NCBI GenBank assembly: GCA_026991225.1
Contig: JALXCB010000130.1
Location: 1 to 47,101 of the forward strand
DNA: 47,101 nucleotides
Direction: 5' to 3'
Origin: Anaerolineae bacterium
Lineage (GTDB): Bacteria > Chloroflexota > Anaerolineae > J102
This document shows, in pieces, positions 1 to 47,101 of this stretch (positions within the stretch are counted from its first letter, which is position 1; every line of letters starts with the position of its first letter). Both the position numbers and the translations under genes were made by a program. The notes beneath the pieces were generated by a model, which was not told where the DNA came from, did no database searches, and saw only the letters and a list, made by a program, of their open reading frames with translations.

Positions 1-1536
1 GGCGTGGGCGTCGGCGTGGGGGTCACGCCCACCCCGACCGTGACCCCCACGCCGACGCCCACGCCCATCCCCACCTACGTGGCCAAAATCACGGCGGAAC
101 TGGTGAATCTGCGCAGCTATCCCAGCGCCGAAAGCGAGGTGCTGGCCATCATCCCTCGGGATGAGGATGTGGAGCTGGTGGGCAAACTGGCGGATGCGGA
201 TTGGGTGCGGGTGCGTCTTGACGATGGGACAGAAGGCTGGATTTTCGGGGAATTCCTGGAGCCTGAACCCGGCGCGGTCATCGCTGTGCTGACGCCGCCG
301 CCCACGCCCACGCCGGCACCGCCTCACATCATTGTGGAGCTGGCCAACCTGCGCACGGGGCCGGGCGCGGTCTACGATCTCATCACCATGCTGCCGCGGG
401 GAACGTTGTTCGTGCCCACGGCCCGGGATGCGACGGGCGAATGGGTGTTTGGGGCCACGCCCGAGGGCGAACAGGGCTGGCTGTTCATCCAGCTTCTCAG
501 CCCCATTACCTATCTCAACAGCCTGCCTGTGCAGGCGCCGCCGCCCACGCCCACGCCAGGGCCGGAAACGCCCACGCCCGTGGCCCAATCCCCGACGCAT
601 CTGGCTGCGCCCGCAGCCGCCAGCAGCCGCGGGCGCTCCGGCCTCGTCCTCGCGAATTACTTCGCCTGGTACGATGGCAACGCCTGGAACGCCTGCAATA
701 TCAGCGCCGGAGACAAGCCTCTCCGGCTTTATCATTCCGATGACCCCGCGGCCATCGCCCGGCATGTGAATCTGGCCTTGAACGCGGGCATCGACGGCTT
801 CACCTTGCAATGGGTGGGGCCGGGCGACCGCACCGACCGGAATTTCGCCACCCTGCTGGCGCAATCCGCGGGCAAACCTTTCGCCAGCACCGTGGTCTTT
901 TTACGGCATATCTGGCCCGGAGCCACCCAGGCCAACACGCTGGAGGCCATCCGCTATCTCATGTCCAGCTACGCCGGGCATTCCAACTTCCTGCGCATCG
1001 GAGGCCGCCCCGTCATCTTCTTCACCGACGTCTATCGCGTGCCCCGCGCGGGCGGGCAATCGGCCCAGGACGCGTGGGCGCAGCTTCGGGCGCAGGCGGA
1101 CCCCAACCACCAGGCCATCTGGATCGCAGAAGGGCTGGACCCCAGCTTCCTTGCCGTGTTCGACGGTCTGTGGGTGTACAAAGTCTTCCACGCCGCCTAT
1201 CCCAACGATTATCTGAAAGCGCCCACGTGGGCGGCGCGGGCGCGGGCGTATGGCGACAAGCTGTGGGTCGCCACCATCAGCCCCGGCTGGGATGATCGCC
1301 GCGCGGGGTGCAAGCCCGATATCCGGGCACCCTCCCAACCTTTCGTCAATCCCCGGGCCGACGGGGCCACCTATCGCGCCACCTTTGACGCGGCCATGCG
1401 CAGCAATCCCGATCTGCTGTGGATCAACAGCTTCAATGAATGGGTGGAAGGCACCTACATCGAGCCCAGCCAGTTCTATGGCGACCTCTACCTCAACCTC
1501 ACCCGCGGCTTTGCCGCCGCTTTCCACACGCACTAA
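1..1536 (+). CDS. Secreted SH3b-SH3b-GH99-like (WbsX-type) protein, 5' end outside window
   Basis: The frame is open to the left edge, so the true start and probably a signal peptide lie outside. Seen: a Thr-Pro-rich linker (residues 8-24 of the frame counted from base 4), a bacterial SH3 domain (about 27-88, with the typical VNLRSYPS and GWIFGEFL turns), a second Pro linker, a second SH3 domain (about 106-165, ANLRTGPG and GWLFIQLL), a third linker, then about 300 residues like the glycoside hydrolase 99/WbsX group. The last domain opens with LANYFAWYDGNAWN and has the SFNEWVEGTYIEP motif near its end, which carries the family's conserved Glu pair. Known: SH3b pairs usually bind cell-wall or glycan material, and GH99-like domains act on or help build mannose-type polysaccharides. 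Inferred: an extracellular, envelope- or polysaccharide-attached glycosidase. The substrate cannot be read from the sequence. Confidence 0.8.
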   Translation, partial: GVGVGVGVTPTPTVTPTPTPTPIPTYVAKITAELVNLRSYPSAESEVLAIIPRDEDVELVGKLADADWVRVRLDDGTEGWIFGEFLEPEPGAVIAVLTPPPTPTPAPPHIIVELANLRTGPGAVYDLITMLPRGTLFVPTARDATGEWVFGATPEGEQGWLFIQLLSPITYLNSLPVQAPPPTPTPGPETPTPVAQSPTHLAAPAAASSRGRSGLVLANYFAWYDGNAWNACNISAGDKPLRLYHSDDPAAIARHVNLALNAGIDGFTLQWVGPGDRTDRNFATLLAQSAGKPFASTVVFLRHIWPGATQANTLEAIRYLMSSYAGHSNFLRIGGRPVIFFTDVYRVPRAGGQSAQDAWAQLRAQADPNHQAIWIAEGLDPSFLAVFDGLWVYKVFHAAYPNDYLKAPTWAARARAYGDKLWVATISPGWDDRRAGCKPDIRAPSQPFVNPRADGATYRATFDAAMRSNPDLLWINSFNEWVEGTYIEPSQFYGDLYLNLTRGFAAAFHTH

Positions 1537-1572
1537 TATAATCGCTGGTTGCTGAAGGTTCGCAAAGCCAGA

Positions 1573-1628
1573 GTTGGGCGAGTCTGCCACGGACGTGATG
1601 CGTGAAACCGTGAAACGTGAGGCTCTTA
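1573..1628 (+). repeat. 56-bp direct repeat, left copy (partner 2562-2617)
   Basis: Bases 1573-1628 match 2562-2617 at 55 of 56 positions by eye (single C/T difference), in the same orientation on either side of the monophosphatase gene. The repeat contains the recurrent intergenic words CGTGATGCGTGAAA and CGTGAAACGTGAGG. The following bases (TCACGCATTAC...) can pair back to these words, so each copy is the left arm of an imperfect hairpin. Confidence 0.85.
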
Positions 1629-1754
1629 CCCATCACGCATTACTCGTCACGCCCTCTGCTTCCCGCGCCGCCCTGGCCGCGAGGCGTTTTCATTGGTATC
1701 GGCGAGCTTTCGCTCGTGACGTCTGCTCACTGCTCACAGATTGCCATCCCTCCC

Positions 1755-2525
1755 ATGACTCCCTCATTCGATCTCGCCTATCTCACCGATCTGGCCCGCG
1801 AGGCCGGACGCATCGCTCTGGACTGGTTCCGTCACACCACCGTGGAGATGAAGAGCGACGCCACGCCCGTCACCCAGGCGGACAAGGCCATCGAACGCTT
1901 TCTGACCGCGAAATTGCGCCAGGCTTACCCCGATTTCGGCATCCTGGGCGAAGAGGGCGCCGACCTGGACGAGCGCGCCCGCTTCCGCTGGGTGCTGGAT
2001 CCCATCGACGGCACCAACGCCTTCGCCGCGGGCCTGCCCGTGTGGGGGATCAGCATCGGTCTCATGGAGGGAGCCAGGCCCCTGGCTGGCGTGGTCTATC
2101 TTCCCGCGGTGGATGACATGTTCGCCGTGGACCTGGATGGCCCCGCCACTCTCAACGGACATCCCATCCACGTCATCGAGGATGGGCCCATCACGTCGGA
2201 AAGCATCATCCTGAGCGCGGCGGACGCGCATTTGCGTTGGGATATTCGCTTTCCGGGCAAGGTGCGGGCGTTCGGGTCCTGCGCCGCGCACATTTGTTAT
2301 GTGGCCGCGGGCAGCGCCCTGGCCGGATTGAACTCCCACACCGCCATCTGGGACATCGCCGCGGCCCTGCCTATCCTGGAACGGGCGGGCGGCCGGGCGG
2401 AATTGTTCGGCGGTGGGGCTTTGCCCCTGGCCGCCGCGGCCCGCGGTCAGAAGATCCCCGAACCCATTCTCTTCGGCTCCCCCGCTTACTTCGACGCCAT
2501 CCGCGGCTATTTGCTTCCCAAATAG
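1755..2525 (+). CDS. Inositol monophosphatase family protein (IMPase / histidinol-phosphatase / CysQ type)
   Basis: A 256-residue Mg-dependent sugar-phosphate phosphatase, close to the usual family length of about 260. I start it at the ATG at 1755 (MTPSFDLAYLTDLAREAG) because the open frame further upstream only translates repeat DNA. Visible motifs: the metal-binding Glu pair in GEEGAD, motif A WVLDPIDGTNAF (D-P-I-D-G-T) about 80-90 residues in, and motif B WDIAAALPILERAGG near the C-terminus. Known: these residues bind two or three Mg ions and the phosphate in inositol-, histidinol-, fructose-1,6-bis- and 3'-phosphoadenosine-phosphatases. The exact substrate is not decidable, and no his or inositol gene is adjacent. 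The gene sits between two near-identical 56-bp direct repeats. Confidence 0.88.
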   Translation: MTPSFDLAYLTDLAREAGRIALDWFRHTTVEMKSDATPVTQADKAIERFLTAKLRQAYPDFGILGEEGADLDERARFRWVLDPIDGTNAFAAGLPVWGISIGLMEGARPLAGVVYLPAVDDMFAVDLDGPATLNGHPIHVIEDGPITSESIILSAADAHLRWDIRFPGKVRAFGSCAAHICYVAAGSALAGLNSHTAIWDIAAALPILERAGGRAELFGGGALPLAAAARGQKIPEPILFGSPAYFDAIRGYLLPK

Positions 2526-2561
2526 CGTTGTGTTCGCCAGCGAACATAACTCGAAGTCAAC

Positions 2562-2617
2562 GTTGGGCGAGTTTGCCACGGACGTGATGCGTGAAACCGT
2601 GAAACGTGAGGCTCTTA
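2562..2617 (+). repeat. 56-bp direct repeat, right copy
   Basis: Near-identical partner of 1573-1628. Its continuation (2826-2900, with CTTCCCGCGCC and GCCCTGGCC) also resembles the continuation of the left copy. This suggests that the roughly 200 bases at 2618-2825 were inserted into this copy afterwards. Confidence 0.8.
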
Positions 2618-2624
2618 GTACACG

Positions 2625-2822
2625 TCCAGAAATTAGTTCCCGTTTTTTGTGCTCACCGACTCAAGTCGGGCGCTTCAGGCCTGCGGCCAGTGGACGGCCT
2701 TCGCCGTCCAAAACGACGACAAACAAAAGGGGCGCCGAAGGGCGACCACCGGCGCGAAGCGCCTAAAGAGCCCGAGTTCACTCGGCCAGTGTTGCGGCGA
2801 AAAAGGGAAGTTATTTTTAGAC
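2625..2822. repeat. Structured ~198-bp intergenic element (related to 20986-21210)
   Basis: Its core, from about 2680 to 2790, has three strong hairpins: GGCCTGCGGCC, TGGACGGCCTTCGCCGTCCA and GGCGCGAAGCGCC. These recur in the same order, with diverged text between, in the element at 20986-21210. The outer edges pair imperfectly (GTCCAGAAATTAGTTCCCG on the left against the complement of GGGAAGTTATTTTTAGAC on the right), as expected for worn terminal inverted repeats. No clean target duplication is visible here. It fills most of the 2526-2926 spacer, which has no gene. Confidence 0.6.
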
Positions 2823-2926
2823 GCTCACTTACGCATCACGCATTACGCATCACGTGATTGGCTTCCCGCGCCAATCTTGCCCGCCCTGGCCTCCTGACTT
2901 CGGCCGCCGAACTTCGGACAGCCCCC

Positions 2927-4150
2927 ATGCGCATCCTGCAACTCACGCCGCAATTCCCCTGGCCCACCCACCAGGGCACGACCCTGCGCAACTTCAATCT
3001 GCTCAAGGCCCTGGCCCGACGCCACGAAATGCATCTCTTCAGCATGTTGGCGCCGGGGGATGACCCCGCGGCCGGGCCTGTGTCCGGGCTTGTGGCGTCC
3101 ATGGCTGTTGCGCCTCAGCCCGCGCGCACGATGGGCGACCGTCTGCGAGACCTGCTGCTCAGCCCTCTGCCCGACATGGCCCGGCGTCTCTGGAGCCCCG
3201 CGGCCTTCGATGAGCTGGCCCGCTTCGTCCAGACGGTGCAGCCCGACATCCTCCTCATCGAAGCCATCGAGATGGCCCCTTACTTTTTCGCATTGCGCGA
3301 GGCGGGGATTCGGCCGGGCCGGGCCATCTACGACGCCCACAACGCCGAGACCTTGCTGCAACAGCGCGCGGCCCGGGCCGACGCCCGCCGTCCCAAACGC
3401 TGGCCCGCGGCCCTTTACTCCGCCATCCAGACAGCCAGGCTGCGGCGCTATGAGGCCCGGTTGTGTCGCTCGGTGGCGGGCGTCTCCGCGGTCAGTGAGC
3501 CCGACGCCCGCTTTCTGCACGCTCTGGCTCCGCAAACGCCCCTGCAGGTGGTCACCAATGGCGTGGATATGGCCCTCTACCAGCCCGACGCCTCCTTCCC
3601 GCCCGTGTTCACGGGCCCGGGCCCCCATCTCGTCTTTACGGGCAAGATGGATTTCCGGCCCAATGTGGACGCGGCGCTGTGGTTCGCGGAGGAGGTGATG
3701 CCGCTGTTGAGACAACGTGGGGTGCACGCGCATTTCTGGGTGGTGGGGCGCAATCCTCACGCCCGACTGAAGCCCCTGCGCTCGAGAGAGGATGTGACCA
3801 TCACCGGGGAAGTTCCCGATGTGCGTCCCTACATCGTGCAGGCGGATGTGTACGTGGTTCCTCTCCTGGCGGGCGGCGGCACCCGCTTCAAGATTCTGGA
3901 ATCCCTGGCGCTGGCGAAGCCCGTCGTCTCCACCACCCTGGGCGCGGACGGCATCCCTGTGGTGGATGGGGAGCATCTGGCTTTGGCCGATGCGCCCGAT
4001 GCGTTCGCGCGCCGGGTGGTGGAACTGCTGTCGCATAGGGAGGAAGCGCGGGCCATGGGCTGGCGCGGACGGGCCTTCGTGGCCGAGCGCTTCGATTGGT
4101 CTGTCATCGCACCGAAGCTGGAAGCGCTGTTTAAACTAAACGCATTTTGA
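2927..4150 (+). CDS. GT4-family glycosyltransferase (stp1-like)
   Basis: A 407-residue cytoplasmic or membrane-associated transferase with the GT-B fold. ATG 2927 is chosen because the N-terminus then reads MRILQLTPQFPWPTHQG, the standard first strand and Gly-rich loop of the acceptor domain. The C-terminal donor domain shows FTGKMDFRPNVDA, then VPLLAGGGTRFKILESLA, the E-x7-E region that grips the nucleotide sugar. The FTGKMDFRPNVDA segment is characteristic of the group next to exosortase/exopolysaccharide loci. Inferred role: sugar transfer in surface polysaccharide or glycoprotein assembly, which fits the upstream secreted glycosidase. Oddity: the last five codons and the stop (KLNAF-stop) are made from the left end of a dispersed repeat that begins near 4132, so the original C-terminus was probably replaced. 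Confidence 0.88.
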   Translation: MRILQLTPQFPWPTHQGTTLRNFNLLKALARRHEMHLFSMLAPGDDPAAGPVSGLVASMAVAPQPARTMGDRLRDLLLSPLPDMARRLWSPAAFDELARFVQTVQPDILLIEAIEMAPYFFALREAGIRPGRAIYDAHNAETLLQQRAARADARRPKRWPAALYSAIQTARLRRYEARLCRSVAGVSAVSEPDARFLHALAPQTPLQVVTNGVDMALYQPDASFPPVFTGPGPHLVFTGKMDFRPNVDAALWFAEEVMPLLRQRGVHAHFWVVGRNPHARLKPLRSREDVTITGEVPDVRPYIVQADVYVVPLLAGGGTRFKILESLALAKPVVSTTLGADGIPVVDGEHLALADAPDAFARRVVELLSHREEARAMGWRGRAFVAERFDWSVIAPKLEALFKLNAF

Positions 4151-4378
4151 AATCAGGTGTTTTCGGCCTCGGCCACCCGGAGCTGAAGCTCCGGGCTACG
4201 AAACGACGCCGGGTGAACCCGGCTTCCTGCGGCGAGCGACCTGCGGCGTAGCCCCATTTATGGGGCGTCGTTTTTAGCCCGCAGGTGAACCTGCGGGCGG
4301 CGGCGCGGCCAGAGAATCGCCTTTCACTGATGATCCAATGCGAACCAAAAGCCTTGGTTTCAATTTGCTTTCAGTATA
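4132..4378. repeat. Large structured intergenic repeat, copy 1 (~247 bp)
   Basis: Nearly the whole stretch recurs at about 46142-46453 in the same orientation. The left edge TAAACTAAACGCATTTTGAAA pairs imperfectly with the complement of the right edge (TTTCAATTTGCTTTCAGTATA), giving terminal inverted repeats of about 25 bases. Inside are stable GC hairpins: CCCGGAGCTGAAGCTCCGGG, ACGCCGGGTGAACCCGGCTT, GCCCCATTTATGGGGC and GCCCGCAGGTGAACCTGCGGGC. It has no open reading frame of interest. It could be a MITE or a transcribed structured RNA or terminator, and the sequence alone does not decide. Confidence 0.75.
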
Positions 4379-4719
4379 GGTGAGTAATTATCCACGTATC
4401 GGCGAGTCGCTGCTCGCCCTCGGCCTGTGTAGTTGCTTGGGGGATTTGATGGCGTCAGGAGGGCGTGCAGGAGATGGGGGGCGAAAAAGGGATGCAGAAC
4501 CTTAACGAAAGATGAGAAAATCATCCCGCGGGGTGATGTAAAGGGCGTTACAAAGTTTTATAATGAAAGATAGATGAAAAATGGATCGGTCTGTCACTCA
4601 TAAAAAGGAGGTTGCCTGCGAGAAATCCACACGAAATCACCCATCCCCAACCACCTTCTTTACGAACCACCGATTCCCCAGAACGATAAAACATCGCTTC
4701 ACGAACTGAGGGAGGAACC
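4379..4719. other. Upstream spacer of the 12-haem cytochrome gene
   Basis: No gene is seen. A TATAAT hexamer at 4559-4564 could be a -10 box about 155 bases before the start codon, but I find no convincing -35 at 16-18 bases upstream, so the promoter is tentative. The start codon of the next gene is preceded by GAGGGAGGAACC, a good ribosome binding site. Confidence 0.4.
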
Positions 4720-7314
4720 GTGAAACGCAAGTATTTTCTACTCCTAACACTGGTCGTGCTGCTGGCGCTGATGGTCACCACCGTCGCCTTTGCAGCAGGA
4801 CCGGAGAACTCACCCCACCAGCAGGGCGACCGCGAAGGTTGTATCGCCTGTCATGAGGGGATCGAGAACATTCGCCAGCCGGATACGCTGATGTATCAGC
4901 AGATCCAGGCGATGGGCGAGTGCACCGCCTGTCATGGCGGCGATCCCACCGTGACGGACGACAAGGACGCGGCGCACTCGGGTGAATTCTATCCGGATCC
5001 GGGTAGCATCTGGGTCTCGGACAAAACCTGTGGCAAGTGCCATCCCGGTTACACCGAACACCTGAAGCTGGCCCTGATGAACACCGAAATGGGCAAGATT
5101 CAGGGCAACCTGGTGACCTGGGGCGCGCAGAAGGATCGCAAGCCCATTTACGCCAACTACACCCTGGACGACACCGATGGTCTGACGCCCGCCGTGGGTA
5201 CGGACGTCTACAAGGAGTACATGGCCAAGATCATCGAGAACTATCCGGACAACTTCCCCACCCACGTGGATCAGCTGCCCAACCCCACGGTGGAAGAGAT
5301 CGTCCAGGACCCCTCCAAGGCGGCCTTCACCTATCAGCGCCAGCAATGTCAGCGCTGCCATGTGGGCGTGCAGCCTCGCACCAAGCGCGGCGACTGGCGC
5401 GGCGCCGGCTGCTCTTCCTGTCACATCCCCTACAGCAACGAGGGCTTCTACGAGGGCAACGATCCCACCATCCCCAAGGATGAGCCGGGCCATCTGCTGA
5501 CGCACCAGATTCAGGCCACCCGGGACGCCAAGGTCACCGTCAACGGCCACACTTACTCCGGCATCCCCGTCGAGACGTGCAACTCCTGCCATAACCGCGG
5601 CAAACGCATCGGCGTGAGCTACGAAGGCATTATGGAGTTCCCCTATGGCACGCCCTTCGACGAGAGCGGCATGGGGCAGCCCAAGCTGCACACCAAGAAA
5701 TACCTCTACATCAAGGACGACCTCCATCACTCGGTGGAGAGCCGGCCTGAGAACCCCAAAGGCGGCATGTTGTGCCAGGACTGCCACACCAGCCTGGAAA
5801 TGCACGGCGACGGCAACATGCCCGCCACCACCCTGGCCCAGGTGGAGATCGAGTGCGCTGACTGCCACGGCACCCCCGATGCCTATCCCTGGGAGCTGCC
5901 CATTGGCTTCGGCGAAGAAGAGCTGATGATGGGGCAGATCAGCGATCAGCCGCGCGGCCTGTGGGAGAGCGACACCTTGCCCGACAACAAGACGTACTTC
6001 GGCATGAAGTATGATCCCGAAGACGGCTTCCTGCTCACCACCCGCGGCAACCCCTTCGAGAATGTGGTCAAGAAGGGGGACGAGGTCATCGTCCATTCCG
6101 CCAGCGGCCTGGACTTCAAGGTGCCCCTGTTGAAGAAGATCAAAGAGGACGGCACCTGGAAGAGCAAGGACGCGGAAGTGGCCATGGACAAAGTCGCCAA
6201 GCACATGGACAACCTGGAATGCTACTCCTGCCATGCCGACTGGGCGCCTCAGTGCTATGGCTGCCATGTGACTATGGACTACTCTGAGGGCAAAGAGGAT
6301 AGCGACTGGGTGGCCCGCGGCAATGCACACATGGAAAACGGCCTCAACGACATGACCATCAAATCGCCCGGCAAGGCCAAGGAAGGGCGCTCCTACCTGC
6401 GTTGGGAAGAGCCTATCCTCGGCGTCAACGGCGAAGGTCGCGTCACCCCGCTCATCCCTGGCTGCCAGGTCATCTACACGGTCGTCGGGCCCAATGGCGA
6501 GAATCTGGCCCACAACGTCATCGCCACCAGCGAAGAAGCGCCCATGGCTCTGGATATGGCGCCGGTGCAGCCTCATACGGCTGGCCGTAAGGCCCGCACC
6601 TGCGAATCCTGCCACAATAATCCCAAAGCGTTGGGTTATGGTATCGAAGGCGGCCGCTTCCTGCAAGGGTACGAGAATGGCTTCATTGTGGACCTGGCCG
6701 ACGCAGAAGGCAACATCTTGCCCGCCAACGTCCAGTACCAGAGTCAGCCCGTACCCGCGCTCAAGACCGATCTGAGCCAGGTGGTGGACCCCGAGACGGG
6801 CGAACAGCTTATGGTGGTCGGTACCCACTGGCCTGCGTCCGCCCCTCTGAGCGCGGATCAACGCGCTCGCATGGAACGGGTGGGCCTGTGCATGGGCTGC
6901 CATCAGAACATGGCGGACGAAGCTTTCTGGACCAACGAAGTCATCGCCAAGTACGGCAAGATCACGACCAACGAAGAGCATATCGCCATGCTCAACCAGT
7001 TGGTGCATGACGCCGTGGCCAAGGGCGATGAGGAAGCGGCTCAGAAGTACCAGGACGCCATCAAGAAGCTGGAAGAGACCGAGGCCAAGCTGAAGGAAGC
7101 GGAAGCCAAAGCGCAAGAGGCCGAAGCCTCCGCCCAGGCGGCCGAGATGGAGAAGAAGAATCTCGAGGCCGAACTGGAGAAGGCCAAGGCCCAATCTCAA
7201 GTTGAGCAGGCGCCCGCGCCAGCCGAGGGCGGCAACAACCTGGTTGCCATCCTCATCGCGGCCCTGGTGGGCCTCGTGATTGGCGGCGGCGTCGCCTATG
7301 CCCTCAAGAAGTAA
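4720..7314 (+). CDS. Membrane-anchored dodecahaem cytochrome c with C-terminal coiled coil
   Basis: An 864-residue exported multihaem cytochrome. Seen: an N-terminal signal peptide (MKRKYFLLLTLVVLLALM..., cleavage near AFA-A26) and twelve CxxCH haem sites with first Cys at residues 41, 68, 104, 210, 231, 287, 352, 379, 501, 512, 628 and 724. An alternating Glu/Lys/Ala coiled coil follows at about 766-830. A Pro/Ala stretch comes next, then a single hydrophobic helix (about 843-861) and a Lys-Lys end, i.e. a tail anchor in the cytoplasmic membrane. No CxxCK site, which nitrite or tetrathionate reductases often use for the active haem, is present, so an electron-transfer or storage role is more likely than catalysis. 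It precedes the oxidase-like/alternative complex III genes on the same strand and may exchange electrons with them. I cannot place it in a named family. Confidence 0.85.
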   Translation: MKRKYFLLLTLVVLLALMVTTVAFAAGPENSPHQQGDREGCIACHEGIENIRQPDTLMYQQIQAMGECTACHGGDPTVTDDKDAAHSGEFYPDPGSIWVSDKTCGKCHPGYTEHLKLALMNTEMGKIQGNLVTWGAQKDRKPIYANYTLDDTDGLTPAVGTDVYKEYMAKIIENYPDNFPTHVDQLPNPTVEEIVQDPSKAAFTYQRQQCQRCHVGVQPRTKRGDWRGAGCSSCHIPYSNEGFYEGNDPTIPKDEPGHLLTHQIQATRDAKVTVNGHTYSGIPVETCNSCHNRGKRIGVSYEGIMEFPYGTPFDESGMGQPKLHTKKYLYIKDDLHHSVESRPENPKGGMLCQDCHTSLEMHGDGNMPATTLAQVEIECADCHGTPDAYPWELPIGFGEEELMMGQISDQPRGLWESDTLPDNKTYFGMKYDPEDGFLLTTRGNPFENVVKKGDEVIVHSASGLDFKVPLLKKIKEDGTWKSKDAEVAMDKVAKHMDNLECYSCHADWAPQCYGCHVTMDYSEGKEDSDWVARGNAHMENGLNDMTIKSPGKAKEGRSYLRWEEPILGVNGEGRVTPLIPGCQVIYTVVGPNGENLAHNVIATSEEAPMALDMAPVQPHTAGRKARTCESCHNNPKALGYGIEGGRFLQGYENGFIVDLADAEGNILPANVQYQSQPVPALKTDLSQVVDPETGEQLMVVGTHWPASAPLSADQRARMERVGLCMGCHQNMADEAFWTNEVIAKYGKITTNEEHIAMLNQLVHDAVAKGDEEAAQKYQDAIKKLEETEAKLKEAEAKAQEAEASAQAAEMEKKNLEAELEKAKAQSQVEQAPAPAEGGNNLVAILIAALVGLVIGGGVAYALKK

Positions 7315-7452
7315 GACCGACCGATCCTGCATGATGTGCGAGGCGCCTTAGTCCAGGAGAGGCACAAGTCGACGTCCTTTGAGAGAGGAGTTATCGAATA
7401 AACAACGCAACTCCGGGCCTTATAGGCGCATCGCACATCCTTACTTAAAATG

Positions 7453-7479
7453 CCGGCAGGCGCTCGCAACGCCTGCCGG
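7453..7479 (+). terminator. Strong hairpin after the dodecahaem cytochrome
   Basis: A perfect 10-bp inverted repeat (CCGGCAGGCG / CGCCTGCCGG, 7-base loop) is followed by a short T-containing stretch without a long T run. It could be a terminator or an mRNA-stabilising hairpin at the end of the cytochrome transcript, ahead of the TPR gene. Confidence 0.55.
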
Positions 7480-7561
7480 TTCTACTCATATCCCGATTTT
7501 CATATTCCTGTACTTTTTGCTACAATTTTCCCACCCCCCACTCATTTTCGGATAACTTTTT

Positions 7562-8488
7562 ATGGAACAGGCAATGACGCAGAAACACTCCGCATGGTGG
7601 CGCTGGCTTGTCGGCGCCATGGTGGCTGTTGTCGTTGGGGTTGGCGTTTGGTATGCACTGACGCATGTGTCTACATTGGGGGCCGCCAGTGGCCCCGAAA
7701 ACGCGAACGAAAGCGTGAGCGCCGAAGCAGAGACGACGGGCAGCGATCCCGCTGAATTGCCCATGGATGATTTTACCGAACTGGCGTTGGAGAAAGCCAA
7801 ACAGGGGGATGTGGATGGGGCTCTGGAGGCCTTTTCCGTGGCCATCGCCTCCAATCCCGATGGCGCATCCGTGCCCTATTACTATCGAGGATTGGTGTAT
7901 ATCGATCAGGGCAAGGTCATGGAAGCCATCGATGATTTCACCAAGGCCATCGAACTCGATAAGCATTTTCCGCAGGCCTATGCGGCCCGGGGCACCGCTT
8001 ATCTGATGACCAGCCGTCCTGCCAAAGCCGCGGAGGACTTCAACAAAGCCATCCAGCTTGATCCGAAAAACGCGACGACCTACGTCAATCGGGCGCGGGC
8101 CTATATGGGCCTGCAAATGCTGGAAGAAGCCGAATCGGACCTGAACACGGCCATCAAGCTGAATCCAAATCTGTTGCCCGCCTATTTCAACCGCGGCGTT
8201 CTCTTCATGCTCCAACAGCGCACCGAAGAGGCGCTGGCCGATTTCAACAAATGCGTGGAGATCAACCCCAACGCGCCCGCGCCTTACTTCAACCGGGCGG
8301 TCGCCTATATCGAATTGGGGGACAAAAAGGCCGCGGCCACGGACCTGGCCATCTATCTCACCCTCTCCAAGGATGAAGAGGGCAAGCATCAGGCCCGAGC
8401 GCTGCTGGATTCTCTCACCGGCACCCAGGGCCTGGACGTTCAACTTCAAGAGCAGGTGGACAGCGAGGATAACGGCCACAATCAGTAG
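7562..8488 (+). CDS. Membrane-anchored TPR protein
   Basis: 308 residues. The N-terminus is short and basic, then a single transmembrane helix (about 13-33, WLVGAMVAVVVGVGVWYAL) with an acidic Ser/Glu linker behind it. About six tetratricopeptide repeats follow from residue 63, with recurrent blocks such as AFSVAIASNPDG, DFTKAIELDK, DFNKAIQLDPKN, DLNTAIKLNPNL and DFNKCVEINPNA. Orientation by the positive-inside rule puts the TPRs outside the membrane. Known: such anchored TPR proteins act as assembly scaffolds for periplasmic or membrane complexes. Lying between the 12-haem cytochrome and the oxidase-like subunit, it is a reasonable assembly factor for this respiratory module, but that is inference. 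A weak -10 (TACAAT, 7521-7526) lies 35 bases upstream. Confidence 0.8.
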   Translation: MEQAMTQKHSAWWRWLVGAMVAVVVGVGVWYALTHVSTLGAASGPENANESVSAEAETTGSDPAELPMDDFTELALEKAKQGDVDGALEAFSVAIASNPDGASVPYYYRGLVYIDQGKVMEAIDDFTKAIELDKHFPQAYAARGTAYLMTSRPAKAAEDFNKAIQLDPKNATTYVNRARAYMGLQMLEEAESDLNTAIKLNPNLLPAYFNRGVLFMLQQRTEEALADFNKCVEINPNAPAPYFNRAVAYIELGDKKAAATDLAIYLTLSKDEEGKHQARALLDSLTGTQGLDVQLQEQVDSEDNGHNQ

Positions 8489-8682
8489 TCATGTGGCGTA
8501 CGCCATACGGGCAGTAAATTCCCCCATTTTGGAGCATTTCCAGACGCTCATTTCCAGGTAAGATGGATGTTGGAGTTCGCTTTTGAGGGAATGGGACGTC
8601 TTGCGCCATCCCCGAGAGCGAATCGCTGAAAAACGATTCTGGATTAAAACTATACACGTACCCTCTCATAGCAAGGCCAAAA

Positions 8683-8823
8683 CCACGAAGACACGAAGGA
8701 GAAAAAGCGGCAGGTGGCAGGTGGCAAGTGGCAGGTGAAAAACACCGTAGTCAGAAAGACTTGCCACTTGCGACCTGCAAACCTGCGAACCTGCATTGTC
8801 TTTGTTCCTTCGAGCCTTCGTGG
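8683..8823. repeat. Nested hairpin repeat (CCACGAAG ... CTTCGTGG with GGCAGGTGGCAAGT words)
   Basis: Outer arms CCACGAAGACACGAAGG and CCTTCGAGCCTTCGTGG enclose a second inverted repeat made of 6-8 base words (GGCAGGTGGCAGGTGGCAAG... against ...CTTGCCACTTGCGACCTG), with tandem ACCTGC words after it. Closely similar copies lie at 10534-10654 and 46477-46624. Together with plain sequence on either side it occupies the 8489-8943 spacer, where no gene is visible. Confidence 0.75.
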
Positions 8824-8894
8824 CAGAGCGTTTTGCTGGATACCTGTATAGTCACTCTGGATTTTTACGTCCGCATTATTGCTTTTTGACCTGT

Positions 8895-8910
8895 ATTACG
8901 AAGTCGTAAT
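8895..8910. promoter_or_regulatory. Perfect 16-bp palindrome upstream of the oxidase-like gene
   Basis: ATTACGAAGTCGTAAT reads ATTACGA-AG-TCGTAAT, a perfect 7+2+7 inverted repeat. It starts 3 bases after a TTGACC hexamer (8886-8891) and ends 33 bases before the start codon at 8944. The layout suits an operator next to a -35 box, although no good -10 follows at the usual distance. Confidence 0.4.
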
Positions 8911-8943
8911 CATCCAATCATCATTGTGAAGAAGGAGTGATCT

Positions 8944-10533
8944 ATGGCAAGCGCTCCATCTGCGGCAGCCGCCGCAGCACCCAAGTTGACCTATTGGAAT
9001 GCCAGTTACACCTTCAAATCCTGGTTGTTGACCACCGATCATAAACGCATTGCGTTTTTGTATCTGCTGGTGGTCTCCGGGTTTGCCGCTTTCGGGCTTG
9101 GCACAGCGGTGATCTTGCGGCTGGAGTTGTTTACGCCGCAACAAGAACTTTTTCAAGATATCTACGCCCGCATGTTTACGCTGCATGGGGGCGCCATGGT
9201 GTATCTGTTCATGTTGCCGGCCATGCTGGGCGTGTTGGGCAATTTCGCCGTCCCCTTGATGATCGGGGCGAAGAATGTGGCCTTTCCCCGTCTCAACCTG
9301 CTCACCTTCTATATTTTCACCTTTGGCAGCAGTGGCATCGTCATGGAGGCGGCGTTTGGAGGGGCGGACGCCGGTTGGAATTTCCTGGCTCCGTACGCCA
9401 CCCTCTACACGCCCTCCCGGGTTCTGCCCGCCCTGGCCATCATCATGATCGCCGGGTTTTCGGTGTTTTTGATGGCCGTCAACCTCCTGTTCACGGTGCA
9501 TTGCCGCCGGGTGAAGGGGTTGGACTGGCAGGATCTGCCGTTCACCGTGTGGGGCTATTACCTGGTCAGCATCGGCATCATTGCTGGCAGTTTCTTCATG
9601 TTCGTGTGGGTGTTCTTTACCGCGACCATGCGGGAACAGATGCTGGGATATGTGAACTACGGGCTGAATCTGAATCCGCAGGTGACGGTGCAGAGTTTTT
9701 GGATTTTTGCGCAGACTTCCGTTTACATGATGTTGCTGCCCGCGGTGGGGATCGTTGCCGACATCATCGAGACTTTCGCCCGTCGCCCCCTGGTGGGCCG
9801 CAAAGGCGTCGAGCACGCGATGATTTCGCTGGCGGTGCTGATGTCCTTGAGCTGGGGCGTGCACACCTTCACCAGCGACCAGTGGGCCTGGGTCAATCTC
9901 TTCTTCTCCCTGGCGGCTTTCCTCAGCGCCATCCCCCTGGCCATCATCATCCTCAGCCTGTTCGTCACCATCCGCAAGGGGCATCCGTCCTTCACGTCGC
10001 CCATGGTGTTCGCCTTCAGCGTTCTGGTCTCCCTGGCCCTGTATCTGGTCAGCAGTCTGGCGCTCTATTCGCCCGCGACCGCGCAGGCGGTCCTCCACAC
10101 CCAATTCGAATGGGCCAACTTCCATCTCCTGATGGCGGGAGTGGTGTTGACGGCGTTTCTGGCGGGCATGCACTATTGGTGGCCCAAGGCGACCGGGCGC
10201 ATGTATCCTGAGCTTTTCGCCAAGGTGACCGCCTGGATCATCTTCCTGGGCGTGTTGGGAACATTCCTGCCCGGCTTTTTGCTGGGGCTGTTGGGCATGC
10301 GCACCCGGGTAGTGGCCTATCCCGAAGGCTGGCTGATGCCCAATCAGCTCATCACCACCAGCACGCTCTTGTTGGTGCTGGGGCTTTCGCTGCCCTTGCT
10401 CTACTTCTTCTACGCGGTCTTCTGGGGCGAGCGCAGCGGTTCCAATCCCTGGGACTCGGCCACGTTGGAATGGCGCACCTCCTCGCCTCCTCCACCCGAG
10501 AATTTCACCGGCGACATGCTGGCCGACGTATAA
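8944..10533 (+). CDS. Haem-copper oxidase subunit I homologue lacking the CuB/high-spin haem site
   Basis: A 529-residue, roughly 12-helix membrane protein clearly homologous to A-type cytochrome c oxidase subunit I: LTTDHKRI near the start, TLHGGAMVYLF, GAKNVAFPRLN, WWPKATGRMY and a GLLGMRTRV end. Both low-spin haem ligands are present (H81 and H394). The catalytic residues are not. The HPEVY site reads AQTSVY (CuB His to Q257, proton-gate Glu to S259), the CuB His-His pair reads V306-H307, and the high-spin haem His is N392 in ANFH. The D-channel Asp is N111, and the K-channel segment VPTGIK reads IPLAII (330-335). The frame is full length and undamaged. Known: without these residues O2 cannot be reduced and proton pumping is lost. 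Inferred: a one-haem electron-transfer or quinone-facing subunit of a complex with the neighbouring alternative complex III. RBS GAAGGAG precedes ATG 8944. Confidence 0.92.
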   Translation: MASAPSAAAAAAPKLTYWNASYTFKSWLLTTDHKRIAFLYLLVVSGFAAFGLGTAVILRLELFTPQQELFQDIYARMFTLHGGAMVYLFMLPAMLGVLGNFAVPLMIGAKNVAFPRLNLLTFYIFTFGSSGIVMEAAFGGADAGWNFLAPYATLYTPSRVLPALAIIMIAGFSVFLMAVNLLFTVHCRRVKGLDWQDLPFTVWGYYLVSIGIIAGSFFMFVWVFFTATMREQMLGYVNYGLNLNPQVTVQSFWIFAQTSVYMMLLPAVGIVADIIETFARRPLVGRKGVEHAMISLAVLMSLSWGVHTFTSDQWAWVNLFFSLAAFLSAIPLAIIILSLFVTIRKGHPSFTSPMVFAFSVLVSLALYLVSSLALYSPATAQAVLHTQFEWANFHLLMAGVVLTAFLAGMHYWWPKATGRMYPELFAKVTAWIIFLGVLGTFLPGFLLGLLGMRTRVVAYPEGWLMPNQLITTSTLLLVLGLSLPLLYFFYAVFWGERSGSNPWDSATLEWRTSSPPPPENFTGDMLADV

Positions 10534-10654
10534 AGTGGCAGGTGGCAAGTGGCAGGTGAAAAACGTCGCCGCCAGAAGGACTTGCCACTTGCGATTTGCA
10601 AACCTGCAAACCCGCATTGTCTTCGTTCCTACGAGCCTTTGTGGCAAGACATTT
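10534..10654. repeat. GGCAGGTGGCAAGT hairpin repeat, starts right at the stop codon
   Basis: The repeat begins one base after the TAA of the oxidase-like gene (AGTGGCAGGTGGCAAGTGGC) and pairs with ACTTGCCACTTGCGATTTGC about 40 bases on. ACCTGC/ACCCGC words and CGAGCCTTTGTGGC follow. It is the same family as 8683-8823 and 46477-46624 but lacks the left outer arm. Confidence 0.7.
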
Positions 10655-10736
10655 CCGAGGCTGAATCGGGCTATCTGATTACTCATCGTCAGCATTAAAG
10701 TCTCTTCATACGACTCTTCGTCAATGAGGATGCAAT

Positions 10737-11408
10737 ATGTCCCAAATCTTTCATCCCTCCCTCAACCTGATCGCCAAAGCCATGGTGTTGGTCACTGCTG
10801 TCTTGTTGGTGGTTGGCTCGGTGGTCTCCTACGTGTTTGTGCGTTCGCCCTACATGCGCGGCACGACCATCGCCCGGGAACAGCCGGTCTTCTTCAGCCA
10901 TGAGCACCATGTGGGCGAATTGGGGCTGGACTGCCGCTATTGCCATGTGAATGTGGAGCGCAGCTCCTTCGCGGGCGTGCCCTCCACCGATATCTGCATG
11001 GGCTGCCATTCGCAGGTTTGGGCCAAAAGCCCCGCCATTGCGCCCATCAAGGAGAGCATGGAAAACAATCAGCCCATTGCCTGGAACCGGGTCAACAGCA
11101 TCCCAGACTACGCTTTCTTCAATCACAGCATCCATATCAACAAAGGCATCCCGTGCAAGGAGTGTCATGGGCGCGTGGACAAGATGGGGTGGACGCGGAA
11201 GGCTCAGCCCCTGTCCATGGAATGGTGTCTGAATTGTCATCGCAATCGGCAAGATCACCTGGTGCCGCGCGAGGAAGTCTTCAACATGGAGTATGAACTG
11301 CCGTCGGATCCTGCGGAACGGGAGGCGCTGCAAGCGGCCCTGGTGGCGAAGTATCACGTGGATGTGAAGCAGTTCCAGGTCACCGACTGCTCGGTATGTC
11401 ACCGATAA
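10737..11408 (+). CDS. actA: Alternative complex III subunit A, pentahaem cytochrome c
   Basis: 223 residues with one N-terminal membrane helix (about 15-36) and five CxxCH haem sites (CRYCH, CMGCH, CKECH, CLNCH and the C-terminal CSVCH), the count expected for ActA. The FFSHEHHVGELGLDCRYCH segment and the FNHSIHINKGIPCKECHG segment are typical of the family. Known: ActA is the periplasmic haem subunit that takes electrons from the iron-sulfur subunit ActB and passes them towards the cytochrome c or oxidase partner of this quinol oxidoreductase. It is the first of six consecutive act genes, and the oxidase-like subunit I lies immediately upstream. Confidence 0.92.
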   Translation: MSQIFHPSLNLIAKAMVLVTAVLLVVGSVVSYVFVRSPYMRGTTIAREQPVFFSHEHHVGELGLDCRYCHVNVERSSFAGVPSTDICMGCHSQVWAKSPAIAPIKESMENNQPIAWNRVNSIPDYAFFNHSIHINKGIPCKECHGRVDKMGWTRKAQPLSMEWCLNCHRNRQDHLVPREEVFNMEYELPSDPAEREALQAALVAKYHVDVKQFQVTDCSVCHR

Positions 11409-11512
11409 GGGCGAGGCATACCGCATTCATCTCCTACGTTGGCTTTCATTCTCGCAAATCGCACGAATCGTTTTGTAGCTCTTATCCCCTCACCTAATTC
11501 GAGAAGGTGATT

Positions 11513-14482
11513 ATGGACGAAAAACGTTTGCAAATTTCCGAACTTCGCAAGCGGCTTGCCGAGAAGACCGGCAAGACCTATTGGCGAAGTTTCAACGAGA
11601 TCGCGGACACCGAGGAATTCCGCGAGTTTCTGGAGCAGGAATTCCCCGCGGGCGCGGCCTATCTGGATGACCCCACCGGCGTCACCCGCCGCACCTTCCT
11701 CAAGATCATGGGCGCATCCATGGCGCTGGCCGGGCTCACCGCCTGCACGGCTACGAATCCCGAGAAGATCGTGCCTTATGTGCAGGCACCCGAGGAGATT
11801 ATACCGGGCGAGCCCCTGTTCTACGCCACCGCGTTCCCCATGGGCGGCTACGGCATGGGCGTTCTGGTGGAGACGCATGAGGGCCGCCCCACCAAACTCG
11901 AAGGCAACGAAAATCACCCCGCCAGTCTGGGGGCCACCGACCTCTTCGCGCAGGCTTCCATCCTCGATCTCTACGATCCCGACCGTTCCCGGCAGCCCAC
12001 GCGCAAGGGCCTGATGAAGTCCTGGGCCGATTTCACGGCCGAGCTGAGTGAGAACCAGAAGGGTTGGGGGGATGGCGAGGGCGTGCGCATCCTTACGGGC
12101 GCGGTGACGTCGCCCACGCTGGCCAGCCAGATCCAGGCGTTTCTGGAGCAGTATCCCGCGGCCCGGTGGCATCAATATGAGCCCGCTGGCCGCAACAGCG
12201 CCCGCGTGGGAGCCCGGCTCGCCTTCGGCGAGGACGCGGACGCGCTTTATCATTTCGACAAGGCCGATGTCGTCCTCGCCCTGGATGCGGATTTCCTCTC
12301 CTCCGGCCCCACCAGCGTGCGCTACGCCAAGGACTTCATGAAGCGCCGCCGCATCGCCGGCAAAGGCGAGGGTGATGTGGAGATGAACCGCCTCTATGTG
12401 GTGGAGGCGAATCTGACCAACACCGGCGTCATCGCCGACCATCGGCTGCCCATCCGGGCGGTGGATGTGGAGCATTTCGCCCGCTCGCTGGCCCAGAAGC
12501 TGGGGCTGGATGTGCAGGGCGGGGACCCCGAAAAGTATGGCGAATGGCTGGACACCCTGGCCGCGGACCTGGAGGCCCACAAAGGGAGCAGTATCGTCAT
12601 TCCCGGCGACCAGCAGGACCCGGTCGTCCACGCCCTGGCTCACGTCATCAATCAGGCCCTGGGCAACGTGGGCGAGACGGTCACCTATATCGAGCCGGTG
12701 GAGGCCAATCCGGTGGATCAGGACAAAGACCTGGCCCAATTGGCTGCGGACATGCACGCGGGCGCGGTCAAGGCCCTGTTCATCTTCGACGGCAACCCGG
12801 CGTACAGCGCCCCGGTGGATCTGAACTTCAAGGACGGGTTGAAAAAAGTTCCCTTCAGCGTCTATATCGGCGCCTTGCTGGATGAGACCGCGGTGGAGAG
12901 CCTGTGGTACATTCCCCGCAGCCATTATCTGGAATCGTGGGGCGATGTGCGGGCCTTCGACGGCACGGTGACCATCATGCAGCCCATGATCGAGCCGCTC
13001 TACCAGAGCAAGTCGGACTATGAACTGATGGCCGCGTTGCTGGGCCAGCCCGACGCCACGGGCCATGAGATCGTGAAGGGCTACTGGCAGGCGCACGCGA
13101 ACGCGGAGGATTTCGACAAATTCTGGCGCATTGCCCTGAATCGAGGCTATCTGGAGGATTCCCAGGCCCCGGAGAAGGCGGTCACCGCTTCGGTCGCGAG
13201 CGTGGCTCAGCCCGTCAATGTCTATTCGGATGCCATGGAGATCGTCTTCCGTCCCTCGCCCAGCCTGTGGGATGGCCGCTTCGCCAACAACGGCTGGCTG
13301 CAGGAGGTTCCCAACGGCATCACCAAGCTCACCTGGGACAATGCGGCCATGATGGCGCCCGCTCAGGCGGAGCGTCTGAATCTGGCCGAGGGGGATGTGG
13401 TCAGGCTGGAGTACTACGGCCAGGCGGTGGAAGCGCCTGTGTTGATCCTGCCCGGCCACGCCGACAACTCGGTCACCATCTATCTGGGCTACGGGCGGCA
13501 CGTCATCGGCGATGTGGGGCGGGATGTGGGCTTCAACGCCTACACCATCCGCACCGCCCACAAGCCCTGGCAGGATACGGGCCTGATCCTCGGTTACACT
13601 GGCAAGACCCACACCCTGGCCCGCACGCAGGATCACCATCTCATGGAGGGGCGGCCTCTGGTTGTCAGCGGCACCCTGGAGGAATTCAAGAAAAATCCCG
13701 AATTCGTGAAGGAGGAGACCGAATACGAGAAGATTTCCCTCTATCCCGAATTCGCCTACCGGGGCAACGCCTGGGGCATGACTGTGGACCTGAGCGCCTG
13801 CATCGGCTGCAACGCCTGCGTCATCGCCTGTCAGGCCGAGAACAATATCCCCATCGTGGGTAAGGAAGAGGTGCTGCGGGGCCGGGAGATGCACTGGATG
13901 CGCATCGATCGCTACTTCATCGGCGACCTGGACAATCCCGATGTGGTCTACCAGCCCGTCATGTGCCAGCAGTGCGAGGGCGCTCCTTGCGAGGTCGTTT
14001 GCCCGGCCGCGGCCACGGTGCACAGCCGGGAGGGCCTCAACGACATGGTCTACAATCGCTGCATCGGCACCCGGTATTGCGAAAACAACTGCCCCTACAA
14101 AGTGCGCCACTTCAACTTCTTCCAGTATGTGGATGTGGACACGCCTTCGTTGCAACTGATGCGCAATCCCAACGTCACTGTCCGCTCCCGCGGCGTTATG
14201 GAGAAATGCACTTACTGCGTGCAGCGCATCAACGCCGCCCGCATCCGCGCCAAGAAGGAGAACCGTCCGATTCGCGATGGCGAAGTCAAGACCGCCTGCC
14301 AGGCGGTGTGTCCCACCGACGCCATCGTGTTCGGCAATATCGAGGACAAAGAGAGCCAGGTGGCCCGATTGAAAGAGAGCCCCCTGAACTACGAGCTCCT
14401 GGGCGAACTCAACGTGCAGCCCCGCACCACCTACCTGGCCCGGCTGAAGAACCCCAACCCCAACCTTGCGGAGGAGGTGTAA
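11513..14482 (+). CDS. actB: Alternative complex III subunit B, molybdopterin-like/iron-sulfur fusion
   Basis: 989 residues from the ATG at 11513 (RBS GAGAAGG; a GTG six bases earlier is less likely). An internal twin-arginine signal R59-R60-TFLK shows export by Tat as a folded protein. Residues about 80-740 form the molybdopterin-oxidoreductase-like B1 domain, which in this family binds no cofactor. Residues about 750-970 form the B2 domain with four Cys clusters: C763 (CIGCNACVIAC), C818 (CQQCEGAPCEVVC), C850 (CIGTRYCENNCPYKVR) and C899 (CTYCVQRI...CQAVCP), matching three [4Fe-4S] and one [3Fe-4S]. Known role: relays electrons from quinol at ActC to the ActA haems. It is three bases from actC. 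Confidence 0.94.
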   Translation: MDEKRLQISELRKRLAEKTGKTYWRSFNEIADTEEFREFLEQEFPAGAAYLDDPTGVTRRTFLKIMGASMALAGLTACTATNPEKIVPYVQAPEEIIPGEPLFYATAFPMGGYGMGVLVETHEGRPTKLEGNENHPASLGATDLFAQASILDLYDPDRSRQPTRKGLMKSWADFTAELSENQKGWGDGEGVRILTGAVTSPTLASQIQAFLEQYPAARWHQYEPAGRNSARVGARLAFGEDADALYHFDKADVVLALDADFLSSGPTSVRYAKDFMKRRRIAGKGEGDVEMNRLYVVEANLTNTGVIADHRLPIRAVDVEHFARSLAQKLGLDVQGGDPEKYGEWLDTLAADLEAHKGSSIVIPGDQQDPVVHALAHVINQALGNVGETVTYIEPVEANPVDQDKDLAQLAADMHAGAVKALFIFDGNPAYSAPVDLNFKDGLKKVPFSVYIGALLDETAVESLWYIPRSHYLESWGDVRAFDGTVTIMQPMIEPLYQSKSDYELMAALLGQPDATGHEIVKGYWQAHANAEDFDKFWRIALNRGYLEDSQAPEKAVTASVASVAQPVNVYSDAMEIVFRPSPSLWDGRFANNGWLQEVPNGITKLTWDNAAMMAPAQAERLNLAEGDVVRLEYYGQAVEAPVLILPGHADNSVTIYLGYGRHVIGDVGRDVGFNAYTIRTAHKPWQDTGLILGYTGKTHTLARTQDHHLMEGRPLVVSGTLEEFKKNPEFVKEETEYEKISLYPEFAYRGNAWGMTVDLSACIGCNACVIACQAENNIPIVGKEEVLRGREMHWMRIDRYFIGDLDNPDVVYQPVMCQQCEGAPCEVVCPAAATVHSREGLNDMVYNRCIGTRYCENNCPYKVRHFNFFQYVDVDTPSLQLMRNPNVTVRSRGVMEKCTYCVQRINAARIRAKKENRPIRDGEVKTACQAVCPTDAIVFGNIEDKESQVARLKESPLNYELLGELNVQPRTTYLARLKNPNPNLAEEV

Positions 14483-14485
14483 GCT

Positions 14486-15856
14486 ATGGCGGCTTCCACA
14501 GATTCGGCTGAAGTCCCGGTCCTCGGTCCGGGGCAAACCTATGCGACCGTCACCGACCGCATCAGCGGCGTCATCCTCACCAAAGAGACGCCGCGAGGGT
14601 GGTGGATAGGCTTCGGCATCGCCTTTATGGTGATGATGCTGATGCTCTTTTCCCTGACGGTGTTGTTCGCCAAAGGCGTCGGCGTCTGGGGTCTGGACAA
14701 CACCGTGGCCTGGGGGTTCGCCATCGTCAACTTCGTGTGGTGGGTCGGTATCGGTCACGCCGGCACCCTGATCTCGGCCATCCTCCTGCTCTTCCGGCAG
14801 GAATGGCGCAATTCCATCAACCGCTTCGCCGAAGCCATGACCATTTTCGCGGTGGCCAACGCCGGGCTCTTCCCCATCATCCACACCGGTCGTCCATGGC
14901 TGGCTTACTGGCTCCTGCCCTATCCCAGCATGTTCCAGTTGTGGCCGCAGTTCCGCAGCCCTCTGCTGTGGGATGTGTTCGCCATCTCGACTTACGTGAC
15001 CATCTCCCTCCTCTTCTGGTATGTAGGGCTCATTCCCGACTTCGCCACCCTGCGGGATATGGCGGATAACAAGGTTGTGCGGCGGATTTACGGCGTCTTC
15101 GCCCTGGGCTGGCGGGGCGCGGCCCGGCACTGGGCGCAATACTCCCGGGCCTCGTTGCTGCTGGCGGCCCTGGCCACGCCTCTGGTGGTGTCGGTGCACA
15201 GCGTGGTCAGCTTCGACTTCGCGGTCAGCTCCGTGCCCGGCTGGCACACCACCTTCCTGCCACCCTACTTCGTCTCGGGCGCCATCTTCTCCGGCTTCGC
15301 CATGGTGCTCACCCTGGCCATTCCCATCCGCAAGTACTTCCACATGGAGGATTTCATCACCGACCGCCATCTGGAGAATATGGCCAAGGTGATGCTGGCG
15401 ACGGGATTGATCGTGTTCTACGCCTACATTATGGAAGTATTCTTCGCCTGGTACAGCGGCAATCAGTATGAGCAATTCATGATTTACAATCGCATGACCG
15501 GGCCTTACGCGCCTTACTACTGGTCGCTGATCCTGGCCAACGGCGTCATCCCACAGTTGCTGTGGTTCAAGAGGGTGCGACGCACGCCCTGGATTCTATT
15601 CATCATTGCCATCATCGTGAACATTGGCATGTGGCTGGAGCGATTCATCATCGTGGTCACCAGTCTGCATCGGGAATATCTGCCTTCTACCTGGACGTAC
15701 TATGCAGGCACGTTTTGGGACTGGTCGCTCTACATCGGCACCCTGGGCTTCTTCTTCGCCCTCATCTTCCTCTTCCTGCGGGTGCTGCCCATGATCAATA
15801 TGTTCGAAATGAAAGAACTGGTTCACCACCTTTCCCACCGAGGCAAGGAGCATTAA
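14486..15856 (+). CDS. actC: Alternative complex III subunit C, NrfD-like quinol-binding membrane protein
   Basis: 456 residues, about 10 membrane helices, of the NrfD/PsrC family. Typical segments: TPRGWWIGFGIAF at helix 1, WWVGIGHAGTLISAILLL (the conserved Gly-His-Ala before the quinone site), HTGRPWLAYWLLPYP, and HSVVSFDFAVSSVPGWHTT with the conserved His/Asp pair. Known: ActC binds menaquinol at the periplasmic side and is proposed to form a half proton channel. It starts three bases after actB and ends three bases before actD, so the genes are translationally linked. Confidence 0.94.
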   Translation: MAASTDSAEVPVLGPGQTYATVTDRISGVILTKETPRGWWIGFGIAFMVMMLMLFSLTVLFAKGVGVWGLDNTVAWGFAIVNFVWWVGIGHAGTLISAILLLFRQEWRNSINRFAEAMTIFAVANAGLFPIIHTGRPWLAYWLLPYPSMFQLWPQFRSPLLWDVFAISTYVTISLLFWYVGLIPDFATLRDMADNKVVRRIYGVFALGWRGAARHWAQYSRASLLLAALATPLVVSVHSVVSFDFAVSSVPGWHTTFLPPYFVSGAIFSGFAMVLTLAIPIRKYFHMEDFITDRHLENMAKVMLATGLIVFYAYIMEVFFAWYSGNQYEQFMIYNRMTGPYAPYYWSLILANGVIPQLLWFKRVRRTPWILFIIAIIVNIGMWLERFIIVVTSLHREYLPSTWTYYAGTFWDWSLYIGTLGFFFALIFLFLRVLPMINMFEMKELVHHLSHRGKEH

Positions 15857-15859
15857 ATC

Positions 15860-16390
15860 ATGAGCGAATCGGTATATGGCCTTATCGCCAGATTCGACAC
15901 GCCCGAAGCGGTGGTGGAAGCGACCCGTCGGGCGCGCGAGGCTGGCTATAAAAAGATGGAAGCCTATTCGCCGTTCCCCATCGAGGAACTGACGGAAGTC
16001 CTGGATTTCAAGCCCAAGATCCAGTATCTGGTCTTGATCGGTGGCATCCTGGGCGCGATCACAGGGTTCGCCTTGCAATACTACGCCTCGGTCATCGCCT
16101 ATCCCCTCATCATCGGCGGACGGCCTTTCAATAGCTGGCCTGCATTCATCGTCGTCGAATTCGAGTTGACCATTCTCTTCGCGGGGCTGGCCGCGGTCTT
16201 TGGCATGTTGGGGCTGAACGGCTTTCCTCATCCCTATCATCCCGTGTTCAACGCCAAGGACTTCAACCTGGTCTCGCGAGACAAGTTCTTCCTGGTCATC
16301 GAATCCAACGATCCGCGTTTCGATCGGGATCGCACTCGGGCCTTTCTGGAAAGCCTGCATCCCGAGGAAGTCACCGAAGTGCATCCATAG
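15860..16390 (+). CDS. actD: Alternative complex III subunit D (DUF3341)
   Basis: 176 residues with the family pattern: a short cytoplasmic N-terminal fold (VYGLIARFDTPEAVVEATRRAREAG, then YKKMEAYSPFPIEEL), two membrane helices (about 53-75 and 90-112), and a C-terminal soluble part with HPVFNAKDFNLVSRDKFFL. Known: ActD is an accessory membrane subunit lying against ActC/ActF, without a redox cofactor. It sits between actC (3-base gap) and actE (9-base gap). Confidence 0.93.
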   Translation: MSESVYGLIARFDTPEAVVEATRRAREAGYKKMEAYSPFPIEELTEVLDFKPKIQYLVLIGGILGAITGFALQYYASVIAYPLIIGGRPFNSWPAFIVVEFELTILFAGLAAVFGMLGLNGFPHPYHPVFNAKDFNLVSRDKFFLVIESNDPRFDRDRTRAFLESLHPEEVTEVHP

Positions 16391-16399
16391 GAGATTGCC

Positions 16400-17002
16400 A
16401 TGCAACCCAAACGCACCTTTCACACCTTACGTCGAGCGGGATGGATTTGCGCGGTCTTTTGTCTGGCCTTGATCCTGACCGGGTGTACGATGACCATGAA
16501 AGATCAGCCTCGGGTCAATCCTTATGAGCCCGCTCCCTTCTTCGGCGACCAGGGTTCGGCCCTGCCGCCCGTGGAAGACACCGTGCCCTATGGCATGGCC
16601 AACACCGACGAAGCCCTCTACACCGGGCAGGTGGACGGCCAGTATGTGGAAGAGTATCCCTTCATGATCACGAAGGAGGGGCTGGAATACGGCCGTCAGC
16701 GCTACGACATCTACTGTGCACCCTGTCATGGCTATGCGGGCAACGGGGATGGCATGGTGGTGCAACGCGGCTTCCGTCAACCCCCCACCTTCCATCAAGA
16801 TCGCCTGCGGGAGGCCCCTCCTGGCTACTTCTTCTACGCCATCACCAATGGCTTCGGAACCATGCCCAGCTACGCCAACCGCATTCCGGTCCACGATCGG
16901 TGGCTCATCATCGCCTATATCGAGGCCCTGCAACTCAGCCAGCACGCGCCCGTGTCTGAGTTGCCTCAGGAGGATGTGGCGAAGCTGGAGGCTACGCAAT
17001 GA
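16400..17002 (+). CDS. actE: Alternative complex III subunit E, monohaem lipoprotein cytochrome c
   Basis: 200 residues. A lipoprotein signal with lipobox LTGC puts the lipidated Cys at residue 29. One haem site C106-APCH is followed by GYAGNGDGMV, and a Met-containing segment (GFGTMPSYANRIP) near residue 155 supplies the likely axial Met ligand. The MKDQPRVNPYEPAPFF segment just after the signal is a family hallmark. Known: ActE is the periplasmic monohaem subunit and likely exit point for electrons. Its last four bases overlap the actF start (ATGA). Confidence 0.93.
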   Translation: MQPKRTFHTLRRAGWICAVFCLALILTGCTMTMKDQPRVNPYEPAPFFGDQGSALPPVEDTVPYGMANTDEALYTGQVDGQYVEEYPFMITKEGLEYGRQRYDIYCAPCHGYAGNGDGMVVQRGFRQPPTFHQDRLREAPPGYFFYAITNGFGTMPSYANRIPVHDRWLIIAYIEALQLSQHAPVSELPQEDVAKLEATQ

Positions 17003-18219
17003 AGGAGCAAACCATGACTCGAATTCAGGCAGACGAGAAACTGCTCAAGCGACTGGGGTCCTACCAGAAAGCGTCGCTGATCGTCGGCGTGCTGGGGATT
17101 CTCGTCCTCATCGCGGGGTATTTCCTGGGCGCGGAGGACTTCTTCCCCGGCTATCTCATCGGCTGGATGTTCTGGATGCAAGTGGCCCTGGGCGCGTTGG
17201 TAATTCTCATGATTCAGAACACCGTGGGCGGTCGCTGGGGGCTGATCATTCAGCGGGTGGTGGAAGCCGCCACCATGACCATCCCGCTGTTGGGCGTGCT
17301 GTTCATCGTCGTGATCATCGGCATTCCCCATCTCTATGAATGGTCTCATGCCGAGGTCGTGGCCCACGATGAGCTTTTGCAGCACAAGGCCCCCTATCTG
17401 AACACACCCTTCTTCATCATCCGCTCGGTGATTTATTTCGTGCTGTGGGGCGGCATCGCCTGGCTGCTGCGAAAATGGTCCGTGAAGCTGGATGAGCATC
17501 CCGACGATGCGGCCACGCGCAAGAAACTGCGCAATCTCAGCGCTCCGGGCATTCTCCTCTTCGGTTTCACCGTGACGTTCGCTTCGGTGGACTGGATGAT
17601 GTCGCTGGAGCCTCACTGGTACTCCACCATTTATGGCATGATGTTCGGCGTGGGCGCTCTGGCGTCGGGCTTCGCCTTCAGCATTGTCGTCCTCATGGGC
17701 ATGGTCAAATACAAGCCCTGGTCGGGGATCATTCAAACCCTGGATGTCAGCGACCTGGGCAACTGGCTGCTGGCGGCCGTCATGCTGTGGGCCTATATGG
17801 CTTTCTCGCAGTTCCTCATCATCTGGTCCGCCAACTTGCCTGAGGAGACCACCTGGTATATTGCCCGCACCACCGGCGGCTGGCAATGGGTGGCCATCAT
17901 CAACGTTTTCCTCCATTTCTTCCTGCCCTTCTTCCTGCTGCTCTCGCGTGGGACGAAGAAGGAGCCCGGGCGTTTGAAAAAGGTCGCCTGGCTGGTGCTG
18001 ATCATGCGTTTCGTGGATCTGGTGTGGATGATCTATCCGGCATTCTCGCCCGGCAAACTGGCCTTTCCCTGGGTCTCCCTGGCCGCGCTGATTGGCGTCG
18101 GCGGTCTCTTCCTGGCGATTTTCTTCCATCAGGTGGCGAAGGTTAGCGTGCCGCCGTTGTACGATTCCCGATTACCGGTCACGCAAGCTTCTGAGGAGGC
18201 GCACGGTCATGTCAGCTAA
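16999..18219 (+). CDS. actF: Alternative complex III subunit F, NrfD-like membrane protein
   Basis: 406 residues with about 10 membrane helices, a paralogue of ActC. Recognisable features are GWMFWMQVALGALVILMIQ, an extracytoplasmic loop with HDELLQHKAPYLN, and FTVTFASVDWMMSLEPHWYST, which is diagnostic of ActF. Known: the second core membrane subunit, proposed to take part in proton translocation though it lacks a quinone site in solved complexes. Its ATG overlaps the actE stop, and its own end overlaps the next small gene by 11 bases. Confidence 0.93.
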   Translation: MKEQTMTRIQADEKLLKRLGSYQKASLIVGVLGILVLIAGYFLGAEDFFPGYLIGWMFWMQVALGALVILMIQNTVGGRWGLIIQRVVEAATMTIPLLGVLFIVVIIGIPHLYEWSHAEVVAHDELLQHKAPYLNTPFFIIRSVIYFVLWGGIAWLLRKWSVKLDEHPDDAATRKKLRNLSAPGILLFGFTVTFASVDWMMSLEPHWYSTIYGMMFGVGALASGFAFSIVVLMGMVKYKPWSGIIQTLDVSDLGNWLLAAVMLWAYMAFSQFLIIWSANLPEETTWYIARTTGGWQWVAIINVFLHFFLPFFLLLSRGTKKEPGRLKKVAWLVLIMRFVDLVWMIYPAFSPGKLAFPWVSLAALIGVGGLFLAIFFHQVAKVSVPPLYDSRLPVTQASEEAHGHVS

Positions 18220-18550
18220 CACCACCCGTCATCCCGGCTACGAGTCGGGGGGTTATGGACGCACTCTGTTATTGCTTGTCATCATTTTTGTGGTGGCGGT
18301 GATGGGCCTGTATGTGGCGCTGGATGGCGAATTCGGCGCTTCCAAAGTGACGGCCTTCCCTGTGGACACCACCGGCTTCAAAGAGCCTGTGCTCCAGATC
18401 GACCCGGTGGCTGATCTGAAAGCTTATCAGGCGCAGGAAGCGGAATTGCTGAACAGCTACGGCTGGGTGGACAAAGCCGCGGGCGTCGCCCGTATTCCCA
18501 TCGAACGCGCGATTGAAATTACTGCACAGCAAGGATTGCCGCATCGTTAA
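18209..18550 (+). CDS. Small single-helix membrane protein of the act/cox cluster
   Basis: 114 residues starting at ATG 18209, inside the last codons of actF, with RBS GAGGAGG. One N-terminal helix (about 19-39), then a periplasmic tail ending LNSYGWVDKAAGVARIPIERAIE. That sentence-like motif (a Tyr-Gly-Trp-x-Asp turn followed by RIPIxRA) is, from memory, common in small proteins encoded between alternative complex III or cytochrome c oxidase genes in many phyla. Function unknown. Translational coupling to actF argues for a structural or assembly role in the same complex. It might be considered an ActG analogue, but I cannot show homology. Confidence 0.8.
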   Translation: MSANTTRHPGYESGGYGRTLLLLVIIFVVAVMGLYVALDGEFGASKVTAFPVDTTGFKEPVLQIDPVADLKAYQAQEAELLNSYGWVDKAAGVARIPIERAIEITAQQGLPHR

Positions 18551-18588
18551 AGAGATGGCGTTGCCGCCAAGACATTTTCCCATGAGCA

Positions 18589-18742
18589 GTAACTACTAAG
18601 GTATCGCCACCACTTTTTGCCACGAAGACACGAAGAAAAGCCAAGGCACGACGTATTTTCCTTGATTTTTCCTTCGTGTCTTCGAAAAACTTCGAGCCTT
18701 CGTGGCTTTTGGCGGCCTAAAGTCAAGTATGTTAGCAGTTAC
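18589..18742 (+). mobile_element. 154-bp MITE-like element A with 8-bp target duplication
   Basis: Ends are GTAACTACTAA on the left and TTAGCAGTTAC on the right, an 11-bp terminal inverted repeat with one mismatch. CATGAGCA lies immediately outside both ends (18581-18588 and 18743-18750), a perfect 8-bp target duplication. The interior has CCACGAAGACACGAAG and CTTCGAGCCTTCGTGG facing each other, so the whole element folds into a long hairpin. It is nearly identical, in the opposite orientation, to 43792-43945. No gene is encoded, and it must be mobilised in trans. Confidence 0.9.
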
Positions 18743-18759
18743 CATGAGCAATTGAATCA

Positions 18760-18858
18760 TCGATTTGATATTGGATGCTGGATATTCGATATCGGGATTC
18801 TCATTGGCTGGCCCGATATCCGATAACCAATACCCAATACCCAATATCCAAAATCAGG
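18760..18858. repeat. Short-word inverted repeat (GATATT / AATATCC words)
   Basis: Words such as GATATTGGATGCTGGATATTC and GATATCGGG face CCCGATATCCGATAACCAAT and the tandem ACCCAATACCCAATATCC, forming an imperfect long hairpin about 10 bases before the oxidase-II-like start. With element A it fills the 18551-18866 spacer, and no gene is seen there. Confidence 0.7.
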
Positions 18859-18866
18859 TGTGCCTT

Positions 18867-20768
18867 ATGCCTACATTTTTATCCCTCCCCGAAAAGGCTT
18901 CATCCGTTGCTGGCTCCGTCAATGTCCTGCTGTTGACGATGTTGGCGGTTGGCTTTTTCTTCGTCATCTGGATCGCGCTGCTCATGTTTGAATCCATGCT
19001 GGGCGGCGATGAAAAGAAGAAGGAGCCTTCGTCCGACCAGGATCGGACTGTGCCCAAATGGTGGTCTTTTGGCGTCGGTCTGGTGATCCTCATCTTTTTC
19101 TTCTGGTCATCCTTCCTCTATCTGAACAATATCAAAGTGCCGGATAACGTCGAGGATGTGATCTCAGTGACCAAACACTGGGTGTGGAAGTTCCAACATG
19201 CGCCCGATGGCCAGGGTGAGATCGATGAACTCCATGTGGCTGTAGGACAGCCTGTCCGCTTGATCATGACCTCGCAGGATTCGACGCACAGCCTCTTCGT
19301 GCCCAGCTTCCTGCAACAACAGGACATTCTGCCCGGCAAGTTCACCGCCATGTGGTTCACCGTCACCAAGGCGGGCGAGTATCCTTTCTACACCACCCAG
19401 TACAGCGGCACCGGTTACACGAAAATGGCGGGCAAGATCATCGCCATGGAGCCGGAAGCGTATCAGGCGTGGCTTTCGGGCAAGCCTGTGGGCCCGCCCG
19501 CGGGCGGTGGCGGCGGCGAGGCTTTGGTGGCGCAGGGCGAACAACTCTTCACCAGTCCCGATCTAGGCTGTTCGGGCTGCCATACGGACAAGGATACGCC
19601 TACTGCGCCCACCCTGCACGGCATCTACGGCAAAGAGGTCGAACTGGATGATGGTTCGACTGTGACGGTGGACGACGATTATCTGCATGAATCCATCGTC
19701 GATCCCGCGGCCAAGCTCGTCAAGGGCTACAATCCCATTATGCCCGCCACCTATGCAGATTTGAGCGATGACCAACTCAACGCCCTCATCGCCTATATCA
19801 AATCCCTCAGCGGCGTCGCTCCCGAAGCGGGCGGCGGCGAGACCGGCGGCGAGGCGGCCGCGCCCGGCACGGCCACGGAGCTTCCCCCCGCGGCCATGGA
19901 GATTTACACCGCCAGCGGCTGCAACGCCTGCCACGGCCAGAACCTGGAGGGCATGATCGGCCCCAATCTGGCCGGGCTGAGTGCAAGCTATGTGGAGAAT
20001 TTGGTGCGCAGCGGCGTGGCGGGCACGGCCATGACCGCTTACGGCCCGGATCAGATCAGCGATGAGGACCTGGCGACCCTGGCGCAGGGCATCGAAAGCC
20101 TTTCCTTCGCGGCGACGGGCATGCAGGTGAACCCCACCGTGGCGCAGCATCTGCAAGAGGCGGCGCAGGCGTTTGCGTCGGGCGATATGGATGGAACCAA
20201 GGCTGCGCTGGAGGCTGCGCTGAAGGCCTGCGGCCAGCCCGGCGGCCAGGTCACCCTCAAGACCATGATCCGCAAGGCCGAAGAGGGCGATGCGGATTAT
20301 CTGAAGATGCGGTTCGATATCCTTCTGGCGGGCAAAGCGAGCGAGGGCGGTCAGGAGGAAGGGCCCGCGGCCGAACCCACCCCGGAGCCCACCCAAGCGC
20401 CCGAAGCGACGCCCACCCAAGCGCCCGAAGCGACGCCCACCGAAGCCGCCGAAGCGCCGGTCCCGCCCGCGGGCGAGGGTGATCCCAAGGCTGGAGAAGA
20501 GGCGTTCATGGCGAACGGTTGCAACGCCTGCCATACCGACCAGGACACGCCCGTGGCGCCCACCCTGCACGGCATCTACGGCAAGGAGATCAAGCTGGCT
20601 GATGGTTCGACGGTGGTGGTGGATGACGAGTACCTTCACGAATCCATCGTCGATCCCCAAGCCAAGCTGGCGGAAGGTTACGGGCCGGTGATGCCTCCCA
20701 CCTACGCCGATTTCGATCCGCAAGTCATCCTGGACATCATCGCCTACATCAAATCGCTGGCGCAATAG
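18867..20768 (+). CDS. Cytochrome oxidase subunit II homologue without CuA, fused to three cytochrome c domains
   Basis: 633 residues from ATG 18867. Two membrane helices (about 15-40 and 70-92) precede a cupredoxin fold (about 95-200). At the CuA site H141 (STHSLFVP) and M188 remain, but the CAELCGTGHAKM-type loop reads TTQYSGTGYTKM. The two Cys are T177 and S181, the bridging Glu position is Q179, and the second His is Y185, so a CuA centre cannot form. Three cytochrome c domains follow with haem Cys at C235 (CSGCH), C352 (CNACH) and C552 (CNACH). Domains 1 and 3 are near-duplicates (TPxAPTLHGIYGKE, YLHESIVDP, then a Met-Pro ligand loop). A Pro/Thr/Ala linker with repeated QAPEATPT precedes domain 3. 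Inferred: a periplasmic haem wire replacing copper, partner of the catalytically dead subunit I at 8944. Confidence 0.92.
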   Translation: MPTFLSLPEKASSVAGSVNVLLLTMLAVGFFFVIWIALLMFESMLGGDEKKKEPSSDQDRTVPKWWSFGVGLVILIFFFWSSFLYLNNIKVPDNVEDVISVTKHWVWKFQHAPDGQGEIDELHVAVGQPVRLIMTSQDSTHSLFVPSFLQQQDILPGKFTAMWFTVTKAGEYPFYTTQYSGTGYTKMAGKIIAMEPEAYQAWLSGKPVGPPAGGGGGEALVAQGEQLFTSPDLGCSGCHTDKDTPTAPTLHGIYGKEVELDDGSTVTVDDDYLHESIVDPAAKLVKGYNPIMPATYADLSDDQLNALIAYIKSLSGVAPEAGGGETGGEAAAPGTATELPPAAMEIYTASGCNACHGQNLEGMIGPNLAGLSASYVENLVRSGVAGTAMTAYGPDQISDEDLATLAQGIESLSFAATGMQVNPTVAQHLQEAAQAFASGDMDGTKAALEAALKACGQPGGQVTLKTMIRKAEEGDADYLKMRFDILLAGKASEGGQEEGPAAEPTPEPTQAPEATPTQAPEATPTEAAEAPVPPAGEGDPKAGEEAFMANGCNACHTDQDTPVAPTLHGIYGKEIKLADGSTVVVDDEYLHESIVDPQAKLAEGYGPVMPPTYADFDPQVILDIIAYIKSLAQ

Positions 20769-20800
20769 GATCCGGTCGTCACGCATCCTTACGAACATTC

Positions 20801-20835
20801 AAGACCTCGCAGGTCTGGCAAACCTGCGAGGTCTT
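20801..20835 (+). terminator. Hairpin ending the respiratory gene cluster
   Basis: A perfect 14-bp inverted repeat (AAGACCTCGCAGGT / ACCTGCGAGGTCTT, 7-base loop) 32 bases after the stop. A second, perfect 15-base palindrome AGACCTCCGAGGTCT at 20931-20945 uses the same words. T-runs are short, so termination is likely but not textbook. Confidence 0.6.
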
Positions 20836-20985
20836 TCGCGTGCCGTTCCGACTTCGCGACCCCGGGGCCCGAGGGGCTCGACCTGCGGGACGGTCGTCCC
20901 GAATTGTGGCGGTATGGGCGCGCGTCACTCAGACCTCCGAGGTCTCATGCCGGGCGCCCACGAAGTTGCTACCATTCTCCGTACG

Positions 20986-21210
20986 CTGATTGACTGACAA
21001 AACACGTTTTGGTCTGCTGTGGTCGCCTATACTGTCGACTGAGGTCGTACCATTCCAGGCCTGCGGCCAGTGGACGGCCTCCGCCGTCCATGTTCATGAT
21101 GGAAATCAGGTCGACGAAGGTCGACCACAGGCGCGAAGCGCCTAAAGAGCCCGGGTTTACTCGGTGAATACGGTCGGAAAGGAAAGCCTCAAGATTTGTC
21201 AGTCAACCAG
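20986..21210. mobile_element. 225-bp MITE with 15-bp inverted ends and 9-bp target duplication
   Basis: Left end CTGATTGACTGACAA (20986-21000) and right end TTGTCAGTCAACCAG (21196-21210) are inverted repeats with one mismatch in 15. CTCCGTACG lies directly outside both (20977-20985 and 21211-21219), a perfect 9-bp target duplication. The interior has the GGCCTGCGGCC, TGGACGGCCTCCGCCGTCCA and GGCGCGAAGCGCC hairpins shared with 2625-2822. Known: ends starting CTG with 9-bp duplications are typical of IS4-family (IS10/IS50-like) elements, so such a transposase may mobilise it; this is inference. It sits just ahead of lutB. Confidence 0.88.
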
Positions 21211-21303
21211 CTCCGTACGTCATCCAGAGAAGTGCGGGCCTGCGAAATCCTGACATTGTCGGCGGATTTGGCGATAGCGCCTCGAGATGGGACAATAACG
21301 CCC

Positions 21304-22551
21304 ATGACCGTTGCCGACTCTCAGACGCGCTTCATGTTCCATCGCATGGGCAGCCTGACCACGGCGGCCCGCGAGAAGGCCTGGGCGCGCGTGCCCGAAG
21401 CCGATGCGCTCAAAGCGCGCGCGGTGCGCGCCCGAGATCGCGTGCTGACCGATCTGTCCGCCTATCTCGACCGACTGGAGGAAGCCGCCAGAGGCAACGG
21501 CGTCACGGTCATGCGGGCCGCGGGCGCACAAGAAGCCAACCGCCAGATCATCGAGACTTTGCGCAAGCTGGGCGCCACCGAAACCCTGCGCAATCATCAT
21601 CCCTTGCTGGATGAGATCAAGCTGGATGACGCGGCAAAGGCCAACGCGGTCCGACTCACCCCGCTGCATTTGGGCGACTTTCTGGCCCAACTGACGGGAG
21701 AACACTCCGGCCATCCCATCTGGCCCGTGGGGCATCTCACGGTGGAAGCCATCAGCGAGGCGCTTCAGGAGAAATGGCGCGTTCCCAAAACCTACGATCC
21801 CGATCATCTCACCAGCACCGTGCGCATGCGCCTCCGCCGGTTGCTGTTGCGGGCCGATGCCGCGGTTCTAGGCGTCAACTTTGCAGTAGCGGATGGAGGC
21901 GTCTTCGCCCTGCTGGACAATGATGGGCACAACGCCAGCCTCGTTTCACTGGTCCGACATGGGATCCTGATCCTGAGCGTTGATCAGATCGTGGCCGATA
22001 TGGCGGACCTGGAGACGTTGACGCGGGTTTTCGCACTCAGCGCCTGGGGCAGATCCCGGCCAGCGTATATCACCCATCTACAAAAAGCAACCCCCCAAGG
22101 CGTCGATGGCCCCCGCACTCTGCACCTGATTCTGGTGGACAATCGTCGTAGCGAGATCATCGATCAGGGATTTGGGGAGGCGTTGCGGTGCATTCACTGT
22201 GGAGCCTGTCACACCACCTGCCCGGTTTATCAGCAGATCGGCGGGGCGGGCTATGCCCATTCACCCTACACAGGCCCCATCGGCACGGTGCTCAACCCCC
22301 TGTTGCTGACCCCGGAGCTGGGTGAACCCCAGGCCTATCTGTGTGACGGCGCGGGTCTGTGTGCCGCCACCTGTCCCTTGAATATCGATTTCTCTCGACT
22401 CCATCTGGAACATCGGCAGCGCCTGGTGAACGCCGGGCGCGCGGGCGATGACCGTCGCTTTTTTGCTTTGTGGCGACGTTTTCTGGGGATGAAACGTCTA
22501 TTCATTCCCTATTGGCGTCGCGCCACCCGACCGCCTGACGAAGTGCGGTAG
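21304..22551 (+). CDS. lutB: LutB-like iron-sulfur protein (LUD domain)
   Basis: 415 residues from ATG 21304. Earlier in-frame codons run into the 225-bp mobile element and are not used. The LUD domain spans about 40-280 (GAQEANRQIIETLRKLGA, then GVNFAVADGGVFALLDNDGH, the nucleotide- or substrate-loop of the family). A C-terminal ferredoxin part follows with C296-IHC-GAC-HTTC306-P and a second motif C347-DGAGLC353-AATC357-P. The second motif has A350 where family members have the middle Cys. Known: LutABC oxidises L-lactate to pyruvate, with LutB carrying two iron-sulfur clusters. Here lutA is not adjacent. lutC follows after 15 bases. The missing Cys suggests a [3Fe-4S] or altered second cluster. 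Confidence 0.85.
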   Translation: MTVADSQTRFMFHRMGSLTTAAREKAWARVPEADALKARAVRARDRVLTDLSAYLDRLEEAARGNGVTVMRAAGAQEANRQIIETLRKLGATETLRNHHPLLDEIKLDDAAKANAVRLTPLHLGDFLAQLTGEHSGHPIWPVGHLTVEAISEALQEKWRVPKTYDPDHLTSTVRMRLRRLLLRADAAVLGVNFAVADGGVFALLDNDGHNASLVSLVRHGILILSVDQIVADMADLETLTRVFALSAWGRSRPAYITHLQKATPQGVDGPRTLHLILVDNRRSEIIDQGFGEALRCIHCGACHTTCPVYQQIGGAGYAHSPYTGPIGTVLNPLLLTPELGEPQAYLCDGAGLCAATCPLNIDFSRLHLEHRQRLVNAGRAGDDRRFFALWRRFLGMKRLFIPYWRRATRPPDEVR

Positions 22552-22566
22552 GCCCAAAATGCTGTT

Positions 22567-23112
22567 ATGAACGAGACCCTCGTCAACGTCTTTCTGCATC
22601 ATCTGGAAGCCCTGGGCGCGACCTGGGAGTTGGCGGATAATCCCATCGCCGCTCGGCTGACGCTGCTACACTATTTGAACGCGCTCAATCGAAAAGATAT
22701 CCTGGCCTGGGAGCCCGAGGCGCTGTCCCTGCCCGGACTGCCCGAAGCGCTGGCGGACATTGGCCTGACGCTGACGCCCACCCATCGTCGCAATCTCAAC
22801 CCAGAGCTGCTGGTAGGGGTGACTTCGGCGGACGCGGGCCTGGCCGACACCGGGTCGCTGGTGCTGCATCTGGCGCAGGGACAATCCTGGCTGCCGGCGT
22901 TGGTGACGTTGCACCATGTGGCCCTGTTGCCCGCCAGCCGCCTTTTTCCCGACATGACTACCTGGCGACGGGCATGGATGGCCACCCGGCCTGGGGATCT
23001 GGCATCCTCGATCATCATCACGGGGCCCAGCAGCGCCGACGATATCGAACTGCATCCGCATCGGGGCATGTTTGGCCCGGGCCGGCAGCATGTGATTTTA
23101 TTTTACGACTGA
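22567..23112 (+). CDS. lutC: LutC-like LUD-domain protein
   Basis: 181 residues. LUD family features are visible: LGATWELADN near the start, then VGVTSADAGLADTGSLVLHL (the conserved Gly-Leu-Ala-Asp-Thr-Gly loop), HHVALLPASRLFPDM and a C-terminal ITGPSSADDIELHPHRGMFGPG (Gly-Pro-Ser-x-Ala-Asp-Ile-Glu), the strongest family signature. Known: partner of LutB in lactate or related 2-hydroxyacid oxidation. Its stop TGA shares bases with the 8-bp target duplication GATTGGGC of the following mobile element, which therefore landed right at the end of the gene without damaging it. Confidence 0.87.
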   Translation: MNETLVNVFLHHLEALGATWELADNPIAARLTLLHYLNALNRKDILAWEPEALSLPGLPEALADIGLTLTPTHRRNLNPELLVGVTSADAGLADTGSLVLHLAQGQSWLPALVTLHHVALLPASRLFPDMTTWRRAWMATRPGDLASSIIITGPSSADDIELHPHRGMFGPGRQHVILFYD

Positions 23113-23118
23113 TTGGGC

Positions 23119-23262
23119 GTAACTGCTAAGATGGTTGGCCCCAATCGCCCCTCTTTTGCCACGAAGACACGAAGGAAACGAAGGCGCGAAGTCATTCAAA
23201 AAAGATTTTACCCGTGTTTCCTCGTATCCGTGTCGAGTGAACAGGGCTACGTTAGCAGTTAC
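23119..23262 (+). mobile_element. 144-bp MITE-like element C with 8-bp target duplication
   Basis: Left end GTAACTGCTAA and right end TTAGCAGTTAC are a perfect 11-bp inverted repeat. GATTGGGC flanks both sides (23111-23118 and 23263-23270). The interior starts like elements A and B (GCCACGAAGACACGAAGG) but the right half has diverged. No gene is seen in the rest of the 23113-23504 spacer apart from the promoter below. Confidence 0.9.
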
Positions 23263-23326
23263 GATTGGGCTATGAAATCAAGGGATCGACCAGGAAAAGG
23301 AAGGGATATTACATCTTCGAGAAGGT

Positions 23327-23355
23327 TTGCCTCGATCTTCAAATTGCCTTACAAT
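23327..23355 (+). promoter_or_regulatory. Predicted sigma-70-type promoter of the ugp operon
   Basis: TTGCCT (23327-23332), 17 bases, TACAAT (23350-23355). The expected start is about 140 bases before the ugpB start codon. The ribosome site before ugpB is a strong AAGGAGGAG at about 23492. Confidence 0.5.
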
Positions 23356-23504
23356 ATGTAACACCCATCACCGCCCAAAAGTAGATTGTCTCCCCTTCCA
23401 GCGGACAAGGCAATGGGCGCTTCGCTCTTTTGTCTATCTCATAAATTTGTCGCCATTCGGCGCTGACGCCGGATCCGTTCCCTTTTTCTTTCAAGGAGGA
23501 GATT

Positions 23505-24944
23505 ATGAGACGTCGAAGATTTCTGTTCCCGTTGATCACGGTGCTGGTTCTGGCGCTGGTGATCATGACTGTCGCTGCCTGTGCGCAACAGCAGCCCGCC
23601 ACGGAAGGCGGCGGTGAAAAGGTGGTCGAGGTGACGAAGGTGGTGGAAGTGACGAAGGTGGTCGAGGCGGAGAAGCCGGCCGAGGAGACCATTCCGGAAG
23701 GGGCGACTGTGATCAATTTCTGGCACGCGTTTGGCGGCGGCCGCAAGCTGCTCATCGAGCGCATGGTGGCTGATTACAACTACACGCATCCGGGCGTGTA
23801 TGTGAAGGTGGAGAACAAGGGGTCCTATCGCGACACGCTGAACGCGGCCATCCTGGCGGCCCAGCAGGGCAACCCGCCGCATATCGTTCAGATCTTCGAG
23901 GTGGGCTCTCAGTTGGCGTTGGATTCGGGCATCTTTGTGCCTTTCGAAGACAACGCGCCTTCCTGGGTGCACATGGAAGACCTGATCGGCGGCGTGGCCA
24001 ACTACTACAACTTCAACGGCAAGTTCTACTCCATGCCCTGGAATTCCTCCAATCCCATCCTTTACTACAACAAGGACATCTTCCGGGCCGCAGGATTGGA
24101 TCCTGAGAAGCCGCCGGAAACCTTCGAAGACATGCTCCAGGTCTGCGATAAGATCGTGAGCAGCGGCGCGGCCAAGAACTGCGTGTCCTGGCCTCTGCAT
24201 AGCTGGTTCTTCGAACAGTGGATGGCGAACATGGGGGCGGAGCTGGCCAACAATGGCAACGGCCGCGACGCCCGGGCCACCGAGGTCTACTTGACCAGCG
24301 ATGCGGCCAAGGAGATCGTGAACTGGTGGAAGACGATGTATGACAAAGGCTATTACGCCTACAGCGGCAAGTTGGAAGACTGGGATGGCGCGGACGCCAT
24401 CTTCGTCTCCGGCCAGGCGGCCATGGAGATCACCTCGACTTCGGATGTGGTCAACCGGCAGCGGGACGCCGCGGAAAATGGCTTCGAACTGGGCACCGGC
24501 TATCTACCCTATCCTGCCAACAGCGAACGCCAGGGCGTCATCGTTGGCGGCGCTAGCCTGTGGATGTCGGGCGGCCATCCGGATAACGAAATGAAAGCGG
24601 CCACCGATTTCGTCACCTGGTTCACGAACACCGAGAACGCGGTGCGCTGGCACAAGGCGACGGGCTACTTCCCCATCCGTAAGTCCTCTGTGACGGTGCT
24701 GGAGGGCCAGGACTGGTTCCAGCGAAATCCCGCCTATCGGGCTGCGTTCGACCAACTACTGAACACCAAAGATACACCCGCTACCCGCGGGGCGGTCATC
24801 GGCGCTTTCCCCGAAGTGCGCACCATCATCGAACAAGCCATCGAGAAGGTGCTGGCGGGCCAGGCCACCGTGGATGAGGCGCTTCAAGAAGCCAAGGAAA
24901 AGGCCGACAAGGCCATCCAGGATTACAACAAGTCAGTCGAGTAA
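23505..24944 (+). CDS. ugpB: ABC transporter substrate-binding lipoprotein, UgpB-like
   Basis: 479 residues: basic N-terminus, hydrophobic helix, lipobox TVAAC with lipidated Cys near residue 27, then a short repeated linker (KVVEVTK twice). The rest matches the glycerol-3-phosphate-binding protein order: INFWHAFGGG, NPPHIVQIFEVGSQ, MPWNSSNPILYYNKD, AGLDPEKPPETFEDM, VIVGGASLWMSGG and WHKATGYFPIRKS. Known: UgpB binds sn-glycerol-3-phosphate and glycerophosphodiesters for import. These blocks are close enough to E. coli UgpB that this substrate is more likely than a sugar, but substrate drift is common. The two permeases follow, after a terminator. Confidence 0.85.
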   Translation: MRRRRFLFPLITVLVLALVIMTVAACAQQQPATEGGGEKVVEVTKVVEVTKVVEAEKPAEETIPEGATVINFWHAFGGGRKLLIERMVADYNYTHPGVYVKVENKGSYRDTLNAAILAAQQGNPPHIVQIFEVGSQLALDSGIFVPFEDNAPSWVHMEDLIGGVANYYNFNGKFYSMPWNSSNPILYYNKDIFRAAGLDPEKPPETFEDMLQVCDKIVSSGAAKNCVSWPLHSWFFEQWMANMGAELANNGNGRDARATEVYLTSDAAKEIVNWWKTMYDKGYYAYSGKLEDWDGADAIFVSGQAAMEITSTSDVVNRQRDAAENGFELGTGYLPYPANSERQGVIVGGASLWMSGGHPDNEMKAATDFVTWFTNTENAVRWHKATGYFPIRKSSVTVLEGQDWFQRNPAYRAAFDQLLNTKDTPATRGAVIGAFPEVRTIIEQAIEKVLAGQATVDEALQEAKEKADKAIQDYNKSVE

Positions 24945-24960
24945 GCCTCCGTAGGCTCCA

Positions 24961-25003
24961 ACGGGCGGCTGAATCCCGGCGGGGGTTCGCCGCCCGTTTT
25001 TTA
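24961..25003 (+). terminator. Rho-independent terminator between ugpB and ugpA
   Basis: ACGGGCGGC (24961-24969) pairs with GCCGCCCGT (24989-24997), followed at once by a T-run. Placed after the binding-protein gene, it would make most transcripts stop there, giving excess binding protein over permease, a common arrangement in ABC importers. Confidence 0.8.
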
Positions 25004-25081
25004 TCGTTGTCTCACGGCAAGCGCCTCGCCCCATAGGGATGAAACATGCTTGCCAGCCAGGTTGGCGCGAGAAGCCAATCC

Positions 25082-25131
25082 CGTAATCCGTAATCCGTGA
25101 TGCGTAATGACCTCACGGATTACGGATTACG
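25082..25131. repeat. Perfect 18-bp hairpin of CGTAATC words
   Basis: CGTAATCCGTAATCCGTG (25082-25099) and its exact complement CACGGATTACGGATTACG (25114-25131) enclose a 14-base loop containing ATGCGTAATGA. Each arm is a tandem of the 7-base word CGTAATC, a good example of the short-word hairpins found at many junctions in this window. Confidence 0.85.
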
Positions 25132-25217
25132 CATCACGTCCGTACCAGACTCGCTCAACGTGGGCTTCGAGTTGCTTTTGCAAACCAACGCAACGCTATT
25201 TCGGAACAGGAGGTTTC

Positions 25218-26105
25218 ATGAGTACGGCCAAATTCAAAGGGAAATGGGTGCCGTGGCTCTTTATGCTGCCCACCCTGATTATCCTGGCGGTTTTCCTTTA
25301 TTATCCGGTGATTCAAACCTTCAAATTATCATTTTACCGGGTGGCGTTTTTGGGGCTGAAAACGAAATTTGCGGGGTTGGACAATTATATCGATCTATTG
25401 CATGACAGCGCTTATCATCACACCGTTTGGGTGACTCTGGTCATTACAACTGCTGTCGTGATTATCGGCCTGGGGATTTCGTTGGCTATCTCGATGCTGG
25501 CCAATCAGAAAATCCATGGGGCGCAAGTTTATCGTTTTTTGCTTATCTGGCCTTTTGCGCTTTCACCGGCTGTGGCGGGCGTCGTCTTTCTGTTCATGTT
25601 TTCCCCTGGCTTTGGCGTGGTGAATTATCTGACATCGCTGGTGGTCGGGCATGAGTTGAACTGGCTGGGCGATCCCACCCTGGCGGTGATTCTGGTGATT
25701 ATGGCCAGCGTCTGGAAAAATCTCGGCTATAACATTGTGTTTTATCTGGCGGCTCTGCAAAACCTGAACACGGAAGTGCTGGAGGCGGCGTCTATTGATG
25801 GAGCCAATGCCTGGCAACGGTTCTGGCACGTCACCTTCGCATTGCTTTCACCCATGACCTTTTTCCTGCTCATTACGAACATCACGTATTCTTTCTTCGA
25901 TATTTTTGGCATGATCGATATCCTCACCAAAGGCGGACCGCAAGACGCCACCAATGTCATGATTTACAATCTTTACCGCGACGCGTTTGAGTATTACAAA
26001 ACCGGTCTGGCGTCGGCGCAATCGGTGATTCTTTTCTTGTTGGTCGTCTTCGTCACGATAATCCAATTCCGCACCAGCGGTCGACAGGTCCACTACGGAG
26101 GCTGA
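25218..26105 (+). CDS. ugpA: ABC transporter permease, UgpA-like
   Basis: 295 residues from ATG 25218 (RBS ACAGGAGG). Six membrane helices, the first starting at WVPWLFMLPTLIILAVFLYY. The cytoplasmic EAA loop reads EAASIDGANAWQRFWHVTF, the docking site for the ATPase, at about residues 197-215. The YPVIQTFKLSFYR and GLDNY segments after helix 1 are typical of the MalF/UgpA class. It overlaps the next permease by one base and pairs with it to form the channel. Confidence 0.9.
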   Translation: MSTAKFKGKWVPWLFMLPTLIILAVFLYYPVIQTFKLSFYRVAFLGLKTKFAGLDNYIDLLHDSAYHHTVWVTLVITTAVVIIGLGISLAISMLANQKIHGAQVYRFLLIWPFALSPAVAGVVFLFMFSPGFGVVNYLTSLVVGHELNWLGDPTLAVILVIMASVWKNLGYNIVFYLAALQNLNTEVLEAASIDGANAWQRFWHVTFALLSPMTFFLLITNITYSFFDIFGMIDILTKGGPQDATNVMIYNLYRDAFEYYKTGLASAQSVILFLLVVFVTIIQFRTSGRQVHYGG

Positions 26106-26944
26106 TGATGAGGCGAAAGACCCGAGATGAGATTCTGACCCATATTGCCCTGATTATCATCGTGCTGGCGGTCATGGCGCCTGTGCTTTTCGCTTTGGCC
26201 AAATCGACGCAAACTCGCGCCGAGGTGTATCACTTCCCTCCAAAACTGGGATTTGGCTCCGCGGGCTTGTTCAACTACAAGGTCGCCTGGACGCAGTACG
26301 ATTTGGGGCTTTATATGAAAAATACGCTGATTGTGGCGGGCATCGTCATGTTCTTCAAAACGCTTTTCTCGATGTTGGCCGGGCTTGGGCTGGTGTATTA
26401 TGATTTCCCGTTGAAGGAATGGGTCTTTTACTTCATCCTGTTTACGTTGATGATGCCCACAGAGATTATGATCGTGGCGTTGTTCAACGAGGTCTCCAAT
26501 ATGGCCAAAGCGTTGGGGCTGGAAAACAGTTATGCTGTGTTGACGGTGCCTTTCCTGGCCAGCGCCACCGGGGTGTTCCTGTTCAGACAGCATTTCTCCA
26601 GCATTCCCAGCGAATTGGCGGACGCGGCGCGCGTGGATGGCGCCGGCCCGGTGCGCTTCTTGTGGAGCATTCTCGTGCCCATTTCCTGGAACGCCATCGC
26701 TGCTCTGGCGTTAATCCAGTTCATCTATATGTGGAATCAATATATCTGGCCGTTGGTGATTATCCGGGAGAATGAGATGCAGCTCATTCAGGTGGGCCTG
26801 CGGTCGTTGACCAATCAGCAGGACACCACCAATTGGGGGTTGGTTATGGCGGCGGCTATCCTGGCCATGGTCCCGCCCATGCTCATCTTCCTCCTTTTGC
26901 AAGAGCAGTTCACTAAGGGGTTTGCACTGGGACAGGAGAAGTAG
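26105..26944 (+). CDS. ugpE: ABC transporter permease, UgpE-like
   Basis: 279 residues, six helices, MalG/UgpE class. The EAA loop is DAARVDGAGPVRFLWSILVP at about residues 176-195. MMPTEIMIVALFNEVSNM and WNQYIWPLVIIRE are class hallmarks. The C-terminus FTKGFALGQEK is the classic end of carbohydrate permease G-type subunits. No nucleotide-binding subunit follows, so the importer probably shares an MsmK/UgpC-type ATPase encoded elsewhere. Confidence 0.9.
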   Translation: MMRRKTRDEILTHIALIIIVLAVMAPVLFALAKSTQTRAEVYHFPPKLGFGSAGLFNYKVAWTQYDLGLYMKNTLIVAGIVMFFKTLFSMLAGLGLVYYDFPLKEWVFYFILFTLMMPTEIMIVALFNEVSNMAKALGLENSYAVLTVPFLASATGVFLFRQHFSSIPSELADAARVDGAGPVRFLWSILVPISWNAIAALALIQFIYMWNQYIWPLVIIRENEMQLIQVGLRSLTNQQDTTNWGLVMAAAILAMVPPMLIFLLLQEQFTKGFALGQEK

Positions 26945-26982
26945 CCAACTCAAGCTGTTTCACAGCATTTGCGTCGCTTTTC

Positions 26983-27034
26983 AAGGCCTGATTCAGCAAG
27001 GCTGCGATCGGGCCTTTTGTTTTTGTTTATTTTT
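26983..27034 (+). terminator. Terminator after the ugp permeases
   Basis: AAGGCCTGAT (26983-26992) pairs with ATCGGGCCTT (27007-27016; one G-T wobble), followed by TTGTTTTTGTTTATTTTT. Confidence 0.8.
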
Positions 27035-27056
27035 CACTATTTTTATAGGAAAAAAT

Positions 27057-27085
27057 TTGACGGAATTTGGCGTTTGTGCTATACT
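27057..27085 (+). promoter_or_regulatory. Promoter of the suf operon
   Basis: TTGACG (27057-27062), 17-base spacer, TATACT (27080-27085), with transcription expected to begin about 30 bases before the sufR ATG. This is the best sigma-70-type promoter on the plus strand in the first half of the window and stands directly ahead of the repressor gene, as expected for an autoregulated SufR operon. Confidence 0.75.
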
Positions 27086-27121
27086 TGCGGCCACTCCCTC
27101 CCACACACCCTTTGTCCAATC

Positions 27122-27805
27122 ATGAGCATGCTTTATCACCGTCTCGATGACTCCCCCCGAGGGCAGATCATCAAACTGTTGCAGCGCAACGGCCCCATGG
27201 GCATCAAGGACCTGCGCCGGGCCCTGGGCGTGAGCGATACTGCCATTCGTCAGCAATTGCAATATCTCATTGCCGACGATCTGGTGGTCGCCACGACCGC
27301 GCCGGCCAAAGGCCGCGGCCGCCCGGGCCGGGTCTATCAGCTCACCGACAACGCCCGGCATCTCTTCGCCTGCGAGAGCGAAGACCTGGCCCTGGCCTTG
27401 TACAACGAGCTGCTTCTGGAGCAAGGGCCCGAGGTGGTGCAACGGCTCCTGGACCGCGTAGGCCAGCGTCTGGCCGACCAGTATCGGCATCAGATGCGCG
27501 GCCTGGCCTTGCAGGAGCGCGTGCGCATGTACGCCAGCCTCCTCGATGAGCGCGGCATCATGGCCGAAGTCGCGGAAGAAGACGATGGCTTCGTGCTTCA
27601 CGAGTTCAATTGTCCCTATCATGAACTGGCCTCGGCGCATACGGAGATCTGCGAGATGGAACAGAAGATGCTTTCGGACGTGTTGGGCGCCGAGGTCGAA
27701 CTCACGCACAAAATTGTGGACGGACATCATCGCTGCTCCTTCGTTGTGAAACGCCCTGCATCCAGCACCCAAGAAACGATTGCGTTACAAGCGTCATCTC
27801 AGTAA
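27122..27805 (+). CDS. sufR: SufR-like iron-sulfur-sensing transcriptional repressor
   Basis: 227 residues from ATG 27122. The winged helix-turn-helix (about 12-75) reads [26 protein letters not shown] with the wing at [13 protein letters not shown]. The C-terminal sensor part has three Cys, C164 (HEFNCPYHE), C177 (EICEMEQ) and C205 (HHRCSFVV). Known: SufR binds a [4Fe-4S] cluster with C-terminal Cys and represses the suf genes when holo. The spacing C-x12-C and the last Cys match the family; the extra middle Cys often listed is absent, and studies suggest three suffice. It is the first gene of the operon, 53 bases before sufC. A 12-base direct repeat ATCCTGAATCCA occurs twice in that gap. 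Confidence 0.87.
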
Positions 27806-27858
27806 CGCGTCATCCTGAATCCAATCACTATCCTGAATCCAAGGAGACGTTATCTACT

Positions 27859-28679
<821 letters not shown>

Positions 28680-28695
<16 letters not shown>

Positions 28696-28724
28696 TTGCC
28701 AATGGCTAATTGTCAATGAATGCA
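28680..28724. repeat. 14-base tandem repeat across the sufC stop codon
   Basis: Units GCTAATTGCCAATG and GCTAATTGTCAATG are preceded by a degenerate first unit ending GTCAATA that codes the last residues of SufC; the stop TAA is inside the second unit. GTGAACAGTGAACCGTGAAC words follow before sufB. Confidence 0.75.
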
Positions 28725-28791
28725 TGGTCATTGTTTACGGCAATCCAAAACCGTGAACAGTGAACCGTGAACCCAACAATAGGAGTAACTT

Positions 28792-30213
28792 ATGGCTACC
28801 GAAGCGGATCGCAAAGCGCTTGAAGGCCTGAAAGAGGAATACGAATACGGTTGGAAGACCGAGGGCGCGGAATACGCTTACGTCGCCCGCAAGGGCCTCG
28901 ACCACGACGTCATCGACCAGATCTCCGACCTGAAGGGCGAACCCGACTGGATGCGGGAATTTCGCCACAAGGCATTGGATATTTTCTTGTCCAAGCCCAT
29001 GCCCAACTGGGGGCCCGATCTCAGCGAGATCGACTTCGATGACATTTACTACTACATCAAGCCCACCGAAACGGAAAGCAAGGGCGACTGGGACGACGTG
29101 CCCTCCTACATTCGCGAGACCTTCGACCGGTTGGGCGTGCCCGAGGCGGAGCGCAAGTTCCTGGCCGGGCTGGGCGCGCAGTTCGAGTCGGAGATGGTCT
29201 ATCACTCCCTGCGCGAGGAATGGGAGAAGAAGGGCGTCATTTTCGTCAGCATCGAGGACGGCCTGAAGGAGTATCCCGACCTGTTCAAAGAATACTTCGC
29301 CACTGTCGTGCCCCCCACCGACAACAAGTTCGCGGCGTTGAACAGCGCGGTGTGGTCGGGCGGGTCCTTCATCTACGTGCCCCCGGGCGTCAAGCTGGAC
29401 ATCCCCCTGCAGGCCTACTTCCGCATCAACGCCGAGGCCGTAGGCCAGTTCGAGCGCACCCTGATCATCGTGGACGAAGGCGCCAGCGTGCACTACATCG
29501 AGGGCTGCACCGCGCCCATTTACGACAAGAACAGCCTGCACACGGGCGTTATCGAGATCATCGTCAAGAAGAACGCCCGCATGCGCTACACCACCGTCCA
29601 GAACTGGTCCAACAACGTCTTCAATCTGGTCACCCAGCGGGCCCTGGCCTATGAGGGCGCGACCATGGAGTGGGTGGACAGCAATCTGGGCTCCCGCATC
29701 ACCATGAAGTACCCGGCGGTGATCATGCTGGGCGAACGCGCTCACGGAGAGGTGCTGTCCATGGCCTTCGCGGGCAAGGGCCAGACCCAGGACGCGGGCG
29801 GCAAGGTGATCCACGCTGCGCCCAACACCTCCTCCAAGATCATCTCCAAATCCATCAGCAAGGATGGCGGCCGGGCCTCCTACCGCGGGCTGCTCAAGGT
29901 CACACCCGGCGCCCACGGCTCGAAATCGCAGGTCGTCTGCGACGCCCTGCTCCTCGACCCCGAATCCCGTTCCGACACCTATCCCTACATCGAAATCGCG
30001 GAAGACGATGTCGAGGTCGGGCATGAGGCGTCGGTGAGCAAGATCAACGAGGAACAGCTCTTCTACCTGATGAGCCGCGGCATCCCCGAAGAGGACGCCA
30101 TGGCCATGATCGTGGGCGGCTTCATCGAACCTCTGGTGAAGGAGCTGCCCATGGAGTACGCGGTCGAGCTCAACCGCCTGATTCAATTGCAGATGGAAGG
30201 AAGCATTGGCTGA
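28792..30213 (+). CDS. sufB: Fe-S assembly scaffold SufB
   Basis: 473 residues, the normal length. N-terminal [20 protein letters not shown], then [20 protein letters not shown], and the conserved core [20 protein letters not shown]. The scaffold Cys lies in [10 protein letters not shown], and the C-terminal part has [15 protein letters not shown] and [12 protein letters not shown] with the conserved His. Known: SufB with SufC and SufD builds the cluster on this beta-helix protein. RBS AGGAG precedes ATG 28792. The stop TGA opens a TGATGCGTGAAACGTGATGC repeat. Confidence 0.95.
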
Positions 30214-30387
30214 TGCGTGAAACGTGATGCGTGATTCGGCTGCCAATGTATCGCTGTTGGCTCAACACGGATAGAAAGGACACGGATAAAACCCTTTTAT
30301 CGAATTTTCGTGGCCGAAGAAGGCTCATCGAGGCCAACAATCCGGATTGAGACCGCATCACGTCGAATATTCAATGTGGAGAACACA

Positions 30388-31707
30388 ATGACGACGAAAA
30401 TCATGACAGCAACCCCCATTTCGGTCGCGGCGGTCAAGGCCATCAGCGACCGTTATAACGAGCCCGCATGGCTGCGTCAGGCCCGGCTCGCGGCCTGGGA
30501 AACCTTCGAGGCCATCCCCTGGCCCACCTACAAGGAAGAAACCTGGCGGCGCACCCGCCTCACCGGCTTCAAGCTGGAAAATTACGCCCTGCCCGAGGCC
30601 GAGCCCGAGGTCTATGCCTCGCGCGAGGCCCTGCCCGAGCATCTGCGGGAGGAGCTGGCCAAGATCGACAGCGCCGGCGCGCTGGTTTTGCAGGATGGCC
30701 GGGCTATTTATCGTGAGCTGGATGAGGCCCTGGCCCGCTGGGGCGTGATCTTCACCGATCTCCGCAGCGCACTGACGGATCATGAGGAGCTGGTGCGCGT
30801 GCATCTCGGCGCGCAGGTCTCCGTGGATGAAAACAAGTTTGCGGCCCTGCACTACGCGCTGTGGCTCAACGGCGCCTTCCTCTTCATTCCTCGCAACATT
30901 GCCATCGAAAAACCTTTCCAGGTGCTCATCCTCCAGGGCGAACGCGTGGCCAACTTCCACCACACCCTGCTGGTGGGTGAGGAGAACAGCGAGGCGGTTA
31001 TCGTTGAGGACTTCATGGGCTCGAAAGAGGGCATGAGCGACAGCGTGGCCGAGGTGTTCGCCCAGCAGGCTGCGCGACTGCATTATCTGCGCCTGCAAAA
31101 TCTGGATGAGACGGCCTGGAATTTCGCCACCCAGCGCATCAGCACGGCTCGGGACGCGCTCTATCGTCACCTGCAGGCCAGTTGGGGCAGCAAGCTGAGC
31201 AAGGTATGGATCGATCTCGAGCTGGAAGAGCCGGGCGGGCATGGCGAGCTGCTGGGGCTCTATTTCACCCAGGATCGCCAACACATCGATCACCACACCA
31301 ACCAGAACCATCGGGTGCCCCATTGCACCAGCGACTTGCTCTTCAAGGGCGCGCTGGATGATCACTCCCGCTCGGTCTATCAGGGGTTGATCCGGGTGTG
31401 GCCCGGTGCGCAGAAGACCGACGCCTATCAGAAAAACGACAATCTCATCCTCAGTGACCACGCCCGGGCCGATTCCATCCCCGGCCTGGAGATCGAGGCC
31501 GACGACGTGCGCTGCACCCACGGCGCCACCAGCGCCAAGGTGCCCGAAGAATACGTTTTCTACCTCATGGCCCGCGGCCTCAGCCGCAAAACCGCGGTGC
31601 GCATGATCGTCCAGGGTTTCTTCGAAGAGGTCCTCAATCGCGTGCCAGTGCCCGGCGTACGCGCCAAGCTGGAAGCCGAAATCGCCCATCGCGTCGGTAT
31701 TGAATAG
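30388..31707 (+). CDS. sufD: Fe-S assembly protein SufD
   Basis: 439 residues from ATG 30388; the longer open frame translates repeat-like spacer and is rejected. Domain order matches SufD: N-terminal helical part (WLRQARLAAWETFEAIPWPTY), the ALHYALWLNGAFLFIPRNI strand block, FHHTLLVGEENSEAVIVEDF, and the C-terminal TKTDAYQKNDNLIL-like block (here QKTDAYQKNDNLILSDHAR) with ADDVRCTHGATSAKV carrying the conserved His/Cys region. Known: forms a heterodimer with SufB and helps iron entry. The stop TAG is the first base triplet of an AGGATTGGG-word repeat. Confidence 0.94.
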   Translation: MTTKIMTATPISVAAVKAISDRYNEPAWLRQARLAAWETFEAIPWPTYKEETWRRTRLTGFKLENYALPEAEPEVYASREALPEHLREELAKIDSAGALVLQDGRAIYRELDEALARWGVIFTDLRSALTDHEELVRVHLGAQVSVDENKFAALHYALWLNGAFLFIPRNIAIEKPFQVLILQGERVANFHHTLLVGEENSEAVIVEDFMGSKEGMSDSVAEVFAQQAARLHYLRLQNLDETAWNFATQRISTARDALYRHLQASWGSKLSKVWIDLELEEPGGHGELLGLYFTQDRQHIDHHTNQNHRVPHCTSDLLFKGALDDHSRSVYQGLIRVWPGAQKTDAYQKNDNLILSDHARADSIPGLEIEADDVRCTHGATSAKVPEEYVFYLMARGLSRKTAVRMIVQGFFEEVLNRVPVPGVRAKLEAEIAHRVGIE

Positions 31708-31818
31708 GATCAGGATTGGGAGTAGGATTAGGGGGTAATATCCTCAATCCTGATCCTTCATCCCAATCCCAATCCCAATCCTAATCCTAATCCTAATCCT
31801 AATCCTAATCCCAAATCC
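31705..31818. repeat. Hexamer-word array (AATCCC/AATCCT) and its inverted partner between sufD and sufS
   Basis: The array at 31761-31818 is about ten tandem copies of the hexamer AATCCC or AATCCT. The sufD stop codon begins the complementary arm (TAGGATCAGGATTGGGAGTAGGATTAGGG, 31705-31733), with AATCCTGATCC in between, so a long slipped hairpin can form only 15 bases ahead of sufS. Confidence 0.9.
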
Positions 31819-31832
31819 ACCCCTTTACGACC

Positions 31833-33056
31833 ATGCCCGACATTGCATCCATCCGCGCGGACTTCCCCATCCTCCAGCAGGAAGTCCACGGCAAACCCCT
31901 CGTCTATCTCGACAGCACCGCCACCTCGCAAAAGCCCCGACAGGTCATCGAGGCGTTGGAACGGTATTACCGCCAGGACAACGCCAATGTCCACCGGGGC
32001 ATTCATACGTTGGCGGAGCGGGCCACCGCAGCCTATGAGCAGGCCCGGTTGAAAGTCGCCCGCTTCATCGGCGCCGCCTCGCCCAAAGAGATTGTGTTCG
32101 TTCGCAACACGACCGAAGCCATCAATCTGGTGGCCAACGCCTGGGGGCGGGCCAATCTGGGCCCGGGCGACGAGGTGCTCATCACCGAAATGGAGCATCA
32201 CTCCAACATCGTGCCCTGGCAACTTGTGACCCAGGCCACGGGCGCAACCCTGCGCTACGTGCCCATCACCAACGCGGGCGAGCTGGACTACGAGGCGCTG
32301 GATGCACTGCTGACGGAGCGCACGAAGCTGTTCGCGTTCACGGCCATGTCCAACGTGCTGGGAACCATTAACCCGGTGGCTGAACTCATCGCCCGAGCCC
32401 ACGCGGTGGGGGCCCTGGCCCTGGTCGATGGGGCCCAGAGCGTGCCCCATCTTCCCACCGACGTGCAGGCCCTGGACGCGGACTTTCTCGCTTTCTCCGG
32501 CCACAAGATGCTGGGCCCCACCGGCGTGGGCGTGCTCTACGGCAAGCGGGCGCTGCTGGAGGCCATGCCGCCCTTCCTGGGCGGGGGCGAGATGATCCGC
32601 GAGGTCTTCATGGACCACAGCACCTGGAACGCGGTCCCCCACAAGTTCGAAGCGGGCACGCCCGCCATCGCCGAGGCCATCGCCCTGGGCGCGGCTGTGG
32701 ATTATCTCAGCGACCTGGGCATGGACTGGGTGCACGCGCATGAGCGGGAGATCGTGGCCTACACCTGGGAGAAGCTCTCCGCCATCGAGGGGTTGCGCAT
32801 CCTGGGCCCGGGCCCGGACCGCCGCGGCGGGCTGCTGGCCTTCACCCTGGGCGATGTGCATCCCCACGACATCGCCGCAGTGCTGGACATGCACGGCGTG
32901 GCCGTGCGAGCGGGCCATCATTGCGCCCAGCCTGTCCATGACTATTTCGGCGTCCCCGCCACGGCCCGAGCCAGCTTCTACATTTACAACACGAAAGAAG
33001 AAGTGGACATCCTGGCCGAGGCCCTGGAGCGGGCCCGGGCCATGTTCGCGTTCTAG
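31833..33056 (+). CDS. sufS: Cysteine desulfurase SufS
   Basis: 407 residues, normal for the group II desulfurases. The PLP Lys is K225 in AFSGHKMLGPTG and the persulfide Cys is C364 in RAGHHCAQPV, the short active-site loop of SufS-type enzymes. YLDSTATSQKP near the start and TEMEHHSNIVPWQ also match. Known: removes sulfur from cysteine and hands it to SufU or SufE; here sufU is downstream. Its last four bases overlap the 3' end of the opposite-strand toxin gene. Confidence 0.95.
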   Translation: MPDIASIRADFPILQQEVHGKPLVYLDSTATSQKPRQVIEALERYYRQDNANVHRGIHTLAERATAAYEQARLKVARFIGAASPKEIVFVRNTTEAINLVANAWGRANLGPGDEVLITEMEHHSNIVPWQLVTQATGATLRYVPITNAGELDYEALDALLTERTKLFAFTAMSNVLGTINPVAELIARAHAVGALALVDGAQSVPHLPTDVQALDADFLAFSGHKMLGPTGVGVLYGKRALLEAMPPFLGGGEMIREVFMDHSTWNAVPHKFEAGTPAIAEAIALGAAVDYLSDLGMDWVHAHEREIVAYTWEKLSAIEGLRILGPGPDRRGGLLAFTLGDVHPHDIAAVLDMHGVAVRAGHHCAQPVHDYFGVPATARASFYIYNTKEEVDILAEALERARAMFAF

Positions 33057-33445
33057 CCTGCTCCTCCTGGCTGAAACAGCCTTAGGTCAAGTCCGGGGAT
33101 CATCCGAAAGTGCTTGACGTTGCTGGAATAAAGCGGAAGATCATATTCTATCGCCGTCGCTGCGATGATGGCGTCCACCACCCGGATGCCGTGCGATAAA
33201 GCATAATCTTCGATATAAATAGCTGCTCGATAGCCGATATTTTCAGATAGAGGGAGTACTGAAGTGTTTAAATCGCGAAGCAATTGACGAATGATTTGAA
33301 CCTCGCGCTTGTTTCGCGCCCCTTGGAGCAGTTCCATGTAAGTGACGATGGAAATGGCAACGCTCTGTGCTTGGTCTAGAAGATCTGTCGCTTCTGGAAC
33401 CCCTCGAAAATGCCAGACAAAGATATCCGTATCAAAGATCGCCAT
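33053..33445 (-). CDS. vapC: VapC-family PIN-domain toxin
   Basis: 130 residues with the PIN layout: D5-T-D7 at the start (MAIFDTDIFVWHF), E38 in YMELLQGARN, D91 in VVDAIIAATA, and the last catalytic-site segment SSNVKHF, where N109 replaces the usual Asp. Known: VapC toxins are Mg-dependent RNases that cut tRNA or rRNA and are held by a cognate antitoxin. It overlaps the antitoxin gene by 14 bases and lies against the suf direction between sufS and sufU. Confidence 0.88.
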   Translation of the reverse strand: MAIFDTDIFVWHFRGVPEATDLLDQAQSVAISIVTYMELLQGARNKREVQIIRQLLRDLNTSVLPLSENIGYRAAIYIEDYALSHGIRVVDAIIAATAIEYDLPLYSSNVKHFRMIPGLDLRLFQPGGAG

Positions 33446-33671
33446 AGCGCGGCTTCCTTAGCTCCTCCATGATTTCCTCAACAGAACGCGGATCATCGGC
33501 CCACATGCCAAAACTCGGATGATCTTTCGAAATGGGCTTCTTCCGCTGGTGAACAGGGATAATCGTTCCTTTCACCTTGCCGCGATAAAGAATCTCGACG
33601 CTTTCATTCCTTTCCAGCGCCCGTAACACATCTTTCATCCGATAACGTAATTGAACAATAGTTGCTTTCAT
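33432..33671 (-). CDS. vapB: Antitoxin of the PIN-domain module (Phd/YefM- or VapB-like)
   Basis: 79 residues. The N-terminal half reads VQLRYRMKDVLRALERNESVEILYRGKVKGTIIPV, the Phd/YefM-type pattern (short helix then beta strand ending in a Gly-x-I-x-P turn) that forms a DNA-binding dimer. The C-terminal half (DDPRSVEEIMEELRKPRYGDL) is a charged toxin-binding tail. RBS AGGAGG lies 8 bases before the ATG. A perfect 7-bp inverted repeat lies over its promoter, fitting autorepression. Confidence 0.82.
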   Translation of the reverse strand: MKATIVQLRYRMKDVLRALERNESVEILYRGKVKGTIIPVHQRKKPISKDHPSFGMWADDPRSVEEIMEELRKPRYGDL

Positions 33672-33685
33672 TGATCGACCTCCTA

Positions 33686-33725
33686 ATGTATACTCCCATT
33701 ATACATTTTTTGCTATTCCTGTCAA
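33686..33725 (-). promoter_or_regulatory. Promoter and operator of the toxin-antitoxin module
   Basis: On the minus strand TTGACA (33725-33720), 16 bases, TATAAT (33703-33698). ATGTATA and TATACAT (33686-33692 and 33700-33706) form a perfect 7-7-7 inverted repeat overlapping the -10 box, a typical antitoxin operator. Confidence 0.8.
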
Positions 33726-33790
33726 CAACTTTTCTTCGTGACCTCGCTTCCTTCGAGCCTTCATGGCAAAGGGAACGACAAGGCTAACCA

Positions 33791-34201
33791 ATGACAATGG
33801 ATGACTTCTACCGCGAAAACATTCTCGACCATTACAAATATCCCAGCTTCAAAGGCCATCTTGAAAATCCCGACATCACCTTTCGCGACGTGAATCCCTA
33901 TTGTGGGGATGACGTCACCTTTGAGCTGAAAATCGAGGACGACAAGGTCGTGGATGTGGCCTTTCATGGCCAGGGCTGCGCCATCAGCATGGCTTCGGCT
34001 GACATGCTGGCCGAAGAGCTGCTGGGCAAAAGCCTGGATGAGGTCAAGGCCATGGACAAGCAGTTCGTTCTGGACATGCTGGGCATCCCCATCGGCCCGG
34101 TGCGCCTGAAATGCGCCCTGCTGCCCCTGAAGGTGGTCAAAGCGGGCGTGTGGGGCCTGGACGCCTGGGAAAAAGAGCAGGAGGAGGAAGAAGCGACGTA
34201 G
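33791..34201 (+). CDS. sufU: Fe-S scaffold / sulfur-transfer protein SufU
   Basis: 136 residues of the IscU/SufU family with the three metal-binding Cys C38 (NPYCGDD, with D40), C63 (GQGCAIS) and C108 (RLKCALLP). The region between the second and third Cys is longer than in IscU, as in SufU. Known: zinc-dependent sulfur acceptor for SufS. It is separated from sufS by the opposite-strand toxin pair and a small piece of the CTTCGAGCCTTCATGGC repeat, so it may no longer share the main transcript. A second in-frame ATG at 33797 is possible. Confidence 0.92.
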   Translation: MTMDDFYRENILDHYKYPSFKGHLENPDITFRDVNPYCGDDVTFELKIEDDKVVDVAFHGQGCAISMASADMLAEELLGKSLDEVKAMDKQFVLDMLGIPIGPVRLKCALLPLKVVKAGVWGLDAWEKEQEEEEAT

Positions 34202-34247
34202 GAAACGTCCTGGCGACCAAAGCCTTCAACCTCCCATGCTGAGCGAC

Positions 34248-34320
34248 GTGGGGCGTGAAACGTGAAGACGTGAAACGTGAGGACTTTACGCATGACGTTT
34301 TACGCATTACGCATCACGTA
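34248..34320. repeat. CGTGAAACGTGA hairpin repeat between sufU and sufT
   Basis: Tandem GCGTGAAACGTGAAGACGTGAAACGTGAGG faces TTACGCATGACGTTTTACGCATTACGCATCACG, giving a long imperfect hairpin. The same words occur at 1590-1650, 2580-2860, 25098 and 30211-30237. Confidence 0.8.
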
Positions 34321-34392
34321 TTTGCCGTTTCATCCCACCTGGCTTTGAAGGTTCCTCTAGGACGAAGACATTTCCACAGGAGATACATCACC

Positions 34393-34707
34393 ATGCCCAT
34401 GCCAACCGCCGAAGAAATCAAAGAAGCTTTGAAACAAGTCAAAGACCCAGAGCTCCATATCGATGTGGTGAACCTGGGTCTCATCTACGACATCCGCATC
34501 GATGAGGAGAAACAGTCGGTGGATGTGGATATGACGCTGACCGCGCCCGGCTGCCCTGCCGGCCCGCAGATCCTCACCGACGCCTACTACACCATCCAGC
34601 GCAATTTCCCCGACATCAGGGATATCAACATCAACCTCGTGTGGACGCCCTTCTGGAATCCTGAGATGATGAGTGAGGAAGCCAAGGAGATGCTAGGGTA
34701 TTTCTAG
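34393..34707 (+). CDS. sufT: MIP18-family Fe-S assembly protein SufT
   Basis: 104 residues of the DUF59/MIP18 family: EEIKEALKQVKDPELHIDVVNLGLIYDI at the N-terminus, then VDMTLTAPGCPAGPQI with the conserved Cys (TAPGCP), and VWTPFWNPEMMSEEAKEMLGY at the end. Known: SufT helps mature or deliver iron-sulfur clusters and is commonly the last gene of suf operons in Gram-positives and Chloroflexota. RBS AGGAG lies 9-13 bases before the ATG. Confidence 0.92.
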   Translation: MPMPTAEEIKEALKQVKDPELHIDVVNLGLIYDIRIDEEKQSVDVDMTLTAPGCPAGPQILTDAYYTIQRNFPDIRDININLVWTPFWNPEMMSEEAKEMLGYF

Positions 34708-35179
34708 GCGGTCCGACCGCAGGGGCGCGTCCTAAAATAGGGATCGCGTTGTCATCAGGAATTCAGTCATGCGGGCTCCACTTCGACCAGTGTCAGCATG
34801 CCCTGTACAATGCCCATCATTTTCGGGAATTGCGTTATGTGCACAAGGTTGGGGCGGAGGAAATGGCCTCCTTGCTGCTGGAAATCAAGCGGGCGGCGTG
34901 TCCCGGCATCCGCCCGAGGCCCGAGCCGCCGCCATACTCGAAATCGCGGGCTAGAACCGCGGGCGGGAGCCCGTTCCACTGGATGCAAATGTTAGCATGT
35001 TGGGGATGGAGGAACGACGGTGGGGGCCAGCACGATGCCCGCCCCGGCGCTGACAAGCCGTAGTCAACGGGCTGACACCGGGCCTGGGCCTCCACGGCAT
35101 GCTACCACGCTGCCGACGGAGGCGCCAGCGCCCGCCGGGCCAACGCGCATATTCTGATGAACGCATTATTCTTGGGAGC
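34708..35179. other. Spacer without recognised genes
   Basis: Several short open frames exist on both strands but none shows a family motif. GC-rich hairpin text (CGCGGGCTAGAACCGCGGGCGGGAGCCCG) at about 34946-34974 resembles other structured spacers. This is probably decayed DNA associated with the insertion-sequence wreckage next to it. Confidence 0.4.
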
Positions 35180-35290
35180 TCACTCTGCATCCAGACGCTT
35201 CAGGATTTTTCGCGCCAATGGCTCTTTGATTTCCTTGTGTCGCGGCACGGCCTCCACAACGCCAGTGTTAGGATTGATCCAAAGTCTTGC
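35180..35290 (-). pseudogene. HicA-like toxin C-terminal fragment
   Basis: The last ~37 codons of the minus-strand frame ending at 35180 read GARLWINPNTGVVEAVPRHK then EIKEPLARKILKRLDAE. This looks like the end of HicA/YcfA mRNA interferases (a strand with a Pro-x-His turn, then the LxxILK helix). It is fused in frame to transposase text upstream, and no HicA start or HicB partner is present. I read it as the tail of a toxin gene cut by an IS21-type insertion. Alternative: an unrelated C-terminal extension of the transposase. Confidence 0.5.
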
Positions 35291-35299
35291 TCCCGCCCC

Positions 35300-36255
35300 A
35301 ACAGCGCCGATGCCGGGCGATGACCTCTTGCCCGTTGCTGATCTCGCCCACTGGGCCGACGCCCGCAGGGTCAGGGATTCATGGGCGTGGGACACAGGCA
35401 CCGAGTACCGGTTGGTGGCGAAGGTCACCAGGGAGAGCTTGTTCGCCTGCACCGCCACGCGCTTGGCCGTGGGAAAGGGCCGGTCGGGCAGGGGCCGCAT
35501 CTGCGCTCGCTCCTCTGCCAAAAGCTGGGCTACCGTCGCTTCCTTCCCTCGCGGCCGACGTGGTTGATCCGCCTCGCTCTTCTCTTGCAAATAGGCGTTC
35601 AGCTCATCCCAATCCGCAAATTCAGGCGCGCCCACCAGCCAGTTGCGCCGCGCGTAGCCCACGCTGTTCTCCACCCGCCTTTCTCCCAGCCCGAGGCCGG
35701 GTTACAGAAGTGAGCTTCGTACAGGTAGTGGCTGCGAAACCGGAATACGCCATCCACGCCACAAAATACACGATCTGCACCCGCTCCCCGCCGATGATCA
35801 CCTCCCCCTCGCCAAAATCTACCTGCATCGTCTCCCCGGGCCGGTAGCTCAAGGGCACATACACCTGCTTCCGCACCCGCTTCCGCAGCTCGCCCACATA
35901 CGCACGCACCGTGGACTTCGCACCGGTGAAGCCATGCTCCTCCACCAGCAATGCATACATCCGAGCCGCCGTCCGCCGCTGCTTCTTCGGTTTCTCCTCA
36001 TCTTCCTCCACCCCACCTCTACAGCAACGCCGGCCCCAGCACGGGCGCCGGACGTTCAACCTGTTGCTGATAGCGGGGTGTCTCGCTGTCGCTCAACATC
36101 TTCCTGATGGTGTTCCGGGAGTGTCCTGTTTCTCTCGCCACCTGTCGCTGGCTCTTGCCTTCCACCAGCACCCTATGGCGAATCTTCGCTTTGTGATCCA
36201 TGTTCAGCATGTCCTTCTCCTTGCAAGTTGAATGCCATTTGATGATTGCCTTCAA
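35300..36255 (-). pseudogene. Broken IS21-family transposase (istA remnant)
   Basis: Three minus-strand pieces in different frames line up as one IstA. First, MDHKAKIRHRVLVEGKSQRQ with VARETGHSRNTIRKML (N-terminal HTH, 36255-36022). Second, ARMYALLVEEHGFTGAKSTV and MQVDFGEGEVIIGGERVQI with the first catalytic Asp (about 35960-35700). Third, ENSVGYARRNWLVGAPEF to NKLSLVTFATNRYSVPVSH (35674-35390). Frameshifts separate the pieces, and the stretch holding the second catalytic Asp is deleted. No istB is adjacent. The element is dead. Confidence 0.8.
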
Positions 36256-36271
36256 CTATACAAGGAACTCG

Positions 36272-36324
36272 GGCGGTGGATCACTTTTCAAGGATCGTTT
36301 CCGCCTCTACTGGATCACTTTTAG
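36272..36324. repeat. IS21-type terminal repeats
   Basis: GGTGGATCACTTTT (36275-36288) and ACTGGATCACTTTT (36309-36322) are spaced 34 bases apart, upstream of the transposase start. Multiple copies of a GGATCA-TTTT motif at the ends are a known feature of IS21-family elements. The outer copy probably marks the element's edge. Confidence 0.6.
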
Positions 36325-36475
36325 AGTATCAAACACACACTCATATGTTTCAAACCCCACGGCTCGGTCGAGAGCACTGAAAGAGAAGGTGGCCAGGGCT
36401 GCGTTGATCTCCTCTTCAAGGTGCGATAGCTCTTCTGCACACAATTGAGTATTGAGCCATTCTCGAATCCGATTG
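36323..36475 (-). pseudogene. Gene fragment truncated by the IS21-type end
   Basis: Read on the minus strand, 36475 down to 36323 gives an open stretch NRIREWLNTQLCAEELSH, LEEEINAALATFSFSALDRA and VGFETYECVFDT. It then runs into the IS terminal repeat, where the frame stops at 36307. The helical, Glu-rich text looks like the C-terminal part of a transposase or similar DNA-handling protein, but I do not recognise a family. No upstream part survives: the repeat at 36479 replaces it. Confidence 0.45.
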
Positions 36476-36478
36476 CCG

Positions 36479-36641
36479 CTAAACTGAAGGCGCTTTCAAA
36501 GTCCGGTTTTTCGCTTCCCTGCGAAGCCCCTTCGGGGCTCTTTCAACAGCCCGCAGGGCTTCGCATAAGGTAACTCGGAGGTTTAGCTCCGAGCGGAAGA
36601 AAGAGCCAAAAACCTTGGTTTCAATCTACCTTGAGTTTAGA
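36479..36641. repeat. Diverged copy of the large structured repeat (163 bp)
   Basis: CTAAACTGAAGGCGCTTTCAAA on the left and TTTCAATCTACCTTGAGTTTAG on the right are imperfect inverted ends like those of 4132-4378. The CCTTGGTTTCAAT motif near the right end is shared by all three copies. The interior hairpins differ (GAAGCCCCTTCGGGGCTC, CCCGCAGGG, TAACTCGGAGGTTTAGCTCCG). Confidence 0.65.
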
Positions 36642-36660
36642 TGCGTTGCTCTAATCCTTT

Positions 36661-36825
36661 GTTACTGCTAAGGTCGCGCCGTCGCTTTTCGCCACGAAGA
36701 CACGAAGAAAACGAAGGCGTGACGTCGTGTCTTCGTCCCTTCCCCCGCGTGCGGGGGGGAGCCGGAGGGGGCCTTCGAGCCTTCGTGGCTTTTGGCGGTC
36801 GAAAGTCAAACACGTTAGCAGTTAT
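36661..36825 (+). mobile_element. 165-bp decayed copy D of the GTAACTRCTAA element
   Basis: Ends GTTACTGCTAA and TTAGCAGTTAT each differ by one base from the family ends, and no 8-bp duplication is visible. The interior keeps GCCACGAAGACACGAAGAAAA and CTTCGAGCCTTCGTGGC, with an extra GC-rich insert near 36741-36772. Confidence 0.75.
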
Positions 36826-36883
36826 GCCAAAACCGATAAAGCTTTGGCGCTGTTGACGAATTCCTCAGATGCTCAAAGGCGGT

Positions 36884-37264
36884 TCACTTAATCTTCGGCA
36901 TTTCATCGCCCGGCAGCCAGTCGACATTCACTTTGTCTTTGGGATCGTAAGGCGCTTTGACGAAGACGGCCTTCCAGGGAACGTCCCCCCGGTTGATGAG
37001 GTAGTGGGGGGTCAGCGGCGGCACATGACATAGCACGCCCGGCTCCAACGTCCACATTTCACCGTTGATGTAGATGTCGACCGTTCCTTCCAGCGTGAAG
37101 AAATTCTCCTCGATGGTGCGGTGATAATGGGTTTGGAAATCCTCGCCGGGCATAAGCACCACCAAACCGAAGTCGGAACGAGGCCCGCGCATGAGGTATT
37201 TGGGACCAGAGACGCCATCGAAGCGATATTCGACTTCGTCTTCGTGGATTTTGAATGGTTTCAT
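36884..37264 (-). CDS. Cupin-domain protein at the end of the lsr operon
   Basis: 126 residues from the start at 37264 (RBS AGGAGAATATTT). A single small cupin barrel: motif 1 region FQTHYHRTIEENFFTLEG (His-x-His with Glu) and motif 2 GVLCHVPPLTPHYLINRG (His at the usual place), so a metal-binding site is likely. It follows lsrK by 29 bases and is the last gene of the AI-2 operon. LsrG, the usual isomerase of phospho-AI-2 breakdown, is missing from the locus. This cupin may fill that step or act on another phospho-dione; inferred from position only. Confidence 0.78.
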   Translation of the reverse strand: MKPFKIHEDEVEYRFDGVSGPKYLMRGPRSDFGLVVLMPGEDFQTHYHRTIEENFFTLEGTVDIYINGEMWTLEPGVLCHVPPLTPHYLINRGDVPWKAVFVKAPYDPKDKVNVDWLPGDEMPKIK

Positions 37265-37293
37265 AAATATTCTCCTTGGGTTGGCTCGATGAT

Positions 37294-38850
37294 CTATTCC
37301 CCCGGCGCCCGCCACATGGAGGTCGTCACGCCATCATCCGCGAGCTTGAGCTGGGGAGTATAGGCCTTTTGCCATCGATCGTATAGGTCTTCGTAGATTT
37401 CGGCCAAAGCGGGATTGGGCTCATACACGCGATCCGCTTGCACCAGCTCGCGGGCGGCCGCGGACATATCCTCATACAGGCCAGCGCCCACGCCGGCACA
37501 GATGGCTGCGCCCAACGCGGTGGCCTCTTTGACCACGCGCGTGTGCACCGGAATTTGCAGCACGTCAGCCAAAATCTGCGACCAAAGCGGACCTTTGGAG
37601 GCGCCGCCGGCGAAGATGACGCTTTCGGGGAAGGAGCCGGTGATGTCGGCGATGCGCCGCAAGTTGGCCAGGGTGATGATGGCGGCGTTCTCCTCCAGCG
37701 CCCGGAACATGCCCGCGCGGGTGAAGACATCGGGGTCCAGACCCAGATTCAGGAAGGAGGGCGCCGCATGTCGCCAGTGCATGTAATCCATAGCATCGGA
37801 GAAGATGGGGATGATGCCATGCGAGCCGGGCGGGACCTCGGCCGCCATCGCCTCCAGCCGGGCGTAGGGGTCTTCGCCCGCGGCCAGGGCCGCCGCCTTG
37901 ATGTCGGGAGTGATGGCGTCGCGAAACCAGCGCACCGCGATGCCCGGGAAGAAAACGATGGCCTCGGCCTGCCATTGGCCCGGCACAGCGTGAAAGTTCA
38001 TGCGGATGCGGCCCGAAGGGTCGCTGAGCGGCTCCGCCAGATTCACCTCCTGCTGCCAGAAGGAGCCGCCAAACACCGCCGCCTGACCCGGCTCCACCGC
38101 CCCCACGCCCACCGCGCCCAATTGAGCGTCGCCGCCGCCCATGACGATGGGAATTCCCTCAGGCAGACCGGTCTCGGCCGCAGCCTGGGCTGAAACATGG
38201 CCGATGACCGTACCTGACTCCGCAACGGGCGCACTGAGCAGATCGGGACGCAGGCCGCACGCCTCCATGATCTCGGGCGCCCATTGGCGGGTGGTGAGAT
38301 CGAAAAGGCCCGTGGTGCCGCCGTTGGACGGATCGACATGAGGCGGTGCGCCCAACCGCACCGCGATCCAATCGCTGAGCATGACCATGCTGGCGGCGCG
38401 ATCATAGATCTCCGGCTCGCGCCGTTTCAGCCACAGCAGCCGCGGCGCCGCGCCCAGGGCGAAGGTCTGGCCTGATTTCAGATAGATCTCATACTCCAGA
38501 TGGGGATTCTGCACCCGCAGATCCCGCACCTCCTGAATAGCCCGGGCGTCGACATTGGCGCAAGCCCACAACTCTTGCGTATGTTCGTCATACAGAGCGA
38601 TCCCTTCGCGCATACTGGTCGTGCTCACCCCCACCACATTGGCGTCGGGCGTTTGGGCCAGCACGTCATGGATGCATGACTTCAACAGCTCCCAGTTGTG
38701 GGGCATATCGAACTCCATAGAGCCCGGATAACGAGGATCGCTTTTATGCGTCCATTCCCGGCCCGATGCCGCGACCTGCCGTCCATGCTCATCGAACAGC
38801 ACAGCGCGACCGCTGCCGGTGCCGGCGTCAAGCGCCAAGAGATGTCTCAT
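37294..38850 (-). CDS. lsrK: Autoinducer-2 kinase LsrK
   Basis: 518 residues from the start at 38850 (RBS GGAG; an in-frame ATG nine codons earlier is less well placed). FGGY kinase with the N-terminal phosphate loop LALDAGTGSGRAVLFDE, then PGSMEFDMPHNW, ACANVDARA, DPSNGGTTGLFDLTTRQW, VMGGGDAQLG, PIFSDAMDY, FAGGASKGPLWSQILADV and an end VTTSMWRAPG. These blocks match enterobacterial LsrK in order and wording, well beyond general FGGY similarity. Known: phosphorylates AI-2 (DPD-derived) in the cytoplasm after import, and the product inactivates LsrR. It follows lsrB by 69 bases. Confidence 0.93.
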   Translation of the reverse strand: MRHLLALDAGTGSGRAVLFDEHGRQVAASGREWTHKSDPRYPGSMEFDMPHNWELLKSCIHDVLAQTPDANVVGVSTTSMREGIALYDEHTQELWACANVDARAIQEVRDLRVQNPHLEYEIYLKSGQTFALGAAPRLLWLKRREPEIYDRAASMVMLSDWIAVRLGAPPHVDPSNGGTTGLFDLTTRQWAPEIMEACGLRPDLLSAPVAESGTVIGHVSAQAAAETGLPEGIPIVMGGGDAQLGAVGVGAVEPGQAAVFGGSFWQQEVNLAEPLSDPSGRIRMNFHAVPGQWQAEAIVFFPGIAVRWFRDAITPDIKAAALAAGEDPYARLEAMAAEVPPGSHGIIPIFSDAMDYMHWRHAAPSFLNLGLDPDVFTRAGMFRALEENAAIITLANLRRIADITGSFPESVIFAGGASKGPLWSQILADVLQIPVHTRVVKEATALGAAICAGVGAGLYEDMSAAARELVQADRVYEPNPALAEIYEDLYDRWQKAYTPQLKLADDGVTTSMWRAPGE

Positions 38851-38919
38851 AGGAAAGCGCTCCTTCAAAAGACGCAAGGAGGCCGCGTGGAATGACGGCC
38901 TCCTTGCTAGAGAAGTAGA

Positions 38920-40038
38920 CTAGAAATCGTAGTCGTCGATGTTGTCGATGGTGAACTTCACCCGTTCGGGCAGCAGGATGATGCCGTTATTGGGCGCTTC
39001 GTAATCGTAACCCTGAATCTTGTTCGGGGAGACCTCCACCGTGCCCACATCGGGAACATCGAATTTGTCGCCGACCTTCAGCTCCTTGCCTTCGATGAGC
39101 ATGTTGGTCACGTAGACGGCCAGCTTGCCCTGCTTGACCACGTCCCACAGGCCGAACTCTTTGACCGTGCCCGATTTGACGTACTGGCGCATAACGTTGG
39201 GGGTGGAGAAGCCGGTGATGATGACCTTGCCGGCAATGCCCAGATTCTCGGCGGCCTGGGCCGTGCCGGGCAGCGCGTTGGCGTCGGGGCAAATGACCGC
39301 GTCCAGATCGGGATAAGTCTGGAAGAGATCCGTAGGCACCTGCACGGCTTTCTGCGCATCCTCGCCGCTGAATTCCGTGGCCACGACTTCCCAGTTGGGA
39401 TATTCATCTTTGATGATCTGCTTGGCCACAGTGGCCCACTGGTTCTGATCGGTCACCGTGGGGCTGGAATAGTGGAAGGCAACCTGCTTGGGCGATCCCT
39501 TGGGATCATCCATCTGCTCGGCCGCCATTTCCACCAACATGCGGCCCAGGATGTCGGGCGTGCCCTGATTGATGTAGAAGGTTCGGCATTCGGGATTCGT
39601 GTCGGAATCCCAGGTGACGACCTTCACGCCCTTCTCGGAAGCGCGCTTGAGCGCTTCGCACAGACCATCGGGCGAGAGAGAGGAAATGGCGATGCCATTG
39701 TATCCCTGGTTGACGAAATTGTTGATGTACTCGATCTGACCGCTGACACTGGCCTCGCTGGGACCGTCATACTTCACATGAATGCCCAGCATCTTGCCCA
39801 TTTCTTCGGCGCCCTTGCCGCCCGATTCGAAGAAACCGACGCCGGTCAATTTGGGAATGAACGCGATCTTGACTTCCGACTTGGCTGGAGATTCCGACTT
39901 GGGAGCTTCGGTGGCTGCAGGTGCAGACTTGGCGGGCTCCTCCTTGGTCGCCGGGGCCTGCTGCGAAGCGCACGCGCCGACGAAAGCGGCCATCAGCAGC
40001 GCCACGACCAAGATCAACAGCAATCTTTTACGAGACAT
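38920..40038 (-). CDS. lsrB: Autoinducer-2 binding lipoprotein LsrB
   Basis: 372 residues from the start at 40038 (RBS AAAGGAGG). Signal with lipobox VGAC (lipidated Cys near residue 22) and an Ala/Pro/Lys/Ser linker replace the cleaved signal of the Gram-negative protein. The body is unmistakable: [96 protein letters not shown] and [12 protein letters not shown]. The segments holding the known AI-2 contacts of Salmonella LsrB (Lys in IPKL, Asp in WDSDT, Asp-Gln in TDQNQ, Pro and Ala in CPDANALP) are all retained. So true AI-2 binding is likely. Confidence 0.95.
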
Positions 40039-40147
40039 TGCTTGATCCTCCTTTGGGAATGAGAGAAAAAAGAGAGTTGGGCGGGTGAGTGGAAATAGTG
40101 GAACAGTTTGGGACAACAACCAGAGGCATCGATTGCTTCTTGAATCT

Positions 40148-41197
40148 TCACCTCCTTGCTTCCGACATCTTGAGCGCTTTCTGATTCAATCGACGCTGAT
40201 TGTAGGCAGCAACGAAAAGTTTGAGCGCGACCACCAGGATAAGCAATGCGCCCACCACAACCGGCACCACATCGCTGGTGACGCCCATCGCCAGCAGCCC
40301 CTGGCGCAAAAAGCCAATGAGAAAACCCGCCAGCAGCGTGCCCACGATGGTGCCTTTGCCGCCATAAATATCTGCGCCGCCCAACACCACCACGGTGATG
40401 ATGGAGAGAAGCGCCTCCTTGCCCAAATCGGAACGGGCCGAGGTGAAGTAGGAAGTCAATACCACGCCCGCCAGGGCCGCGCCCAAACCGCTCAGCGCAT
40501 AGACGGTGATAAGGGTGGATTTCACAGGGACATTGCTGTATCGGGCGGCGTCCGGATTCACGCCGATGAGATAAAGATAACGACCGAAGCGCGTCTTATG
40601 CAGGATGACTCCCAAAAAGGCCGCAAAAACGAGGACGATCAAGAGGGGATAAGGCGCCCAACCGATGCCGCCGTGGGCGATCTGATTGAAGCTGTGGGGA
40701 AGTCCGCTGATGCCCTCATACATATAGGCTGCGAAACCCGCAGCGCCATACGCCTTGAATCCCAGCGCATCCAAAAGCCCCGGCAGGCCCATGGCGACGC
40801 CCGCAAACATGAACAGCGAGCCCAGAGTGATAACCAGCGGGTTGACGTCGGTGGCGGCCACAAACGCGCCGTTGAACATGCCCGCCAGAATGCCAACGCC
40901 CAGAGCGATGAACATGGCGATGAAGATGTTGACGCCTGCGACCCATGTCAGGCCCAAGGTGATGGAAGCCAGCCCCATGATGGAAACGCCAGAGATATCG
41001 ATGCCTGCGGTGATGATGATCAGCGTCAGGGGCAGCGCCGCCAGCAGGATGTGGGTGAAGTCGCTGGTGGAATAAAGCAGATTCTCCAGATTCAGAAACG
41101 TGGGATTGATGGCGCCCAGCACCAGGATCTCCAGCACCAACAACACCGCCAGGCCGAATTCCCACGTTTTCATCCATTTCAAAACATGCGCTTTCAT
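40148..41197 (-). CDS. lsrD: Autoinducer-2 ABC transporter permease LsrD
   Basis: 349 residues, 9-10 membrane helices of the ribose/AI-2 permease family. Typical blocks: [21 protein letters not shown]-like segment (here [20 protein letters not shown]), the loop GTPANV-like region replaced by [20 protein letters not shown], and the C-terminal [19 protein letters not shown]. The start overlaps the lsrC stop (ATGA), so the two permeases are coupled. Confidence 0.92.
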
Positions 41198-42207
41198 GCT
41201 TGCTCCTCTCTGGTGGATGGATTCAAGTGATTATTTTCTTTGCGTACGGCGGCCCGGGCCTGCCGCTGCTGCGCCGCCACCGCCCGACGCACCCGATAAT
41301 CCAGGTACACAGCGGCCAGCAGGATGGCGCCGCCCACAGCATTGTTCCAGTAACCGGGCACCTTCAAAAAGACCAGCGCGCTGTCGACCGCAGTGAGGAA
41401 GATGGCGCCCACCAACGCCGAAAGAGGCGTGCCCACGCCGCCCGTCAGGTTGACGCCGCCCAACACATCCGCAGCAATCGCCCGCAACTCCTGGCCATTG
41501 CCCGCCTGCATGGGCACAAAACCGATCTGGGCCACGAAGATGACGGCGGCGATGCCGGCAAACAACCCGGCCAGGGTGTAGGCCGTGAACAACGTCTTGC
41601 GCACCGGGATATCCATCAGCCGGGCGCCTTCTTCATTATCGCCCACAGCATAAAGATAACGCGCCTTCTTGAAGCGTCGCAACAGCAAAGCCGTAAAGAT
41701 CACAATGACCAGCGTCACCCAGATGAAAAACCTGACGCCCAGGATACGCCAGTTGGCGAAGAACTTGATGCTGGTGGGGATGGTTTCGATCCAGCTGCCG
41801 CCGGTGATAATGAGCATCAATCCCCTATACACGCCCAACGTGCCGAGGGTCATGATGATGGGAGGCACGCGCAGGAACGTGATTCCCACCGCATTGACCA
41901 TGCCCGCCAGCACGCTCACCGCCAGAGCCAACAGCACGGCCAGGGGCAGCGCCACGCCCGCGTTCAGGGCCACGCCCAGGATAACGGCGCTCAGCCCCAA
42001 AATCGCGCCCACCGATACGTCGATGCCGCGGGTGAGGATGACGAACATTTCACCGATGGACACCAGGATCAAAATCAAGCTGCTGTTGAGAATGTGCATC
42101 AGTGAGCGGGCCCGCCAGAAATTGGGATTGATCAGCCCCACCACCAGCACCAACAAGATCAACAGCAAGAAGACCAAAAGTTCGCGACTGCGCCAGATAC
42201 GACTCAT
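41194..42207 (-). CDS. lsrC: Autoinducer-2 ABC transporter permease LsrC
   Basis: 337 residues of the same permease family: VSIGEMFVILTRGIDVSVGA early, FLRVPPIIMTLGTLGVYRG (the conserved Pro-x-Ile-x-Thr-Leu-Gly), ALLLRRFKKARYLYAVGDNE and ADVLGGVNLTGGVGTPLSAL near the C-terminus. It forms the membrane channel with LsrD. The start overlaps the lsrA stop (ATGA) and its stop overlaps the lsrD start. Confidence 0.92.
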   Translation of the reverse strand: MSRIWRSRELLVFLLLILLVLVVGLINPNFWRARSLMHILNSSLILILVSIGEMFVILTRGIDVSVGAILGLSAVILGVALNAGVALPLAVLLALAVSVLAGMVNAVGITFLRVPPIIMTLGTLGVYRGLMLIITGGSWIETIPTSIKFFANWRILGVRFFIWVTLVIVIFTALLLRRFKKARYLYAVGDNEEGARLMDIPVRKTLFTAYTLAGLFAGIAAVIFVAQIGFVPMQAGNGQELRAIAADVLGGVNLTGGVGTPLSALVGAIFLTAVDSALVFLKVPGYWNNAVGGAILLAAVYLDYRVRRAVAAQQRQARAAVRKENNHLNPSTREEQA

Positions 42208-43748
42208 AGACTTGCTTCTCCCTGAAGACCAAAGGCGGCGGCCATAATTTTTTGCAACGAGATGTCGGCTCGCTGCGTCTCCTGGATGATGCGACCTTGA
42301 TACATCACCAAAATGCGATCGCTGAGATCCACGATCTCCTCCAATTCAGAAGAAATGAGCAAAATCCCCACCCCCTGCTCCGCCAATCGATGGATGAGGT
42401 GATAGACATCCTGGCGAGCGCTGGCGTCCACCCCGCGGGTGGGTTCATCCAGAATGATGACATCGGGCTTGCTTGCCAGCGCCTTGGCGAGCACCACCTT
42501 CTGCTGATTCCCGCCGGAAAGGGTTCTGGCGATCTGATAAAGGCTGTTCATCCTGATAGACAATTGCTCGCGATAACTGTCGCCGACCACCTCCTCCTGC
42601 TTGCGTGAAATCAAATACCGCCCCAATCGATCGAGGATGGTCGCGGTCATGGTGTAAAGACTGGGCAGATCGAGAAAGATGCCGTGGGCGTGTCGGTCTT
42701 CGGGCACATACACCAACCCCAACGACTGGCTCCTCCGGGCATCGGGTTTCTTCACCTCCTGTCCTTTGATGAAAACCCTTCCCCGGGCATGAGGGTCCAG
42801 GCCCACCACCGCCTCTGCAACCTCGGTGCGCCCTGCGCCCACAAGCCCGGCGAGCCCCACCACCTCGCCCGCCCGAACCTGAAAGCTGACGTCCTGGAAA
42901 GCGTCGCTGCTGAGATGCTGCACATCGAGCGCGACTTCGCTGGCCTCGCGGCTTTGGGCGCTTCGCGCCCGTCGCTCCACCTCTCGCACATCGGCATCCT
43001 CCGGCAGCATAGCCCGCACCAGCTTCTGCGAATTCAATTCGCTGGTCGGCGCGGCCAGAACAATACGCCCTTCGCGCAAGACGCTGATGCGATGCGAGAT
43101 GTCCATGACCTCATTGAGACGATGGGAGATGAAGAAAATGCCGATGCCGCGTTGCGACAGCGTACGCATTCGATTGAACAGGTGCTCCACCTCCCGGAAG
43201 GTCAACGCCGAGGTGGGCTCATCCAGAATCAAAATCTGCGCATTGCGCAGCAATCCGCGGATAATTTCCAGCAATTGCTGGTTGGCGATGCTCAGCGAGC
43301 CCGCCTCCTCCGACAACCCGCTTTCGAATCCGATTTCCTGCGCCAGACGCGTTATCTTTTCCCGGGCTTCCCCGACATCGATATCCAGCCCGAGCAGCAG
43401 ATTCTCCTCCACCGACAGGTGGGGAAAAATGTGAGGCTCTTGAGGAACCATGTAAATGCCGCTTTTGTGCGCCTCGTTGGGACTATGAAACACCCGGCGC
43501 TGGCCATCGATGAAGATATCGCCTCGTTCCGGAATGTACACGCCCGAGAGGATTTTCATGGTTGTCGATTTCCCCGATCCATTTCCGCCCAACAGAGCAT
43601 GGATTTCCCCGGGCCGCAAATTCAGATTGATGCCCTTGAGTACGGGCACCCCGGCAAAAACCTTCCAGATGTTCTTGAGTTCGACCAATGGCGTTTTATC
43701 GCTCTGCGGGTCGTAATGATCCGGTGAGGGCGTAGCAGGTTTCGCCAT
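42204..43748 (-). CDS. lsrA: Autoinducer-2 ABC transporter ATPase LsrA
   Basis: 514 residues with two fused nucleotide-binding domains. Domain 1: Walker A LLGGNGSGKSTTMKIL, signature SIANQQLLEI, Walker B ILILDEPTSALT. Domain 2: degenerate Walker A GLVGAGRTEVAEAV, signature LSGGNQQKVVLAKAL, Walker B VIILDEPTRGVD. This one-good, one-degenerate arrangement is usual for the RbsA/LsrA class. First gene of the minus-strand operon, with a 154-bp mobile element in its 5' leader. Confidence 0.93.
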   Translation of the reverse strand: MAKPATPSPDHYDPQSDKTPLVELKNIWKVFAGVPVLKGINLNLRPGEIHALLGGNGSGKSTTMKILSGVYIPERGDIFIDGQRRVFHSPNEAHKSGIYMVPQEPHIFPHLSVEENLLLGLDIDVGEAREKITRLAQEIGFESGLSEEAGSLSIANQQLLEIIRGLLRNAQILILDEPTSALTFREVEHLFNRMRTLSQRGIGIFFISHRLNEVMDISHRISVLREGRIVLAAPTSELNSQKLVRAMLPEDADVREVERRARSAQSREASEVALDVQHLSSDAFQDVSFQVRAGEVVGLAGLVGAGRTEVAEAVVGLDPHARGRVFIKGQEVKKPDARRSQSLGLVYVPEDRHAHGIFLDLPSLYTMTATILDRLGRYLISRKQEEVVGDSYREQLSIRMNSLYQIARTLSGGNQQKVVLAKALASKPDVIILDEPTRGVDASARQDVYHLIHRLAEQGVGILLISSELEEIVDLSDRILVMYQGRIIQETQRADISLQKIMAAAFGLQGEASL

Positions 43749-43791
43749 GCGAGATTTCTCCGAGAGAAAGACCGATTATGCAATGACGCCT

Positions 43792-43945
43792 GTAACTGCT
43801 AACGTACTTGACTTTAGGCCGCCAAAAGCCACGAAGGCTCGAAGTTTTTCGAAGACACGAAGGAAAAATCAAGAAAAATACGTCGTGCCTTGGCTTTTCT
43901 TCGTGTCTTCGTGGCAAAAAGTGGTGGCGATACCTTAGCAGTTAC
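43792..43945 (-). mobile_element. 154-bp MITE-like element B in the lsrA leader, 8-bp target duplication
   Basis: Same length and nearly the exact reverse complement of 18589-18742. Ends GTAACTGCTAA and TTAGCAGTTAC form a perfect 11-bp inverted repeat. TGACGCCT stands directly outside both ends (43784-43791 and 43946-43953). It lies between the predicted lsrA promoter and the lsrA start codon, so it will be transcribed as part of the leader and can fold into a long hairpin. Confidence 0.92.
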
Positions 43946-43997
43946 TGACGCCTTTTGAAAAAACGTCATTACAAATTGCGAATTGTCGCGTTCAAAT

Positions 43998-44014
43998 GTG
44001 AACGTGCATCACAT
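43998..44014. promoter_or_regulatory. Palindromic site at the lsrA transcription start
   Basis: TGTGAACGTGCATCACA has 5-bp arms TGTGA/TCACA (6 with the flanking A/T) around 7 bases. It is CRP-like in wording but one base too wide for a standard CRP site. It sits at about +4 to +20 of the minus-strand promoter at 44025-44053, a place where a repressor such as LsrR could act. Confidence 0.45.
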
Positions 44015-44024
44015 CTGTTTACTA

Positions 44025-44053
44025 ATCATAGTACAGCAAAGACGGTTTGTCAA
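44025..44053 (-). promoter_or_regulatory. Promoter of lsrACDBK
   Basis: On the minus strand TTGACA (44053-44048), 17 bases, TATGAT (44030-44025): a perfect -35 and a near-consensus -10 with ideal spacing. Transcription would start near 44018 and run through element B. Confidence 0.75.
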
Positions 44054-44127
44054 CCCCATTACAAACATCATCTATCGGAAAAATGGTCGCTTTCTCGATC
44101 CTTCCCCCCACATCTGTCGAATTATTA

Positions 44128-44155
44128 TTGACAATTGTCAAAAAAGGCTTATACT
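44128..44155 (+). promoter_or_regulatory. Promoter of lsrRF with a 14-bp palindrome over the -35 box
   Basis: TTGACA (44128-44133), 16 bases, TATACT (44150-44155). TTGACAATTGTCAA (44128-44141) is a perfect 14-bp palindrome that includes the -35 box, the likely LsrR autoregulatory operator. The two divergent promoters are about 75 bases apart, so one regulator could control both. The rest of 43749-44243 shows no gene. Confidence 0.72.
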
Positions 44156-44243
44156 AGATGCAGAGGTTGCAGTCACAAATGAACTTTTGTTTCACATACG
44201 TGCGATTGCGCACCACATCCCCCCTTTCGAATGAGATGTATCC

Positions 44244-45224
44244 ATGTCGGAACTGACTATTGAACGCGACAATCACCGGATGGAATATCTGGCCCGAATT
44301 GCATCGCTTTATTATGATCACAACAAAACGCAGCAGGAGATTGCAAACGAGGTCGGATTGACGCGTTCCGCGGTCTCACGGCTGCTGACCGAAGCTCGCG
44401 AAAAAGGCATTGTCGAGATCATCGTGCATTACCCCTGGCGCAACTCTCCCGAACTGGAGCAAGCGCTCATCAGCACTTTTCACCTGAAAGCCGCGCGGGT
44501 GCTGGTGCGCGGCTCCAAATCTTATGAGGAGATGTTGCGAGGATTGGGCGTGCTCGCAGCAGCCTACTTCGATAGCATCCTGCATGATGGCATGATCATC
44601 GGCATTTCCTGGGGCACGGCCCTTTATCAAATGATCAACACCCTTCGCCCGCGCAAAATGCCGGGAGTGGAGGTGGTGCAGCTCTTGGGGGCCACCGGCT
44701 CAGAGAACACCCCCACCGATGGCCCCATTCTCGCCCAACTCCTGAGCGACCGCCTGGGCTGCCGCAGTTGGCACCTTCATGCGCCCCTCATTGTGGATAG
44801 TGAGGCGGGTCGCAACGCCCTCTTGCAGGATCGGAACATCCAGCAAACGCTTGAACGGGCCAGGCACGCGGATGTAGCGCTGGTAGGCATCGGCTCCACG
44901 CGTTCGGATTTGTACAGTCTTTTGCGGGCCGGGTATGTCACGGAAGAGGAAGCGCAGGCCATTCGCGAAAAGGGGGCCGTGGGCGATGTCTGCGCCCAGC
45001 ATTACAATCTCTGGGGCCAGTGGCTTGATATCGACATCAACCGCCGCGTGGTGGGCGTCGAGCTGGATACGCTATCGCGGATTGACACCATCATCGGGGT
45101 GGCTGGCAGTTCTCGTAAAGGACAGGCCATCCTCGGCGCGCTGCGCGGGGGCTATGTCAACGTCCTCATCACCGATGACCAGGCCGCGCAAAAAGTGCTG
45201 GCTCTCAACGAAACTTCACATTGA
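44244..45224 (+). CDS. lsrR: LsrR-type transcriptional regulator (SorC family)
   Basis: 326 residues. N-terminal HTH (about 12-55) reads RIASLYYDHNKTQQEIANEV, GLTRSAVSRLLTEAREKGIV. The C-terminal sugar-binding domain has DGMIIGISWGTALYQMI, VVQLLGATGSENTPTDG, ADVALVGIGSTRSDLYSLLR, GAVGDVCAQHYNLWG and IIGVAGSSRKGQAILGALRG. Known: LsrR represses the lsr genes until it binds phospho-AI-2. It diverges from lsrA and is followed 40 bases later by lsrF. The shared intergenic region holds palindromes suited to an oligomeric repressor. Confidence 0.92.
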   Translation: MSELTIERDNHRMEYLARIASLYYDHNKTQQEIANEVGLTRSAVSRLLTEAREKGIVEIIVHYPWRNSPELEQALISTFHLKAARVLVRGSKSYEEMLRGLGVLAAAYFDSILHDGMIIGISWGTALYQMINTLRPRKMPGVEVVQLLGATGSENTPTDGPILAQLLSDRLGCRSWHLHAPLIVDSEAGRNALLQDRNIQQTLERARHADVALVGIGSTRSDLYSLLRAGYVTEEEAQAIREKGAVGDVCAQHYNLWGQWLDIDINRRVVGVELDTLSRIDTIIGVAGSSRKGQAILGALRGGYVNVLITDDQAAQKVLALNETSH

Positions 45225-45264
45225 TCGCTTTTCTTTCCATTCAAATTCAAGGAGGTTTCTTCCC

Positions 45265-46053
45265 ATGGATTGGGGAATGCAAAATCGCTTCAACAGCGTT
45301 TTCAATGCCGAAAGCGGCAAGACCATTTTCTACGCCGTGGATCACGGTTATTTCATGGGCCCGACCACCGGCTTGGGCGACATGCGCAAGGCCATCCATC
45401 CCATCGTGGATTATGCTGACGCGCTGATGCTGACCCGAGGTGCGCTGCGCACTTCGGTCGATCCGGCCCTGCGCAAGCCCATCGTGTTGCGGGTTTCCAG
45501 CGGCACCAGCATCCTCAATGAAGACCTGCTGCATGAGGGCGTTTCGGTGGATATCGAAGAAGCCATTCGCCTGAACGCGGCCATGGTCGCTTTTTCTGTC
45601 ATGATCGGCACCGAAAGCTCGGAACGAGACACGGTGCTCGGCCTTTCCAAAGTCATCGACCAGGCGGAACGCTATGGCATCCCCACCCTGGCGGTGACTG
45701 CGGTGGGGCGCGGCCTCAATCGCGACGCCCGCTATCTGAGCCTGGCCACCCGCATGTCGGGCGAACTGGGCGCGCGGATGGTCAAGACGTATTACTGCGA
45801 GGATTTCGAGCGGGTTGTGGCCACGTCATTGGTGCCCGTCGTCATTGCCGGCGGCAAGAAGATTCCTGAGAAAGATGCTTTGACCATGGCCTATCGGGCG
45901 ATTCAGGCTGGCGCTGCGGGCGTGGATATGGGCCGCAACATCTTCCAGTCGGAAGACCCTGTGGCCATGATGCAAGCGGTGGGCGCCATCGTGCACAAAG
46001 ACGCCACCGTCGATGAGGCTTATGAGCTCTTCCTGGACCTGAAAAACAGCTAA
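45265..46053 (+). CDS. lsrF: Phospho-AI-2 thiolase LsrF
   Basis: 262 residues from ATG 45265 (RBS AAGGAGG); about 28 residues shorter at the N-terminus than E. coli LsrF. Class I aldolase-like barrel: [65 protein letters not shown] (the Schiff-base Lys in VKTYY), [16 protein letters not shown] and [21 protein letters not shown]. Known: LsrF transfers the acetyl group of the phospho-AI-2 isomer to CoA in the last step of AI-2 breakdown. It is co-transcribed with lsrR and ends at a strong terminator. Confidence 0.94.
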
Positions 46054-46084
46054 GCCTTTTCACTTGAATCTTTCCTCCTTTTGC

Positions 46085-46120
46085 AAAGCCCGAGGTTGCG
46101 CTAACGCGATCTCGGGCTTT
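46085..46120 (+). terminator. Terminator of lsrRF
   Basis: AAAGCCCGAG (46085-46094) and CTCGGGCTTT (46111-46120), a perfect 10-bp stem with a 16-base loop and T residues in the descending arm. Confidence 0.75.
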
Positions 46121-46141
46121 GGCATTAAACTGAAATCATTT

Positions 46142-46453
46142 GTAACTAAACGCATTTTGAAATCAGGTGTTTTCAGCCTCGGCCACCCGGAGCTGAAGCT
46201 CCGGGCTACGAAACGACGCCGGGTGATGGGGTTTTACAAATTAAACGGGTCATGGGCCTCATTCTATTACCGGATTGTTTTGTAAACGTTCATAACCCGG
46301 CTTCCTGCGGCGCGCGACCTGCACCGTAGCCCCATTCATGGGGCGTCGTTTTTAGCCCGCAGGTGAACCTGCGGGCGGCGGCGCGGCCAGAGAATCGCCT
46401 TTCATGGATGTTCCAATGCAAACCAAAAGCCTTGGTTTCAATTTGCTTTCAGT
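46142..46453. repeat. Large structured repeat, copy 2, with a 68-bp internal insertion
   Basis: Matches 4132-4378 along its whole length, apart from bases 46227-46294. There, 68 bases not found in copy 1 split the hairpin GGGTGA|ACCCGG. The inserted piece carries facing GTTTTACAAAT and TTTTGTAAACG near its ends. The hairpins CCCGGAGCTGAAGCTCCGGG and GCCCGCAGGTGAACCTGCGGGC are kept. Confidence 0.8.
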
Positions 46454-46476
46454 TTACTCACGTAGCGAGGCAAAAA

Positions 46477-46624
46477 CCACGAAGATACGACGACACGAAG
46501 GAGAAAAAGTGGCGGGTGGCAGATGGCAAGTGGCAGGTGAAAACGCCGTAGCCAGAAAGACTTGCCACTTGCGACTTGCAAACCTGCAAACCTGCATTGT
46601 CTTCGTCCCTTCGAGCCTTCGTGG
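46477..46624. repeat. Nested hairpin repeat, third copy of the 8683-8823 family
   Basis: CCACGAAGATACGACGACACGAAGG on the left and CCTTCGAGCCTTCGTGG on the right enclose GGCAGATGGCAAGTGGCAGG and CTTGCCACTTGCGACTTGC. A few bases on, CCTTAGCAGTTAC (46654-46666) is a right end of the GTAACTRCTAA element family, so this may be a composite of the two. No gene is seen in 46054-46833. Confidence 0.7.
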
Positions 46625-46699
46625 CAAAGCATTTTCGAGGCCGAACCAGGCCACCTTAGCAGTTACGCGTTCATTGCGAATTGGTCGTGACATTTATAT

Positions 46700-46729
46700 T
46701 TGGTCTATACCAGATTGCTGTGGTATACT
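46700..46729 (+). promoter_or_regulatory. Predicted promoter of the polyamine-type binding protein gene
   Basis: TTGGTC (46700-46705), 18 bases, TATACT (46724-46729). TGGTCTATACCA (46701-46712) is a perfect 12-bp palindrome lying over the -35 box and could be an operator. Confidence 0.5.
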
Positions 46730-46833
46730 CAATTGCAATTTCACGATGGAGGTGAGGTCAGAGCCGCCAATCATCCATCCATGCAACCACGTTTTCGAGC
46801 CATCCCACTCAACCCAACCTCAAGGAGGAACAA

Positions 46834-47101
46834 ATGAAACGCAGAACTTTGATTGTCATCGTGTTGATCATGGCCCTGGGGCTGTTGTTGGCCGCATGTG
46901 GCGGCGGCTCTGCGCCGGCCACCCAAGAAGCGCCCGCCCAGCCCACCCAAGCGCCCGAGGCGACCAAAGCCCCTGAGCCCACCAAGGCTCCCGAAGCCAA
47001 AGAAGGCGGCGTCCTGCGCATGCTCACCTGGGAAGGCTATGCGCCCGAGGAGCTGGTCAAGAAATTCAGCGATGAAACCGGCATCAAAGTCGAGGTCAGC
47101 T
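46834..47101 (+). CDS. Polyamine-type (PotD/PotF-like) substrate-binding lipoprotein, 3' end outside window
   Basis: Only 89 residues are inside. A lipoprotein signal with lipobox LAAC (Cys near residue 22, followed by Gly-Gly-Gly-Ser) is followed by an Ala/Pro/Thr/Lys linker to about residue 57. The mature fold then begins VLRMLTWEGYAPEELVKKFS and DETGIKVEV. That opening strand and helix are typical of spermidine/putrescine-binding proteins and relatives. Starts at ATG 46834 with RBS AAGGAGGAA. The ligand cannot be confirmed without the rest of the protein. Confidence 0.78.
   Translation, partial: MKRRTLIVIVLIMALGLLLAACGGGSAPATQEAPAQPTQAPEATKAPEPTKAPEAKEGGVLRMLTWEGYAPEELVKKFSDETGIKVEVS

Follow-up and report, generated by a model that had tools for sequence, protein, structure and literature searches.

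A putatively membrane-tethered twelve-haem cytochrome of the ExtM superfamily from an Anaerolineae bacterium

Introduction

ExtM (GSU2935) is a poorly understood cytochrome of Geobacter and is represented in NCBIfam by the model NF040943. Its gene is associated with genes for Rieske and cytochrome b proteins (PMC2825233), as are genes of the family described here. The NCBI name of NF040943 connects ExtM with selenite and tellurite reduction; in Geobacter, however, the protein with a demonstrated selenite phenotype is the porin ExtI and not ExtM (PMC5877670). Two further groups of multihaem proteins bear on the present case. In the thiosulfate dehydrogenase TsdA, the Cys-ligated haem is the catalytic haem (PMC4423706), and NrfA and SirA are matured by dedicated haem lyases of the CcmF/CcmH type (PMC6976685).

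Here we analyze a twelve-haem cytochrome encoded in a 47,101-nucleotide stretch of DNA (the window; contig JALXCB010000130.1, assembly GCA_026991225.1) from an Anaerolineae bacterium of the phylum Chloroflexota. Literature searches returned no papers on its family or on coiled-coil multihaem cytochromes of Chloroflexota.

Layout of the Gene and Its Product

The cytochrome gene lies at 4720..7314 on the + strand and encodes 864 amino acids. The open reading frame starts with GTG, and the purine-rich GAGGGAGGA is located just 5' of the start. A fast-evolving signal peptide, recognized from the sequence (residues ~1-26, 4720..4797, cleavage near AFA/AGP), precedes the haem body (residues ~27-764, 4798..7011), which was delimited by motif positions and alignments. 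In a motif scan, the protein contained exactly 12 CxxCH motifs, at residues 41, 68, 104, 210, 231, 287, 352, 379, 501, 512, 628, and 724, and neither a CxxCK nor a CX15CH motif; CxxCK was absent from all homologues as well. Sequence and tail comparisons place a Glu/Lys/Ala-rich stalk (residues ~768-830, 7021..7209) and a Pro/Ala/Gly linker (residues ~832-841, 7213..7242) after the haem body. The protein ends with a transmembrane helix followed by KK (residues ~842-864, 7243..7311), which is conserved in the near clade. The maximum 19-residue Kyte-Doolittle mean of this helix (~842-862) is 2.69. Judged from hydropathy alone, by which all membrane segments were called, the protein has the signal peptide and the one C-terminal hydrophobic helix of a membrane-anchored cytochrome.

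A previous sequence-only reading had reported the twelve CxxCH motifs, the lack of CxxCK, and the succession of a ~65-residue Glu/Lys/Ala stalk, a Pro/Ala linker, and a single C-terminal helix, and all of these were recovered here. It had also called the helix a membrane tail anchor. The one C-terminal helix is present; given the Sec-type signal, however, it is strictly speaking an ordinary type-I-like anchor and not a tail anchor.

Compared with five near relatives, the body has a dN of 0.03-0.10 and a dS of 0.57-0.91, and the stalk evolves faster than the haem body in the same dN/dS comparison. The low dN/dS, well below 1, indicates that the gene is under purifying selection. Together with the conservation of 24 of 24 haem cysteines and 12 of 12 haem histidines in the 78 homologues aligned, it shows that the reading frame did not arise by chance.

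Relation to ExtM

The best NCBIfam match of the window protein was to NF040943 (E 2.8e-72, 243.9 bits, best stretch residues 203-642); the curated cut-off of 800 bits was not reached. Pfam returned general multihaem matches only for the haem body. The score against the OmcA/MtrC model TIGR03507 was 21.2 bits, below its cut-off of 209, and the NrfA and SirA/MccA models in Pfam and NCBIfam gave no match above threshold. A sequence search of the structure database with the protein and a 53-sequence profile yielded no meaningful solved relative. Myocilin structures, which appeared there with E-values of 0.2-0.8, were taken as chance matches.

All 12 haem sites align in 77 sequences of the family and in 32 of the ExtM type, and both groups contain equivalents of His86, His262, His336, His495, His619, and Cys582 (the latter within PGCQ). 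In one Desulfuromusa genome, a true ExtM (1103 bits) is encoded alongside a protein of the window family (166 bits); thus, the two are separate families and not one-to-one orthologues. By these alignments and scores, the window protein belongs to the ExtM superfamily as a member of a separate, unnamed family, and is not an ExtM equivalog. The branches leading to ExtM are very long, which makes its placement in the tree unreliable, and we used the tree for clades within the family only. The architecture had previously been described as unusual, a description that no longer fits: the body is of a known kind, to which a variable tether is attached. The sequence-only reading had named beforehand the result that would count against it, namely that a known catalytic family sharing this C-terminus would match clearly; such a match was looked for and did not appear.

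Further ExtM-type paralogues scoring under the ExtM cut-off were observed in a Campylobacterales genome, where Rieske and cytochrome b genes are also present (L083), and in Desulfosediminicola (L088).

Conserved Residues and Candidate Haem Ligands

A lone cysteine outside the haem motifs, Cys582 (codon 6463..6465), is invariant in the 78 family members and has an equivalent in all 32 ExtM-type relatives examined, but not in ExtN. In the same alignment of 78 sequences, eleven additional histidines are invariant or nearly so within the family (residues 86, 262, 324, 336, 337, 362, 459, 495, 619, 703, and 754). Counted with Cys582, they provide 12 candidate distal ligands for 12 haems. The agreement in number is suggestive and not proof; Cys582 could instead have a structural role. 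At position 362 (codon 5803..5805), the window family has an invariant His, whereas all 32 ExtM-type proteins have Met. His/Met exchange is a typical ligand swap, and His362 is therefore a probable distal haem ligand. Many charged residues are also invariant in the family alignment, and some members have CX4CH in place of CxxCH at haem 1 or haem 3.

Distribution of the Family

A scan of genome contigs recovered 80 homologous loci. The body is ~50-60% identical to that of the window protein in alphaproteobacteria (Rhodobacterales, Kiloniellales, and Roseibium), some gammaproteobacteria, Desulfobacterota, Campylobacterota, a planctomycete, and one record labelled Thermus/Deinococcus; the record labels of metagenome-assembled genomes may be wrong. 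As judged by these matches, the haem body is common to Chloroflexota and at least four other phyla. Within Chloroflexota the family is patchy: only one of 400 evenly sampled genomes contained a full-length match, and this was the genome of the window itself, which has one copy of the cytochrome.

Stalk and Membrane Anchor

The Chloroflexota sequences form one clade of 28 in the tree. Two are cut by contig ends, leaving 26 readable tails. A C-terminal membrane helix is present in 23 of these 26 (including L024, whose helix sits behind an assembly gap), compared to none of the 50 homologues from other phyla. The remaining three (L014, L017, and L027) end right after the haem body. Given that the Chloroflexota sequences form a single clade, the anchor was probably gained once and later lost, rather than acquired in 23 independent events.

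The stalk is less uniform. In the window protein, the best heptad phase has 67% hydrophobic a/d positions; these are mostly Ala, which suggests a weak coiled coil of the Ala type. The longest stalk run free of Pro and Gly varies from 21 to 69 residues across the Chloroflexota members, and several have runs of just 21-30 residues or Pro/Ala-rich linkers. The long coiled coil of the window protein is thus among the longest forms of a tether that varies; what the members conserve is the anchor rather than the coiled coil.

Chloroflexota cells are generally considered to have a single membrane. The anchor and stalk are an addition in a single phylum, as expected where an otherwise freely periplasmic body needs a tether in a one-membrane cell. 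The previous suggestion that the stalk spans the wall of a single-membrane bacterium agrees with this restriction of the anchor to one phylum; however, a 65-residue wall-spanning spacer is not general, given the short or Pro/Ala-rich stalks and the three tailless members.

Gene Neighbourhoods

In the window, the cytochrome is followed on the same strand by a gene for a TPR protein with an N-terminal membrane helix (7562..8488), a recurrent downstream partner recognized through profile matches and neighbourhood comparison. The planctomycete partner is 30% identical to it. We infer that the Chloroflexota TPR protein could act as a CcmI/NrfG-like chaperone. The interval between the two genes contains a 16-nt inverted repeat (7333-7348 / 7424-7439) and a strong 12-pair hairpin (7453-7479), a possible terminator or regulatory site that makes co-transcription of the cytochrome with complex III uncertain. 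Also on the + strand, and assigned through profile matches, are cytochrome/quinol oxidase subunit I (8944..10533), an alternative complex III (10737..18219) with ActA (5 CxxCH), ActB, ActC (NrfD), ActD, and ActE, with ActF assigned by position only, and, next to it, an oxidase subunit II fused to class-I c haems (18765..20768; 3 CxxCH by motif count). These cox and act genes adjoin the cytochrome in the window and its near relatives. Short repeats of GGCAGGT units, some direct and some inverted, are located 5' of oxidase subunit I (8709-8778). A pair of LUD-domain genes at 21196-23112, the first with Fe-S domains, resembles LutB/LutC of lactate utilization.

In other hosts, neighbouring genes were identified by simple ORF calling. 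In other Chloroflexota, the cytochrome gene is often preceded by genes for a sensor kinase and a NarL-type regulator and often followed by the TPR gene. In L018 (Chloroflexota), the next genes encode a GltD-like protein, an ExtP-like cytochrome b, an ExtQ-like protein, a Rieske protein, and a class-I cytochrome; by sequence clustering, L019, L020, and L023 have most of this downstream set too. The tailless Chloroflexota member L027 has an NrfH/NapC-like multihaem protein upstream. In Desulfobacterota, a small multihaem cytochrome, a DsrO-like protein, and a DsrP protein (380 bits, cut-off 350) precede the homologue, and in Campylobacterota it is adjoined by an FCSD-type flavoprotein and thioredoxin-like proteins.

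In alphaproteobacteria, the homologue adjoins genes for a Crp/Fnr-type regulator, a Rap1a-family protein, and a haem-lyase set of the CcmF/CcmH/CcmI type (CcmH/NrfF-type). The adjoining CcmF is an extra copy in all six alphaproteobacterial genomes tested, where the other copies are just 51-55% identical to the query CcmF. Haem-lyase genes adjoin the homologue in alphaproteobacteria only. The small Rap1a-family protein, from a family annotated as immunity proteins, recurs directly 3' of the cytochrome in this group (e.g., L036:10386-10784).

The neighbouring genes of five outlying homologues (L046, L053, L058, L061, and L068) were uninformative, and no porin or extracellular partner was recognized among the neighbours searched. 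Of 32 carriers, 9 had a soxB match that exceeded the cut-off, and none of these was from Chloroflexota. Sulfur physiology is therefore not uniform among carriers, and soxB gives no support for a sulfur role in Chloroflexota.

Discussion

We favour, with moderate confidence, the interpretation that this ExtM-superfamily protein is a tethered multihaem oxidoreductase linked to quinones, with a substrate site at the haem beside Cys582. In the predicted topology, the C-terminal helix and a flexible stalk of variable length would keep the exported twelve-haem body at the outer surface of the cytoplasmic membrane. Electrons would be exchanged with the quinone pool through the host's own quinone:cytochrome module, for which the adjacent alternative complex III is the candidate contact in the window. 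They would travel through the chain of haems, with one special haem next to Cys582, its putative ligand, as their source or destination; a small substrate may be converted there. A link to quinones is suggested by the finding that differing quinone modules (complex III, Rieske/cytochrome b, DsrO/DsrP, and NrfH-like) occur beside one conserved body. The Cys-haem site of TsdA and the selenite/tellurite name of the ExtM family make the conversion of a sulfur or selenium species the leading guess, at modest confidence.

The sequence-only reading had noted the lack of CxxCK, which does not make the protein non-catalytic. The invariant lone Cys, the invariant charged residues, and, in some hosts, the additional haem-lyase genes point towards an enzyme, and we prefer an enzyme over a wire because of the strict conservation, this Cys, and the dedicated maturation genes. 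The lyase argument is weakened by two points: the haem motifs known to have dedicated lyases are atypical ones, whereas all those in the family are CxxCH or CX4CH, and the lyase genes adjoin in alphaproteobacteria only. More tentatively, and at a level that we would still call doubtful, the family may represent a new class of multihaem enzymes in at least five phyla, which would use a Cys/His-ligated haem for sulfur or selenium oxyanion chemistry, draw on host-dependent quinone modules, and be membrane-tethered in Chloroflexota.

The stalked body could instead be a non-catalytic conduit that delivers quinone-pool electrons through the cell wall, either to acceptors outside the cell or to partner cells, though we consider this rather unlikely. 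Twelve haems, together with a stalk and an anchor confined to one phylum, would suit such a role, as would the Pfam similarity to domains II/IV of MtrC/MtrF and the listing of ExtM's cluster among porin-cytochrome conduits (PMC13194489). However, typical conduit cytochromes are poorly conserved even between Geobacter species (PMC2825233), and the strong conservation across phyla, the invariant charged residues, and the invariant free Cys are unlike them. The neighbours searched revealed no recognizable porin or extracellular partner for a conduit, and in diderm relatives the body is without a membrane anchor.

The cox and act genes beside the cytochrome would fit a tethered carrier that links alternative complex III to the neighbouring aa3-type oxidase and replaces a mobile cytochrome c. 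This role seems improbable: the link could already be provided by ActE and by the c haems of the subunit II fusion, homologues elsewhere adjoin DsrO/DsrP, NrfH-like, and FCSD genes, and a one-electron carrier has no need for twelve haems. The high number of haems is also compatible with an electron store, or capacitor, on the outer face of the membrane without a specific substrate; we regard this as very improbable, as it accounts neither for the strict conservation and the invariant Cys nor for the extra haem lyases.

Cys582 offers one residue that bears on the question of enzyme or wire. ExtM is now joined to a wider, strongly conserved family, which is present in cultured marine bacteria (e.g., Roseibium, Tropicimonas, and Shimia). 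The Chloroflexota form provides an example of a periplasmic multihaem body tethered in cells held to have one membrane.

Comparison with Known Systems

The window protein has local Pfam similarity to MtrC/MtrF and OmcA (residues 207-385); however, it contains twelve haems instead of ten and has neither a lipoprotein signal nor a recognized porin partner. The extra lyase set beside the alphaproteobacterial homologue recalls NrfA and SirA/MccA. The CxxCK active-site haem of NrfA and the octahaem reductases is missing from the window protein and all homologues, and the CX15CH-type haem site of MccA/SirA is missing from the window protein. With TsdA, SoxA, and DsrJ the family has in common a conserved Cys as candidate haem ligand and, in Desulfobacterota, an operon with DsrO- and DsrP-like subunits; no sequence relation to these proteins was seen, and Cys ligation in the window family is a candidate only.

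The unnamed periplasmic proteins of Rhodobacterales, Desulfobacterota, and Campylobacterota belong to the same family, with 50-60% identity across the body and common ligand candidates. Unlike the window protein, they end ~33-52 residues past the last haem motif and lack a stalk or membrane helix. ExtM is also shorter (~600-690 amino acids), without stalk or anchor; it has Met in place of His362 and lacks His324, His459, and His703. In contrast to these differences, ExtM and the window protein have in common twelve collinear haems, the PGCQ sequence, and the motifs CHNR..R, [HM]GDG, and CY.CH...QCYGCH.

Follow-up and report, generated by a model that had tools for sequence, protein, structure and literature searches.

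An oxidase subunit I homologue without a binuclear centre in an alternative complex III gene cluster of Chloroflexota

Locus and gene order

The window, that is the whole stretch of 47,101 nucleotides analysed here, comes from an Anaerolineae genome and contains the genes of an alternative complex III (ACIII) together with homologues of cytochrome c oxidase subunits I and II, designated CoxI′ and CoxII′. The genes of the locus are the following, all on the forward (+) strand.

4720 to 7314, +: multihaem cytochrome c with 12 CXXCH motifs and a C-terminal hydrophobic stretch, upstream of CoxI′
7562 to 8488, +: TPR protein, conserved in genus g1 in its place after the multihaem cytochrome and before CoxI′
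8944 to 10533, +: CoxI′, 529 residues, subunit I homologue without the binuclear centre (open reading frame, Pfam, alignment and AlphaFold2)
10737 to 11408, +: ActA, pentahaem cytochrome c (five CXXCH)
11507 to 14482, +: ActB, molybdopterin-like and FeS fusion, also used for a tree
14486 to 15856, +: ActC, NrfD-like quinol subunit
15860 to 16390, +: ActD (PF11821, 212.6 bits), the sole ActD of the genome
16400 to 17002, +: ActE, monohaem cytochrome c (one CXXCH)
16999 to 18219, +: ActF-like integral membrane protein without a Pfam match, named by position, size and conservation
18209 to 18550, +: membrane protein of 113 residues, also found 3′ of ActF in most intact ACIII-oxidase clusters examined
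18867 to 20768, +: CoxII′, subunit II homologue without CuA and with three c-haem domains (CXXCH at residues 235, 352 and 552)

The gene set of an ACIII, from ActA to ActF, is present in full, with ActF assigned by position and size only. CoxI′ is the first gene of this operon, and a short gap separates the gene of the 113-residue protein from that of CoxII′. The order of CoxI′ and the ACIII operon is kept in nine of nine congeneric genomes as far as their contigs extend. Elsewhere, CoxI′-ActA-ActB-ActC is found in a genome of the sister genus (G010) and CoxI′-ActABCDEF in a genome of another family (G246), whereas intact relatives have ActB to ActF followed by CoxII and CoxI instead. The 12-haem cytochrome lies upstream of CoxI′ in genus g1 wherever contigs reach, complete in five species and partial in two.

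Some other features surround these genes. Two LUD-domain genes of the lactate-utilisation type, one of them with 4Fe-4S motifs, are located 3′ of CoxII′ (21196-23112). Intergenic repeat copies (families D1 and D5) flank the CoxI′ gene at 8685-8855 and 10524-10676 and occur again near the end of the window at 46487-46656. A second pair of long intergenic repeats (families D3 and D7), at 4134-4378 and 46144-46456, is 94-99% identical across a distance of 42 kb. Long antisense frames are also found on the minus strand, at 4810-7332 opposite the multihaem cytochrome and at 8896-10695 opposite CoxI′, and are probably a by-product of codon usage.

The reading frame of CoxI′ runs uninterrupted from the ATG at 8944 to the stop codon at 10533, complete as the earlier note on this DNA had described it. 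By fold and sequence family the protein belongs to A-type subunit I. It spans positions 1-425 of the 436 of the Pfam COX1 model (E 5.6e-76), and its nearest PDB structures are subunits I of A-type cytochrome c oxidases (2yev, E 1.6e-66). The AlphaFold2 model, made with 50 homologues, has a mean pLDDT of 89.6 and a pTM of 0.92, and superposes on subunit I of the R. sphaeroides oxidase over about 490 residues with a Z score of about 50 and an rmsd of 1.9 Å. Given this superposition, a misalignment by which other His residues would take the ligand positions, a doubt raised in the same note, is unlikely.

Residues lost and retained in CoxI′ and CoxII′

The haem-copper superfamily is recognized by a signature of six histidines, two for the low-spin haem, one for the high-spin haem and three for metal B (PMC3413370). 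The positions of these and other functional residues in the window are given below; the counts for CoxI′ refer to a survey of 11 species by alignment.

9184 to 9186, +: H81, low-spin haem ligand, present in 11 of 11 species
10123 to 10125, +: H394, low-spin haem ligand, present in 11 of 11
9712 to 9714, +: Q257 at CuB His1 (Q in seven species, H in three, R in one)
9859 to 9864, +: V306 at CuB His2 (His gone in 11 of 11) and H307 at CuB His3 (present in 11 of 11)
10117 to 10119, +: N392 at the ligand of the high-spin haem, haem a3 (N in seven species, H in two, S in one, F in one)
9274 to 9276, +: N111 at the D-channel Asp (Asp gone in 11 of 11)
9946 to 9948, +: I335 at the K-channel Lys (Lys gone in 11 of 11)
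10303 to 10308, +: T454-R455 at the haem-propionate Arg pair; the first Arg (R473; position 454) is gone in 11 of 11, the second is present
19392 to 19427, +: TTQYSGTGYTKM, former CuA loop of CoxII′ (CAEYCGTxHxxM in intact homologues)

The alignment confirms what had been proposed from the window alone, namely that H81 and H394 are low-spin haem ligands, that N392, Q257 and V306 stand at the high-spin haem ligand, CuB His1 and CuB His2, and that N111 and I335 have replaced the canonical residues of the two proton channels. The window protein keeps three of the six signature histidines. The most complete member, G010, keeps five, which is the maximum for any member because CuB His2 is gone in all 11. 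CuB His1 is still present in G001, G002 and G010, and the high-spin haem His in G004, a sister species with 86% identity, and in G010; in both G004 and G010 the other residues of the binuclear site are incomplete. The earlier note had considered that close homologues with intact His would speak against it. Such residues do occur, but at single positions only, and no member among the 11 species has an intact binuclear centre.

Both proton channels lack their key residues throughout the survey, with Asp replaced by Asn or Gln and Lys by Ile or Val, and the Mg/propionate residues D364, H368 and D369 are also gone. One assignment could not be upheld. S259 had been read as the replacement of the proton-gate Glu. 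A2-type oxidases have Ala at the equivalent site, and since the closest intact relatives likewise carry Ala there (FYSHPAVY), S259 does not mark a lost Glu. What has changed is the Tyr-Ser pair of these relatives, with F255 and A256 in its place in CoxI′.

Retention is uneven within the protein. Among 148 positions at which at least 95% of 40 intact homologues agree, the degenerate clade retains 87 and loses 61. Consensus letters are retained at 75% of haem a contacts and 37% of binuclear-centre contacts, against a whole-protein background of 43%, the contacts being those that we take to be the bovine lists. In the haem a3 pocket (bovine numbers), G352 is replaced by L, W or I, A359 by Y or F and T316 by L, so that, as judged from residue identities and the presumed bovine contacts, the pocket looks as if it were filled by bulky residues. 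Conversely, R59, Y74, F78, M85, W145, F393, F441 and R455 of the low-spin pocket are almost unchanged over 11 species, where the background is far lower. Y261 and H307 of the former active site are invariant in the 11 species.

Other functions known for the superfamily were also considered. At the bo3-type quinol site, whose residues are presumably R71, D75, H98 and Q101 in E. coli numbers, CoxI′ has F50, T54, I73 and R76 (alignment to 9ufb). An NO reductase or NO dismutase would carry the ligand of haem b3 and two or more metal-B His, and the window protein has N392, Q257 and V306. A function of CoxI′ as quinol oxidase, NO reductase or NO dismutase was rejected, as the key residues are absent.

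The CuA site of subunit II consists of two Cys, two His, a Met and a Glu. CoxII′ was surveyed in eight species, the contigs of G010, G246 and G004 being incomplete there. In the CuA loop His is replaced by Tyr and the first Cys is gone in all eight, and the second Cys is gone in seven; none of the eight has a CuA site, and one His and the Met alone remain. The full CuA motif was found by pattern in 14 of the 16 intact ACIII-linked CoxII examined, and the CoxII of locus L088 (C-x-Q, outside the pattern) retains both Cys, His and Met in the alignment. CoxII′ has three c-haem domains vs one or two in intact homologues. The DNA of domains 1 and 3 (19577-19762 and 20528-20713) is 79% identical, and on this evidence the two are a recent internal duplication.

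At the level of residues, the alignments show that CuB cannot form in CoxI′, that the D and K channels and CuA are gone, and that the low-spin site is kept; a bis-His site made of H81 and H394 is predicted in 11 of 11 species. The loss of catalysis by CoxI′ is strongly supported by these comparisons.

Distribution, selection and origin

Orthologues of CoxI′ occur in nine of nine congeneric genomes at 70-86% identity, the copy of G008 being split over two contigs. Outside the genus, CoxI′ was found in the sister-genus genome G010 (49%) and in the other-family genome G246 (about 41%), the latter with a C-terminal extension (L081, 8360-8713, minus strand) that matches HHH_5, below the cut-off, and DUF4332 and is absent in other members. 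At the threshold used, seven further genera of the same family yielded no CoxI′. Four members are also present in a second genome collection, among Anaerolineae, Caldilineae and Chloroflexi metagenome assemblies, and 80 loci taken from genome contigs yielded degenerate homologues in those same four lineages only. No degenerate CoxI was found in a phylum sample of 400 besides that of the window's own genome, in the order of G246 besides G246 itself, or in viral contigs. About 130 other homologues, ACIII-linked A2-type oxidases included, have all ligands intact.

Within the genus, the dN/dS of CoxI′ is 0.055-0.145, a rough value yet far below 1, with dS from 0.9 upwards and near saturation; ActB and ActF of the same operon give the same range. 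Judging by these rates, the CoxI′ gene is kept by purifying selection. The view that the losses were selected and not due to decay is borne out as regards the intact gene and its purifying selection, but not as regards the particular replacements, which vary across species at 392 and 257. The occurrence of N, H, S or F at the former and of Q, H or R at the latter fits a release of constraint after catalysis was lost, and not a selection of N and Q.

In quick trees with SH-aLRT support, the degenerate CoxI′ sequences form one clade (100), which keeps a support of 97 after removal of all lost or newly fixed columns. The independent gene ActB, taken from these loci, likewise gives one clade (99; its tree row L096 is the same record as L081). 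The homologues do form a clade, a point that the earlier note had proposed to check, and the His at V306 is lost in all of them, but N and Q are not a fixed signature of it. The nearest intact relatives are ACIII-linked oxidases in clusters of the type ActB to ActF-small protein-CoxII-CoxI. The two clades, together with the CoxI′-ActA order shared by G010 and G246, show a cassette of single origin, which on the evidence of these trees descends once from an A2-type oxidase linked to ACIII. Within its cluster CoxI′ is less conserved than any other gene, with 41-70% identity among degenerate loci vs 58-77% for ActB; intact loci show the reverse (66-76% for CoxI vs 44-57% for ActB). In this reversal of identities a shift in the constraint on CoxI is visible.

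Possible role and relation to known systems

An intact caa3 oxidase, with its CuA site, is encoded elsewhere in the same genome, as is haem A synthase. The sole COX3 match of the genome, CoxIII, lies with this caa3 oxidase, and none was found in the window. With these genes at hand, CoxI′ would not be needed for O2 respiration. The genome also contains, on contig C80 (L007, 3581-7797, minus strand), a B-type (ba3-like) subunit I beside an 807-residue fusion of cytochrome b, ferredoxin and cytochrome c and, on contig C99 (L008, 5662-7800), a NorC/NorB-like pair that immediately follows genes for NADH dehydrogenase subunits.

The observations suggest that in a small Chloroflexota lineage CoxI′ and CoxII′ have become a non-catalytic component, for electron transfer or as a scaffold. 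The best explanation, which we regard as fairly probable, is that the pair derives from an ACIII-linked A2-type aa3 oxidase dismantled into a module of the ACIII cluster that does not reduce oxygen. The position in the ACIII operon and the CuA-less CoxII′ go beyond what the earlier note had described, and the loss of CuA in this context speaks more strongly for a repurposing of the entire oxidase. A more specific version is tentative, although plausible: the oxidase core (subunits I and II) may serve ACIII as a non-catalytic electron-transfer module, with a single low-spin haem, that feeds c-type or multihaem cytochromes and not O2.

In such a module, CoxI′ would bind a single low-spin haem, with two His ligands, towards the periplasm and, as gene order and co-inheritance suggest, would dock with CoxII′ on ACIII. 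Menaquinol electrons would leave ACIII via ActA and ActE, reach the three c-haem domains of CoxII′ and pass to periplasmic or surface cytochromes, in genus g1 perhaps to the upstream 12-haem cytochrome. CoxI′ would hold the assembly, and its low-spin haem would be either a side relay or a cofactor that stabilises the fold. The relay role is doubtful, as without CuA the distance between the c-haems and the low-spin haem may not allow fast transfer; since the c-haem path is lengthened and one periplasmic-side haem cannot move electrons through the membrane, the haem may be either a side relay or structural. The docking is a proposal because CoxIII, which joins oxidase and ACIII in F. johnsoniae, is not found with the pair. 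The single-haem state proposed for the window protein is likely from the invariant low-spin ligands and the missing O2 site, perhaps not in every member: residue 392 is not uniform, and its His in two species makes a two-haem state possible there. The invariance of H307 and Y261 has no explanation in the module reading and counts against it.

It is unlikely that CoxI′ and CoxII′ are instead a haem-free scaffold, which only holds the ACIII assembly or the c-haem domains and uses the two His for packing. In favour of this scaffold, both copper sites are absent, CoxII′ could carry electrons through its c-haem domains alone, and qNOR has retained a cytochrome c domain although bulky residues occupy the haem site there (PMC3413370). 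Against such a scaffold, the low-spin His and most residues of their pocket are almost unchanged in 11 species while the background is far lower. Quite improbable, in turn, is a new catalytic site, in which the pocket with a haem or a metal would perform other chemistry through the invariant H307 and Y261 and the new Gln387 and Glu389. Among the 10 aligned members, H307, Y261 and Q387 do not vary and E389 is present in nine, and G004 and G010 have the high-spin haem His; yet the proximal ligand is N, H, S or F and CuB His1 is Q, H or R inside one clade, a variation hardly expected of an active site, bulky residues fill the pocket, and the proton channels are gone.

A decaying gene, with CoxI′ and CoxII′ as passengers of the ACIII operon heading to loss, would agree with the low conservation of CoxI′ and its reversal in intact loci. 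It is nevertheless very improbable, given the well-formed predicted fold, the persistence across two families and the frames open in all species with synonymous divergence at close to 1 per site or higher; the dN/dS values and the open frames contradict a pseudogene. All CoxI′ members are metagenome assemblies, but an assembly or sequencing artefact in one bin is practically negligible, as the same losses recur with conserved neighbours in 11 independently assembled genomes, which also removes the local error that the earlier note had feared.

The catalytic haem-metal centre is taken as the defining mark of the haem-copper oxidase family. A search that covered mainly the open literature turned up no account of a haem-copper homologue that lacks the ligand of the catalytic haem. 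If the module reading is true, an oxidase core can serve alone as a redox or structural module, and the pseudo-oxidase is a previously undescribed use of the haem-copper fold. It also bears on annotation, since standard models name CoxI′ and CoxII′ as cytochrome c oxidase subunits I and II and aerobic respiration would be wrongly inferred from the locus. The members that retain single ligands (G004, G010, G001 and G002) are a natural series for the order in which parts were lost.

ACIII-oxidase gene clusters are known in Chloroflexus, as in the respiratory operon of Chloroflexus aurantiacus (PMC3150298). CoxI′ and CoxII′ resemble the A2-type aa3 oxidases of such clusters (C. aurantiacus, loci L082-L088) in the fold, the low-spin site, the c-haem CoxII partner and the ACIII link. 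Unlike them, the pair is without binuclear centre, proton channels, CuA and CoxIII, and CoxI′ stands before ActA and not after CoxII. In the ACIII-aa3 supercomplex of F. johnsoniae, as far as it is described in the work cited in PMC8361435, ACIII and an A-type oxidase are physically joined and the oxidase, which is active, contacts ACIII through CoxIII; at the CoxI′ locus the link is one of gene order and co-inheritance, and activity and CoxIII are both missing. The putative NO dismutase (NOD), a qNOR paralogue with altered ligands for which a new role has been proposed (PMC3413370), is like CoxI′ a haem-copper member with changed ligands. NOD has one metal-B His and the quinol (donor) site changed and keeps the catalytic haem b3, whereas CoxI′ is the converse and keeps the site of the electron-transfer haem. 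The vestigial cytochrome c domain of qNOR shares with CoxI′ a cofactor site filled by bulky residues in a fold that is kept (PMC3413370), but it is a soluble accessory domain, whereas CoxI′ is the membrane core of the enzyme.
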